Of a stretch of 64,000 nucleotides of DNA, positions 1 to 64,000 are shown one piece after another (the first letter of the stretch is position 1; every line of letters begins with the position of its first letter). The stretch covers positions 10,945,226-11,009,225 of the forward strand of contig NC_087074.1 of assembly GCF_026151205.1 (NCBI RefSeq). Direction: 5' to 3'. The notes beneath the pieces are model-generated. The model was not told where the DNA came from and did no database searches. It was given only the letters and a program-made list of their open reading frames with translations. The position numbers were made by a program, and so were the translations under genes. This DNA comes from Bolinopsis microptera. Lineage: Eukaryota; Ctenophora; Tentaculata; Lobata; Bolinopsidae.

Positions 1-96
1 CCATGCCAGAATGTTCTAAAGGTCATTTTGATCAGTGTCACAGATTAATATTAGAAAATCATAGATATAAATCACTAACGAACTAGAATAACAAAC

Positions 97-2050
97 CTAT
101 ATCTACGAGTTCCTGTTCGTAGATCTCCACGTCAGTTGGGGGAGGTATCGGTGGATGGGGTGGAAGAGGTGGATGGGGTGGTGGGCGTGTGACCAAATAA
201 TCGTCCCAATCCCACCATCCACTATAGTCAGAGTAATATGCTGTTACTGCCTTCTCAATGTCTTCACTGTCCTCATCCTCCTCCATCTTGTAGGTCTTTG
301 TATCATCTATTGGTGGGGTGTCCTGATGGTGGAGTATCCGATGATGTGAGGATTATACTTGAGAATTGTCACACTAAATTCCTCCCTCGCCAGAACCGGT
401 TATAAATAGTGTCGAATCTACCAAAATTTAAACGTGGTCTTTACACCGGTACCGCCCAGGTCCACAAACTCGAAATATACCAATGTTACTGCGTCACTGC
501 CCTTGGACCTAGTCTACATTAGATAAAACTTATGAATTACCCAGTCGGTAGAAGGTGAAGATGCTGTCGGGCTGCGGCTGGTTATTGTAGAGATTGTAGG
601 ACTTGTAGGTGGGCTTGAAGAAGGATCTTTATAAGATGTGCTCGTACCAGCTGGCTCTGTTGTTTCTGCTGCAGAGTTTTATTATTAATGATAGCGTGTA
701 AAAAGGTACCGGTCATTGTGTGCAAACTTTAAAGACGCCAAACCGCGCCTATTCGGTCTACATTATTAGGTGCACCTAAAGACTTTATAATTTCAGGACA
801 TTTTTTTGCACCAACATCAAACATGCATATGGATGATAATCCCATTCCAAAGTAGTTCATCGCCTGAGGGGAGGACACACTTATAAGAACATGCACTTTA
901 CATGATGGGATACTGGAGGAGAAAGATGATCGGAAAATCACAATAGGGTCGTAGTCACAGTAAATTGTGATCGGTTCTCCAGCAAAACAACGAATCCCTC
1001 AAAAAATGCTTTAAACTTACCAAGGGATCTCCCGGTAATGAATATCGGAAATCACTTTTAGGGGTGGCATTAAGGTTGAGAGAAGTCCTAGTTATTTGAT
1101 ATCCGGATAGGAACATTATTTATGATTTGCAGTTTTGTAATCTCGACTGTTCAAAAATGTCTGACAATCACGTAGATACGACCAACGGGAACTGCTTTTG
1201 TTTTTTATTATTGAAAAGTAGCAGTTATACTTTACCCGAGTAATCAGTGCAAGGTCTGGTATCACACACTACGTAATCATCATCCTGGCAGCACTTGCTG
1301 GATATAGTGAGCGGACCCCCATCACAACTCCTATCGAACAAGGACTCAAACTTCTCGTATATGTGCTTGCAGCAGTACCGACCAGAGTAGAAGACCCAGG
1401 GGTAGTCAGGCGGACAGGTATCTGGGGTTCCGGTGTCAAGTCTGGGGGTTAAACGGGGGGCCGCGGACTGGGGAACAGCTCAACACCCGGCACACTTGGA
1501 GTTTACGTTTCAAACTCCGTACATTCAGAATAAGTTACATAAATCTCGTACAAATTGCTCATACGAGATACGACAAGGTGAGGAGGAAATACTCACGATA
1601 TTCAGTAGGTGTAGTACTCCAGTACCAGGAGTTAGAGCTGCTTGAGAAACTACTGGTGAAACTGTCACCCAACCAGTCAACATAATCATCGCCTCCCTTC
1701 TCCTGACCTGTCTTTCCTACATTTAGCCAGAAATCATTCCAGCTCCAACTCGCACCTTCCCCTGGGGTACATTTTGATGAAGTGAAGGAAGATAATCATG
1801 TGGAGGAAGATAAAATAGAAGAAGTAGATTTAAAGAAATCTAGTCATGTTACAGGAGTGTTGGGGGAATACTTGATATTGTTAAACAAAAACCCATATTA
1901 AGTTGGGCATGGAGTTTCATAAACACCTCACTAAAACAGCTATGAAGAAGTAACTAAACGAGCCATGTAATTACCTAATTATCAATTAATTAAGTGATTA
2001 CCTAGGAGAGAATAGCATGACGTCAGAACCAGTAAAATCGTCCAACTCAT
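97..2050 (-). CDS. secreted Cys-rich, Ser/Thr-rich and Pro-rich protein, 5 exons, 3' end outside window
   Basis: Exons on the minus strand, in gene order: 2002-2050, 1597-1761, 1236-1421, 541-668 and 97-322. All junctions have AG/GT sites and matching phases (1, 1, 1, 0), and the last exon ends at a GTTTGT donor. Exon 1 encodes a 16-residue hydrophobic leader (MSWTILLVLTSCYSLL), a good secretory signal. Exon 2 is Trp/Ser/Gly-rich. Exon 3 is a Cys module starting CPPDYPWVFYSGRYCC with eight Cys in about 60 residues. Exon 4 is a Ser/Thr/Pro-rich, probably glycosylated spacer. Exon 5 is acidic and Tyr/Trp-rich, then a proline tract (RPPPHPPLPPHPPIPPP). No membrane segment is visible. I take it as an extracellular or matrix protein; I do not recognise the family. 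The gene continues left of the window. Confidence 0.72.
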
Positions 2051-2107
2051 TGAAACAGGAAGCGAGGGGTACTGAATACTGATAGTAAGGAGATTTAGAA
2101 CCGGGGG

Positions 2108-2114
2108 TTTTATA
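2108..2114 (-). promoter_or_regulatory. TATA box of the secreted Cys-rich gene
   Basis: On the minus strand the sequence reads GGGGTATAAAACCCCC, 58 bases upstream of the ATG at 2050. This would place transcription start near 2080 and leave a very short 5' UTR. The G/C-rich flanks are typical of a core promoter. No other element was identified. Confidence 0.5.
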
Positions 2115-2593
2115 CCCCTCCCTGCTTCCCCTTCTGTTGTTTTAACTAACATTCTCCATTACTTTTAATTTTATCTAATGCTTGTTTAGCAGGGTCTACA
2201 TGGTAAATCCCATCAATTTGACGTACTACCATTTAGCATGAAAGGATTTATAATTGTAAGAGATTACCGGAACATTTTATCCGTTAAATCTAATCTGATG
2301 TGATAGATTTGGAGTACCGTGATCACGATTTTTGCGAGATTAATTCACTTTGAATGTCATAATGCATAATTTTGTGGTGAAATTAGATGTTTTTACTCGG
2401 AATGATCATTAGACACAAAAAGCGGCTGAATTTAACCCCATCCCTCCTCGGCCTCCCCAAAAAAAATAAGAAAATTGTCTAATAATAATAATTCGGGTTA
2501 CTATTGTTACCTCGTGTAATTGCCATGGTAACCTCACGCAGTTGCCATGGTAACCTTATTCAGTTGTTAGGATAACATATTATGTGATTGCAG

Positions 2594-3234
2594 GAGATAC
2601 GAGCCAAGGAGAACAGTTTAGTGGATCAGCTCCAGGAGCAGGAACAACTCACTGTTTTCTACGCTTACCTCAACCTTTCTTCTGAAAGGGATGTCAAGGT
2701 AACACTAACTTTATTAATGAGACTGCTAATGATAGGTTTTGTAACGAGGAAAAGTTGGTAAACGTGGTGTTAGCAGTCGAGTAACCAAAAGGCTCGGCAC
2801 TGTAATATCACGACTACCAATGAATCTGAGTGTACAAAACAGAATTGTGCGAACGAAATCATAGGACTAGGAGCATTCGTATCTTCGTATGTTTGGAGTG
2901 CTTGGCATCGCGCGGCACGTGACCTTGGAAACTGCAGTCACATGGTGCCTACGTGTGCTATTCTACCTTGAGAAAATGTTACCCACATGCTGTTCTACCG
3001 TGAGAACGGTGGGAACAAACCGCAAATATTGTAACTTTAACTGCTAGGTGTGAAATAAAAACCGAATATAACCCACCACTATTATCTTTTTAAATAATTA
3101 CTACTTTTAAACATTTCGCCGTGTATACAGTGTGTTGCTTGTTACAGCCGTAATTTTATCTTATATCTTATCTTATCAAAGATATTTTTCAGGAACACGA
3201 ATTGACTGAGGACTCTTTCTCTGATGATGAGTAA
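2594..3234 (+). CDS. last two exons of an unidentified gene
   Basis: Exon 2594-2698 (acceptor TTGCAG, donor GTAACA, phase 0) encodes EIRAKENSLVDQLQEQEQLT followed by VFYAYLNLSSERDVK. Exon 3193-3234 (acceptor TTTTCAG) encodes EHELTEDSFSDDE and then TAA. The charged, Gln/Glu-rich start suggests a short helical or coiled-coil C-terminus with an acidic tail containing a possible casein-kinase-2 site. No ATG or upstream exon can be assigned with confidence, so the gene probably begins left of the window, with the minus-strand secreted gene inside one of its introns. An AATAAA at about 3598 could serve its 3' end. Family unknown. Confidence 0.5.
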
Positions 3235-3286
3235 CGGTGTGGAACTACCCTCGCACTTTCAATCCTACCCTATACCCTACGTTCTA

Positions 3287-3424
3287 TCCTACAATATATA
3301 TCCCACCTTCTATCCTACAATATATATCCCACCTTCTATCCTACAAGATATATCCCACCTTCTATCCTACAATATATATCCCACCTTCTATCCTACAATA
3401 TATATCCCACCTTCTATCCTACAT
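3287..3424. repeat. 26-bp tandem repeat, about five copies
   Basis: Unit TATCCTACAATATATATCCC plus ACCTTC, repeated with few changes just after the stop codon at 3234, so probably within the 3' UTR of that gene. Open frames across it are repeat artefacts. Confidence 0.85.
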
Positions 3425-5040
3425 CATATCCGTCCTGCTGAAATAACCGTTAACTTGACTTTGACTAATCATATTATTCATATACCTGGTCATCTAATCC
3501 ACAACTTCGAAATTATCCTTTTTGGCTTTTGAATATATTGTGCTTGGTGTGGTATTGATTTGTTCTTGATAGTCATCCTAAAGCACCAAATTTCTGAAAT
3601 AAACAGATTTCCCAGTGTGTTTTACAAATGAGAATTGATATTAGATTTTGGGAGGATGAATCTGACTAATTTATGGTGGTGTTTAATTAATATATCTTCA
3701 ACCGCTTTATTACTATCAGTATTACTTTTTATTACTTATCATTTTAATATTTACTTATCCTAGTCGTTATTGACGTTATCTGGATTTTACCAAATGTTTT
3801 CGCTTTATGTGTACAGTCAACGGAAAATGCCACCGACAGAAGCTAAATTATTATAAAACTGGGCATTTTCCATTTATTATTTTTTACTGTGGAAATGTAA
3901 ATAGCTGTCAGAAAATAAATAATGTTTAAATTTTATTGTAATATATCCAGCTGTCTATGTATTTATTAAAACATTAAATTTAAATGTGTATCGGTTATTT
4001 GATCTTTTTTCTGATGCAAGTAAATCCCCAAATAAAAACCGGTGGACAATAAGAAGTTCGCTTATTACGTTTAGAACTGCGGCGTGGACGGAATTTCAGA
4101 AATTTTACACTTTCTGAAATGTAGATTATATAGCCATAGGGCCTGGACCTGACTTACTTTCACTTCAATTAATTAGGTTTGTTTTCTGTGATGAAAGGAT
4201 CGAAAATAATTTTGATATTTATTAAAAATCAATCCAAATTCCTTTTATGTTCTATTTTGAAAGATGTAAGCGTCGATTTTTACTGTTTACATCCACTACA
4301 TCGCTGTCATGTGCTGTCGTTCCATAACACTCCTTAACGTTAAAGTTTCACATAAATTTAATATCAAAAAATGTACACATTTGAATAAGAATATAATATT
4401 ATCTGGATTGTAATAATTTATAGGTGAATTGATACCGGATGATAGCTCCCAGAAACTTGTGTTTTTTGGTCCTGTAAATTTGGGTGAAGTCGTCGTATTT
4501 GGGTCCAGTTGTAGTATGAACTGGGCGAAGAGTGGGAAATGTGTCAAATTAGGTGAAGCTGTCGGTCACCCCAGTTAATAGGGGTCCTGGAAACATTGTA
4601 GTAGTAGTAGTAGTAAACCCGCGATGGGGTGGCATGTGCCTCAATAAAAATATTACAATCATTTATTATTATATCAATGTATCATTAAATATTTCAAAAA
4701 TATCAATAACGTATGGTTGATCCTTCACACTTGGTAAAATATATAAAAATAAAGTTAATCTACACTAAAGAATAAATAATCTATATTATATAAATCAACA
4801 ATATTAACTCCCCATCTTCATGTAGTCATTTATCAAAGCGGTAGAAATCCAAGTAATTTTAGTACGCGGTGCGCAAGGAATTTCGTTTTTTTTTTTAAAT
4901 GTGTAGGCAAGATAAGCCTAAGTGTGGCAGTGAAAATTGAAAAATAAGTTGCAGAATAAATTGCAGTGACTGACTGTCAAATGCATTTTCGCAGTTCATT
5001 TATTTGACTGCACAGTGCACTAACGTTTAGGATTCTTACA
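3425..5040. other. AT-rich intergenic stretch
   Basis: No gene was recognised. It contains possible polyadenylation signals (AATAAA near 3598 and 3916), a short (GTA)n run near 4600, and AT-rich sequence that may be the 3' tail of the adjacent retrotransposon remnant. Confidence 0.5.
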
Positions 5041-5066
5041 GCTGTTATATTTTGCTAATATTTTGT

Positions 5067-6575
5067 TTAAAAGTTGTAAAGGACAAAGTTCTTGTCCGTC
5101 CACGAAAGGTTTTCTAGGTCAAGTTTTTGTTTGTCCAGTAAGTAACGTACAATGTTGTCCTTGTATGAATTAATAAACTTATCTTGTAACTTAGGTACGT
5201 TGAAGGGAAGGATTTTGTTTATTTCGTTTATCGTGTTGTTATATAATCGTGGTCCTACGTTAGAGATGCTATAATCGGTGATCCGTAATCTGTTGAACTT
5301 AATTTCAAAATACTTTGGATTTCTCCTTTCCGTTTGTCTAAGCGGTGATTTTTCAAATATACTACAGATACTCGATGGTGCTACTCCCATATAAACCTTG
5401 TGCATCAAAGTTAGACAGCTTTTAGCAATGAGGTTAGGAAGAGCCAAAATTCCTATTTTGTTGAAGATGGATTTTGTGTGAGATGGTAGTTTACGTTTTT
5501 CTTTGTCGTAAAAATAGTTATGATAATCTGAATCAGTGGCGCGAATAGCTTTCTTTTGAGCAGAGAATAAAGACTGAATGGAATTTAAAGATTTAGTACC
5601 CCAAACAGTATATAGCGCAGTAATACAGGTGAGATTGAATTAAACTATTGTATAGCATTTTTTGAGCTTTATTCGGAATGGAACTTTTAAGTTTCATCAT
5701 TACGCCTGCATTTCTGGATATTTTAGTCTTTAACTGTTTAATGTGCTGGCTCCAGCTAAGTTTTGAGTCAATAATGACACCTAAAAATCGTTCATGTTCA
5801 CTTTTCACTAGTCGCTGTCCTTCTATACTAATATTTATATCCTCTGGTAATCTGTTAGTGAATATCATGTATTTAGTTTTTCCTATATTGAGTTTAAGAC
5901 CGTTGTTTTTAACCCATGTCTGTACAGTATTTAATACTCTGTTTGCACGCATGTTCAGTTCAGTGTACGTGTCGGCAGAAACGATGATGTTTGCATCATC
6001 AGCGAAGAAAATATAATGGGCTATATCGCTTACATTTGCAAGGTCGTTTATGTAAATAATGAACAATATAGGACCAAGAATGGACCCTTGAGGAACTCCA
6101 TGTTCCAATCCCATTTTTTCTGAACTGCAACCGTTGACGTGAACATACTGTTTCCGGTTAGTTAGATAAGACTCAAACCAGGATAAGCTAAGGCCTCTTA
6201 CACCATAGTGCTCCAGCTTATGTAGCAGTATCTCACTGTCTACTAGGTCAAACGCCTTGGAGAAGTCAAGAAGCAGTAATGCTGACACTTGCTTCCTTTC
6301 TAGAGCTTTATGTATGTTAAACTGAGCTTCAAGCAACGCATGTTCACAACTGTGACCCGATCTAAAACCAAATTGCGACGCATATAGAATATTACGTGAT
6401 TTTAGGTGCTTTACTAAACGTGCATGCATTATTTTTTCGAATATCTTTGAGAAGCAGGACAAAAGTGAGATTGGTCTGTAGTTTGTAATTTCGCTGCGCG
6501 ATCCTCCTTTATGGAGTGGGATAACCTTAGCAAGTTTGAGCTTTTCGGGGAATACTCCTTCGTGGAGGTATTGAT
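5067..6575 (-). mobile_element. 5'-truncated non-LTR retrotransposon (Jockey/CR1-like reverse transcriptase)
   Basis: On the minus strand the frame runs from about 6575 through NYRPISLLSCFSKIFEK, then the conserved RT blocks: LLLLDFSKAFDLVD, GVPQGSILGPILFIIYINDL and the catalytic FFADDANI box. The thumb region follows (FLGVIIDSKLSWSQH). At about 5610-5630 the frame shifts; the rest of the C-terminal part (VWGTKSLNSIQSLFSAQKKA to SWTDKNFVLYNF) lies in another frame and stops at 5067. The apurinic endonuclease and the first part of RT are missing, as expected for 5' truncation during target-primed reverse transcription. With the frameshift it is a dead copy. Clade placement (Jockey or CR1 type) is from motif style only. 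Confidence 0.9.
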
Positions 6576-8240
6576 ACGATACCTAAGAGAGGTTGTTGTT
6601 TCAGAGGGTTTGTGTTAACAATCATGAGCTGAACAGCTTGTGACGATGCGGTCATGTGGTGTGCCGGGGGAACAAGTTACTGTTAGTTTATTGTTCATAC
6701 CCCACGTGTCCCTCACGTGATCATAGTCACGAGGTTAGAACCTCGCGGGATTCGAGGTCAAGCGTATCCGTAATCGGTACAGTCACTGTCGCGGTTTATC
6801 TTTGTGTGTGATACAGTTGTATATTCTAAATCTATGTTTGTTGAGGGATCCATATTTGATATTGTATGGATATTTTCCATCGTGATAGCGGCTTTATAGT
6901 TAGAGAGTCCATTTTGTTCTGTTACATTGAACTGTAATCGTGTGCTTCGACATCAACACCCAAAGTGAGTCGTGGATTTTCTGATTAAATAGAAAAGTCG
7001 TGCACACAGCTATATTGTTCAAGTGTTCAGGTTTGAACTGCTGAAATAAGACGATAATCATGCTACCGAATAGTTGCTTATCTGACAGGTGAATGAACCT
7101 GACAGTGTATTACTGATAAGTGAACTGCAGGCTGGCGATCACGTGCAAAGCTAATTGCAGTCACGTGACTGCCACCATATTGCACGTGGGCGGGTGGTTG
7201 CTAAGTAACAGGGGTGCAGTGAAAGAGGCGCCGAGCGGGCCTGTGTAAGAGGCGTGGACTGGTTATCTTAGCCTCGTGACTTGCATGTCACATGGGTTGC
7301 TATTGACAAACGCGCTGTAGCTTTCACTTTACAGTTTACACGCGTATTTGTTCTATTTGAGTGTTCTGTTTTGCGTTTATAGGTTACGTTACGCACTACA
7401 TGCGCTGCTGCTGGGATTGTAAAAGCTATGCAAATTAAGAAATTAGGCGACATGAACATAATTTCACGTCCAGTATGGTAAAATCTATGATAATATCAAG
7501 TACGTACTATATTACGTACTAGTGCACTATTATTGCCTCTGACAGTATATTCTAAGATTGTAGCTCTATTCTGTTACAGTTTTGAGGTTGAAACAAGGAA
7601 CTTATAATTATAACAAATTTCTTGTTGTCAACTCGTCGTCTCTGCTCCTTACCATGTAGTTACCATTAATGATTACGTTACATTAATGATTACGTCACAT
7701 TAATGATTACTTTACCAAGTTACCAGATAATATTAATAACCACGTGATATTCTCGCTTAATGATTATTTAGTTTTACCTTTAAAAGTACAGTTTAAACCC
7801 AATTCACTGCGGATCTCTTTGGGGAAATGGAATTAGATTTTCAATATTTCGGCAACTTTTCACCCGTAGAATAAAAATACCGGTAAATCAGCAATCAGGT
7901 CTCTTGCTTACACGTTTACAACGCCAGTAAAGTTTCAGTTGTGGGGAAGTAAAATACTTTCTGCAAATTCCGGTCACGGTTTATCAGGATTCAGTGTTAC
8001 TCTTAACGTTTACTAAGATTCTGAAACGTTCGTAAGGACCGTATTCATCGCCGTTCTTATAGTTATTGTATTTTGTAAGCTCAATAATTAATCAATATCA
8101 TTTAAATTTGCAGTTTTACTCAAAAACAAGTTTAATTATATAAATTATATAAAGCAGAACTGTATCGCTACCAGTCTCAACCGTCACCTAGTTTTATAAT
8201 TGAGACAAGCATCCCTGTCAAAATGGGTAATCTTGCAAGA
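6576..8240. other. intergenic, no gene recognised
   Basis: Unique-looking AT-rich sequence. Scattered CACGTG sites occur at about 6700-6720, 7140-7190 and 7742, thinner than in the cluster that follows. A short ATTAATGATTACGT(T/C)AC repeat (three copies) lies at 7664-7712. No exon is supported. Confidence 0.5.
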
Positions 8241-8241
8241 A

Positions 8242-9673
8242 CACGTGCCACTACCTGCCACGTGGTGCTATTAGTAAACGTGTATTGTGTAAAGTGTACC
8301 GTATCTAGGTACACCGTGTACAATGTATGGTGTACATTAGTACAGTGCACATGTGTACAGTGTAAAGAATGAGAATAGTGTACACTTTAATGTATTTATT
8401 CAGTATCCAGTCCCTACCTAACAAATACACCTCGCACACTGTATTTATATAAGGCAGCTTTAGCGCGGGCGGCGGTGAGTAGTGACTCTGTGTCACATGA
8501 GGTCCTGTACTTTAAAACTGAAAATTGAGGCAGCCTGGTCAAGTGCACGTGGGCTTTGTTCCAGTCACGTGGGCTGGATCTGCAGGCCGCTCTAATTGAC
8601 CGGGAGACCACGTGAGATTCTCTGATACTGTCTCAGTTAGGTCACGTGACTCTCCAGCGCTCCCCATATATTTGGAGGATTACAATAACCATTAGGCGAG
8701 AATATCACGTGGTACACCTGGATCACGTGCTACTCTGTCGACCAATGTACTGTTGTCATGGTAACTATCGGGCTGTCTTCTACGTAAATAGAGGTGTGTC
8801 ACGTGGTGTTGGAGAGCAGAGTGACGACTAAATAGCTGACTGAGAGGAATGCTTGCTGTCAGGTTGCTCTCTCACCCACTGTAGGATTGAGCGAGAGTAT
8901 TTACTGGACTGTGACCACGTGACCCTCGTGAACTTGGAACAAGGATATCTCAGAGAAGCTACACAGGTTACCCGGGCGACGAGTCACGTGGGCCGGGCGA
9001 TAATCATATAACACAATCTCGGCAGTAGCACGTGACACTTGAGTTTCCAGTGGACCTCGTGACTCATTACTCCTATCTGATTACTGAGCGGGCTGCTCAC
9101 GTGACTTTTCTCAAAAGACTGGTAGCATTTATCCTCACCTGACCGGATTGCTGTCTCTCTGCCCACGTGATAGATTAGTCACGTGGTGAGTTTTAGTGCT
9201 CGTAGCACGTGGGCTCTGTATTGTAGAGTGTAAGACATGTTAATGTGTGAGTGTAGAAGTATCACGTGGGTCTGGCTGAGTGCGGGCCGCGTCACGTGGT
9301 GTTGATGTGTCTTGCCAAGTCACGTGGGACTGCTCTGTGTTGCTAGGTCACGTGATCGGGCTGTGTGTTGCCAAGTCACCTGACCCAGAGAGAGTAGAGA
9401 GACCCGGTACGCTAATCTTTGTAATTGCTCCTCCTCTCCACTAATACGTGTTGTTGTTTTAACGGGACACACTACACTGGAGTGTAGTCCAGGTCCCACT
9501 ACTGTTCCTAGCCGGTACCAAGTGTTAACACTGACCAGTTCACACGTGCACTGCGCGTCACGTGACCTATAGTTTGACAGTGTTTAGTGTTGAGTTGCAG
9601 TGTGCTTTTTACGGAGCGCTGTCACGTGGGGCTCTAAAGTCACGTGTTACTCTGTAGTAGAGCTCAAGTCACG
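8242..9673. promoter_or_regulatory. dense cluster of 25 CACGTG palindromes
   Basis: I count 25 CACGTG hexamers by eye in about 1.43 kb, at irregular spacing, most in the longer context GTCACGTG(G/A). Random sequence would give less than one. CACGTG is the canonical E-box bound by bHLH-leucine-zipper factors (MYC/MAX, USF, MITF/TFE) and CLOCK-type bHLH-PAS factors. The cluster sits 1 kb upstream of the secreted rhodanese gene. Flanking bases differ from site to site, so it is not a simple tandem repeat. A role as enhancer or promoter is inference. Confidence 0.5.
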
Positions 9674-9702
9674 TGGTAACCAGCACATTCCTCTTACCTC
9701 GC

Positions 9703-9735
9703 TCTCTCTCTCTCTCTGTCTCTCTCTCTCTCCAG
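9703..9735. repeat. (CT)n microsatellite
   Basis: CTCTCTCTCTCTCTGTCTCTCTCTCTCTCCAG, an interrupted CT run ending in CAG. It looks like a polypyrimidine tract plus 3' splice site, so a 5' UTR exon could begin at 9736, but no coding continuity supports that. Confidence 0.75.
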
Positions 9736-10677
9736 GAACGTTCTCTGCTTCTAGTTTTACTGCACCCGGGTTTCTAATCAGCACACTTTATCTCTCCCTC
9801 AGTTTTGAAGTTAGCTTCCGTCCTGGTTTCCAAGTTGAACCGCACACGATTCATTCCATTGTACTTTGCTCGTGCTCTTTATGTTATCAACCGTGGCTCT
9901 CATTGTCTTTGTCTCTGTTATATAATTAGTTTTGACACTAATGTTGTACTGCTAATATTGTTTACAATTTTATAATCACCTGTCTGTAGCTGGTGCACCT
10001 GTTTCTGCTCAATCAATTGTTGGTTATAAAATAATAGCTTGTGATCTCTTCTCTCTAATGATTGTGCCACACATCATCATTTTAAAATAATCACCCTTAA
10101 ATCCATCTATATTCTGATGAGACCTTGTTATTTTTAGGTTTCGTGTTTTTCATTGACCGTATAATCTGTGTGACTGCACCAAAAGAGGAGTCTGTAGAAG
10201 AAACCACTATAATATTATTTGAGCAGCAACCTTTCCCGCTAGTTCAGCAAGTTTTGTGGTCCCAAACAGTGCTGATCTCTTGAGACTATTATACATTAAT
10301 AACCTTATGTAGCCTCTTAATTAAAGGCCAATCAAATTTATTCTAATATTAAGTATTTTTAATTGTAGATCGACCGAGTAATGGTTCATGATTTATTTTA
10401 AATTCAAAATTAATCGTCGCCGAGCAAAAATTATATTCACCCCATCGATTATTCTCTTTCGGTAGCCGAGCATATTGCAATTAATTTCGCTAAACTCAAG
10501 CAATGGTTAATTCATCATCATTCACTGTAAAATTATTTCATTATTACAATTAAGAAGCATCTTGCTACCATTAAATTTTCAGCGTCTCAGTTAAATCACT
10601 GAAGCGTGAAGATCAGTGGACAGTTAAAAAGGTCAATCAGCGAAGTAAGTAGTGCCCCGTAAAGCTGATAAATAGTA
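9736..10677. other. 5' flank of the rhodanese gene
   Basis: AT-rich sequence without a recognisable exon or TATA box. It may contain the promoter and 5' UTR of the gene starting at 10678. Confidence 0.35.
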
Positions 10678-11671
10678 ATGATGACGTCACACCTCCTCCT
10701 CCTCCTCCTTCTGACTGTTCTCTCAGTGTGCAGTGCCAGTAACCCTCCCCAGATGTGTCTGAAGATGTCACCCTGTGGAGCTGACTGTTTCACCACCTGT
10801 GATAACCCCTGTCAGTGTGATCTCACCAGGAGGGGTCAGCTTTCCTTCCCCTCCTACGGGGGTATGTGTAAAGATACAGGCTTTTGTGAGTTGCCTCCCC
10901 CTACCGTGCAGCAGTGTGTGGAGGGGAGTGAAGATTCAGTGTCACAGTGCCCCAGCATGGTTAGTGAGGAGGAAGCAGTGAGCAGGTTCACGGAGTTTGA
11001 CTACAGAGTAGACGTGAGGTCTGATGAGGAGTGGGAGGAGGGCCACTCTAACATGTCCCTCCACACTCCTGGCCTAGCAGTGAACCCTGCTGTGAACTAC
11101 CAGCACCTGTGGGACCAACTGGCGGGTGCTAAGGAGGACAGTAATATTCTAGTGTACTGTAAGGGTGGGACCAGAGCGCTGAGTGCGGCTCTGAAACTGC
11201 TGAGGTACGGGTTCAGCAACGTGCACTCGCTTCACTCAGGAGGATTCCCCGGTCTAGCTGGGAGAATAGCAGCACACTCTCAACAGCTGACCTCTGACTC
11301 CCAGCCTTCTAAAGCAGCCTGTTACATTGCTGGTGGAAGGAACAGTCTGTGTCCCCGACCTCTTCCCCATCTCTCACATCCACTCACGCCGTGCCTTCAA
11401 CAACCGAGCAGAGAACATGCAGCTGGTGGACGTGCAGACTAGTAAGGCTGAGTCAGGTGTTCTGAATAGAGCTGTCAGGGTACCCAACAAGAAAAGGAGG
11501 ATTAAGAAGTTCCTGAAGACGCTGAGAAAGCAGCAGACTCTCGTGCTGTACTCTGAGGAGGGGGATGCGGCCTTCTCGGCTGCTAAAGATTTTATTAAGT
11601 TGGGCTGGTCTGGAGAGATCTACTTTGTGGATAACGGTGGTTTTGAAGAGTTGAGGCAGATGGGATTCTGA
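10678..11671 (+). CDS. secreted protein with two rhodanese-like domains, one frame break
   Basis: A single uninterrupted exon starts with a clear signal peptide (MMTSHLLLLLLLTVLSVCSAS). A Cys-rich segment follows (CGADCFTTCDNPCQCD, eleven Cys by residue 75). Rhodanese domain 1 spans roughly residues 95-195: DYRVDVRSDEEWEEGH, then an active-site-like loop YCKGGTRA with the catalytic-type Cys, and ending LHSGGFPGL. Near 11300-11327 the frame moves by one base. The continuation (VCVPDLFPISHIHSRRAFNN, LVDVQTSKAES, VDNGGFEELRQMGF) is a second rhodanese-like fold ending at TGA 11669-11671. Its active-site loop reads LYSEEGDAA, lacking Cys, so this domain should be catalytically dead. Read strictly, frame 1 stops at 11440. 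The break may be a sequencing error, a recent mutation or a polymorphism; codon use looks coding on both sides. Rhodaneses are normally cytosolic or mitochondrial sulfurtransferases; a secreted one would sense or bind rather than detoxify (inference). Confidence 0.72.
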
Positions 11672-12803
11672 TCCCTTCTGCTCGCTACTTACACTTCTGC
11701 TCGCATTTAATTTATGATGTCACATTTCTGTCAGGAATTTATGAGTGTTCAGACTTCAGAGATTCTTGGTGAAAAAACAAAAATGGTACGGTTAGAGTAA
11801 GGAATATAGGATCTAAATTATAAGAGCAGTGTATATGAACTTATTTTTTAATGTTGAGGAATGTTTGACATACAATTTAGCGGCAACGAATCAAGGTTGG
11901 CACAAGATTGTACTGATACATAACCAAAATGAGCAGGTAACGAGAGTTGTTTGTTGTGAGCTGCATGTCTAACGGCAGTAGAGTTTTTGATGTTGGTCTA
12001 ACCTCCCACACCATTTATGAGTCAAATTTGAAATGTTTTCGAGATTTTTATCCTTTTTAACGATTTTTATTTTTTTACAAATCTGAGAATTGAATTTTAT
12101 ATTTTTACCTTTAATTTCTTTCAATTTTGATATGTGTGTACAAAATTTGTGTACAAAATTACGAATAACAAGCTTGCAAATGTACTTTTCAAATTTGAAA
12201 ACTAATGCTTTTATCTTACTTCAAGTTTGTTTCATTTACTAATTTACCGAATAGTATAAAATAATTTTCAACATTGTAAGCACCAGTTTTATAGACATTT
12301 ACCAGTAATATAGAAATTTAATCTTTATACTTGCTAACAAACCTCACTAATTAATTAATTAATTGATTACCCAATTAACCCACTAAACTGTACAGGTAGA
12401 GTCATATGATCGGGTAATACTTCTGAACAGTGTATGTATCGCTATGAATGCCGCTGGTAAGCTACACATATTTCAATTCTAGGTCCTTCGTCTGATTTCA
12501 TTAAGTGCTCAACCTTAACAGTCAGCTGCTATCCTTGCATCTTATTTTATCTACCCTAAACTATAACATCATCAGCTGGCACAATATTTTGTTTCTATAT
12601 TTAAACACGTATTTTTAAATCTTATTCTCTAACGTAACAGAACTTAGTAGTTATTGAATATTATCATAACCTGAAAGGTTTGTTCCCATGAAAAAACCCG
12701 ACTATTCAGCTCTAAGTTCAATTTGAACCTCGCTTCTTGACCTACCTTTAATTAAAATCTTATAACCACTTCAGAATCTAAGAATCTAGCTACGGTACTG
12801 AAA
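11672..12803. other. intergenic between rhodanese gene and FLYWCH-like gene
   Basis: AT-rich DNA holding the 3' UTR of the rhodanese gene and the promoter of the next gene. No RNA gene, repeat or further exon was recognised. Confidence 0.4.
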
Positions 12804-13594
12804 ATGTTGGGTGAATCTAATTCTGAGACTACTGATGAGTGCTATCAGGTTTTACTTCTTATCTATTAATATTAAGTCTATTTTCGTCTGATAGGTACAA
12901 GATGATAGTATTATCTTTACTTGGTAAATTGTAACTGTATTTCTACCACCTGTAAAGCTATAGTTCTACTTACATTTATATTATCTCGCTATAAGTATAA
13001 TTCTATTTATAAATCTGTTATCTGTATCCCTCTCACAGTTACTGTCAGTTATTATATCTCTAACTTGAAATCCTAACTTAAGAAAAATCAACGCTGTATA
13101 TAAGTAATATTGATTAAAAAATAAAAATCACTGTAAACAAAACACCCTCATCAGCTCTAAGGTAGAGTCTAACCTAACGTATTACAGGATTTGAAGGAAC
13201 CAGGAGACTTCGCCAAGTTCCTGTCCAACGAACAGAAGAGTAAAGTAGTGTATCCAAGCAACAAGAGTAGAGTCCTGGAGGATACTCGTGGACATGTCTA
13301 CTATTTCAAGAGAACAATCAACAAGAAAAACAAATTCGGAAAGGTAGGAACCATCATTTCGTTTAATATTTGAAGTCAGCAAATATGCACTTTGTAAGTG
13401 TTATCTTAGTTAAAGTTGTCCCTTAAACATATGTTAAAGATAAGACATACATTCTGTTCTGCCTTGGTGATTTCCTGTACACATTAGATAATATTATCTA
13501 GTTCGAGCAAAATTGATTGGGTCATCGTGTGATAGTTTGCTAACGACACCTTAGTTGGGCTTCCTGCACGATTCCCTCAGTGACCTCCCCCCCG

Positions 13595-13633
<39 letters not shown>

Positions 13634-16600
13634 TTAACTGTCTTCTGACTGCTTTTTTATCGGCCTTATTATCGTAAAGCTATTATCATTCCTCGGATGG
13701 ATTTTACATATTTCCAAGTGTTCTCGTGCTCGTATGCTTGTAAGAACTGTCCGAATCATACCTTTTATAGACATTTTCTTGAAGTGAACGTGTTAGTCAC
13801 GTTACCATGGCAACTGTAGTTTTTGTCCTGTAAAGACTGTAAATTGACTTTCGGAGGCGTTGGGAAACATTTGTCGAGGCACATAAAAAGTTTGATCGAT
13901 CTGAATCCAGAGACTTGACAGTCATGAGTGTGCGTTGCTGTTATAAGTTTTATAGTTATCCTGTAAAGTGAGGTATGAAGATGACTCAGTGTGCGGTGAT
14001 GTTATAGTTCTCCTGTAAAGTGAGGTATGAAGATGACTCAGTGTGCGGTGATGTTATAGCTCGCTTGTAAAGTGAGGTATGAAGATGACTCAGTGTGCGG
14101 TGCTGTTATAGTTATCTTGTAAAGTGAGGTATGAAGATGACTCAGTGTGCGGTGATGTTATAGCTCTCTTGTAAAGTGAGGTATGAAGATGAGTCAGTGT
14201 GCGGTGCTGTTATAGCTCTCTTGTAAAGTATGAAGATGACTCAGTGTGCGGTGATGTTATAGTTATCTTGTAAAGTGAGGTATGAAGATGACTCAGTGTG
14301 CGGTGCTGTTATAGTTATCTTGTAAAGTGAGGTATGAAGATGACTCAGTGTGCGGTGATGTTATAGCTCTCTTGTAAAGTGAGGTATGAAGATGACTCAG
14401 TGTGCGGTGATGTTATAGTTCTCCTGTAAAGTGAGGTATGAAGATGACTCAGTGTGCGGTGATGTTATAGTTCTCCTGTAAAGTGAGGTATGAAGATGAC
14501 TCAGTGTGCGGTGATGTTATAGTTCTCCTGTAAAGTGAGGTATGAAGATGACTCAGTGTGCGGTGATGTTATAGTTCTCCTGTAAAGTGAGGTATGAAGA
14601 TGACTCAGTGTGCGGTGCTGTTATAGTTCTCCTGTAAAGTGAGGTATGAAGATGACTCAGTGTGCGGTGATGTTATAGCTCTCTTGTAAAGTGAGGTATG
14701 AAGATGACTCAGTGTGCGGTGATGTTATAGTTCTCCTGTAAAGTGAGGTATGAAGATGACTCAGTGTGCGGTGATGTTATAGTTCTCCTGTAAAGTGAGG
14801 TATGAAGATGACTCAGTGTGCGGTGCTGTCATAGTTCTCCTGTAAAGTGAGGTATGAAGATGACTCAGTGTGCGGTGATGTTATAGCTCGCTTGTAAAGT
14901 GAGGTATGAAGATGACTCAGTGTGCGGTGCTGTTATAGTTATCTTGTAAAGTGAGGTATGAAGATGACTCAGTGTGCGGTGATGTTATAGCTCTCTTGTA
15001 AAGTGAGGTATGAAGATGAGTCAGTGTGCGGTGCTGTTATAGCTCTCTTGTAAAGTATGAAGATGACTCAGTGTGCGGTGATGTTATAGTTATCTTGTAA
15101 AGTGAGGTATGAAGATGACTCAGTGTGCGGTGCTGTTATAGTTATCTTGTAAAGTGAGGTATGAAGATGACTCAGTGTGCGGTGATGTTATAGCTCTCTT
15201 GTAAAGTGAGGTATGAAGATGACTCAGTGTGCGGTGATGTTATAGTTCTCCTGTAAAGTGAGGTATGAAGATGACTCAGTGTGCGGTGATGTTATAGTTC
15301 TCCTGTAAAGTGAGGTATGAAGATGACTCAGTGTGCGGTGATGTTATAGTTCTCCTGTAAAGTGAGGTATGAAGATGACTCAGTGTGCGGTGATGTTATA
15401 GTTCTCCTGTAAAGTGAGGTATGAAGATGACTCAGTGTGCGGTGCTGTTATAGTTCTCCTGTAAAGTGAGGTATGAAGATGACTCAGTGTGCGGTGATGT
15501 TATAGCTCTCTTGTAAAGTGAGGTATGAAGATGACTCAGTGTGCGGTGATGTTATAGTTCTCCTGTAAAGTGAGGTATGAAGATGACTCAGTGTGCGGTG
15601 ATGTTATAGTTCTCCTGTAAAGTGAGGTATGAAGATGACTCAGTGTGCGGTGCTGTTATAGTTCTCCTGTAAAGTGAGGTATGAAGATGACTCAGTGTGC
15701 GGTGTTGTTATAGCTCTCCTGTAAAGTGAGGTATGAAGATGACTCAGTGTGCGGTGCTGTTATAGCTCTCTTGTAAAGTGAGGTATGAAGATGACTCAGT
15801 GTGCGGTGCTGTTATAGCTCTCTTGTAAAGTGAGGTATGAAGATGACTCAGTGTGCGGTGATGTTATAGTTATCCTGTAAAGTGAGGTATGAAGATGACT
15901 CAGTGTGCGGTGATGTTATAGTTATCCTGTAAAGTGAGGTATGAAGATGACTCAGTGTGCGGTGCTGTTATAGTTCTCCTGTAAAGTGAGGTATGAAGAT
16001 GACTCAGTGTGCGGTGATGTTATAGCTCTCTTGTAAAGTGAGGTATGAAGATGACTCAGTGTGCGGTGCTGTTATAGTTATCTTGTAAAGTGAGGTATGA
16101 AGATGACTCAGTGTGCGGTGATGTTATAGCTCTCCTGTAAAGTGAGGTATGAAGATGACTCAGTGTGCGGTGCTGTTATAGTTCTCCTGTAAAGTGAGGT
16201 ATGAAGATGACTCAGTGTGCGGTGATGTTATAGTTCTCCTGTAAAGTGAGGTATGAAGATGACTCAGTGTGCGGTGATGTTATAGCTCTCTTGTAAAGTG
16301 AGGTATGAAGATGACTCAGTGTGCGGTGCTGTTATAGCTCTCTTGTAAAGTGAGGTATGAAGATGACTCAGTGTGCGGTGATGTTATAGCTCTCTTGTAA
16401 AGTGAGGTATGAAGATGACTCAGTGTGCGGTGCTGTTATAGCTCTCCTGTAAAGTGAGGTATGAAGATGACTCAGTGTGCGGTGATGTTATAGTTATCCT
16501 GTAAAGTGAGGTATGAAGATGACTCAGTGTGCGGTGCTGTTATAGTTATCTTGTAAAGTGAGGTATGAAGATGACTCAGTGTGCGGTGATGTTATAGTTA

Positions 16601-19600
16601 TCTTGTAAAGGGAGGTATGAAGATGACTCAGTGTGCGGTGCTGTTATAGTTCTCCTGTAAAGTATGAAGATGACTCAAACCCCCCTCAGGACATCAACTT
16701 CTTGATGTTGCCTCGACTCATAATTTAGATCCTTTACTTCTTAGCGGGGTTACATTAGGAATATGTAACCATGTGATGAGGAAAGCGAGTGATATGTCAC
16801 ACTTTACCGGCCACTGTCTCACCGAGAACCATGACATGGCTAACTTTGTCGGGTCTCAAAGAGAGAGAGTCCTGGTCTAGTGAAGTGTTTTCCCTCCTTA
16901 CTAAGGTCTAGTAGAGCTGGTCAGGCTGGAGGAGGATATCACCATCCTGGCTATATCAGTATCACCGACCAGCACCACGTTGGAAACGTGCATTAGCTTA
17001 ATGGGCTAACTGCAGGATTTTGCCATCTCTCGGGCTGCATATGAACTCTTAGCCCCCCCCCCCCTCCCCTCCCCTCCCCACTCCCCTCCCCCATCCTAGA
17101 CATAAGTTTCAGGGTATGGGTGGGATTGTGCATTAACTTTAAGGGTTAGTCATTAGGGTTACTATATACGGTAAGGGTCATGCTATATTTATAGTTTGAG
17201 TAAGGTTACTAGCCGGCAGTTATCAAACGTTCCAAAATAGATAACCGGATACTAACAGCCCTCTCTCTCTCCCTTGCAGGCTTGCAGATGTGGCGTGTGG
17301 GTTTGCAGACACTACAGGAGACTTTACTGCTGCTGTGCGGTCTACACGTTCGGGGACACCATAGTTGGCTCCACTGGGCCTCACAACCACGACCCTATAA
17401 CTAAAGGTAACCCCTCTCTCACTCTCCCTCACTCTCCCTCACTCTCCCTCACTCTCTCACAGTTCACCCTCACTCTCCCTCACTCTCTGTTACTCTCTCT
17501 CACTCTCCCTCACTCTCTCACAGTTCACCCTCCACAAGTCAACAACTCACTGTCTCGTTTCAGGTATACAAAATGCCGTTACTAGCCGGGATCCATATTT
17601 TAATGTACATTTGTTGTGTTCACACTGCTCTCAAGATCCCTCTCATTTGCCTTACACCAGATCCCTCACGTGACACATTCTGTAGCGAGCTGCCACGTGC
17701 GTTGCTCTGGCTACCACGTGACAACTACTCATTGGACCGCAATGGATCTCTTTTCTTATCATTGGGCAGAAAGTGTGTCACGTGGGAGCCTAGCGGCACG
17801 TGGGCTCTGAATGTAAAGTTTATATTGTAAAGAGAAATATAATTAACTTAGTGATGCTGGTGTGATGTTACACGTAGGACCACGTGACAGTGTGATAAGT
17901 CACGTTACCATGGCAACTGTACCACGTGGTGTCCCGACCACGTGGTACGGTGACGAGTCCTCCGACCAGACCACGTGTCACAAAATAAATATGTAACTTG
18001 AGATGAGCCTACTTTGTGTGTGCCCGATAAAATATTAATACTCACGTGAACCGACCTACACTCTTTCCGAATATAAGAATATACTGTGAGGATGCGATAT
18101 GATGAGATCTGTAAATCACTTTGCATACTTTGGGCACTGCGTCACTCATACCTGTTCTGTTACTGTTACCTGGTTGGTTACTGTTACCTGGTTACTGTTA
18201 CCTAGTTACTGTTACCTGGTTACTAATACCTGGTTACTGTGACCCCCTGTGACCTGGTTACTGTTACCTGGTTACTGTTACTGTTACCTGGTTACTGTTA
18301 CTTGGTTACTGTTACCTGGTTACTGTTACCTGGTTACTGTTACCTGGTTACTGTTACCTGGTTACTGTTACCTGGTTACTGTTACCTGGTTACTGTTACC
18401 TGGTTACTGTTACCTGGTTACTGTTACCTGGTTACTGATACCTAGTTACTATTACAGTATTACCTGGTTACTTAAAATTGGTTACTGTGACCCCCTGTGA
18501 CCTGGTTACTGTTACCTGGTTACTGTTACCTAGTTACTGTTACCTGGTTACTGTTACCTGGTTACTGTTACCTAGTTACTGTTACATGGTTACTGTTACC
18601 TGGTTACTGTTACCTGGTTACTGTTACCTGGTTACTGTTACCTGGTTACTGTTACCTGGTTACTGTCACTGTTACCTAGTTACTGTTACTGTTACCTGGT
18701 TACTGTTACCTGGTTACTGTTACCTGGTTACTGTTACCTAGTTACTGTTACCTGGTTACTGTTACCTGGTTACTATTACAGTATTACCTGGTTACTTTAA
18801 TTTCATTATTACATCTATTGAAACTCTTTTAAATAATTAAACTGAATCCACTTATTAAAACGCATTTCAGAAACGGAAGGTAATCCGAAACAACAGAGAT
18901 TGGACCAAAGTAGAAGACTGAACTTCAAAGTACCAGTGACTTTAAAAAACAAGGTAAGAGAACTGGCGATATTTTCCCAGATAAAACAATATTTTGCTCA
19001 GATAACACTTTATGTTACTCAGAAAAAACTTGATTGTACTAAGACTAAGAAGCTATAGAGAACCGGTGATATTGCTCAAATAACACGCGCTATTTCCCAG
19101 GTTCGACGACACAATAGTGGTCCTAAAGTTGACAGTATCAAAAGATCAGTCCAGCGTGCTCGAGAGCAACTTAGTTCTAAGAAAAAGAGAAGATGTTTCA
19201 AGAAACGTGTTCCTAAACCTGAACCTGAAGTGATTAAAGAAGAGGAGGTGATAGTGAATTTAAAGAAGTTTGAAGAAGAGGAGAAACCCGAAGTTATAGT
19301 TAATGTTGCCGTCACGGAGCAACAAATTGAGGAACAACCAATGGAAGCACAGCCTCCTGTTGCAGTGAAGAAGGAGCTGGAGAGTGTTGCTATGGAAACA
19401 ACACCCTCAACAGATCGACCAGGAGAGAAGAAGGATACTCTTAACGAGATATTGGAGATACTGAACGATCTCTCCAAGAACTCATCTCACTCTTACCAGG
19501 CACTTTGTAGTCAGCTGCTATCAGAGTATATGACAGGACAGACTGGTGAGCAAGCCACCACTGCTAGCAACGTATCCCCTATAAAACATAGCACCATATC

Positions 19601-22600
19601 CAGTATCACAATCCCGATCCAAGACTTCCCTGTTTCCTCTCCCGGAATTATATCCTCCTCCCTGTCTACCTCCTCCTCCTCCCTCCCCTTAACCACTCAG
19701 TCTCCCTCTACCTCACACGCCAGTGTCTCCACTGAAAATACCACCGTGGAGGCGTCTCAACGTGTTGCGAGCGGTGAGGCATCTCAACCTGAAATATCTG
19801 TTATTTCCAGCAACTTCAACACATCTGATATCCTAACCGCAACAACCCCTCGGCCGTTTGTCAAATCAGCACCTCCCCCAAATGTTACAATAGCTTACAA
19901 CAAAGAACCCGCCAAGCCCACCTTCAACCCTGACATGCGCCCTGTTATCAACATTCCATCTCTCTTCGACTCTCCCGCCTCTCCTGCTGTGACATCACCT
20001 CCTGACACTCCAGTGACGTCATCAAGTGAGCCTGTGACGTCTGCATCACAACAACCCACCACGTCACGTGCCAAGTCCCCCGAGCTGCCGCCGCGCAGTG
20101 AGTACAACATCCTCTCTGATATGACCAGTCTGGAGAACTTGCTGGATATTCTGAAAGAGAACAGCCCCATCAGAGACTCTGGGGCACTGAGGTGCACGTG
20201 CAAAACCATGCTGCGCTGTAATTTACACGACATAGGGTAAGCTATCTTATACTGTTTATCTTTGAGTATTCAACTGGGTTAATTAAAGTCATCAATTAAC
20301 TAATCGATTAGACCTTTATCTAATAATAAGTTTTTATAATTAGATATGATTAATAGTCCGCACCATAACATATTCTCACTCCTTCAGACCAGGCAAGAAG
20401 AGACAGCCTCCCCTGAAACCCCGCAAGGTACTTACCAGGAATGACGATGCTCCTAAACCTGCTAGAAAGAAGTACTGCTACAGAGGGTCCAAAAAACCAT
20501 ACAAGTTTATCCCAGAGACTTTCAAGGATTGTCAGTTGCCTGCCAACGAGGATACCGTCATTGGAACAGGTTCTTATCTTCTCTTACTTTACCTTTTTAC
20601 CTCATTTAGAACCGGATTATAAAACTAAGAACTACTTTATATTGTGGTTGAAACAGAGTAAAGCACCTTATCAACCCCTAACATGGGGGTCTTCTACACT
20701 AACATCTTACAAGTATATCCTCCCTCAGCTGGTCACCCGAACGCTGCATCAGTAGCAGCCAACACTACAACAGTGAAGAAAGGAAGAGGAGGGCGCAGAT
20801 CGAGAGGAGTGAAGCCAGTTAACCTGCCGCCTCCCCCTCCTCCTCCAATTACCTCCATGTCTCACATTCCCTCTGTCATGCCCAGTGGTGTAGGTCTGAC
20901 ACCCATCTCACCTGCACCGGAGCCGCGAGGTAGCAACTCTGGAAATACTATCAACCTGGGTAAGTGCAGTCAGATCTTGGCGCAGTAAGGGATCGTTCAC
21001 TGATTATATTATACTTACCGCTGCTGCAGGGCAAAATAGACTATTGAAACCTCGTTTAGTTGATTATTTGAACTTTGTTTTGTTCTGCTCCCAACACGTC
21101 AACCTAGTTGTTAACGGTTTAACACTTGATATAGACAAAATCTGAACTTTAAAGTTTGTTCACAAATTAAGGGGTTTCCGGTTTTTACGAACTCTTAAAT
21201 GTTTTCTACCGGTCCCGTCAGAATGGGGCCCTAGAAATGTGGCCGAAATTGAATTCTCATTTTTGGACGGCATATATGCAGTTGAACATACATCTAGGGC
21301 TTGAAAATAGGTTATTAGCATCACTGAAGCACTATATACCACAAGTTACACAACCTCTATATGTGCTAATCTGTATAAAATGTGCTAGAAGATAAGAAGT
21401 CTGTTTCGTCCGCGCATTTTGACCACATTTTGATGGCCCCATCCTGACGGGACCGGCATAATACCTATTACGGAGTTTGACAGAAAAGAGGATGAGTCTG
21501 AAATTGCTTATGTAATATATATGAACGATCCCCAGTACTGTAAAATAGCTTGCTTATTTCAGTGCCGGTAATTTAGTTTCTGATTATAATAAACGGATTT
21601 TGTAACCTGGTAATGCCTATAATAACAATCTGCTTGACGGACATCTTCCCGCCTCCTGACAATGAAATATTGCTCAAACTTGCATATTATTACTGTAGCC
21701 CTCCCTCTTCTCTATTTTCTTGGGTTATAGTTACACGGTTTATTAATCTTATATTTGATCCTTCGAACAGCTGTTGAGCAATGAAACGCAAACATAATCT
21801 TAGCAAAATGAATATATTTCTTTTATCTTCAGCATTTAATCAGTCACATAATCTGAGAATATCAATGGTTAGTTTGAAAATGTCAAAAATTCTCATCAAA
21901 AATGTAGTTAAGTCTCAAAAAATTAATTTAGCATCTCGTAAAAATGGAATAGTTTAAAATCGGAACAAAATTAATGGCATATACTATAATAATGTGGAGT
22001 CTGCAGTAGTTCATTAAATCAAAAAGACGCAATTCAAAAATTGATAGACTGCATATATAAACAAAAAATGGACGATTTAAAAATAAAATTCGGGACACCA
22101 TGAAAAATTAGCTTCCAGAAACGGAATTCACATTGTTCAGGCCAAACGGATAAAGTGTCTTCAATTTGTTAATATAAAACTGTTCTGACTTTCTAATATT
22201 ATCTGGGGATGTAGAACACAAAATATCAAAATGGAAACTTTCATTGAAAACAGATCTCTCCCTCAAATTATGAACTGAAAAAAGATGTGACCTTAAAACA
22301 TTCTCGTCATCAAAATCTCTGTGGCTCTCAACATTCCCCTTACTACTCGCCTCTAAAATCTCATAATATTTACTGCGATGACCATTCACACGTTGGCTGA
22401 GGCTGGTGACTGTTTTTCCCACGTATACGTTATTAACAGTACAAAGTTTGCACGTCGCGCCGTACACAATGTTGCGTGTCTTACAGTTACCACCTTGAGT
22501 TCTGACTGAGTGTCCATTATTGGAGACCATGGAATTGCCACTCACAAGCTGACAAGTTTGGCAGGGTCTGCCTTTCTTCTTCTCACCAGGTTTGGTGCAT

Positions 22601-25600
22601 GGGTCAGTTGTTCTTGACTCTGAACCTAAGGCAAGCTTCTTTCTCTTGAATAAAGTGTCCTTTAAGTTAGGGGCTCGCCTGGTCACCACTTGGAGTTTAG
22701 GGATCCTCTCAGGGTTCTCACTGCTCCATGTACGGCTATTTGAGATGATGTTACTGGCCTCTTTAGCCTTTTCCTTGGTTTCCTCATAGCCCGCACCGAA
22801 TGTAACAATCCATGGTGTGAAAGAAGGGGGACCCTGATCCTTTGCCTTGTACTGTAAAGTTCTTGGTATCGATCTGACATCACTGATGACCTCTCTCACC
22901 ATATCAGTAGGATATGAAGACCGTTCAAAAAACAACTGAAGCTCTGCCAATCTCTCATCCAGCAAGACGTCATCATTGATTATCCTTCTGTATCGAAGTG
23001 CCTGTGAGAAGACTATACTCCGGAAGGTATGTCGTGGATGGAAACTTGAGAATTCAAGATACCTGTTGGCGTCAGTAGGTTTCCTAAACAGATCTGTTGT
23101 GAGTCTCCCTCCAACAAACTTGTACTGAATGTCCAGGAACTGAGTGAACTCCGTGATTGGTTTCACTTCGTATGTAATATCTAAGCCATAGTTATCAACC
23201 ATCTTACTGCGTAATGACCCTACCCATTCTTCAAAACCAATCATAGAACCTCTCCACATACCTTGGCCCGAAATATCATCCACAAACCGATCAAGGTTCT
23301 TGAGCTCCTCTGGTCTAACAACCGGGTCGTAAACCAGACTCTTTAGGACAAAGAACAAAGCAATGTTACCGCAATCCACTGAATTGATACCTCCAGTGGG
23401 TACACCGTTAACGACCTCATACCAGTTGTCTGCATTCTTCAAGACTGCCGAATCAAAACTAAGCTGTATCAGTCCCTTCAGCCAAGTCCTGAACTCCTCA
23501 GACCAATCTGGTCTACACGACTCCATAGCATCATCTAAGGCTGACATCACCAAGCTATGTTGCAGAGAATCGTATAGAGAAACAATATCAATACTGAAGC
23601 TGATCCAAGTATCGACTACTTGTCCGGAAGCTGCCAATTCCTCGAGTTTTATGAGAGCTGCAGTTGAATCTTTAACAAGATCTATACAGTAATCCCTGGC
23701 AAGAGGTCCCAACCACTTCCAAACAACAAACTTATCTGATCTTGCAGTTACTCCTCTAGAGAGATCAGTCACGAATCGACTGGGTGGAATCTTTTTCTCT
23801 CTAAGTTCAGTCTCAGTCAGCTTGTGAATTTTCAGTAATGGGTAACCATACGGAATATCGGGCTTGACTAGATCTGAAGTGCTCTGTGAAAGAGTGTCCC
23901 GATCAGACTTCTGAATCAAACCAACCACACACTTAGACTGTTCACCACTTACATACTTCCGCTCCAAACCAGATGACCACAGCTCTAACAACCTCCCTCT
24001 CAAAGATCCAGTAGGATCAGTTTGCAAAGGTCTGTATCTCAAAGGGTCCTCAACTTTGGCAGAAGTGATATCCTTGATTATCTGAGGGGTGACAATGATT
24101 ATCGCACCGCCCTTATCAGCCGATGTTATGGCTATTAAGCCATCCTTGACAGCCTTCTTCAACCACATATACCCTTCACTCTCATAGCGGTTCATATTAG
24201 ATTCAACTTTTCTGGGCTTGAAGTTGTCTACAAAATTGACAATGTTGTCTTTTGCAGACTTGATGGCTGGGTCTTCCAAAGAAGTACAAGGAGCTGTTAC
24301 TGGTTTCTTCAGTAGCTCCATAGGAACTTCGTTATCCCGTGCTGAGTTCTTAAAAACAGCTTTCCATGCTTGTTTGTTGGCAGCATTGTACCCATCTACT
24401 TTGAACTGCATCTCATCAAAATCCGGGCAGGGTATCCATCCAGGACCATACGAAAGGACCGCAATGCTATAATCCGGAATATCAATGTCTGTCAGGTTAA
24501 CAACAAGATTTCTCTCAAGAGCTTCCTTGGCTTTCTTCCTCATTGCCTGCTCTTTCTTCCTGTTCTTCCTGGCTTTTGCTTTGAGCTTTCTCTTGAGCTT
24601 CTTAGCTGTGACCTTCCTTGTAAACTGATTCACTGAAACTGCTACTACCTTCTTCTTAGGCTTCCATTCTGAAAATTTAGTGCCATCACACTCCTCTAAA
24701 AATTTCATCTTCTTTAAAAGCTTCTTCTGTTGGATGTGAAGCAACTTGCTATCTTTGATAAGTTCAGGAGAGTCAGGATGATCTCTCTGAATATCAGCAA
24801 TCTGTTTCTTCAAGATGTTAATCTGCCTTGACTTGTTCTCGATAGCACGGAGGGTTGCTTTTGTTTCCACCTCCTGGAGGAGCGCACGAGCCTGTTCCTC
24901 AGGGAGAGCTTTCAAGCCACTGGCCCTTAAGGATTGGACAGGGCGCTTGGTCAACAGGCATTTCCGCAGAAGACTTAACCGATTGATTTCCAGATCATGA
25001 AAAGTGACCAAGTTTGCATTTGCATATGCTTCCTTAAGACAGTCCTTTAACATTTATAGGGTTCGTGTTCACCGATCAATGATGATACTGGACCAGTCTA
25101 AAGTAGATATGTGCTCAACTATGCTGCGTTCTGTAGATAGATAATCTTATATTTGATCCTTCGAACAGCTGTTGAGCAATGAAACGCAAACATAATCTTA
25201 GCAAAATGAATATATTTCTTTTATCTTCAGCATTTAATCAGTCATATTTAATTAATGTGGTACATTATAAAGCAGAAAAGGGGGTATAGAATATCTCATC
25301 TGATTAGCAACTCCCCACCTTACATTACATTACCCCTAGGCCCGCCCTATATCACCCTACATTACCCCCGCATAACATTACCCCCGCATAACATTACCCC
25401 TGCATAACATTACCCCTGCATTACCCCTACATTACCCCCGCATAACATTACCCCTGCATAACATTACCCCTAGGCCCGCCCTACATCATGATTTATAATA
25501 TTATAACCGTGTTAATTTCAGTGCCGGTGACTTCAGTCAGTGCCCCGAGCTTTGAGAACTCCAAGTTACTAAAAGCAGTTCCTATTGGTAATGGCCTGTA

Positions 25601-26264
25601 CCGACTAGAAGAAGCTAACGAGTCCGAGATGCAGGCCGGTGCCCTCTCCAAACCCATATTCACCACAGACTTTGGAATGGGTAATGGCATGGTAACACCT
25701 GCTTGCAGTGTTCCCATGGTAACACCCATGGGAAGTGTTCCCTTTTCTCCCGCATTATCTCCCATGTTCAGTCAGAACCAGCGCAACTCTAACAAGCCTC
25801 TGACAGTGATAGAGCACCACCCTACCTCCAGTTTCTCTGACTCTCGACCTCACTCCAGTTATGCTCCTCTGGTTAGCCAGGCTCAGGGTCTGAACTCTCA
25901 GGCTGGCAACTCAGCAGCTGGCAACAGTGCTGGAAGTGATGTTACTAACCAGCTTAACTCTCTGCTTACCTCTGTTCTGAGCAGTATCAACAATGGCATG
26001 AACAACAACCTGAACAATACTATTAACAACAATCTGAACAACAATCTGAACAACAATCTAACCAGCAATCTAAATAATAACACCAACAAACATAAAACAG
26101 ACCAAGTTCCTCTAATGATTCCAGCTAGTTCTAACGATGAAAACGTGTCGTCATCTCTAGTAAACCAGCTCATTGAGCGGCTTTTATCAGTAGATTCTAC
26201 TGGAAACGAGGAGAAGCTTCTAGAAGCTGTGAACTCTAATCTAAATGGAATAACGCAACACTGA
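12804..26264 (+). CDS. FLYWCH-type zinc-finger nuclear protein, 8 exons, 900 residues
   Basis: Exons: 12804-12848, 13188-13343, 17280-17406, 18871-18953, 19101-20236, 20388-20569, 20729-20959, 25522-26264. All junctions keep phase; summed length is 2703 bases including TGA. Exon 1 (MLGESNSETTDECYQ) has a weak GTTTTA donor and is the least certain; exon 6 has a weak GTTCTT donor. Exons 2-3 form one zinc-binding module: GHVYYFKRTINKKN, then CRCGVWVCRHYRRLYCCCAV and a terminal HNH, matching the FLYWCH/WRKY-GCM pattern (Tyr-rich strand, paired Cys, H-x-H). A basic stretch (KKKRRCFKKR) in exon 5 looks like a nuclear localisation signal. Then come acidic Glu/Lys segments, long Ser/Thr/Pro-rich disorder, a conserved-looking helix (LENLLDILKEN), CTCKTMLRC, a basic patch (KGRGGRRSRG), PPPPPPP, and an Asn-rich tract (NNNLNNNLNN). 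Likely a DNA-binding transcription regulator. I cannot name an orthologue. Confidence 0.68.
13597..13629. repeat. poly-C run
   Basis: About 33 consecutive C, preceded by CCCCCCCCGGTC, inside intron 2 of the FLYWCH-like gene. The complementary G strand could form quadruplexes. Its true length is uncertain because long homopolymers are assembled poorly. Confidence 0.8.
13928..16678. repeat. 52-bp minisatellite, about 50 copies, each with an AP-1 motif
   Basis: Unit of 52 bases containing GTGAGGTATGAAGATGACTC followed by AGTGTGCGGTGATGTTATAG and a TTCTCCTGTAAA variant. Nearly all copies keep TGACTCA, the perfect AP-1/TRE heptamer. Two variants read TGAGTCA (near 14190 and 15018), which is the reverse complement and still AP-1. 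Variable positions are confined to a few sites (GATGTTA or GCTGTTA; TTCTCC, TTATCC or CTCTCT). Two shortened units lacking GTGAGG occur at 14221 and 15049, about 828 bases apart and within the same variant order, showing a higher-order block duplication. It lies in intron 2 of the FLYWCH-like gene. Confidence 0.95.
17051..17096. repeat. C-rich low-complexity tract
   Basis: A run of 13 C followed by CCCTCCCCTCCC-type sequence within intron 2. Quadruplex-prone on the opposite strand. No other function seen. Confidence 0.7.
17412..17530. repeat. CACTCTCCCT low-complexity repeat
   Basis: Imperfect tandem CACTCTCCCT units with two TCACAGTTCACCCT interruptions, just after the donor of exon 3 in the FLYWCH-like gene. 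Open frames here are artefacts. Confidence 0.75.
17667..18045. promoter_or_regulatory. second CACGTG cluster (10 sites), intron 3
   Basis: Ten CACGTG sites in about 380 bases, including back-to-back CCACGTGGTG, CCACGTGGTA and CCACGTGTCA at 17920-17980. It is similar in density to the cluster at 8242-9673 and lies inside intron 3 of the FLYWCH-like gene, so it may be an intronic enhancer. Function is inferred from motif density only. Confidence 0.45.
18160..18790. repeat. 14-bp minisatellite TACTGTTACCTGGT
   Basis: About 40 copies of TACTGTTACCTGGT, with point variants (TAGT, TTGGT, CATGGT) and two near-identical interruptions, GTTACTGTGACCCCCTGTGA at 18235 and 18481 and ATTACAGTATTACCTGGTTA at 18449 and 18774. 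The repeated interruptions indicate a larger duplication of about 0.25-0.3 kb. All open frames across it are repeat translations. Confidence 0.95.
21209..21456. mobile_element. 248-bp MITE with 22-bp terminal inverted repeats
   Basis: Ends are CCGGTCCCGTCAGAATGGGG and, inverted, CCGGTCCCGTCAGGATGGGG; one mismatch over the first 22 bases. No coding capacity. It lies in intron 7 of the FLYWCH-like gene, upstream of the Penelope-like element. No clear target duplication; superfamily unknown. Confidence 0.65.
21744..25244 (-). mobile_element. full-length Penelope-like element with 103-bp direct terminal repeats
   Basis: Identical 103-bp direct repeats at 21744-21846 and 25142-25244 bound a 3.5-kb unit with one intact minus-strand ORF. 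Direct terminal repeats created by partial tandem copies (pseudo-LTRs) are typical of Penelope-like elements. The element sits in intron 7 of the FLYWCH-like gene, antisense to it. Identical repeats plus an open ORF imply a recent insertion. Confidence 0.88.
22108..25053 (-). CDS. Penelope-like polyprotein: reverse transcriptase plus C-terminal GIY-YIG endonuclease
   Basis: 981 codons without a break. Residues 1-200 are Lys/Arg-rich and helical. The core RT includes ADKGGAIIIVTPQ, YGYPLLKIHK, a SFSIDIVSLYDSLQ block, GVPTGGINSVDCGNIALFF and the catalytic pair in RFVDDISGQ, followed by FLDIQYKF. Near residue 840 a Cys pair (GRPCQTCQLV) precedes a GIY-YIG nuclease: NIVYGATCKLC, then VYVGKT, QRVNGHR, and a late Glu region (RKSEQFYINKL). 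RT followed by a C-terminal GIY-YIG is the canonical EN+ Penelope layout. The family may be Penelope/Poseidon, Neptune or the 'Hydra' clade; I cannot decide without a tree. Both catalytic centres look intact, so the copy may be active. Confidence 0.93.
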   Translation of the reverse strand: MLKDCLKEAYANANLVTFHDLEINRLSLLRKCLLTKRPVQSLRASGLKALPEEQARALLQEVETKATLRAIENKSRQINILKKQIADIQRDHPDSPELIKDSKLLHIQQKKLLKKMKFLEECDGTKFSEWKPKKKVVAVSVNQFTRKVTAKKLKRKLKAKARKNRKKEQAMRKKAKEALERNLVVNLTDIDIPDYSIAVLSYGPGWIPCPDFDEMQFKVDGYNAANKQAWKAVFKNSARDNEVPMELLKKPVTAPCTSLEDPAIKSAKDNIVNFVDNFKPRKVESNMNRYESEGYMWLKKAVKDGLIAITSADKGGAIIIVTPQIIKDITSAKVEDPLRYRPLQTDPTGSLRGRLLELWSSGLERKYVSGEQSKCVVGLIQKSDRDTLSQSTSDLVKPDIPYGYPLLKIHKLTETELREKKIPPSRFVTDLSRGVTARSDKFVVWKWLGPLARDYCIDLVKDSTAALIKLEELAASGQVVDTWISFSIDIVSLYDSLQHSLVMSALDDAMESCRPDWSEEFRTWLKGLIQLSFDSAVLKNADNWYEVVNGVPTGGINSVDCGNIALFFVLKSLVYDPVVRPEELKNLDRFVDDISGQGMWRGSMIGFEEWVGSLRSKMVDNYGLDITYEVKPITEFTQFLDIQYKFVGGRLTTDLFRKPTDANRYLEFSSFHPRHTFRSIVFSQALRYRRIINDDVLLDERLAELQLFFERSSYPTDMVREVISDVRSIPRTLQYKAKDQGPPSFTPWIVTFGAGYEETKEKAKEASNIISNSRTWSSENPERIPKLQVVTRRAPNLKDTLFKRKKLALGSESRTTDPCTKPGEKKKGRPCQTCQLVSGNSMVSNNGHSVRTQGGNCKTRNIVYGATCKLCTVNNVYVGKTVTSLSQRVNGHRSKYYEILEASSKGNVESHRDFDDENVLRSHLFSVHNLRERSVFNESFHFDILCSTSPDNIRKSEQFYINKLKTLYPFGLNNVNSVSGS
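25315..25490. repeat. ACATTACCCCTGCATA tandem repeat
   Basis: Imperfect tandem units of CATAACATTACCCC(T/C)G and ACATTACCCC with two flanking copies of CCTAGGCCCGCCCTA, in intron 7 just upstream of exon 8. No function seen. Confidence 0.8.
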
Positions 26265-26352
26265 TGGTAGTACTAGTTGAGTGGTAGAGCAGCCAACTGG
26301 GTTGATCCTCAGCCTCATATTCGAGAGAGTTGGTTTGAATCTCGGTACCGCC
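26264..26352 (+). repeat. degenerate tRNA-like (SINE-head-like) sequence
   Basis: A 7-bp terminal pairing ATGGTAG / CTACCAT encloses A-box-like GTTGAGTGGTAGAGCAG and B-box-like GGTTTGAATCTC. The T arm does not pair properly and no clean anticodon arm forms, so it is not a functional tRNA. It starts right at the stop codon of the FLYWCH-like gene, so it would lie in its 3' UTR. A tRNA-derived SINE head is the simplest reading. Confidence 0.35.
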
Positions 26353-27105
26353 CTACCATAGGTTCTATATTTATTATTCACATGAATCAGACGATTTCTT
26401 GCAGTGTAACAATTCCCAAATGTGACAGAGAACTGTGCCACTGTTTGACAATGTGACAGAGTTCCGTTTAATAACATTGGCCAGGGGTCACAACATTGGC
26501 CAGGGGTTTTAAGTTTTTAATACAGATTTCACTAAACTGGAGGTTTTTAACGTGTTTCTAATAAGAATTGTTTGTTTTAAAGCTTTTATAAATAATTTCA
26601 TGATAAATTTATTACTAATATTATTAATATTAGTAATATCATTAATAATATTATTAATATTAGACTCTATAGAGTGCATGCTTATTCTTGCAATCTGGCA
26701 TGTACCTGAACTTTGAATGAAAGTATTTTCTGACTTGTGTTGGAAATAGAATGGATATATTGATAATGATGGTAAGTCGTATTGTTATTTCACAACGTCA
26801 CCAGTCACGTGGTTTAGCACAACGTCACGTGGTGAGACGTCAATTGAAGACTTATGTTCATTAACTGTTTTTAACAGTATTTTATTCACGGGTTCACTAC
26901 ACAATAATTTTACCGTGAAATTTAATGGAATTTATTTCAAATTGAATTTTCTCTCATTTTGAAAATATTACCTTTTTCATTTTTGAAGTTTTTAATACCA
27001 GAATTTGATGTTATGAATTTAGTTTTTGTAAGAAATTGTTTCAGCTAAAACTTGTGATTCATTTTATTTCTAGAAATTAAAATGTCAGAATTTATGCATA
27101 TTTAT
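26353..27105. other. AT-rich intergenic stretch
   Basis: Probable 3' UTR and downstream flank of the FLYWCH-like gene, with a short (ATTATTAATATTAGTA)-type palindromic run at 26608-26662 and two CACGTG sites near 26800-26830. No gene seen. Confidence 0.45.
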
Positions 27106-28394
27106 TTGTAGGTTTACAACCTACCAGGACGCGCGCCGAGTATGGAACAGATATTTTACGAGTATCACCCGTTAAATATTTATTACCTGGGGAACTCAGG
27201 CTTATTTAAAAACAGCGAAAGTTATAATTAAACCTAGAATATACTTGTATGACGTCGTGACCCCCACTCGGGCGTGGCGGGTCATACAACGTATGACAAG
27301 AATATACATTAATTTGAAGCATTAAATTATGCATCATGCATACTGCCACCGGAGTGCACGCTTCGGGTTCGCGTGCACGAGAGAGGTATACAACGTGTAG
27401 CAAGGACTTGTAAGTGTATAATCCACCAAAACGCGGGTGGCGATTAGATTTTGACCGTTCTGTGTACATTTGTCATTACCTGGGGACCTCAGGCTATCAT
27501 GTTTATAAACAATAGAGATTAGGCGGAATGACAGGCTGAGCGCGGCCCAGTAACCTGTAACATTTGTAAATGCTAATTTTTATTTTTATGGTAAGTATTT
27601 TAAGTTAAAGTGCTACAAATCTTTATACTATTTTCACTTGCTCTAACCAGAGCCCTCTCACTTGCAGTAGCGCGCAACTTGTGAAACAAGCGCGTCACGC
27701 AGTACGCGTATACACATGGTTAATTGACGATGTCAATTCATGGCAGCTCGGCGCGGCACAGTAGCGCATTTCGCCGATCTAGCTGTGAGAAGCCTCATTG
27801 GTGATTGGTGCGCGGCGCGGCACAGTAACGCATCGCGCTACAAACACATGGCTATGTGAACATTGCTCTAACCAGAGCCCTCTCCACTCTCGCTTGTAGT
27901 ATAGCTTGTAGGTTTACAACCTACCAGGACGCGCGCCGAGTATGGAACAGATATTTTACGAGTATCACCCGTTAAAGTATAGCGCGCGACCGCCGAAGCA
28001 CGAAAGCGGCACAGTCTATATTATTTGTGAAACAAGCGCGTCATGCAGTACGCGAATATATTAGACTCATGGCTAGGTAAAGATTAAGCATTAAGGTGGA
28101 CGCTGGAAGTGAATAAAAGCTAAAATTAAATACTAAAGTCAACGCGTCAACCTTCATTTTACTTTGGTCTCGAACAACAAATAAAACAACAATGAATTAA
28201 TTATGAATCGTATGAGCGAGAAAAATAAAACGAGGCAAGCTAAACAAGCTTTCAATTTTTGCAAAATAAACTGACCCGCCCGTGCTACTTCGCCTAATTT
28301 CTTAACCGGTGATACTCGTAAAATATCTTTTCCATATATTGGACCGTCGACGAGTCCAACCCGGCGCGCGTCTTGGTAGGTTGTAAACCTACAA
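27106..28394. mobile_element. TIR element with hairpin termini, non-autonomous
   Basis: Both ends are TTGTAGGTTTACAACCTACC, inverted at 28374-28394 with a perfect 21-bp match. Similarity continues inward (GACGCGCGCC). The terminal 21 bases are themselves near-palindromic (GTAGGTT...AACCTAC). A third copy, in the left-end orientation and matching about 65 bases (through GAGTATCACCCGTTAAA), lies at 27906, suggesting a nested or tandem copy. The interior is CpG-rich (GCGCGGC runs) and has no transposase ORF. Target duplication not evident. Confidence 0.65.
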
Positions 28395-30722
28395 CTAATT
28401 TCGAAAGGAATAAAGCAAATCATGATGAATATTTTAAGTTCAATCCCAATGTTGCTAATAAACGTTTTATTGACCTAAATTAATGGAAAGTAGTTAATAT
28501 CATTTAAACAATATATACATACAATCAAATCAAGTAGTGCAATTGGAAGACTGGAAGAGCACAATCAATTCAAGTGTTACAGTTAGCAGAGCACAAAACA
28601 TAGGTAACGGAAATGGTTGTACGAGATTTTTGATAGAGGGTGTCATGTTTGATGTCAGTCTTCTTTCCTCTGTACCCACGAAGTAGTTAATCATTAATAT
28701 TACATAGTCTTTGAACCTATAATTTTATTTTTTATTTTTAATTTTCGTAGAAATATTTATAATGATGTGTGATGATGTTTTGTGATATTATTATTTGATT
28801 TTATTTGCTATTCATAGTTTGGCACAGTCATAATAAACATGATCAGTACTATACCATCATTTTATTAATACTTCACTTTATGAAGTCAATATCTTGTCAT
28901 TCTTAATTTTTTGATGTAAAGAATTTATATTTTTCTAGATTTTTTTGCTGTGACTCAAATGAGCAAATCTAAGGTTTTCCTGATTTCATTGTTTAAAGTT
29001 TGCTTGACTTTGATTTGCTTTAAATTGGGTCAGTTGCCAAAAATAGACTTTCTGTTTTGCCTTGAGACTGTTTCATTCAACACAAACATAATTTTTTGCT
29101 ACTTTCTTCCTATCAAGTTGAGGATTTTTCTTTTTATCGATTCTTTTGTTTCTTTTTGCTGTAAAAATAAGCTGGACATGGGTAGAGGAAAAACTGGCTC
29201 CATTGATAGACTGGATGATAAAGCGCCTCACTGCAGCCAGGACGAGAGTGCTGGTTTGAGGCTCTCAACCTCTCCCAGCCACGGTCCACGATTGACCTAA
29301 AGCGGAGGAAGGAAAAACATTAATCACTATGGTTCCAGTTCACTTTAATGTGTGTCTACTGAACGGCTGCATACAAGATTCAGGGCCTTTCCTCAGTTAA
29401 CTGTCAATTGCAGCTTCCTAGCCTGATTATCATGCTGAGACGACTGTGAGGGTTTCTCAGAGATTAATGGTACTTGGCTATTGTTAGCTCTAAACGTGAC
29501 CTCAACTCCACCAATTTGGCACAGCTGCAGATCTTTAGAACGACTTAAACTATCGTCTAGGCCTGTCTGTTTTTCTCCACTTGCCAAGCATCCGATTGAA
29601 TGGACTACATTGTTTGAAATAAACTAATTAATACTAATTAATTCTAGTTAACACAGGCATCTTATTTAGATGCAAAATAGCCATACTTGACCTCTTGAGA
29701 ACCACAGTCATCACTCTTAGAGGAGAAAGAGGATTGAAGAGTAATAGTGCTGTAAAAATAGCAGACTTGGATGTTGAGAAGGGAAGGTATGTGATGAGAA
29801 TACGATTACATTCCTTTGAGATGAATAATTAACTCTGGCGTTTTAGCGACTACTTTTTGAAACTGCAGGGTGGGCCACAAGTAACGTTACATACGCTCGC
29901 CTTTACAGCTCAGTCACTGATTGTCTGATTGAGGTAATTCTTTTTGGTATGACTTACTACCACTCATTTGAGAAATATGTTAAATCAAAGAATATTCATG
30001 TTCATTTTGTTCGAATGGAGGTTCATTTTCGCATTTATTTGATAGTTCTGATAATCGAATCGAGCAAAACTTTATTGAATTGTGTTTGGCCATTCGAATT
30101 ACGTTTGTCCTGAAAAATTGAGAGGTCTAGATTTTCAGATGACTGAGATATGAAGCATAACAAGTTTATTCATTACGTGTGATCCGGTGATTGGCTGACC
30201 TGATCACGTGATTAGGTGACCCGTTAAATGGTGAATGAAGCCCAGTTAAGGTGTTGTGTCACATAATCACCCAATCAATTCTGGTAACAAGATACACAAA
30301 TTGCTTGCTAACTTCGTCATTTCATATCCATTTTGCCTCATTTTTTCAGATCAGATTTAGCAGCAATTTATTATCTACAGACATTTAAGATAATTGGGTC
30401 TAGTATGTTTGGAAAGAACAATATAGGTGATTTAATATTATATGGGCGTGGTCTGAAATATTCGATTTTTGAATAATGTACATCATGCTGCACAGAATAG
30501 AATAAACCCTAAAGTGTACTTTTTTATCTTAATGAAGATATTAGTTAACTAGACTAGCTTTTCTAGACCTTCCTCCAACCCTCTGTTCAATATATCCTTT
30601 TGCAGATATGTAATAACTCAAAGCGATTCAAATTAGCAATATTCTTATCTTGATTGAATTACAACTCAAAGCAAGTTTGCAATTTGATGTTTGATTGTGA
30701 TTGATTAATATCCCCAATAGTG
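28395..30722. other. intergenic, no gene recognised
   Basis: AT-rich with a moderately GC-richer patch at 29170-29600. Open stretches in it are short and lack good splice sites. A CACGTG lies near 30205. The promoter of NDUFA6 should be at the right end. Confidence 0.4.
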
Positions 30723-31644
30723 ATGAGTAGGCAAGTTACAACTCGCATTGTTAGACCTATTCTTTCGAAAACTCCTGAAGAAGCAAGAAGAGGTATTTAT
30801 AAGTTAAAATACGTTTCATAAACGTAAGTCTCAGGAATAAAGAGCAGTTATAAATTAAAAAATGTTTAATAAATTGCTCTAATTTTTATTCTCTCAGACA
30901 ATTGAACCAAATCATGTATTTCAGGAGTAACTGCTTTGTATCGGGATTTTTATCGTGAGATGGAATGGACAATGAGATCTCACATGATGGATGTAAGCTG
31001 TTAAATAAATAAATTTTTGATAACACTTTGTGATATTCTAAAAGTGGCTCCTAGTCATTGATAGTTTAGGGTGCAGTTCCCTAGTTCCAGCCTAATAAGG
31101 CATGATGATTTACCTGTTACATCCTGTGAAACCGGACTATTAATATATTTTCCCTAGCCTTAATCAATACTGATCCACAGATCCCGATAGCTACGGCTAG
31201 AAAACAATTGAAAAAGGAGTTCCTGAAAAACAAGAACGTGACTGATATTCGAGTCATTGATCTTATGGTAGTTAAAGGTAGCCACTCACTAAAACAATAT
31301 CAAACTTTTATGTTACATCTGCGATTCTTTAATGTTATTTTATTGTGATCAGTCAGAAGAGCATGAAGTTTGTTGACAGTACCTTGTTCCTGTACTTTGA
31401 AGAACACGCAATGGCTGAGAAAGTATCATGTCCTCTGAAAATTCAAGACAGCTGTTTGATATTGTTTCAGTTATTCTTATCTAAAACACATTTTTTAGGT
31501 CGGCACACATTTGACGAATTCCACCAGTTTTGGGCACAAAATTACAACATATACAACTACTTTGATATCACGGACACACAGAAGCAAAAGAAAGAAGAGA
31601 GAAGTAACACTTTCTTAGACAATTTCTACAAATCATCCGATTAA
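30723..31644 (+). CDS. NDUFA6: NADH dehydrogenase (complex I) LYR-family subunit NDUFA6/B14, 4 exons, 126 residues
   Basis: Exons 30723-30792, 30925-30992, 31181-31277 and 31499-31644, phases 1, 0, 1, ending TAA. The protein starts MSRQVTTRIVRPILSKTPEE and keeps the LYR motif in exon 2 (GVTALYRDFYREMEW). ARKQLKKEFLKNKNVTD and VIDLMVVKGRHTFDEFHQFW follow, then a C-terminal DNFYKSSD. This matches B14, an accessory subunit in the matrix arm of mitochondrial complex I that binds the acyl carrier protein through its LYR helix. Length fits the family (about 125-130). The initiator ATG is the first in frame. AATAAA at 31681 is a likely polyadenylation signal. No duplication or damage is seen. Confidence 0.93.
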
Positions 31645-32488
31645 ATGTAACCGAGTAGATTTCAGCTCTTACAGAGTTGCAATAAAAATCTCTCCTTGTG
31701 TATATAAGACTTCTTGGGTGGTACAGGCCCACTAGAGAACTGGTATCAAGATAAACTCTGAGATCAATTCTACTTTAGCAAAACTAATAGTTCGCCGCAC
31801 CAGACTAATTTATAAATTAGGATGTCGTTCATTTCCTTGAACAATCGCTGCAAGATATGAGTTACATTGTGTCTACGATTTCTTGAATTACATCATTTGA
31901 GTTTTCTACTGAATAATAACTTATTGTAATACTGGTGGCTCGTTTTTCTATAACAACTGGGTGACTGTCGAGGTTAAAATTGATTTGCGATTTTCAATAA
32001 TAATTTCGATAGAGTGTAAGTGGTTTATATTATTACCCATATAAAAATTGCAATTGTATGATAATGTTATGAATGTGAGTACTGCAGAGGTGAACTCAGA
32101 CAGAAAAAAGCTAAAAATTTTACTATTGATCAACCGGGGGATCAACCCTCTGTAATGATAGTTAGATTTATATTAATAAATAACCTTAAAAACACTAGCT
32201 ATGCCTACAAATGGTTGATGGAAGAGGGGAGGCGATGTTGCTGCTGAGTTGAAGTTCACACACGATTTTTTAAACTACCGTGGTCCTCATTCCGAACATA
32301 GGAGGTAATTTCATGTCCTGAAAAAAATTCGAAATGTAAAAATTTTAAAAACGTAAAAATGAAGACTGTTCATAAAGTTATTTGCAGACAGTTAGCATCA
32401 CTCCAAAAGTTAAAAGTTGGATAGTTTCCCGCCAATATATTACAGTGTGGTTGTTTCCCACCGAAATGTGTTCAGGTGGTGTGGTGTG
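31645..32488. other. intergenic between NDUFA6 and USP12/46
   Basis: AT-rich 3' UTR/promoter interval with no further exon, RNA gene or repeat recognised. Confidence 0.4.
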
Positions 32489-35400
32489 ATGGGAGGGACC
32501 AGCTCTCAGCTGGAGCGTGACATCGGGGCCGAGTATCCCCTAAACGAGCATTACTACGGGCTCGTCAACTTCGGGAACACCTGCTATTGTAACTCGGTCC
32601 TACAAGCCCTCTTCTACTGCAAACCCTTCCGAGACAAGGTAAATTACAACCTCTTCTTTTTTATATTAGCAAGTGTACATCTTCTACTGGTAGGCCCTCC
32701 GGGGCCAACTTTTAAAGACGACATATTTACAACAAGCACATCGGATGAAACCCGCGTGTCTAATATTATAACCAATTAAACAATGTTTGTAGGAAAATAT
32801 TAAACAAGGAATGAAGATATTTTCATGCATGAGGAAATCATGTTTCTTTCATCATGGATTATTAAACATCGAATTTACTGTAATTGTCTGAAAGGATATC
32901 TCATCATCTGTATTAGTTAAAATCATATACTGCACAACAACTAATGCGTTATTGATATACTACAAATTAGTCTCGGAGATAATAGTGAACTTTCTCCTCT
33001 CGGGGTGTAACATTGGTCTCACTTTCCACTGGTACACAATTGAAAGCATGTTAATCAGCAAGGTAAATAACTCCATTGTGGTGAAAATACTAGCCCCCAA
33101 AAACAGCCCCATAACACCCCCAATGTCACCCAACAAGTTATCAAAATCATACGCCACCACCTCTTCCACATCAGTAATGGAACTGGAACCGAAGAAAATG
33201 TCCACTTTAGCCATGTTCCTTGCCACGTCCTTGACGGTGTAGTTGAGGAAACGTTTGAACTTTTGTTTGTGTGAAGGACGAGTTTTCCAGGTGTTGAGTT
33301 TGTAGATGATCTCGGTTTCTGGGATAGGGTGAGCTGTAACAGTGCTCCTAAAGACTGTGTAAATACAGGCTTCAATGTCACAATCACAGTTGTGGTGTTC
33401 TGTGTTCACGTCCGCAAACTCTAGCACATACCTGGAAAGATCTAGGTTTTAGTAATTAATAACTCATTATATCGTTAACTTGAAGGACTGAGCTTAGATC
33501 GTTTGTAGGTTTACATCAAATTTGATAAACGTTTATTATATCTTCTAGCAGTTTAACTTGCATCACTTGTCCAACAGTTAAGGCCAGGGGGCAGGGGGGG
33601 GTCTTTATGAAATTTCTCTCGAAATTGATTTTATAGTTGTTTCTGATAGAGGGGAGTGATATCTATCTGCTGCTTTTGGTCCCATGGAAAAATATTGTTC
33701 CTAGCCGAATTTATTGCCGGTCAAAGGTCAGCGTGCATGTGTAATTGTATTGCGCGAGCGATTTTCAATCGCGCGCCCTGAAAATCGAGTCTAAAATTCT
33801 CCTCCTACATTTTTTGAGCATCACCTTGAAACTTTCAGGATATGTTCTAAGGACCATTTAAAAGATTCCATTCGATCAGAATTTTAAGATAGGCGCAATA
33901 CAATTACACATGCACGCTGACCTTTGACCGGCAATAAATTCGGCTAGGAACAATATTTTTCCATGGGACCAAAAGCAGCAGATAGATATCACTCCCCTCT
34001 ATCAGAAACAACTATAAAATCAATTTCGAGAGAAATTTCATAAAGACCCCCCCCCCCCCTGCCCCCTTAAGCGCTCATAATATTACGTTGACCAATGACC
34101 ATGTTGAAATGATGAAATGAATGAATAGCATCGTAAATAAGAGCAAAGTCCGCACAAGCGAACTGTTAAATAGTAAAAACTAAATAGTTAAGTAACTTAC
34201 ACATCAAATACCCCCATGGTAATAGTGTCTGTACACTTTATAGTATATCGTATTGTAAATTATAACAACTCTATGAATCCATTACATTCGTTGAGGCTAT
34301 GTAGTTAGAGACAGTTAACCTCGATGCTGCTCGGGTTGGCGAGCTCTACAGCTTTATAACTTTATTACTATACTACTAGTACTACTATCATATTCCTATA
34401 TTAGTAATATAGGAATAATATTATTACTATATTACTAGTACTATTATATTACTTTATTACTAGTATACGTTAATAGTATATTCCTATATTCCTATATTAT
34501 TGCTAGTACCATATAACTGTTTTATTATGGAACCTACTGTAAGTAAGCGTGTAGACTGCAATCAGCGACCTCCTTCAGGGTACACTCAGTGTAGTTGTAC
34601 ACATCGTTCAGGGGTGGAGTAGTGTTCAGACACCCACATGTCCTGTTCAGCATCCTGTCCCTGCAATCCAACAAACAAGTTGACTGATCGTACCTGCCAT
34701 ACCCAGACCGCACCCCCTGTTTCTCCGCACAGTGCTCCTTACTCGCGCGTATGTTCATGGTGTCCAGGTTAATGTAGTAGGCGTACCCCGGTGAGATGTG
34801 TATACCATTGTTTACTGAAGCTCCGTATCTCTCTGACTCGTGAGTGGCTAGCACCCAGCCTACATTGTCACGTGGGTCCGAGTACTCGTCTCTGTCAGCG
34901 AGGAAGATGAGGGATAACACACCGTAGTCACCACTCTTGCCGTGCAGGGTTCCTGCTGGGTTGATCCTGAAACAACTACCACTCACAAACTCCACATCCC
35001 GCTCGTAGTAGTCTAGCCCCATGTCTGTTTTATCACAGTATCTCATGTGTCCTTGTGTGCAAGTGATGAATGTGTCGTTGTGCATTTGAGCGCTGCGCAG
35101 TAGTTCCGCGTAAGTCTCGTTCTCGTGTTTGACCATCTCTGGGCTGTTCCAATTCAGTGAATGAAGCAGTTCGAAGTTGAAATTAGACACACCTCGCCAC
35201 CAATCCTTGAGCTCCGGCTTGTCGTCCAGATAAGTCTTCCTTATTTTGTTCTTGTTACAAGCAGTGATTGTGGGGAACTTCATGATAGCCGCTGCAGAGG
35301 CAGGGTGCATCTCATACCTGCTGGTAGTAGCTCCAGCAAGGTACTTTCTGACGCTGAGAGAGGCTCTGAAGATACAGAAGGTGACGGCGCTGACCCACAG

Positions 35401-38400
35401 CACGAAGAATACAAGTCTGATGAGGGCGCGGTGGCCGTGGAACACCTGTCTCAGACCGTGACCTGAGGTGTTCAGGGCGAATTCTTCCAGTTCCTTCCCC
35501 ATCTGTTTTCTCATTAGCATCGGACCTGCAGTTAGGATATCAGTGTGGTGGTTACAACTTTGAACATAAGATACAGCTTTTATTCAGTGGCCTCATTATA
35601 TATCTTGGATGAACAATGAACATTTGAACAAGTTTTTTGCTTGAAAATTCATGACCAAACTATCTCAGTATCTATAAACTGTTTAACTTCTATATTTTGA
35701 GGTCAAAGAGAACTTTAAGTTAAATGGTAATGGTAAGATTTAAAAAAACTATAAAACTTGCTTATGCAACAACTTCCTCATTTTAAAGACCACATGCACA
35801 AGTTGTACGTCAATATTACAGTAAGTAAGGTCTGCACACTCTGCACTCTGCAGGAGCGTCCATATAAGGTCTGGTTTTCATGCCGTCCGACCCATGTCGA
35901 CTGACCTTTACTTTAGTATTAGCAGAAATTAAAGTAGTAACGCAGTGAAGTATTGCAGTGAAGCATAAAATTTGTAAACTGACAGCATTAAAAAATTAAA
36001 TGATCAGCATCTACAATTTAGTCTGATCAAAATCACGCCAAATAATACCAGGATCAAACCCCGACATTGACATGGTGGTTATTGCAAAGCTCTTTTTATG
36101 GTACGGAGAATATCGGTTGGCTCACTTGGATATCTTCAAATAGAATAGTGGGTACTGGGTGTGTCCAACTCCAATACCAAACTAACCATCACATGACATA
36201 ATAGGAGCCATAATATGAGCTCTTTTTGTCCAATTGAACAGATTTTTCAAGTTTATGCACATAATATCTAGTAGCTACAACAATCACATTTTTAGGTCCT
36301 TCTCAGAAAAACATTAAAATCATATTTCATAATAACTAAATATTATGCACTTGAAGTCACAAACTCACATAAAAGTGCACAGTTACTAGTTAGTAGTTAC
36401 ACACTAAGCTACACTGAAACTACTGCAGAATCATTCTATGCTGCCTTAATTATTTTTCTTTACATTATAACTTTTTGCACTAGTTTTACTCTGTTTTTAT
36501 GATAATTAGGCAATGGAACAGATTGATATTACTGTACAATATTGTTAGAGAAATGATAGGACGAGTCTATATCCAATGTAAGATGCAATCTTGATCAAGT
36601 ACACGAGGGAAAAAATTTAAAAAAAGATACTACAGATTGGTAAAATATGTTTTTAACAACAAAGCACCATATAACTATTTCCCTACACAACTGACTAAAC
36701 TGGAAGTATAAACCGTGAATCAGTTGGCAGCAGTACACTACTACAATTAAAGTAACACGTCACGCGCGGCTTGGTGATAAATATGTAGTTGTTTTTATCC
36801 CATTGTTTTTGTAACCTTTTTGTTGTGTAGCTTCTCACTCTTGAATAGAGCCGGAAGTCAGTGGTGTTAGAATTTAAAACTTTTTATTCTATTGAATTGA
36901 GCAACCAAATTGGGCAGTATCCGAGAAGCCTGACCACTAGGGGTAGACATTAGGGTAGACAATTTTAACAAATTTGAGTTAGCTTAGGGTCTCTGAAGTC
37001 TATCCTCACCCTAATTTCTACCCTAACTGGTCAGGATTTTTTAATTCTAAATTGCTATGTAGATATCAATTTCCCGGAAATGTTCGATTATTGACACTAG
37101 GGGTCGCAAGATAGCGAAACAAATCATAAATTTCTTCTTTTTTGTCAGTCAATACAGTTATTAATTGGTTCAGGTATTGAAAGTGCCGTTAGAGAAGCCT
37201 AGGAAGGAGAATCTGCTGTACTGTCTATACGAGCTGTACAGCAGTATTACCTCACAGAAGAAGAGGACAGGTATATACGCTCCGAAGAAGTTTATCTCCA
37301 GATTACGGAAAGAGAATGAGAACTACAACAACTTCCTCCAGCAGGACGCTCACGAGGTTACTTTATAAGATATTTCCTTGTGTTTGAAAGAGTGAGGGTG
37401 GATTGGTTTGTAATGATTACATGTGCTTTTGCGCTTCAATTACTCGGTAGTTGTGGAAATTTGTTCTGGGCCATTTCTAAGTTTCTACCAAATTTATGAA
37501 ATTTGAAATTCCTGTTTGTGGACATAAATCGATACAATGTGTTAAAAGTGCCGTCTACGAGTCTATGAGTTAAACGTGTCGTCTGTCCACCACGTTGGAG
37601 TCATAACACTGCAACTCATTTCATGTACGTGACAGATTAATTACAGATTAATTATGTATTTTGCGAATGAAAACATGACACGTGTTATTACGTTTGACAC
37701 GAGACCCTTGCTGGAAGGTACCGGTGGTTTTAATGAACAAATTTATATAGTATGTGGTACTCTATCCTGAAGATTTAAGATTGTGATTTACAAATTTTTG
37801 TGTGAATAATAATTCCACTTGCACTACACCCTTTGGAACAAACACACAAGATCGATGGTTGAACAATGAAAATAAGTGTATACTGTATAGATATGAGATA
37901 TTTTAGCCACAAATGTGAAAGTATAGTAGCTGAAAGACAAAATTACTCTCTAAAACGCTAATTTCAAGAGTTATTTCATATTTTTAGCATAATTTAAAGT
38001 TAACTCGATACCCACGTCGATAACGCGATCGTTTAAAAGCAGAGTTCAGACCGTTTAATTTCAGTTTCTGAATTATTATATCTGTTAAACTCGATTAACT
38101 GGAAACCGTTTAATTTCAGTTTCTGAATCTAGGTAAACTATAGGTAAAAATATAATATTAATCATAAGCTAAAATGTACTAATCTTTGTATTCTAAATGG
38201 GGGAAAAGGAAGAAACATTGTCAGTCAGTCGAGAAAATTGTCAGTCAGGCTATATGGCAGCTTTGTAGATGTTGTGACTATGCTAGTAGTGGTCCCAGGC
38301 TTGCGACTGGAATTGCGGTGTTAAATCGATTTAATGGTACCAACGATCCACCTCCCACTTGTTGTTTGGTACTTAGCATTAATAGTGTTAGCTGTAGCCA

Positions 38401-41400
38401 TTTATAGCAAGAATCTTAAAACTAAAGGGGATGACAAGGAAAAGAGGAAGGAAAAAGAAGAACGGGATAAACAATTAATTAAAGTATTTATAGGAGTATT
38501 AGATATTGTAATTACAAGCTTCAATAATAAATCACTGACTAAAACTTCTAATTAAAATGACACTTGGTACGCTCGCCCATTTTCACTGGTCAGTCTGAAC
38601 TTCGGTTTAGCACGTTGTACACTTATTCACCTAAGTTTCAGAATTTGTTCAGTTTAGCAGAGTTAGTACCCGTGTTTCAATAAATCAAAAGATATCAGGG
38701 GAGTTCTTTACTAATGTTACGGTCATCTAGAATACCGAACTTCCTGAAAACGTTATCATATTTCCTCAGACAACGTTTAATGCCTTTAATCAGTCTATCA
38801 CGGCTATATCCTCTATCAATTAGAATTTTGAATATTTTGTGAAGATGGGAGGTAAAGATATCCAATCTAGTGCAGACATTACCATATCTAAGAACTTGAC
38901 TTGAAAAAACGTTGTAGCCAACCTCGGTTGGGATGTTACTGTGAGGAAATGTAAGGGATACAACATGAAAATTAAAATCATCAGTTTTGTTATACACTGA
39001 TATTTCTAGTCCTTCTGTGGAAATATTAATATTTAAATCAAGGTAGTTAATGATTTTATTATTGGAACCAGCTCGCTCCATCTCCAATGAATTAGGATAA
39101 ATATCTTTAATCAATTTATGAAAGTAAAGGTAGTTAATAATAGATAAATCGTCAACATATCGTTTATTATTGGATAATATCTTTGCTAATCCCATTTTCT
39201 TTTCCTGAAGTAAACGTTTCATATAATTAAATTCCTTTTTGCCAACAGTGAGATCAGCTAAAGGGGAACTTGAATTTCCACCCATAGGAATACCCTTGGT
39301 TTGTATGAATACAATCCCACCGAAGACGACATAAGTGTTATAAATAATAAATTTAACAGCCTCTTTTAGGTCATCTTGACTAAAGCAGGCATGAGAATCA
39401 TAGGTTTTATTGGAAAAGAAACATGTATTACTGTCTCTTTTAGAAATACAAATATATCTGTTACGGTCTGAAAATATTAAATCAACAACTTCATTAATCA
39501 TATTCTCTACTTCAATCAAGTCTAATCTGGTATAAAGAGTAGTAAAATCATAAACTTGTATATTATAAACATCGCTATTTTTGATAGCTTCAAGGAATTC
39601 ACTTGAGGAATCTATGCTCCAAAACATGTTTATACCGCTGTTGTTGTAGATGGCCTCGCAGTATTTCTTGAAGTATTTCCTCATTTAAGTTTCAGACAAC
39701 AGTTAACTTGGACGTTAAGTTGTTTCGTAACGCAAAAACGGGCACCTGCAATGAACCTCGCCTTGTAAGGGTTCTTATGAAGCTTAGGGTTCCAGAAGAT
39801 GCGTGCTAGTCGCAAGTTTTTATCTTCAACTTGTACATTAAATCTCTCCTTTAGACTCTCAGATATTTTATTGACATAATGAGTCTCGTCTTCGCTACAG
39901 GGTTTATATGTATCATTACCTATACATTCTAGAGTATTAGGATCAAAACCCATTTCATTGACAAGAGTTTTTACATAAAACTTTTTACAAATAAATGAAA
40001 AATTACCAGAAGCTTTGTCGATACTACAAATAATGTATTTACTTTTCAGCAATTTAAGACTTCTTTTAACATCATCTTTTTCCAGTGTGTTTTCTTTTAT
40101 TTCAAATGTTTCAGGAAAGTTTTTCTTGTAATATTCAATACGATTGGAAACTATTGATAACACTTTTTCCTTCCAATCGCTGAACTTTACTTCTTTTTGA
40201 CAGTACTTTCTACTTTTTGATTTTATAAATTTATCGACAGCTTCGGTAACTGACATATATATCTCATCTGGAGATTTAAATGTGGGAATCCTGTATTTAC
40301 AACCGTAGGAAAGTACTTCCCTAAGTTCAACATTATCAACAATATCTAAATTACCAGTAACTACATGTCCATGAGGAGGATAATTGAAAGGGGAGGAGTG
40401 ACAATCGCATGGACTACCTAAAATAGATTTAATATCAGAAATAGAAAGTTTCTTTAAGAATGAAGCATAGTTACAAATAGAAAGACTTATAGGATCATTA
40501 TACTCATAATAAATCTGTAATGGTGTAAAAGACTGAATCAAAATGGGAAGCAAATCAATGACTGAAGTGTCAGAGAAAATAGATTTTAGGTTAAGATTAT
40601 CAATGAATTTGCAATTAAATGGAACAATTATAAATTCTCTATTACTGGATTCAGATTTGTTCTGATGGTATTTGGGGGAAAATGTTGAACAGAAAGAGGA
40701 ACATACGTTGTAAATCAATCCTGAATTATTTTGACTCAAAGAGTAGAGAGTGTCTAAATCTGATAAGCTATAACATTTTAATGTTTTGTATATGGAATGT
40801 TCTGAAGAGATGTTATCTTTCAGCCTGTTAATATCAGACTCTATGGTATCCAGAGACTTCTTAGGCTGAACTTTCTTCTTTCCATTCCCTCTGCCACGTT
40901 TGTATCGAGCAATCTGTCCACTAAAATAATTCATAACCCGATCTTGGGAGATGTTGCCCGTTCCTTTCTTCTTGTCATTAAGACCAAGAGGGAATGCTGT
41001 CCCAAGCTTCTCTATCCAGTAATCCTCCAGGAGAAGTAAATCATTTTTGACATCGGTGGACATGTCAGAATCAACATAATCTACAATCTGTATGGAAGCA
41101 TCTGAGAAGACGTGACCAGGAATATTAAAATGTTCATATAAAAATGTGGATGATTTGGCTTTGACACAATTTCTGTGGCCATTGACTCTTTTATGAAGTG
41201 GTTGAGTTGTTTCTCCAACATATTGTTTTTTACAGGTAGAACAGGTAATAACATAAATAACATTATTATTAGTTTTACAATTAAATATAAAATTTGTATG
41301 TCCAAAGATAAAATCATTATTAAAAGTACTGCTCCTAAATGTATTAACAGGATTAAAACTGTTACAAGTGAGACAACCTCTACCATTGCAACATCTAAAA

Positions 41401-44400
41401 GTGCTAGAAAAGACATTACTAGGGGTAACCCATTTATTCAAGGATTTTGAGAAAAATTTACCATTACGTTTAAGTCAAGAAGGTAACATCATCCCTTTCG
41501 GCGTTTCCGCCTAGACCCAACGACTCGAGATAGGCCAAGGACAACGGGTCGGACATCAACCTATAGCTATTGTCATGGGGCTGCCATGATTGGGCGGGCG
41601 TTAGATGTCATGAACCTAAATAGTTCTCCCACCGACGCAATGTAGCCTGGCGAGATTCTTCGCGACCATAAAAATCTCTTAGAACCGGATCTTGCACTGC
41701 CGCTGTTTCTCGTACCGTAGCATGGCGGACAGCTCACGCCAGAAAATGAAATAAACAGGTAAATACAGGATAAATCAGGAGATGTATGTACAACAACAAG
41801 ACTTCAAGGAGGGCGCCCAAGAAAACAAAGATCAACCAAATCTCGGAACCAATGGCCGGGAGAGATATAAATGTAATTATAGAGCAATATCAAGAAAAGC
41901 TATCAATTATGTATCCAACGGGGCGGAAGAACCGACCACCAGTACTTGATACCATGATACGGACGTAATCTAGGTAAACTATAGGTAAAAATATAATATT
42001 AATCATAAGCTAAAATGTACTAATCTTTGTATTCTAAATGGGGGAAAAGGAAGAAACATTGTCAGTCAGTCGAGAAAATTGTCAGTCAGGCTATATGGCA
42101 GCTTTGTAGATGTTGTGACTATGCTAGTAGTGGTCCCAGGCTTGCGACTGGAATTGCGGTGTTAAATCGATTTAATGGTACCAACGATCCACCTCCCACT
42201 TGTTGTTTGGTACTTAGCATTAATAGTGTTAGCTGTAGCCATTTATAGCAAGAATCTTAAAACTAAAGGGGATGACAAGGAAAAGAGGAAGGAAAAAGAA
42301 GAACGGGATAAACAATTAATTAAAGTATTTATAGGAGTATTAGATATTGTAATTACAAGCTTCAATAATAAATCACTGACTAAAACTTCTAATTAAAATG
42401 ACACTTGGTACGCTCGCCCATTTTCACTGGTCAGTCTGAACTTCGGTTTAGCACGTTGTACACTTATTCACCTAAGTTTCAGAATTTGTTCAGTTTAGCA
42501 GAGTTAGTACCCGTGTTTCAATAAATCAAAAGATATCAGGGGAGTTCTTTAATAATGTTACGGTCATCTAGAATACCGAACTTCCTGAAAACGTTATCAT
42601 ATTTCCTCAGACAACGTTTAATGCCTTTAATCAGTCTATCACGGCTATATCCTCTATCAATTAGAATTTTGAATATTTTGTGAAGATGGGAGGTAAAGAT
42701 ATCCAATCTAGTGCAGACATTACCATATCTAAGAACTTGACTTGAAAAAACGTTGTAGCCAACCTCGGTTGGGATGTTACTGTGAGGAAATGTAAGGGAT
42801 ACAACATGAAAATTAAAATCATCAGTTTTGTTATACACTGATATTTCTAGTCCTTCTGTGGAAATATTAATATTTAAATCAAGGTAGTTAATGATTTTAT
42901 TATTGGAACCAGCTCGCTCCATCTCCAATGAATTAGGATAAATATCTTTAATCAATTTATGAAAGTAAAGGTAGTTAATAATAGATAAATCGTCAACATA
43001 TCGTTTATTATTGGATAATATCTTTGCTAATCCCATTTTCTTTTCCTGAAGTAAACGTTTCATATAATTAAATTCCTTTTTGCCAACAGTGAGATCAGCT
43101 AAAGGGGAACTTGAATTTCCACCCATAGGAATACCCTTGGTTTGTATGAATACAATCCCACCGAAGACGACATAAGTGTTATAAATAATAAATTTAACAG
43201 CCTCTTTTAGGTCATCTTGACTAAAGCAGGCATGAGAATCATAGGTTTTATTGGAAAAGAAACATGTATTACTGTCTCTTTTAGAAATACAAATATATCT
43301 GTTACGGTCTGAAAATATTAAATCAACAACTTCATTAATCATATTCTCTACTTCAATCAAGTCTAATCTGGTATAAAGAGTAGTAAAATCATAAACTTGT
43401 ATATTATAAACATCGCTATTTTTGATAGCTTCAAGGAATTCACTTGAGGAATCTATGCTCCAAAACATGTTTATACCGCTGTTGTTGTAGATGGCCTCGC
43501 AGTATTTCTTGAAGTATTTCCTCAAAAGTTTCAGACAACAGTTAACTTGGACGTTAAGTTGTTTCGTAACGCAAAAACGGGCACCTGCAATGAACCTCGC
43601 CTTGTAAGGGTTCTTATGAAGCTTAGGGTTCCAGAAGATGCGTGCTAGTCGCAAGTTTTTATCTTCAACTTGTACATTAAATCTCTCCTTTAGACTCTCA
43701 GATATTTTATTGACATAATGAGTCTCGTCTTCGCTACAGGGTTTATATGTATCATTACCTATACATTCTAGAGTATTAGGATCAAAACCCATTTCATTGA
43801 CAAGAGTTTTTACATAAAACTTTTTACAAATAAATGAAAAATTACCAGAAGCTTTGTCGATACTACAAATAATGTATTTACTTTTCAGCAATTTAAGACT
43901 TCTTTTAACATCATCTTTTTCCAGTGTGTTTTCTTTTATTTCAAATGTTTCAGGAAAGTTTTTCTTGTAATATTCAATACGATTGGAAACTATTGATAAC
44001 ACTTTTTCCTTCCAATCGCTGAACTTTACTTCTTTTTGACAGTACTTTCTACTTTTTGATTTTATAAATTTATCGACAGCTTCGGTAACTGACATATATA
44101 TCTCATCTGGAGATTTAAATGTGGGAATCCTGTATTTACAACCGTAGGAAAGTACTTCCCTAAGTTCAACATTATCAACAATATCTAAATTACCAGTAAC
44201 TACATGTCCATGAGGAGGATAATTGAAAGGGGAGGAGTGACAATCGCATGGACTACCTAAAATAGATTTAATATCAGAAATAGAAAGTTTCTTTAAGAAT
44301 GAAGCATAGTTACAAATAGAAAGACTTATAGGATCATTATACTCATAATAAATCTGTAATGGTGTAAAAGACTGAATCAAAATGGGAAGCAAATCAATGA

Positions 44401-47400
44401 CTGAAGTGTCAGAGAAAATAGATTTTAGGTTAAGATTATCAATGAATTTGCAATTAAATGGAACAATTATAAATTCTCTATTACTGGATTCAGATTTGTT
44501 CTGATGGTATTTGGGGGAAAATGTTGAACAGAAAGAGGAACATACGTTGTAAATCAATCCTGAATTATTTTGACTCAAAGAGTAGAGAGTGTCTAAATCT
44601 GATAAGCTATAACATTTTAATGTTTTGTATATGGAATGTTCTGAAGAGATGTTATCTTTCAGCCTGTTAATATCAGACTCTATGGTATCCAGAGACTTCT
44701 TAGGCTGAACTTTCTTCTTTCCATTCCCTCTGCCACGTTTGTATCGAGCAATCTGTCCACTAAAATAATTCATAACCCGATCTTGGGAGATGTTGCCCGT
44801 TCCTTTCTTCTTGTCATTAAGACCAAGAGGGAATGCTGTCCCAAGCTTCTCTATCCAGTAATCCTCCAGGAGAAGTAAATCATTTTTGACATTTTTGAAA
44901 TGTTTATTGAATTGAACATAATATTCTAATTCAAGTTCTAATACATATTTTAATACTGTTTAATTTCAGTTTCTAAACTACTTGTTGAACTCAATATCTG
45001 ATTTGTTGCGGAGCGAGTTTGACGACGAGGAGAAGGAGAAACTGAAAAGGACTTGGGTTGAGGTAAATTAAAATATTTGAAACACGCGTACTGTCAATCG
45101 TAAAACCCTGTACATATACCAAACTTACTGACACACTAGTTTTAACACTGTGTCATATTTATTAACTATTTAATAATGTTAATATTATGCGCATCTTGTA
45201 GATCGGAGATAAACTCGGTGTCATCCGAACATTGCGTCATAACCCAATTATAGGGTCTACCAAATTATCACCTGTCAATATTGATGGTGGATCTTCTTTA
45301 AGCTGTTCCGTGTTCAATTGTTAATAGTTGCCTCAAAATAATGATCTGACAGCTTTATCAACTCCACCCGAAAGCATAAGGTCAAGTTCGGAGACAACCT
45401 GTACATAAAATGAGTCACTAATTACACTTATTTCACTGCCATATACGGTAAAATTAATTATAATTCCTCTGAAAGTCCAAGGGGTACAGGCTCTTCAGAT
45501 ATTATACTCCTAACCTTTCTATAATGATATCTGGGTTCAAAATTTAAATAACTCAACCTTGGTGGAGACAGTGGCCACCTGAAAATTACAAAAATAAAGG
45601 AGCTGTAAATCACTTATGAAAAAAATATTTACTCCAAATTTCACAATTTAAAGTTACGTAAGACAGGTGGGTACTCAAAAAGTGCCGGTTGAGCAGGTTT
45701 GTCTGCTCAACACAGGTGGAGCAGCTCACTGACTACATGAGCTAATATAAGTGACTAGAACTTACCCTCTCATGCTTTTTAATTGCTCCAAAGTCCTAAT
45801 ATTTAATATTATGGGTTATACCAATCATATTTCATAGAATAGGATCCTCAGAATCGGCTCAACCGAGGTGGAGACAGCATAACATGCAGTTCAAAATCTG
45901 TTATTCTGTAGTTTAGGAGCTGTAGAGTGACTGTGGCAGTCCATTTGCGATACCAATGATTCTAAATCATCTACCAACTCATATTACAAGGCATCCTTGC
46001 TGAAAAGTACACTCAACATAGGTGGAGACTCAAATTTGGCAAATTTGGGCGTAAATTTGACCTCAGAAGTCAAGGTTCTCCACCGCGGTTGAGTGGTTGA
46101 TGGCTAGTTTGATGAGTTGTATACATGCTAAAGGGTCACCCAATGTTATTCCTTCCAGAAATCAACTGCCAAAGCTCAACTCAACCCGGTGGGCCAGTTT
46201 TAATGCATTTTTTAATGTTTTGATGTTTAATCAACAATTTCTCCACCTTGTTGAGCACCTTTTCACAACTTTGATAGTTTTTTCATTTGCTAGAACACTT
46301 TGCTTTAAAACAGAAGGGGTGACAGTTTTATGATCCCCTACAGTAGCAGTTAACAGAGCAGATTAGAATTAGTGATAAAACCAATGAATTTAGGCATGTT
46401 TGACAGGCTTTTTACTGTTTCTTAATGAAAGATCTCCACCCTGTTGAGCGTCAATGGCAAAAACAAAATTTAACGGGAAGTAGAAAAGGCCGAGACGCAA
46501 CTTTCTAGCTAACCTAGAACTCTCTAAACCTTTCTCCACCCCCGGTTGAGCAGATTTGAAAAGTGCATTTAATTTCTCCACCTCGGTTGAGCACTTAGAT
46601 AAAATATTGATAAAACCATCATATTGCAAATTTGATGTAGTTTGTGTTACCAATAACCTTTTCCACCTTAATCAAAAGTTTCTTCAACCAGAGCCAGTCT
46701 CCACCTTAAATCTCCACCTTTTAAGGGTTTGTTTAATACCACCTGTATCGGCTCAACCGTTCAACCTTTTAATTTTTTTTTTTTACTCAGAGAAAGTCCT
46801 GAAAAATGTCTTGTCAGCCATATAATCAGGGAGTTTCAGTCTGTGTTGAGCTGGCTCCACCACACACTTCTAAAAAAGTAAAAAATGTACAGGTTGTCTC
46901 CGAACTTGACCATAAAGCTTCAACTCAACAAATCAGACAAATCTGTTTAACTTTAAATCTGTGAATAAACGCTCCCGGGTATGGCTGCATTTCTGACCTA
47001 ATTCGTGCATTTCTATTTAATGTATTTGCAAATCCTGACAGTTAGAAATGTGCTTGAACACTAAAAACTAACAGTGTTTGGAGTAGGTCAAACTACTTCA
47101 ATGAACGTCAAAACCTTTGTCAAATCTCTGATAGATGATATTTTGGTTCAGGTTCATAACTTATATTAGGGTACTTTTCAAAGCATTTTCACCCTAAATT
47201 CTCCTCCGGACTTCTTGTAAATATACAATTTACCTTTTATATTTATTTATTATTTGTTATTATTTATTTCATTTCATTTCATTTCATTTCATTTCATTTC
47301 ATTTCATTTCATTTCATTTCATTTCATTTCATTTCATTTCATTTCATTTCATTTCATTTCATTATATAAATACTTTTGTTCACTTTTACACATTTGCTCA

Positions 47401-49318
47401 CATCACTCACAGTCAGCCGCTCTGACATGGTTAACCACCTTCCTTGTGTTGTTGGTTAATCATATGAGCAGGTTATAAATACCTCATTTTATCTGCGACC
47501 TAAATTATCTGGCAGAAATTAGTGTTCACCCTATTTTAATCTTCCCCTTGCGACAAACCTATAATATATTATAATGTCTATTATAATGTGTATAAATATA
47601 ATATGCCCTGTCAACCCTGAAATGCTGCGAAAATTCCATCCGGAACAAGTTGATCCGAGATTCATTTTGGGCGCGGCAAAAAATTGGTCAGACAGTATGA
47701 TTTGAGACTTATGAGCATACGAACATGGCCAACTTAAAATTAAATCGTGCCAATTATATCTTGATATCCGGATATCTTAAATACCTTTAAATGCCGAGTT
47801 TAACGAAATTACCTGAACTATTCCATGAATCATCCGACATATTCAGTCTGTGTCCCTCATTATTTTAATTTTTCTCCAAATCCATTGAGTCGTATAAAAT
47901 AGTGATGGTGTTTTAAATGATTATACCTTTTTTGTAACCGTGTCAATTTGAACTCGGTTTATTATTTTAAAATATATGCGCTACCTGTATCGGTAGTGAG
48001 TAAGGAGCCTCAAGTTGCAGGGAAGGAGTTTACAGAAAATTATACTTATTATACGACATTTAATTGCTCACAAGGCAAGTGTACCACTACCATTAACCTA
48101 ATTTAGCATTTTTTCCCGATCCATGACTCAAAGTGCCGAAGGCACAAAAGAGTCAAGGACAAGGGTTAGCGATCGAGGTTTTTTTTTAATATGGTAGCTT
48201 TGCGACTGTGTGTGCGACCGTGTGTGCGACCGAACGTGCCTGCGAGCACTGTTATCGCCCACGTGACTACCTGCGCAAAGTTATTTTGCGTGACAATCTG
48301 AATTATATAATTGTTGGCGCGCGGCGCTGAACCAACCAAGTACATTATTAATTTCATCATGTACGTATCCCACTAGGCACTAATTAATAGCATATTATTA
48401 TTATTTTGAGTTGGTATTACTATTTTGCACAGATCCGTGTCAGGTTGCATAAACAATAAACATATGGTTACATAGAAGTATACACGATTTTCAAATTCAA
48501 TATAGAATTATATTAACTGGGCGGCGCTCGGCAGTCGGCATGTCACTTCGCCATATTTGCATGTTTATATAAACAGTAAAGACTGGGCCGTCCCCAGGTT
48601 GTATGGAATATGATAAATACGCCATCACGGATCGGGAAATTGAGCGGCCATCCACAAAAGAAAAGCGGCCGCATTTCTTGTTATACCTGTTCTTTTCCAG
48701 GAGATTTTCGAGGGCATAATCACGAATGAGACGAAATGTTTGACATGTGAAGCTGTTAGCTGTAAAGACGAGCCCTTCATGGATCTGTCGGTAGAGATAG
48801 AACAAAACACGTCACTTAACCACTGTCTGCGCAGCTTCTCCAGCATGGAGACCTTATCAGGGGCGCAGAAATACTTCTGTGAGTCCTGCTGTAGCAAGCA
48901 GGAGGCGCAGAAGCGCATGCGCATCAAAAAGCAACCCAAAGTGCTGGCACTGCACCTAAAGCGCTTTAAATACGTGGAGAATGACAATAGGTACAAGAAG
49001 CTCACATACCGGGTGGTATTCCCCCTAGAGTTGCGGCTCTTCATCACGTCCGAACACGCTAACAACCCCGAGTGCTTGTACAGTCTCATGTCTGTGGTGG
49101 TGCACTGTGGTAACGGACCAAATAAGGGACATTATATCTGTGCTGTTAAATCCCACGACTTCTGGCTTATATTTGACGATGAAGTTGTGGAGAAGGTAGA
49201 CGAGAAAAGTATAGAGGATTTCTTTGGTCATGACAATCCTAGAACTTCTAACGGGTTGGAAGTGGGCTATATATTGTTTTACGAGGCAGTCGATAACGAC
49301 CCTTCCTTGTTGACGTGA
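32489..49318 (+). CDS. USP46/USP12: ubiquitin carboxyl-terminal hydrolase USP12/USP46 type, 4 exons, 347 residues
   Basis: Exons 32489-32638, 37174-37356, 44970-45062 and 48701-49318, all phase 0. The N-terminus [20 protein letters not shown] leads into the Cys box ([19 protein letters not shown]; the first Cys is the nucleophile). PPKK-type [11 protein letters not shown] and the QQDAHEFLNYLLN box follow. Zinc-binding pairs are CLTC and CESCC, then [10 protein letters not shown], the His box ([11 protein letters not shown]) and [11 protein letters not shown]. This is one ancestral gene equivalent to the vertebrate pair USP12/USP46, deubiquitinases activated by WDR48 (UAF1) and WDR20, with histone H2A/H2B and receptor substrates. 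It is slightly shorter than human (366-370) because the loop after exon 3 is reduced. Introns of 4.5, 7.6 and 3.6 kb hold a nested gene and several mobile elements. Confidence 0.95.
32960..35520 (-). CDS. DEG/ENaC-family sodium channel subunit, nested antisense in USP intron 1
   Basis: Two exons: 34538-35520 and 32960-33431, joined in phase 2 (donor GTAGGT, acceptor TTTCCAG), 484 residues. The N-terminus carries the His-Gly gating motif ([11 protein letters not shown]), TM1 ([17 protein letters not shown]), and the family signature [15 protein letters not shown] large Cys-rich extracellular domain with several N-glycosylation sites follows ([24 protein letters not shown]). TM2 includes [19 protein letters not shown], with the G-x-S selectivity filter as GAS. 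The family forms trimeric amiloride-sensitive channels gated by protons, peptides or force; the ligand cannot be read here. An acceptor-like CTGCAG lies just upstream of the chosen ATG, so a 5' non-coding exon is likely. Length is typical (about 500). Confidence 0.92.
33578..34070. mobile_element. TTAA-flanked foldback MITE, 175-bp inverted arms
   Basis: TTAA at 33578-33581 and 34067-34070 flanks two almost perfect inverted arms. The left arm runs GGGGGCAGGGGGGGGTCTTT... to GTGTAATTGTATTGCGC; the right is its reverse complement from GCGCAATACAATTACACA to CTGCCCCC. A loop of about 130 bases separates them. TTAA target duplication is the mark of piggyBac-type transposition. No ORF. It lies in the single intron of the DEG/ENaC gene; transcripts from either strand would form a long hairpin. 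Confidence 0.82.
35526..37173. other. USP intron 1, right part; 5' flank of the DEG/ENaC gene
   Basis: No further coding exon recognised on either strand. It should contain the promoter and possibly a non-coding first exon of the DEG/ENaC gene. The rest is AT-rich. Confidence 0.35.
38053..38127. repeat. duplicated splice-acceptor sequence left of the Naiad insertion
   Basis: GTTTAATTTCAGTTTCTGAA occurs at 38053-38072 and again at 38108-38127, abutting the element. GTTTAATTTCAGTTTCTAAA at 44958-44977 is the real acceptor plus the first bases of USP exon 3. Eighteen or more bases are shared, consistent with target duplications around the retroelement pair. Confidence 0.75.
38129..41969 (-). 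mobile_element. Naiad-type Penelope-like element, complete unit (tandem copy 1)
   Basis: One unit of 3841 bases: the sequence starting CTAGGTAAACTATAGGTAAA at 38129 recurs at 41970 and stays almost identical for 2.9 kb. Head-to-tail partial tandem copies are typical of Penelope-like retroelements. The coding order is GIY-YIG endonuclease first, reverse transcriptase second, the permuted order described for Naiad elements. It lies antisense in intron 2 of USP12/46. Confidence 0.9.
38695..41492 (-). CDS. Naiad-type protein, copy 1: N-terminal GIY-YIG endonuclease, CxC linker, reverse transcriptase; interrupted
   Basis: The only ATGs that could start the endonuclease are at 41492/41489, and an in-frame TGA follows at 41477-41475 (MMLPS, stop, [10 protein letters not shown]...). 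Then: a Cys cluster ([10 protein letters not shown]), GIY-YIG core [27 protein letters not shown] with conserved Arg/His, and [12 protein letters not shown] Lys/Arg-rich linker leads to the CxC motif (GSPCDCHSS). The RT part follows: [53 protein letters not shown] and catalytic [10 protein letters not shown] 2-base difference at about 39685 relative to copy 2 closes the frame (…CLKLK, stop) before the RT fingers. The RT half (39684-38695) is open again. So copy 1 is disrupted, though recently. Confidence 0.85.
41970..44892 (-). mobile_element. Naiad-type element, 5'-truncated tandem copy 2
   Basis: Nearly identical to copy 1 from its 3' end to a breakpoint after ...TCATTTTTGACAT at 44892, where unique intron sequence begins. 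It lies upstream of copy 1 with respect to the minus-strand coding direction, so its 3' region acts as a pseudo-LTR for copy 1. Confidence 0.9.
42536..44892 (-). CDS. Naiad-type protein, copy 2: endonuclease truncated, reverse transcriptase intact
   Basis: Open in one frame from the truncation point (…[13 protein letters not shown], the tail of the GIY-YIG domain) through the CxC linker and full RT to the stop at 42536. The first ATG in this frame is at 44773 and gives 745 residues. It spans the position where copy 1 is broken ([15 protein letters not shown]) without interruption, and ends RNIIKELP (copy 1 has RNISKELP). All RT motifs including RYVDDLSII are preserved. Lacking the catalytic part of the endonuclease, it could supply only RT. 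Confidence 0.88.
45380..46911. mobile_element. 1.5-kb non-autonomous DNA transposon with 27-bp TIRs and internal CTCCACC/GTTGAG motifs
   Basis: Termini GGTCAAGTTCGGAGACAACC (plus TGTACAT) at 45380-45406 and exactly inverted at 46885-46911, flanked on both sides by ATAA (45376-45379 and 46912-46915), a candidate 4-bp target duplication. No transposase ORF. Inside, the motif CTCCACC-N(2-5)-GTTGAG and its reverse complement recur more than ten times. It lies in USP intron 3. Confidence 0.75.
47264..47365. repeat. (ATTTC)n pentanucleotide array
   Basis: About 20 uninterrupted ATTTC units in USP intron 3. Its homogeneity suggests recent expansion and length polymorphism. Confidence 0.95.
47366..48700. 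other. remainder of USP intron 3
   Basis: AT-rich intron with a poly-T run at 48179-48188 and GTGTGTGCGACCG repeats near 48210. No exon recognised before the acceptor at 48700. Confidence 0.4.
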
Positions 49319-51299
49319 GGTCACGTGATTTAGATCACGTGATGTGGGGTTACCATAGTTACAGAATTCCTCGAGATGATAATATCTAGATAGTGTCTAG
49401 TCTCAAATGTGGTTGATTGTGCCGGGTAGAAAACTTATTATTTAGATTAACATCTGGGCTTTACCACACTTACAGATTTTCTCTTAATTTTGTTTAAATT
49501 TTATAGTTTTATTTTGTCGAATTCCATGTGATAGTACTATAATCCCACTATAATATAATGATAATTTTGTTGACCGAACTTGGCAGTGTGTCACGTGACC
49601 AGTAAGTGTGTCTTGTTATGTGACTTGTGTGCTGGGCCCGACCGAAATGTTGTATGATGTGCAGCCCGTTCTGGGCTATCTGGACGTTATTATAGAGTAT
49701 TTTTGTTTGAACTCGGACAACACACAGCTGATAGTGTTATTACCTTCTAACACCAATACAGCGAATGCAATGGATACATTCCTATTATACAAAATTTTGA
49801 TGTTAGTAACCAGTTCGAGGCAGGCAGAACTTGGGGAGAGCGGTTACTTACGGATATGCACGGAGGGGAGGTTGCAAAAAGGAGATATTTAGTAACCGCT
49901 ATGTAATAGTTATATAATTAGTTCGAAATTTACGCCCACAAATTGAGGCTCCAAAACTTCGTGTGTGTCATAGCTTGGAGATTGTTTGAATATCATTCTG
50001 TTGCTTTCTAATATTATAACCATAAGATTAGCTCGACGACTGATGGTAGTAAATAATTTCCGGTTTTTTTCCATCCTGAATTTCTCTCTACTAGTTGGTC
50101 AGAAAAGTACATATAATGTAAGTTGTGAGCTGAAATACTAATCAGTGTCTTGATATGAGATTAGTGAGCGTTTTGAGATGAGCTGTATTTGTGTCTGAGT
50201 GACTAGGTGTTACCACCTACAAGGTGTTACCACCTACAAGGTGTTAGGTGTTACTACTTACAAGGTGTTGGGTATTACCACCTTCAAGGTGATACTATGG
50301 TGTTATGACGCGTAAGTGCGCTTTAAAGTGCGAATTGGTTGAGAATTAATTGTTTGGATTAGACCACTGTTAAACTAGATGTACAGGTAATTCTAGGCCA
50401 CCTTGTTTATCTGCATAATTTAATTACAAAAAGCGCACTTACACAGCGCAAGTGTGGTCTGTGGAACAAATCTTTGTGTGACCACAGTGAATGTCAGTAG
50501 AAAGATGAAATAAAATTGATAGGATCGTAAAATGGTATTTCCATCTGGAAGCTCATGTTTATTGAGTTTTAAGCAAGTTTAAACATGTTCAGTTTTGTAA
50601 GATTTCTCGATTTGTACTGGCTGCAATCGAAGCAAATTTTAGTTTGTTTTTGCTGACAATTTGGCGGTTTTTGAGGAAAATGTAACGTCTTTCTTGAAAA
50701 CTCTGCGCACCTCACCAATAAGACATGATGGGGAACAAATTATTGACACTGGAAAATTTTAATTGTCCGTTAACAATTAAAATGTATACTGTGTGCACTG
50801 TGTACAGTGTATTGTGTATTGTTTGCAGTGTACCTCGAAGTTTATACGGTAGAAAGTGAAGCTTATAATGCGGTATATTTAACAAGTTATTTGTATGTTA
50901 CAATTGCAAGCGAGCGACTGTTAATTAACTCGCTTAGCAAAGTTTCGATGTATTTAGTTTAGCTTACTGATTTGTGATCAACTCTGATGAATGTTTTACA
51001 TGGTTAATTTGACTTCAAGATTTTCTGTAAATTTCTTGTTGTTTTATTTCAAGTTTTAGAAAGTTAGCTGTGTTTTATTCTACCACGATAATGACAGCGA
51101 TTATAATTTTGAGAGTATTCCGAATAACTGGACGTGCAATGTCAACAATAAATATCTATGAATTAAATTGGATCTCAAATTTAATTTATTGTAATTTAAA
51201 TTAATTAGATTACATATTATAGTGGATACTAACATTGTGAATTAATATAATATCGTTAACCAATAATAAATACATTGTAAACTAGGTGATCCCAATGGA
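49319..51299. other. intergenic between USP12/46 and HEATR6
   Basis: USP 3' UTR and HEATR6 5' flank. A 94-codon open frame at 49608-49892 (+) has no homology I recognise and no splice context. A tandem (AAGGTGTTACCACCTAC)-type repeat lies at 50207-50292. Three CACGTG sites lie at 49320-49600. AATAAA near 50505 could end the USP transcript. Confidence 0.4.
50207..50292. repeat. GGTGTTACCACCTACAA tandem repeat
   Basis: Four to five imperfect units of GGTGTTACCACCTACAA; each unit contains the inverted pair GGTG...CACC, so it could form small hairpins. In the USP-HEATR6 intergenic region. Confidence 0.7.
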
Positions 51300-54200
51300 A
51301 TGGACGGTTGGAGTAAGGCTACTAAATTAGATCAGCATACCTCTAAATCTGAACTGAGTTTAACTCTGCAAGGATTGCTGTTCGAGCTCCACTCTGGCAA
51401 TCTTAACACGACCAATCCAGTGGTAAGCACTAACCTCCTTGCTCTAATACACTCCTTAACCCGCCTTTTAGTGTTTAATACCTTCTCAAAATAGCTATTT
51501 ATAACTTTTGATTGACAATCTATATAAAAGTTTGTGATGTGCCAAGGTGAACTTATTGTGACAGGAAGTGAAGGCTGGATTGTTGAACATATTCAAGCAG
51601 TGTGGAGATGAAACTAAATTGCAGATAAAATGGTGCCAACTAGCAGTTCTCTCCCTTAACGCGACTCAGGTACGGTGTACTTATAATCCAAGTTCCATTG
51701 CCACACTAGGTTGTCACTATTTCCTTGTGTACTTTGCGTAACGCGCTAGTATTTTAGTACAGACTGAATGATATTGTTTTATCGTATAAACGCGCGGCCT
51801 TACGCCGCGCACATTACAGGAATTTCACGTCTTTCGATTCTATCTGTTCTGACACAAATATTATTTTCTTCAACATTTCTTGCGAAATATTTATCTGTTT
51901 ATTAACTGACATGATTCAAACATTTGACAAGATAACTACGCATCGGATCTAATCAAACAAATACCCATGTAACTTAGAGCCTGTTTATTGCACATGTGCC
52001 GGTCACTAGATGACAGATTATATCTAGATTAATCCACCTCCCTCAGTGTGTGTTTACGACACAGGAGCTGAACAACTGTGCTACGTTTATAATAGATGTG
52101 TGCAGGGCTGCCAACTATCTGTACTGCACTGTTGAGGCACTTGGGGCCCTTCTCTATAACACCGACCTCAATGTAAGTTAACTGTATGTAAACTGTGAGT
52201 TTCAGTTAACTGTGTAATCATAACAATTGCAGCTCTTAGGTCCTAATATTAGAAATACTATTCCGCACAATACGGAAGTGTAAACAGTGATGTGGTGCCT
52301 TTAGCCGTTACTATGGCTATTACTTTTATCTTGTATTTATTACTTTATCTATTGCTGTATTTTGCAGCACGTATAAAGTTGTCTTCTGAGACCTCTGAAA
52401 TTTAAATTTTTAGAAAGGACCTCAGAGGGATCAGGGAGTTTTATTTATTGACACATAGTAGACCACAGATATTGAAAAAATCCTGAGTCCCCTCAAAAAA
52501 GTCAATTATAAAGGCCGGAAGCAGAGTGTATTTTTCAGTGATCTTAGACGCACAACTCTAGGTCTATGGATCTTGTAGTCCAGTCAGGAATACTGTATTA
52601 CGTAAAATGAAACCAGAACCTCTAACAGTTAAAATGCTATCCCACAATATAAAGTATCTAAGTAAACTCTCTGTTTACAGACACTAAGAACACTAGACGT
52701 GCTGCTCGGTGAAAGAGGGATGATGTTGGAGCTAAGTCTAGGTCTTGCCCCTGAGAGGGAGGTACAGCATCTAGCACTGCGCTGTCTCAACAACATGCTC
52801 AACAGGTACCCAGTTCTAACGTTATACCACCCAGCAGGCTCAAACATAGAGCTAGAGAATCGTGAAATCAACACCGAAAAACTGAAACTATTTTAACAGA
52901 ACGCCTTATCTTATTATTAAATTCTGTGTACTTCAGTGTGACGGATGAGATGTTTGTGACACACATAGTGAGCACACTAACCACTCTGGCAACCGCCCGT
53001 CTCCACGGAGACAACCTGAACAGAGCTCGTCTCTTATCAGGGGTCATGAAGTGTCTCCAAACCATCGCTAAACACAATACTTCTCAGTACTTGCTGGAAC
53101 AGATACTCAGTATCGTCAAAGGTAATTTGAGAGGGCTGGTTTGTGTATCTGCGTTTTATGAAATTTTTTGAGGATTGAGACTAATGGAAAGTATCAACGA
53201 ACATTTTCCTAATCTCCTTGTTATAACATTTCCAATTTAGTTGTCTTCTTCATAATCCCAAGATTTTTACCCCTTTTCTCTCAGGCTCTATATTTGAAGG
53301 AGCAAGTCAGAGTACGAGTCCTGCTATAAGTCTGGAGTCTTTGTCTCTAGACGAACTGAACTTGTCTGATGTTAACGAACCTGGCCACACCCGCTACTCC
53401 CAACCTCGTGTTAGAAACAAGTCAGTCTGCTGTCAGAGTTGTTGGCTGTTATTTTTGTGACATCTAGCCTAGTCGATATGGTTACACCCAACTGTATTGT
53501 TATGGTGACGATAAGTGTTCTCACCAGGATTTTATTTTTTCATTCTTTGTATTTTCTGTGATAGAGATAATGTTGATGCCAGATAGGTCTTACTAATTTC
53601 TCAATAGGAAAGGAAGAGGGAAGCGGAAGAAACAAGATGCACGCGACTCCCCTAAACCGAGGATTGATCATCAGAACGATTCAAACAAGGGCAGAAAGAG
53701 AGCAGAGCAGGAAACTTCGTGGAGAACTCCGCGCAGGAAACAGGTCACTAATAATTATATCATGATCTTGAATTAGATTCTTTAGTTCCAGCCTATACCA
53801 GAATTTTAGTTATATAACCAACAACATTCAATTAACCAGAGTTAACTTAACCGCTATCAGGCGCCCAACAACCAAGCGCCAAACAAGGCACAAAACTCGC
53901 CCCAAATAGAGAGACCTAGCCCCAAGCAACATCACCCAGCTGCCCCACCTCCTACTCAACCTGCTGCCTCCCCGGCTGTAGTCCCACCAATGGATAAAAA
54001 CACCGCCTTTAACCCTCAACGTCAAACTGATTTCTCAGTGTCAACCTCCGAGTCAGAGGTATTTAAAAGATCTTTATCAACTATCATAACTGCTGTATAC
54101 ATTTGTTGTGACCAGACAGTTTAACATGATATATAGCCTGGGCGGTTACTTGTCAAAATTTCAAATACGTTTATAAATATAAAGCAGAACTCCCTCTGCT

Positions 54201-54966
54201 GACAAAACCATAGCTGATAGCACCTGACACGTAACACATCACGTGTCGCCCAGTACAGCGAGAGTGACACAGAAGAAGGGATCCAGAACAAGGTGACGGC
54301 CGTGAAGTGCAGGACAAGACTGACGAGTCTGCAAACTCTGCAACATTGCATTTCCTGTGTTCACAAGAGCAGGACCTTCAGTGTGTGGTCCGCATTTCTC
54401 CCTCAGGACCCTACTGCTGGTCAGTTTACAGCTTCATCATTCGCTTTAACTCCGAGTGACTTACAGAATTAGAGCTAGAGGAGCTGAATTCAGCTTTAAA
54501 GGGGGGGGGTGTCACGTCCGTCTATGTCCGCTTGTCTCATAGAATCCAAAAAGGACAGGACATAGGCGGACATAGGCGGACATAGGCGGACATAGGCGGA
54601 CATAGACGGACATAGGCGGACATAGGCGGACATAAATGGACACCTAAATTGCTAAATAAAATGTTCAATTTTTGCTGTTATAGGGGGATCATGTTTTTTG
54701 TCCGTTCGGTACCCTATATTTTCAAAACGGACAAAAAATAGAGCGGACAAAAATGGACAAAAACGGACAAAAATGGAAATAAAATTTAGATGCTTCCTCC
54801 TCCTACTCTTCCTCCTCCCCCTGGGTCTTCCGGGGGGGGGGGGGGGATCATGTTTTTTTGTCCGTTTTTGTCCGTTTGGCAGCTGTATTTTCAAACGGAC
54901 AAAAAATAAAGCGGACAAAAACGGACAAAAACGGACAAAAAATAACAAAAATTGAAATAACATTTA

Positions 54967-54998
<32 letters not shown>

Positions 54999-57900
54999 CT
55001 CCTCCTCCTCTTCCACCTTCTCCTCCTCCTCCTCCTCAGCCATCCTCCTCAGTCCTCCTCAGTCCTCCTCCTCTGCAGTCCTCATCATCCTCCTCAGTCC
55101 TCCTCCTCCTGGGTCCTCCTCCTCCTCTTCATCCTCCTCCTCTTCCTCCTCAGTCCTCAGTCCTTCTCCTCAGTCCTCCTCCTCATCCTTTTCGTCAGTA
55201 CTCCTCCTCCTCAGTCCTCCCCCAGTCCCCCTCCTCCTCCTATTCAGTCCTCCTCCTCCTCCTCCTCCTCCTCAGTTCTCCTCCTTCTCATTCCTCCTTC
55301 TGAGTCCTCCTCATTCCTCCTTCTGAGTCCTCCTCCTCCTCTTTGTCCTGAGTCCTCCTCCTGGGTCCTCTTTCTCCTCCTCCTTCTCAGTCCTCCTCCT
55401 CCTCCCTCTCAGTCATCCTCCTCAGTCATCCTCCTCAGCCATCCTCCTCAGCCATCCTCTTCAGCGATCCTCCTCAGTACTCCTCAGTCCTCCTCCTTCT
55501 CAGTCCTCCTCAGTCCTCCTCCTCAGTCATCCTTCTCCTCCTCCTCCTCCTCCTCCTCCAGGGGGATCCTGTTTTTTATCCATTTTTTCCGTTCGGAACC
55601 CTATATTATCAAAACGGACAAAAAATAGAGCGGACAAAAACGGACAAAAACGGACAAAAAATAACAAAAATGGAAATAATATTTAGATGCTTCCTCCTCC
55701 TCCTCAGTCTTCCTCAGTCATCCTCCTCCTCCTCCTGAGTCCTCCTCCTGGGTCCTCCTCCTGGGACCTCCTCCTCTTGGGTCCACCTCCTCTTCATCCT
55801 CCTCCTCTTCCTCCTCAGTCCTCAGTTCTCCTCCTCAGCTCAGTCCTCCTTCTCAGTCCTCCTCCTCATCCTTTTCCTCAGTCCTCCTCCTCAGTCCTGC
55901 CCAGTCCCCCTCCTCCTCCTATTCACTCCTCCTCCTCCTCCTCCTCCTCCTCCTCCTCCTCCTCCTCCTCCTCAGTCCTCCTCCTCCTCAGTCCTCCTCC
56001 TTCTCAGTCCTCCTCCTCCTCCTCAGTCCTCCTCCTCCTCAGTCATCCTCCTCAGTCCTTCTCCTCCTCAGTCCTTCTCCTCTTCCTCCGCCTCCTCAGT
56101 CTTCCTCATATTCCTCAGTCCTCCCCCAGTCACCCTCCTCCTCAGTCCTCCCCCAGTCACCCTCCTCCTCATCCTCATCCTCCTCATCAGTCCTCCTTCG
56201 CCTTCTCAGTCCTCCTCTTCAGTCCTCCTCCTCCTTTTCCTGATTCCTCCTCCTCAGTCCGCATTCTCCTCCTCAGACCTTCTCAGTCCTTTCCCCAGTC
56301 ACCCTCCTCCTCATCCTCCTCTGAGTCCTCATCAGTCCTCCTTCTCCTTAGTCCTCCTCCTCAGTCCTACTCCTCCTCCTCCTGGGTTCTCCTCCTGGAT
56401 CCCTCTTCTCCTCCTCAGTCCTTCTCCTCCTCCTCAGTTATCCTCCTCCTCCTCCTTCTCCTCCTGGGTCCTCCTCCTTCTGCTCACCAGTCCTCCTCCT
56501 CAGTCCTCCTCATCCTCTTCATCCACTTACTTCTCCTCCTCATCAGTCCTCATCAGTCCTCCTCCTCCCAAGTCATCCTCCTCCTCCTGGGGCCTTTTCC
56601 TGTGCCCTCCTCCTCCTGGGTCCTCCTCCTCAGTCCTCCTCCTCTTCCTTCTCCTCAGTCCTTCTCCTCCTCAGTCCTTCTCCTCTTCCTCCTCCTCAGT
56701 CTTCATCCTCCTCAATCCTTTCCCCAGTCACCCTCCTCCTCATCCTCATCCTCCTCATCAGTCCTCCTTCTCAGTCCTCCTCCTCCTCTTCTTCCTGGTT
56801 CCTCCTCCTGGTTCCTCCTTCTCCTCAGTCCTCCTCCTCTTCCTGGGTCCTCCTGATCCTCCTCAGTCTTCTTTCTCCTTCTACTCCTCAGTCCTCCTCC
56901 TCCTCAATCCTCCTCTTCCTCCTAAGTCCTCCCCTCCTCAGTCCTCCTAAGTCCTCCCATTCTCAGTCCTCCTCCTCATCAGTCCTCTTCACCAGTCCTC
57001 CTCCTCAGTCCTCCTTATCCTCATCCTTCATCTCCTTCCTTCATCTCCTTTCTCCTCCTCATCCTCCTCGTACACCTCCTCATCAGTCCTCCTCCTCACT
57101 CCTCCTCCTCCTCGTCCTTAGTCCTCTTTATCAGTCCTCATCAGTCCTCATCAGTCCTCCTCCTCCCCAGTCCTCCTTTTGGGGCCTTTTCCTGGATCCT
57201 CCTCCTGGGTCCTCCTCCTCTTGGGTCCTCCTCCTCTTGGGTCCTCTTCCTCATCCTTCTCCTTAGTCCTCCTCCTCCTCAGTCCTCCTCTTGAGTCCTT
57301 CTTCTCCTCCTCCTCCTATTCATTCCCCCTTCTCAGTCTCACTCCTCCTTCTCAGTCCTCCTCCTCCTCTTCTTCCTGGTTCCTCCTCTTGGGTCCTCCT
57401 TCTCCTCCTCAGTCCTCCTCCTCTTCCTCCTCTTCCTGGGTCCTCCTGATCCTCCTCAGTCTTCTTCCTCCTTCTACTCCTCAGTCCTCTTCCTGCTCAA
57501 TCCTCCTCTTCCTCCTAAGTCCTCCCCTCCTCAGTCCTCCTAAGTCCTCCCCTTCTCAGTCCTCCTCCTCATCAGTCCTCTTCACCAGTCCTCCTCCTCA
57601 GTCCTCCTTATCCTCATCCTTCATCTCCTTCCTTCATCTCCTTTCTCCTCCTCATCCTCCTCGTACACCTCCTCATCAGTCCTCCTCCTCACTCCTCCTC
57701 CTCCTCGTCCTTAGTCCTCTTTATCAGTCCTCATCAGTCCTCATCAGTCCTCCTCCTCCCCAGTCCTCCTTTTGGGGCCTTTTCCTGGATCCTCCTCCTG
57801 GGTCCTCCTCCTCTTGGGTCCTCCTCCTCTTGGGTCCTCTTCCTCATCCTTCTCCTTAGTCCTCCTCCTCCTCAGTCCTCCTCTTGAGTCCTTCTTCTCC

Positions 57901-60900
57901 TCCTCCTCCTATTCATTCCCCCTTCTCAGTCTCACTCCTCCTTCTCAGTCCTCCTCCTCCTCTTCTTCCTGGTTCCTCCTCTTGGGTCCTCCTTCTCCTC
58001 CTCAGTCCTCCTCCTCTTCCTCCTCTTCCTGGGTCCTCCTGATCCTCCTCAGTCTTCTTCCTCCTTCTACTCCTCAGTCCTCTTCCTGCTCAATCCTCCT
58101 CTTCCTCCTAAGTCCTCCCCTCCTCAGTCCTCCTAAGTCCTCCCCTTCTCAGTCCTCCTCCTCATCAGTCCTCTTCACCAGTCCTCCTCCTCAGTCCTCC
58201 TTATCCTCATCCTTTATCTCCTTTCTCCTCCTCATCCTCCTCATACACCTCCTTCTCCTCATCAGTCCTCCTGCTCACTCCTCAGTCCTTCTCCTCCTCC
58301 TCCTCCTCGTCCTTAGTCCTCTTTATCAGTCCTCATCAGTCCTCATCGGTCCTCCTCCTCCCCAGTCCTCCTCATGGGGCCTTTTCCTGGGTCCTCCTCC
58401 TCTTGGGTCCTCCTCCTCTTGAGTCCTTCTTCTCCTCCTACTATTCATTCCTCCTCCTCAGTTCTCCTTCTCAGTCTCACTCCTCCTCAGCCCCCCTCCT
58501 CTCCCTCCTCAGTCCCCCTCCTCAGTCCCCCCTCCTCCTTTTCCTCTCTTTCATCTCTCAATAATTTGTTCAATTTATAATTATTGTTGGTGTTATTGTT
58601 AACATAATTTATTGTTATATACTAAAATGTTTTTAAGCGCATTTGAGTCTGACTCAAAATGTGCTCAAGAATCTTTGTGTTTAACAAAGTTTTACTCTGC
58701 AGTAATAAAACTTTTCATCCCTTTTTATGTTATTAAAAAATGTGTAGACTAGGTATTCTTTGTGCCTAATTGAAGATTAAAAGTTTGAGAAAGGACCATG
58801 GTCATTAACCGGGCTACCCATTTCTGCAGATAGCCTGTTACAAATTGTGGAGAAAATTTAAATCAAAAGTTACAATTTTTGTCCGTTTTTGTCCGTTTTT
58901 GTCCGTTTTTGTCCGTTTGGCAGCTATATTTTCAAAACGGACAAAAATTAACGGACAAAAACGGACAAAAACGGACAAAAAATAACATGATCCCCCCCCC
59001 GTCTTCCTGATCTTCCTCAGTCCTCTTCCTCCTCCCCTCCTCAGTCCTCCTCAGGGACAAAAGGATTTCGCGATTATTTCGGCCAAAAATCGCGGTACCG
59101 CGAAATTTAACAGGCTATACATTAAACTATACATAAAATTTGTCGCGGAGAATGGGAAATTTCGCGATTTCGTACATGCCGCGAAATCCTTTTGTCCCTG
59201 GTCCTCCTCCTACTCCTCCTCCTCGTCCTCAGTCCTCCTCATCAGTCCTCAACAGTCCTCCTCCCCAGTCCTCCTCCTCCTGGGTCCTCCTCCTTGGTCC
59301 TCCTCCTCCTCTTCATCCTCCTCCTCTTCCTCATCAGTCCTCAGTCCTCCTCAGTCCTCCTCCTCATCCTGAGGTCCTCCTCCTCCTCCTCCTCCTGGGT
59401 CTTCCTGATCCTCCCCAGTCCTCTTCCTCCTCCCCTCATCAGTCCTCCTCCTACTCTTCCTCCTCGTCCTCAGTCCTCCTCATCAGTCCTCAACAGTTCT
59501 CCTCCTCCCCAGTCCTCCTCCTGGGGCCTTTTCCTGGGTCCTCTTCCTGGGTCCTCCTCCTCCTGGGTCCTCCTTCTCCTCCTCAGTCCTTCTCCTCCTC
59601 CTCCTCAGTCCTCTTCCTCCTCTTCCTCCTCCTCCTCCCTCTCAGTCATCCTCCTCAGCCATCCTCCTCAGCCATCCTCCTTAGTCCTCCTCCTTCTCAG
59701 TCCTCCTCAGTCCTCCTCCTGAGTCCTCCTCCTCCTCAGTCATCCTCCTCAGTTCTCCTCCTCCTCCTCCTAGGTCCTCCTTCTGGGTCCTCCTCCTCCT
59801 CCTCTTCCTGGGTCTTCCTGATCCTTCTCCTCCCTTTCAGTCATCCTCCTCAGTCATCCTCCTCAGTCATCTTCCTCAGCCATCCTCCTCAGCCATCCTT
59901 CTCAGCCATCCTCCTCAGTACTCGTCAGTACTCTTCAGTACTCTTCAGTCCTCAAAATGTTTGTCCGCTAATGTCCGCCAATGTCCGTCCGAGTCCGCCA
60001 ATGTCCGTCCGAGTCCGCCAATGTCCGTCCGTGTCCGCCAATGTCCCAAAAAACACGTCCGTTGTCTCATAGAATCCAAAAAGGACAGGACATAGGCGGA
60101 CATAGACGGACATGACACCCCCCCCCCCCTTTAAATACTTGGTGACGACTCAGCGATAATGAGCATCTTATTGCAATTCAAAACTTCTATTATTTGTGAA
60201 AGTAGTTAGAATTGTGTTTCACGCCTGGACAAAAGTCATGAGGCAAAAGTTTTGGCCAAATCTCTCTGTTGCACCTGTAGGACTGTAGGAAATCATGTTT
60301 ACACAATTTGCATTTTACACCCATTTGTTTGTACCAAGATTCTATTTAATGAGTTACAAACCTTAGGGCCAAAAAATACACATTTTCAGTCTGATAATGT
60401 CAGTAAATGTTAAGAATAATACTTGTGCCAGGGTTGCTGAACGTGATACAGAAGGAACCGAACGTGAAGTGTAGGATAGCAGGATTAGGAGCTCTATCAT
60501 CTCTCATTGAGTCTGTTAAACACTACTTCGTAGCTGCTGACTCCAGACCTAGTAGGGATCATCTTAAACTGTCGATAGTCACGTTTTAAGCGTGTATTTG
60601 TTATTCATGAACTCACATTTTTATTTTATTATATGCAGGAATATAACATTTTCGAGAAAGATGAAAACTGCCTAGGCAGCAAAGCGACTTTGATAGGGCT
60701 TTTATATCTAACGGTATGATAATATTACTAGATCTATAGTTCCGATGCAATCTGTTAACCTGCATCCTATACAGGTAAAGGCAGAGCGGCCTACACCCCC
60801 TTCTCCCAGAGTCTAGCTACTGACCTGCTAACCCTTCACTCGGAGCTGTTGCTGCAGATACCTGGCTGTGTGCCAGCTGTACTTCCACACTTGTTCCAGT

Positions 60901-62195
60901 GTCTGGCTGTACTTGTCATTCACACGCCCTTCTCGAAACTGAAACCTGGTCTTGTATCGAGTGTGAGTACTTTTATTTTTCTGATGAAATATTTAGAATT
61001 TAATTTAGGATATTTATCATTACTTATCTGAAAAGCATCTTATGAACGTTCAGTTTGCGGTCATTAAATGTTATAATATGTTGCCTACTTAAACTAAATC
61101 ATTACCCCAGATCCTGACTGAATCAATGAAGCACTTATCCAGTGTGGGACACTACAAAGTGGAGGCAGCAGCACTGTCTCTGTTGTGTGCTTGTCTCACT
61201 GTAGAAACTCCACTACCAGGCATGTAGAAGTGGGATGCTTTATTTTAGACACACCGGGTCGAGGGAAGGAACTACTAAGTCAACTTTATAGCATGTAGAT
61301 GACTGACTAAATAGACAATATAATATAATTGTTAAGTCTAACACCCACACTATCTCAGAGGTGGGAAGTTGGCTGGGTGCCAATGAGCAAACAGTAGGAA
61401 TGTGTTTGGAGCACCTCAGAAAGACAACACACCAGCGAGATACTCTCCAGACTCTTTGTCAAATACTCAGATTCTACTTCACCCCCGTCATTCACTGGTC
61501 AGTGTCATCTTGCAGCATTGTTGTTGAGACAGTTAATAATGGAGAACACTGTACACGCGTGTTAAATACAAGACCATATTGTACTATTATATATATATAA
61601 TAGTACATATATATACAAATAATAGTACGTATATATACAAACATCTAATGTGTTGGGACCTCTCTGTTGATATAGTCCTTATCTGCAATATCAGTAGCAT
61701 CTACTTCACCAGGTGGCCCCAGATAACAGATGCAGCTAAACTAACACTAGCCAGCAGTGTGGACACCCTGATACAGAACATGTCCCTGCTTGTGCTGGAA
61801 GAGCTGGGGCGCGCACTATCCGGTGCCCTTGAAGCTGGCACGCTTGAACTTAGCACGCTGAAGGAGCACTGGATCAATATTTTGAGCAGTGCGATTGTGC
61901 CGATACTGCAGAACGAGCACTCTCCAATCATGCCTGGAGCTTGTGATATTCTCTCCACTATCGGTAATTTAACTTTTATTTAGGTATACCTCTGATACAG
62001 ATTATTCAACCCCCTTTTATATTCCCTGTTCTTTTGATTTAAAAAGATACCACTCCCTCAGTACATATTGAACATTTTACCGCGTCCAGGTAACACAGTG
62101 TTTGCTTCATTTGAAGTGCACACGCAGCGTCTCATCATGACCCTACTTTTAGCGCTTACTAACCCTACTGTTCCTGCCACTTCCTCTGCTTGCAG
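51300..62195 (+). CDS. HEATR6: HEAT-repeat protein HEATR6, 15 exons seen, C-terminal part not found
   Basis: Exons: 51300-51422, 51565-51669, 52065-52172, 52681-52805, 52937-53121, 53285-53420, 53608-53743, 53861-54058, 54254-54419, 60432-60551, 60775-60962, 61111-61219, 61359-61497, 61713-61963, 62090-62195. All phases agree; 2195 bases code about 731 residues, compared with about 1180 in human HEATR6. The N-terminal half is helical (ALRCLNNMLNR and similar). A basic linker (KGRGKRKKQ) and a Pro/Gln-rich stretch lead to YSESDTEEGIQNKVTAVKCR and WSAFLPQDPTAG, the DUF4042-like core. Diagnostic matches follow: AAYTPFSQSLA, TPLPEV and ACDILSTIG. The intron after exon 12 needs a GC donor. Intron 9 (6.0 kb) holds the giant repeat block. 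The last exon ends at a GTAATT donor, so the gene continues, probably beyond 64000. Role poorly known in any animal; a scaffold-type helical protein. Confidence 0.88.
54550..54632. repeat. GCGGACATAG decamer tandem
   Basis: Eight or so tandem GGCGGACATA units just inside the left end of the giant block. A related array (TCCGCCAATGTCCG) lies at the right end (59960-60045), as expected for extended subterminal inverted repeats. Confidence 0.8.
56845..58430. repeat. 593-bp segmental tandem duplication in the TCC satellite
   Basis: Segments beginning GGTCCTCCTGATCCTCCTCA recur at about 56845, 57440 and 58033, and TTTTGGGGCCTTTTCCTGGA at 57177 and 57770, i.e. a 593-bp step with more than 95% identity between the last two copies. 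This is a higher-order repeat from unequal exchange. Confidence 0.85.
59052..59200. mobile_element. 149-bp hAT-type MITE nested in the TCC satellite
   Basis: Inverted ends CAGGGACAAAAGGATTTCGC / its complement at 59180-59200, with an exact 8-bp direct duplication GTCCTCCT on both sides. CAGGG termini with 8-bp duplications fit the hAT superfamily. The interior has paired CGCGATT / AATCGCG segments and no ORF. Confidence 0.8.
61220..61358 (+). promoter_or_regulatory. GC-AG intron of HEATR6
   Basis: Intron 12 begins GCATGT after CTACCAG and ends TATCTCAG. Only this GC donor keeps frame and gives TPLPEV across the junction, a string conserved in HEATR6 (THAPLPEV in human from memory of the family). 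The nearby GTAGAA donor would break the frame. Confidence 0.6.
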
Positions 62196-63487
62196 GTAAT
62201 TAGATCGTTAGATTGTTAACTAATAAACCGACTGTGAGAATTTTTAAATTCGTGTTCACTATCTACACTATAAATTTACACTGTATAAGCACTTGCGATA
62301 GCAAAATGGCGAGAATGGAAAACTTAAAAATATAATATGAACTGTGAGAATTATAGCTCTCCAAAGGATAGCTGTGCATATCTCTGAATTAAAAAATCAA
62401 AATAGAGGGCAATGATTGGTATTCTGATGTTTATGGACTTATGATCATCGGACCACGCTTAACTTTATCCGTGTAGTTTATAAGTTCTTTAATTATCATC
62501 TACGTTTGATCTGAGACAAAATATTACAAGTTTCAATATTTAGTAAATCTTAAAAATTCTTTTTATCTTGTTATATAAACATTAAACAGTATCTTCGTCC
62601 CAATCATCTAGTGATGAATAAAATGCTACCCACTATAACTCGTTTTCATAAAATCGTCAGAAACTTCGAGTTAAATCTGATGTTACAATTATGTTAAATT
62701 TAAATCTGTATGCCTCTGTGGAGTCCCTGGAGCGTTGAGACTTGTGGGTTTGTGGTTTGGTTTAGTTGCTGAGCAAGTTCGCTACATAGGTTCATGATTA
62801 GACCTGTGGGGGACTGCGTTAATATCCTGTTACAATAATAAATAATCATTATCAAAATTCAAAATAACAGTTAACGATGAATGACTCACATAAAAACCAA
62901 CATATTGACTGCTCTATAATACATGAGGAATCTGGAAGACCAAAACAAGGAACGTTAATTGAAATGAATACACCACAGTGAAAAAGCCTGCAACATAGGC
63001 CCAGGAACATCCGGATGGAGATCTGGGGGGAACTGTGTCAATGTTTCAAAACGATAAATAATAATAATTATAGTGATTATCAGACCCAACATAACAATTT
63101 ACCATGACTCCCAAAAATTGGCTGCTTAATGATACATTTAAATCGTTGAGTGAACTGTAGAAAAGGATCAAAGCTAACAACGTTAATTGTAATAGTTAAA
63201 CATTAATTTCACTTACCAATAACAGGCTATCCAATAATCAATATAGCTTTGCTTTAAAATTCTTGCTAAATTACCAGGTTATTCTGTTAATTGAATGTGT
63301 AAATCAAAAAGGAGAGCTTAGCCTCATGCTTTCCCTTGATTTACCATCAGTCCTAGTTTGTAATTGTGCTGGTCCCGGGTCCGTCATTTGGTCTAACATA
63401 TTTTACTGATTGTTTGTTTTTGTTGTTGATATGAGCGGGATAAAAATGCTGTATTCCATATTATGTCGTATAGAACTACTATATAAT
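62196..63487. other. intron or intergenic, no exon recognised
   Basis: AT-rich sequence downstream of the last HEATR6 exon seen. No HEATR6-like or sushi-like exon was found on either strand. It may be HEATR6 intron 15, with the minus-strand sushi gene nested, or the two genes may converge beyond the window. Confidence 0.35.
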
Positions 63488-64000
63488 TCAAAAAACATTC
63501 ATACCGCATTCTGTACATTCCGGCTGTGCTGACCACACCCCACCAGGCTGACACGTGACCTCGTATACACCAGTCAGAACGTAGAGGTTCGAACACGTGA
63601 CTCTGACGACTGTGTTCTCTTTTACCGGTCCTCTGGGCGAAACTTGGCCGTGGTCCACTGTGAATTCAATACAAACCGGCTCTGAAATTGTAATACTTAC
63701 ATATATGGTCAATTAGCAAGCTTTTAGATTAGGGTTTAGTATTCAAACTTTCAACTTTTAACAAGGCTTTGAAAGAAGAAAAAACAGAAAAGATTCAACT
63801 TACGCTAAGAAGAAGAAAAACCAGAAATTAGTAAACTTACGCTTGATCTTGTACACGTCGTTGGCCCAGCCTCCGCCTTCCCCATCAGGTCCACAACCAC
63901 CGGACCGTCCGTACTTTTTGTAAGTGTCCTCAGCGTCCTCAGCACTTGCACACCACCCTCCGTTCTGCACTGCAAACACTGTGTATCCGAAGGCCAACGT
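63488..64000 (-). CDS. extracellular protein with a sushi (CCP) domain, 5' part outside window
   Basis: Exon 63841-64000 (continuing right) encodes GYTVFAVQNGGWCASAEDAE, then DTYKKYGRSGGCGPDGEGGGWANDVYKIK, an extracellular module with two Cys seen in some invertebrate secreted proteins. Donor GTAAGT, phase 1. Exon 63505-63681 (acceptor ATTTCAG, phase 1-1 as is usual for CCP modules) encodes one sushi domain: PVCIEFTVDHGQ, VVRVTCSNLY, VTCQPGGVWSAQPEC, with four Cys and the conserved Trp. It either splices on at GTATGA after CTEC or reads through to the TGA at 63488 (…CGMNVF). Probably secreted or a cell-surface adhesion or recognition protein. Family not identified. Confidence 0.7.

Follow-up and report, generated by a model that had tools for sequence, protein, structure and literature searches.

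A satellite block framed by inverted ends in a HEATR6-like gene

How does a satellite array come to lie within a gene, framed on either side by what look like transposon ends? The question is raised by a 5.6-kb low-complexity block in a 64,000-nucleotide stretch of the genome of the ctenophore Bolinopsis microptera (the window, to which all coordinates refer). The block opens at 54501 with G9-TGTCACGTCCGTCTATGTCCG and closes at 60129 with the inverted complement of that sequence, and TTTAAA lies directly outside both termini, at 54495-54500 and 60130-60135. Its interior consists of TCC/TCCTCAG arrays and is 77% pyrimidine after trimming 200 bases from each end. A sequence-only reading of the locus had described both the inverted ends and the TCC/TCCTCAG interior; the termini do align as inverted repeats (54501 against 60129), and reading of the arrays bears out the rest.

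The same reading placed the block inside HEATR6. Two forward-strand matches to the DUF4042 profile (PF13251), which we take to be the mark of HEATR6, flank it. The upstream match (54245-54474, borders approximate) covers profile positions 2-38 and is weak, with an E-value of 0.0089 and 16.2 bits against a curated cutoff of 27; the downstream match (60431-60574) covers positions 44-82 and passes the cutoff (E = 1.3e-6). Because the two matches cover adjacent parts of DUF4042, the block falls between two consecutive exon-like stretches. The profile matches thus agree with the placement first proposed, in an apparent intron of a HEATR6-like gene.

The block is a nest of three insertions

The block had first been taken for a single satellite framed as a transposon. 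It is indeed a transposon insertion, but it comprises three nested insertions rather than one array, and the borders of each can be placed to the base. The outermost, element A, occupies 54501-60129 with its pyrimidine-rich strand forward and is flanked by a target site duplication (TSD) of TTTAAA (54495-54500 and 60130-60135). Within its array sit a second element, B, and a hAT-type miniature inverted-repeat transposable element (MITE). As found, element A is 5629 bp long; subtracting the two inserts and their duplications (4169, 7, 149 and 8 bp) leaves about 1296 bp, or roughly 1.3 kb.

The left terminus of A (54501-54569) is a run of nine Gs followed by TGTCACGTCCGTCTATGTCCGCTTGTCTCATAGAATCC, and it overlaps a subterminal minisatellite with a 10-bp unit, GGACATAGGC (54558-54634). 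A left arm that is single-copy in the element (54635-54682) leads into a sequence resembling the left end of B (54683-54792; 83% identity over 116 columns), which is fused to the arm and continues into the array. A short stub of array (54793-54831) precedes the nested B element. The main remainder, broken by the MITE, runs from 59008 to 59955 and is 89-91% identical to the arrays of three other copies (L010, L028 and L014) over 713-888 columns. A second subterminal minisatellite, with 10/20-bp units of GTCCGCCAATGTCCGTCCGA (59962-60046), and the right terminus, ending in CGGACATAGACGGACATGACA and 12 Cs (60047-60129), complete the element.

Element B spans 54832-59000 (4169 bp) in the same orientation as A, beginning with 15 Gs and ATCATGTT and ending with AACATGAT and nine Cs. 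It is flanked by the 7-bp TSD GTCTTCC at 54825-54831 and 59001-59007. Another complete copy, L033, has TAGCTTA, so that the duplication is 7 bp in both of the copies whose two ends were read. The pyrimidine array of B has a first part (54973-55560), a second B-type left end (55561-55691), which by eye has a counterpart in L034, another copy of B, and a main part (55692-58540). It is followed by an AT-rich right arm (58541-58870), near-identical by eye in L033, and by a right terminus (58862-59000) whose subterminal repeats are GTCCG/CGGAC with a 10-bp period. Of 920 candidate places 40 were scored, and this terminus is identical over 138 bp in at least 13 of them, the window included. The interiors are less uniform: the window's B array is 73-77% similar to those of other copies, compared with 81-91% between the window's A array and its best matches. 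One place (L035) looked like a B element with a different interior; past base 61 of the query, its sequence matched its own place only.

The 593-bp repeat reported by the sequence-only reading lies within B. A tandem duplication with approximate limits of 56820 and 58200 gives 97-100% identity at a lag of 593 from about 56851 to 57600. Lags of 571, 581 and 602 are also present and suggest a third, shifted partial copy of the unit. Most of the satellite in the window, including this duplication, therefore belongs to B, and it is to B that the block mostly owes its size.

The innermost MITE (59052-59200) begins with CAGGGACAAAAGG and ends with CCTTTTGTCCCTG, giving it CAG..CTG ends, and the 8-bp TSD GTCCTCCT flanks it at 59044-59051 and 59201-59208. 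Other copies of A retain the sites that B and the MITE occupy here. In all nine examined (L009, L010, L013, L014, L032, L039, L041, L042 and L045) the array is uninterrupted at both points, and sequence corresponding to the stub joins that from 59008 onward without a break. Around these points the nine relatives show minor copy-to-copy differences.

Family A is dispersed and duplicates six bases

We searched the genome assembly (264.65 Mb in 232 contigs, of which the main contigs C1-C13 sum to 258.07 Mb, or 97.5%) for the ends of A. The exact 15-base end pattern GGGGTGTCAYGTCCG occurs 755 times (388 + 367), while the reversed control gave no match. A 201-base left-end query returned 949 first-look candidates and a right-end query 930, and 40 of each were scored. 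The scored left-end places are spread over 12 of the 13 main contigs plus C107. From these we assembled 25 complete copies: the window copy, 20 of the 39 other scored places, and, among the listed exact ends, the four pairs in which both ends have the left-type spelling.

Identical hexamers flank the G-runs in 24 of the 25 complete copies, and the identity never reaches a seventh base; mismatched pairings of flanks agree in only 13 of 600 cases. In the single exception (L023), a repeat of AATATT lies two bases off the left G-run. The duplications follow the consensus WWTAWW; of the 24, 20 have T as the third base and 22 have A as the fourth. The copies read differ in both their flanks and their TSDs. 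The terminal run itself varies from 7 to 34 bases (7-26 on the left, 8-34 on the right), with a left-right correlation of 0.29.

These observations bear on two readings of the locus that we consider very improbable. The first is that the block is a local inversion or duplication, or an artefact of assembly. Low-complexity arrays are often misassembled, and by eye the arrays behind two right-type ends (L044 and L046) look noisy. An explanation of this kind is opposed by 755 ends genome-wide, by scored places on 12 of the 13 main contigs and C107, and by the diversity of flanks and TSDs. The earlier worry that these ends might have no other copy in the genome is dispelled by the same count and by the TSDs of 24 of 25 copies.

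The second is a TTAA-targeting element of the piggyBac or Kolobok type, to which we assign an equally negligible probability. The sequence-only reading saw a TTAA/TTTAAA frame and proposed a piggyBac-type element. TTTAAA does stand on both sides and contains TTAA, a tetramer present, the window included, in 7 of the 24 TSDs. What is duplicated, though, is exactly 6 bp, TTTAAA rather than TTAA, and 17 of the 24 TSDs lack TTAA altogether (for example AGTAGA, TATAAT, AAAATA, TACAGA and AATGAC); the piggyBac assignment has accordingly been abandoned. The termini point the same way: A has GG..CC ends (G-run..C-run), whereas piggyBac termini are CC..GG (PMC10045372). As for Kolobok elements, initially favoured, we set them aside when the TSDs turned out to measure 6 bp; their target duplication is TTAA.

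Three end segments differ from their consensus by a mean of 0.1% (the left terminus, 25 copies), 0.4% (the right terminus, 22 of 25) and 0.8% (18 of 25), the remaining copies having been missed by the search expression. Because the ends diverge so little, we consider family A young. If the 755 ends pair up, we estimate about 377 elements of some 2.6 kb, amounting to near 1 Mb, or 0.4% of the genome.

The satellite travels as transposon cargo

The sequence-only reading offered two accounts of the interior: the satellite moves as cargo, or a small MITE grew internally into a satellite. In all 21 copies first examined (the window and 20 others), the interior is 72-81% pyrimidine. We then considered where the array occurs. 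A 37-base array motif has 333 matches genome-wide and none in controls, and habitat was assessed for this one motif using the 41 matches that, among 100 listed, fall in the stretch covered by the first 100 listed ends (C1 plus positions 1-4.66 Mb of C2). Those 100 ends form 43 pairs, 1207-6020 bp long with a median of 2592 bp, and leave 14 ends unpaired. Within that stretch, 31 of the 41 motif matches lie inside an A pair, 10 lie inward of an unpaired A end, and none lies elsewhere; one further match, at C2:4655570, was excluded, being 1.8 kb beyond the last listed end. The motif's strand fits the orientation of the element in all 22 cases that can be oriented, the other nine of the 31 being in pairs with identically spelled ends.

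With arrays between transposon ends in many independent insertions, and with TSDs in 24 of 25 copies, we conclude that the block is a transposon insertion that carries a satellite as cargo, the first of the two accounts. The second, in which the array would have expanded separately in each copy of a small MITE, strikes us as improbable. It would explain why both ends share a same-strand 44-base core, the expected trace of a short element duplicated internally, and it fits the spread of lengths, 1.2-6.0 kb across the 43 listed pairs. Yet a genome-wide search for a MITE-sized version, with 40-70 bases between inverted ends, found none, and the shortest listed pair measures 1207 bp. Separate expansion also sits poorly with the best-scoring pairs of copies, whose arrays can be aligned along the greater part of their length and in several cases end to end, with an identity of about 80-93% across 1.2-3.5 kb. 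Finally, a B-type end motif is present in the left arm of 22 of 25 copies, and in the window it leads straight into the array.

Origin of the array and copies with other cargo

That motif also bears on the source of the cargo. It is exact in 18 of the 25 copies and slightly changed in four more; L012, L016 and L023 have none. In the majority of A copies, then, the array is joined to a left end like that of B, which points to a B-type element as the most likely source from which A received it. On the simplest reading, an array-bearing B-type element inserted into an A element, and the resulting composite went on to spread.

One A-ended locus, L048, also speaks for this. Although it carries A ends, the 6 kb read from it contain no TCC array; after the left arm the sequence runs TATATTTCGCTAAGTAGG... 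(TATATTTCGCTAAGTAGGTACTG...). Two TCC-bearing copies, L029 and L031, keep a 36-base match (92%) to this post-left-arm sequence, beyond their arrays. L048 carries at least 4.7 kb of another satellite, with a unit of about 250 bp, and L047, obtained by reading further at L036, is a 1.13-kb A-ended element that by eye contains about one such unit. A ends have thus carried two satellites. The 250-bp satellite is rare: among 40 scored of 1252 candidates, at least three places, including L048, cover most of a 1051-base query. Borders are weaker in the copies without TCC, since L047 reaches five of six TSD bases only when a C from the run is included, and no TSD is seen at L049.

Search for an autonomous partner

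No transposase tied to A or B ends was found among variant ends, other G-run/GTCCG ends and 12 of the 14 unpaired ends. A search for ends that depart from the standard at a single inner position found four places, each differing by one base from the standard right type; it probes a single base and misses kinds such as L036. Other ends combining a G-run with GTCCG gave 205 matches, compared with 1 and 3 in the controls, many of the 205 being shifted readings of a single place. The unpaired ends were followed in 11 stretches. Eight of the 12 lead to a standard array (L037, L039, L041, L042, L044, L045, L046 and the second end of L043), the first end of L043 is cut short, and L040 appears, by eye, to carry a LINE insertion. 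The other two, L036 and L038, have other cargo and were extended as L047 and L048.

An open reading frame at L050 is hAT-like, with a DUF4371 match (E = 5.2e-7) just below the cutoff. The locus also holds the 250-bp repeat. We have not attributed it to A or B: a second close copy is absent, and a different repeat adjoins it. Among the loci read, four (L022, L050, L052 and L053) share hAT-like ends, CAGGGGTGTAGGAAGC. A further family, C, in which a G-run is joined to AATGGCATAA repeats, was noticed in L051 and L052.

Classification and a model for movement

With its TA at the centre, the TSD is reminiscent of hAT targets, and hAT6/hAT7-like elements are the best lead on the superfamily of A and B. 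The canonical hAT duplication of 8 bp differs from the 6 bp of A and the 7 bp of B (two copies with both ends read). Groups named hAT5, hAT6 and hAT7, with TSDs of 5, 6 and 7 bp, do exist (PMC12730594), and the last two match the lengths in A and B. The nested MITE, with its CAG..CTG ends and 8-bp TSD, shows hAT-type movement at the locus itself. Against movement of A and B by a transposase of hAT6 and hAT7 type stand the G-run termini of A and B, unlike the CAG..CTG of that MITE, and the absence of any transposase linked to A or B ends in the searches made. We hold this assignment tentatively, at somewhat less than an even chance.

Other candidates were set aside. Helentrons (including the non-autonomous HINEs) are not known to make a TSD, while A has both TSDs and terminal inverted repeats. 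IS3EU elements agree with A in their 6-bp TSD and disagree in their termini, which are TA..TA (PMC10045372). Dada elements insert in multicopy small RNA genes and have no terminal inverted repeats (PMC3706591); A has inverted ends, and its window copy lies in the intron of a protein gene.

In our view, family A is very probably a young, multi-copy, non-autonomous DNA transposon of the cut-and-paste type, with a TCC/TCCTCAG satellite as cargo, an array captured from B and, in the window, a nest of later insertions. The transposase would come from elsewhere, acting in trans; it would bind the GTCCG/CGGAC subterminal repeats, which are phased at a 10-bp spacing, and insert the element at a 6-bp WWTAWW site, joining it immediately outside the homopolymer G-run. 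The kilobase-scale pyrimidine array, acquired from a B-type element, would be transported whole as permanent cargo. Array and G-run lengths would shift afterwards by slippage, and those of the array also by unequal exchange. At this locus, an A copy of the usual kind, about 1.3 kb long, entered the intron of the HEATR6-like gene, and B, with its 7-bp TSD, and the hAT-type MITE, with its 8-bp TSD, later entered its array. Against this model count the failure of the searches above to tie a transposase to the ends, the displaced repeat of L023, the three copies that lack a B-like left end, the modest similarity of the window's B array to those of other copies and the weaker borders of the A-ended copies without TCC. 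Non-templated addition of C to 3' ends was also considered, as a conceivable source of the terminal runs.

A more far-reaching interpretation is that these elements belong to an undescribed superfamily of DNA transposons with slippable G-run ends, helically phased GTCCG repeats and TSDs of 6 to 7 bp. They might then serve as interchangeable satellite vehicles, for TCC in A and B and for the 250-bp repeat in a few A-ended copies, and the TCC satellite might have the transposon as its sole habitat, so that it would persist by transposition alone and not in heterochromatin. This we regard as speculative and rather unlikely.

Relation to known satellite-carrying elements

Satellite-carrying non-autonomous transposons are already established among Helentron HINEs, Xenopus MITEs and Tetris. 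Cg_HINE elements, non-autonomous Helentrons of Crassostrea gigas with a satellite-like central array, resemble A and B in being dispersed and non-autonomous, in moving flanks and array together, and in sharing modules between related elements (PMC7492417). They have subterminal inverted repeats, a 3' palindrome and monomers of 140-180 bp. In A and B, by contrast, the inverted ends are terminal and bear G-runs, the TSDs are 6 and 7 bp, and the cargo is a degenerate pyrimidine array that can reach several kilobases. In Xenopus, miDNA4 and Xstir are MITE-type elements with tandem arrays (reviewed in PMC12628747). Capture of a pre-existing repeat has been proposed for miDNA4, much as we envisage capture from B; miDNA4 is a Tc1/mariner MITE, whereas the genome-wide search found no MITE-sized form of family A.

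Tetris, a non-autonomous foldback transposon of Drosophila virilis, has internal tandem repeats that feed satellite DNA, and it shares with A and B both an interior of this kind and the occurrence of rearranged, modular forms (PMC4079207). Its repeats are found in the terminal inverted repeats and also in longer satellite-like arrays, whereas for A all 41 motif matches in the stretch covered lie at elements. The CMITE group of Acropora corals, like A, comes from an early-branching animal, has an unusual interior and has formed a new composite by insertion; its proliferation is linked to piggyBac-like transposons, whose TSD A does not share (PMC2872659). Among the titles listed in searches of open-licence papers on ctenophore elements and satellites, none concerned this family, and the account of ctenophore loops in PMC12221973 does not describe the element.

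Wherever we looked for it, then, the TCC satellite is confined to transposons as their cargo. The family that carries it is young and precisely bordered, its ends number in the hundreds, and at this locus it offers a nest that can be read. A terminal G-run of 7 to 34 bases is odd for a DNA transposon and raises the question of how a transposase would find its cut site. Within host genes, long UCC-rich intronic arrays would be a source of spurious open reading frames and may influence splicing. For dispersed satellites more broadly, the family makes several questions testable: where an array comes from, how fast its length changes in each copy, and whether it escapes from its element.

Nested and other elements

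Inspection by eye suggested nested elements within copies of A and B, the two G-run-ended, satellite-carrying transposons. In L034, a copy of element B, inverted ends (GCAGAGGCACATATTAGGTGCGG) at approximately 1863-3120 bound a stretch whose cargo is a GC-rich minisatellite (GGGCCTGGGTCACGGTCCCGAAA); this is possibly an additional satellite-carrying element. Within the AT-rich arm of L031 (C1:22612280-22614600), a TCC-bearing copy of element A, sits a MITE-like stretch at approximately 470-780 with inverted ends ATACAGGGTGAGTTGAAAATAGTGTGTGGAAAGT.

The window itself contains a MITE at 33578-34070, where two TTAA copies enclose 485 bp. Its terminal inverted repeats measure 178 bp and are 96% complementary, with G8/C13 runs close to the termini. 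The TTAA flanks distinguish it from element A. At two other loci of the same genome, a candidate further family has G-run ends (L051:1530 and L052:2132) and 10-bp subterminal repeats (AATGGCATAA).

A satellite of approximately 250 bp (L048:1250-6000; L050:3101-3610; L052:3250-3660) occurs in an A-ended element and also at loci bearing hAT-like ends (CAGGGGTGTAGGAAGC). L050 additionally carries a hAT-like ORF, for which no second close copy was found.

Other tandem arrays and open reading frames

Two further arrays lie in the window: a 52-bp satellite (13950-16663; 52 copies, 95%), accompanied by a C33 run at 13597-13629, and a 14-bp array (TGGTTACTGTTACC; 18175-18779; approximately 44 copies). 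No transposon borders were recognized by eye around the 52-bp satellite.

By eye, three long minus-strand ORF regions resemble Penelope-like reverse transcriptases with GIY-YIG-like motifs. They lie at 22108-25053, 38695-41441 (split over two ORFs) and 42536-44773, the latter two being near-copies of one another. A Pfam scan of the first of these returned no match.

On the plus strand, ORFs of 176-389 codons, rich in S, L and P, arise from the pyrimidine arrays at 54858-60072. These ORFs are spurious and represent a hazard for annotation.
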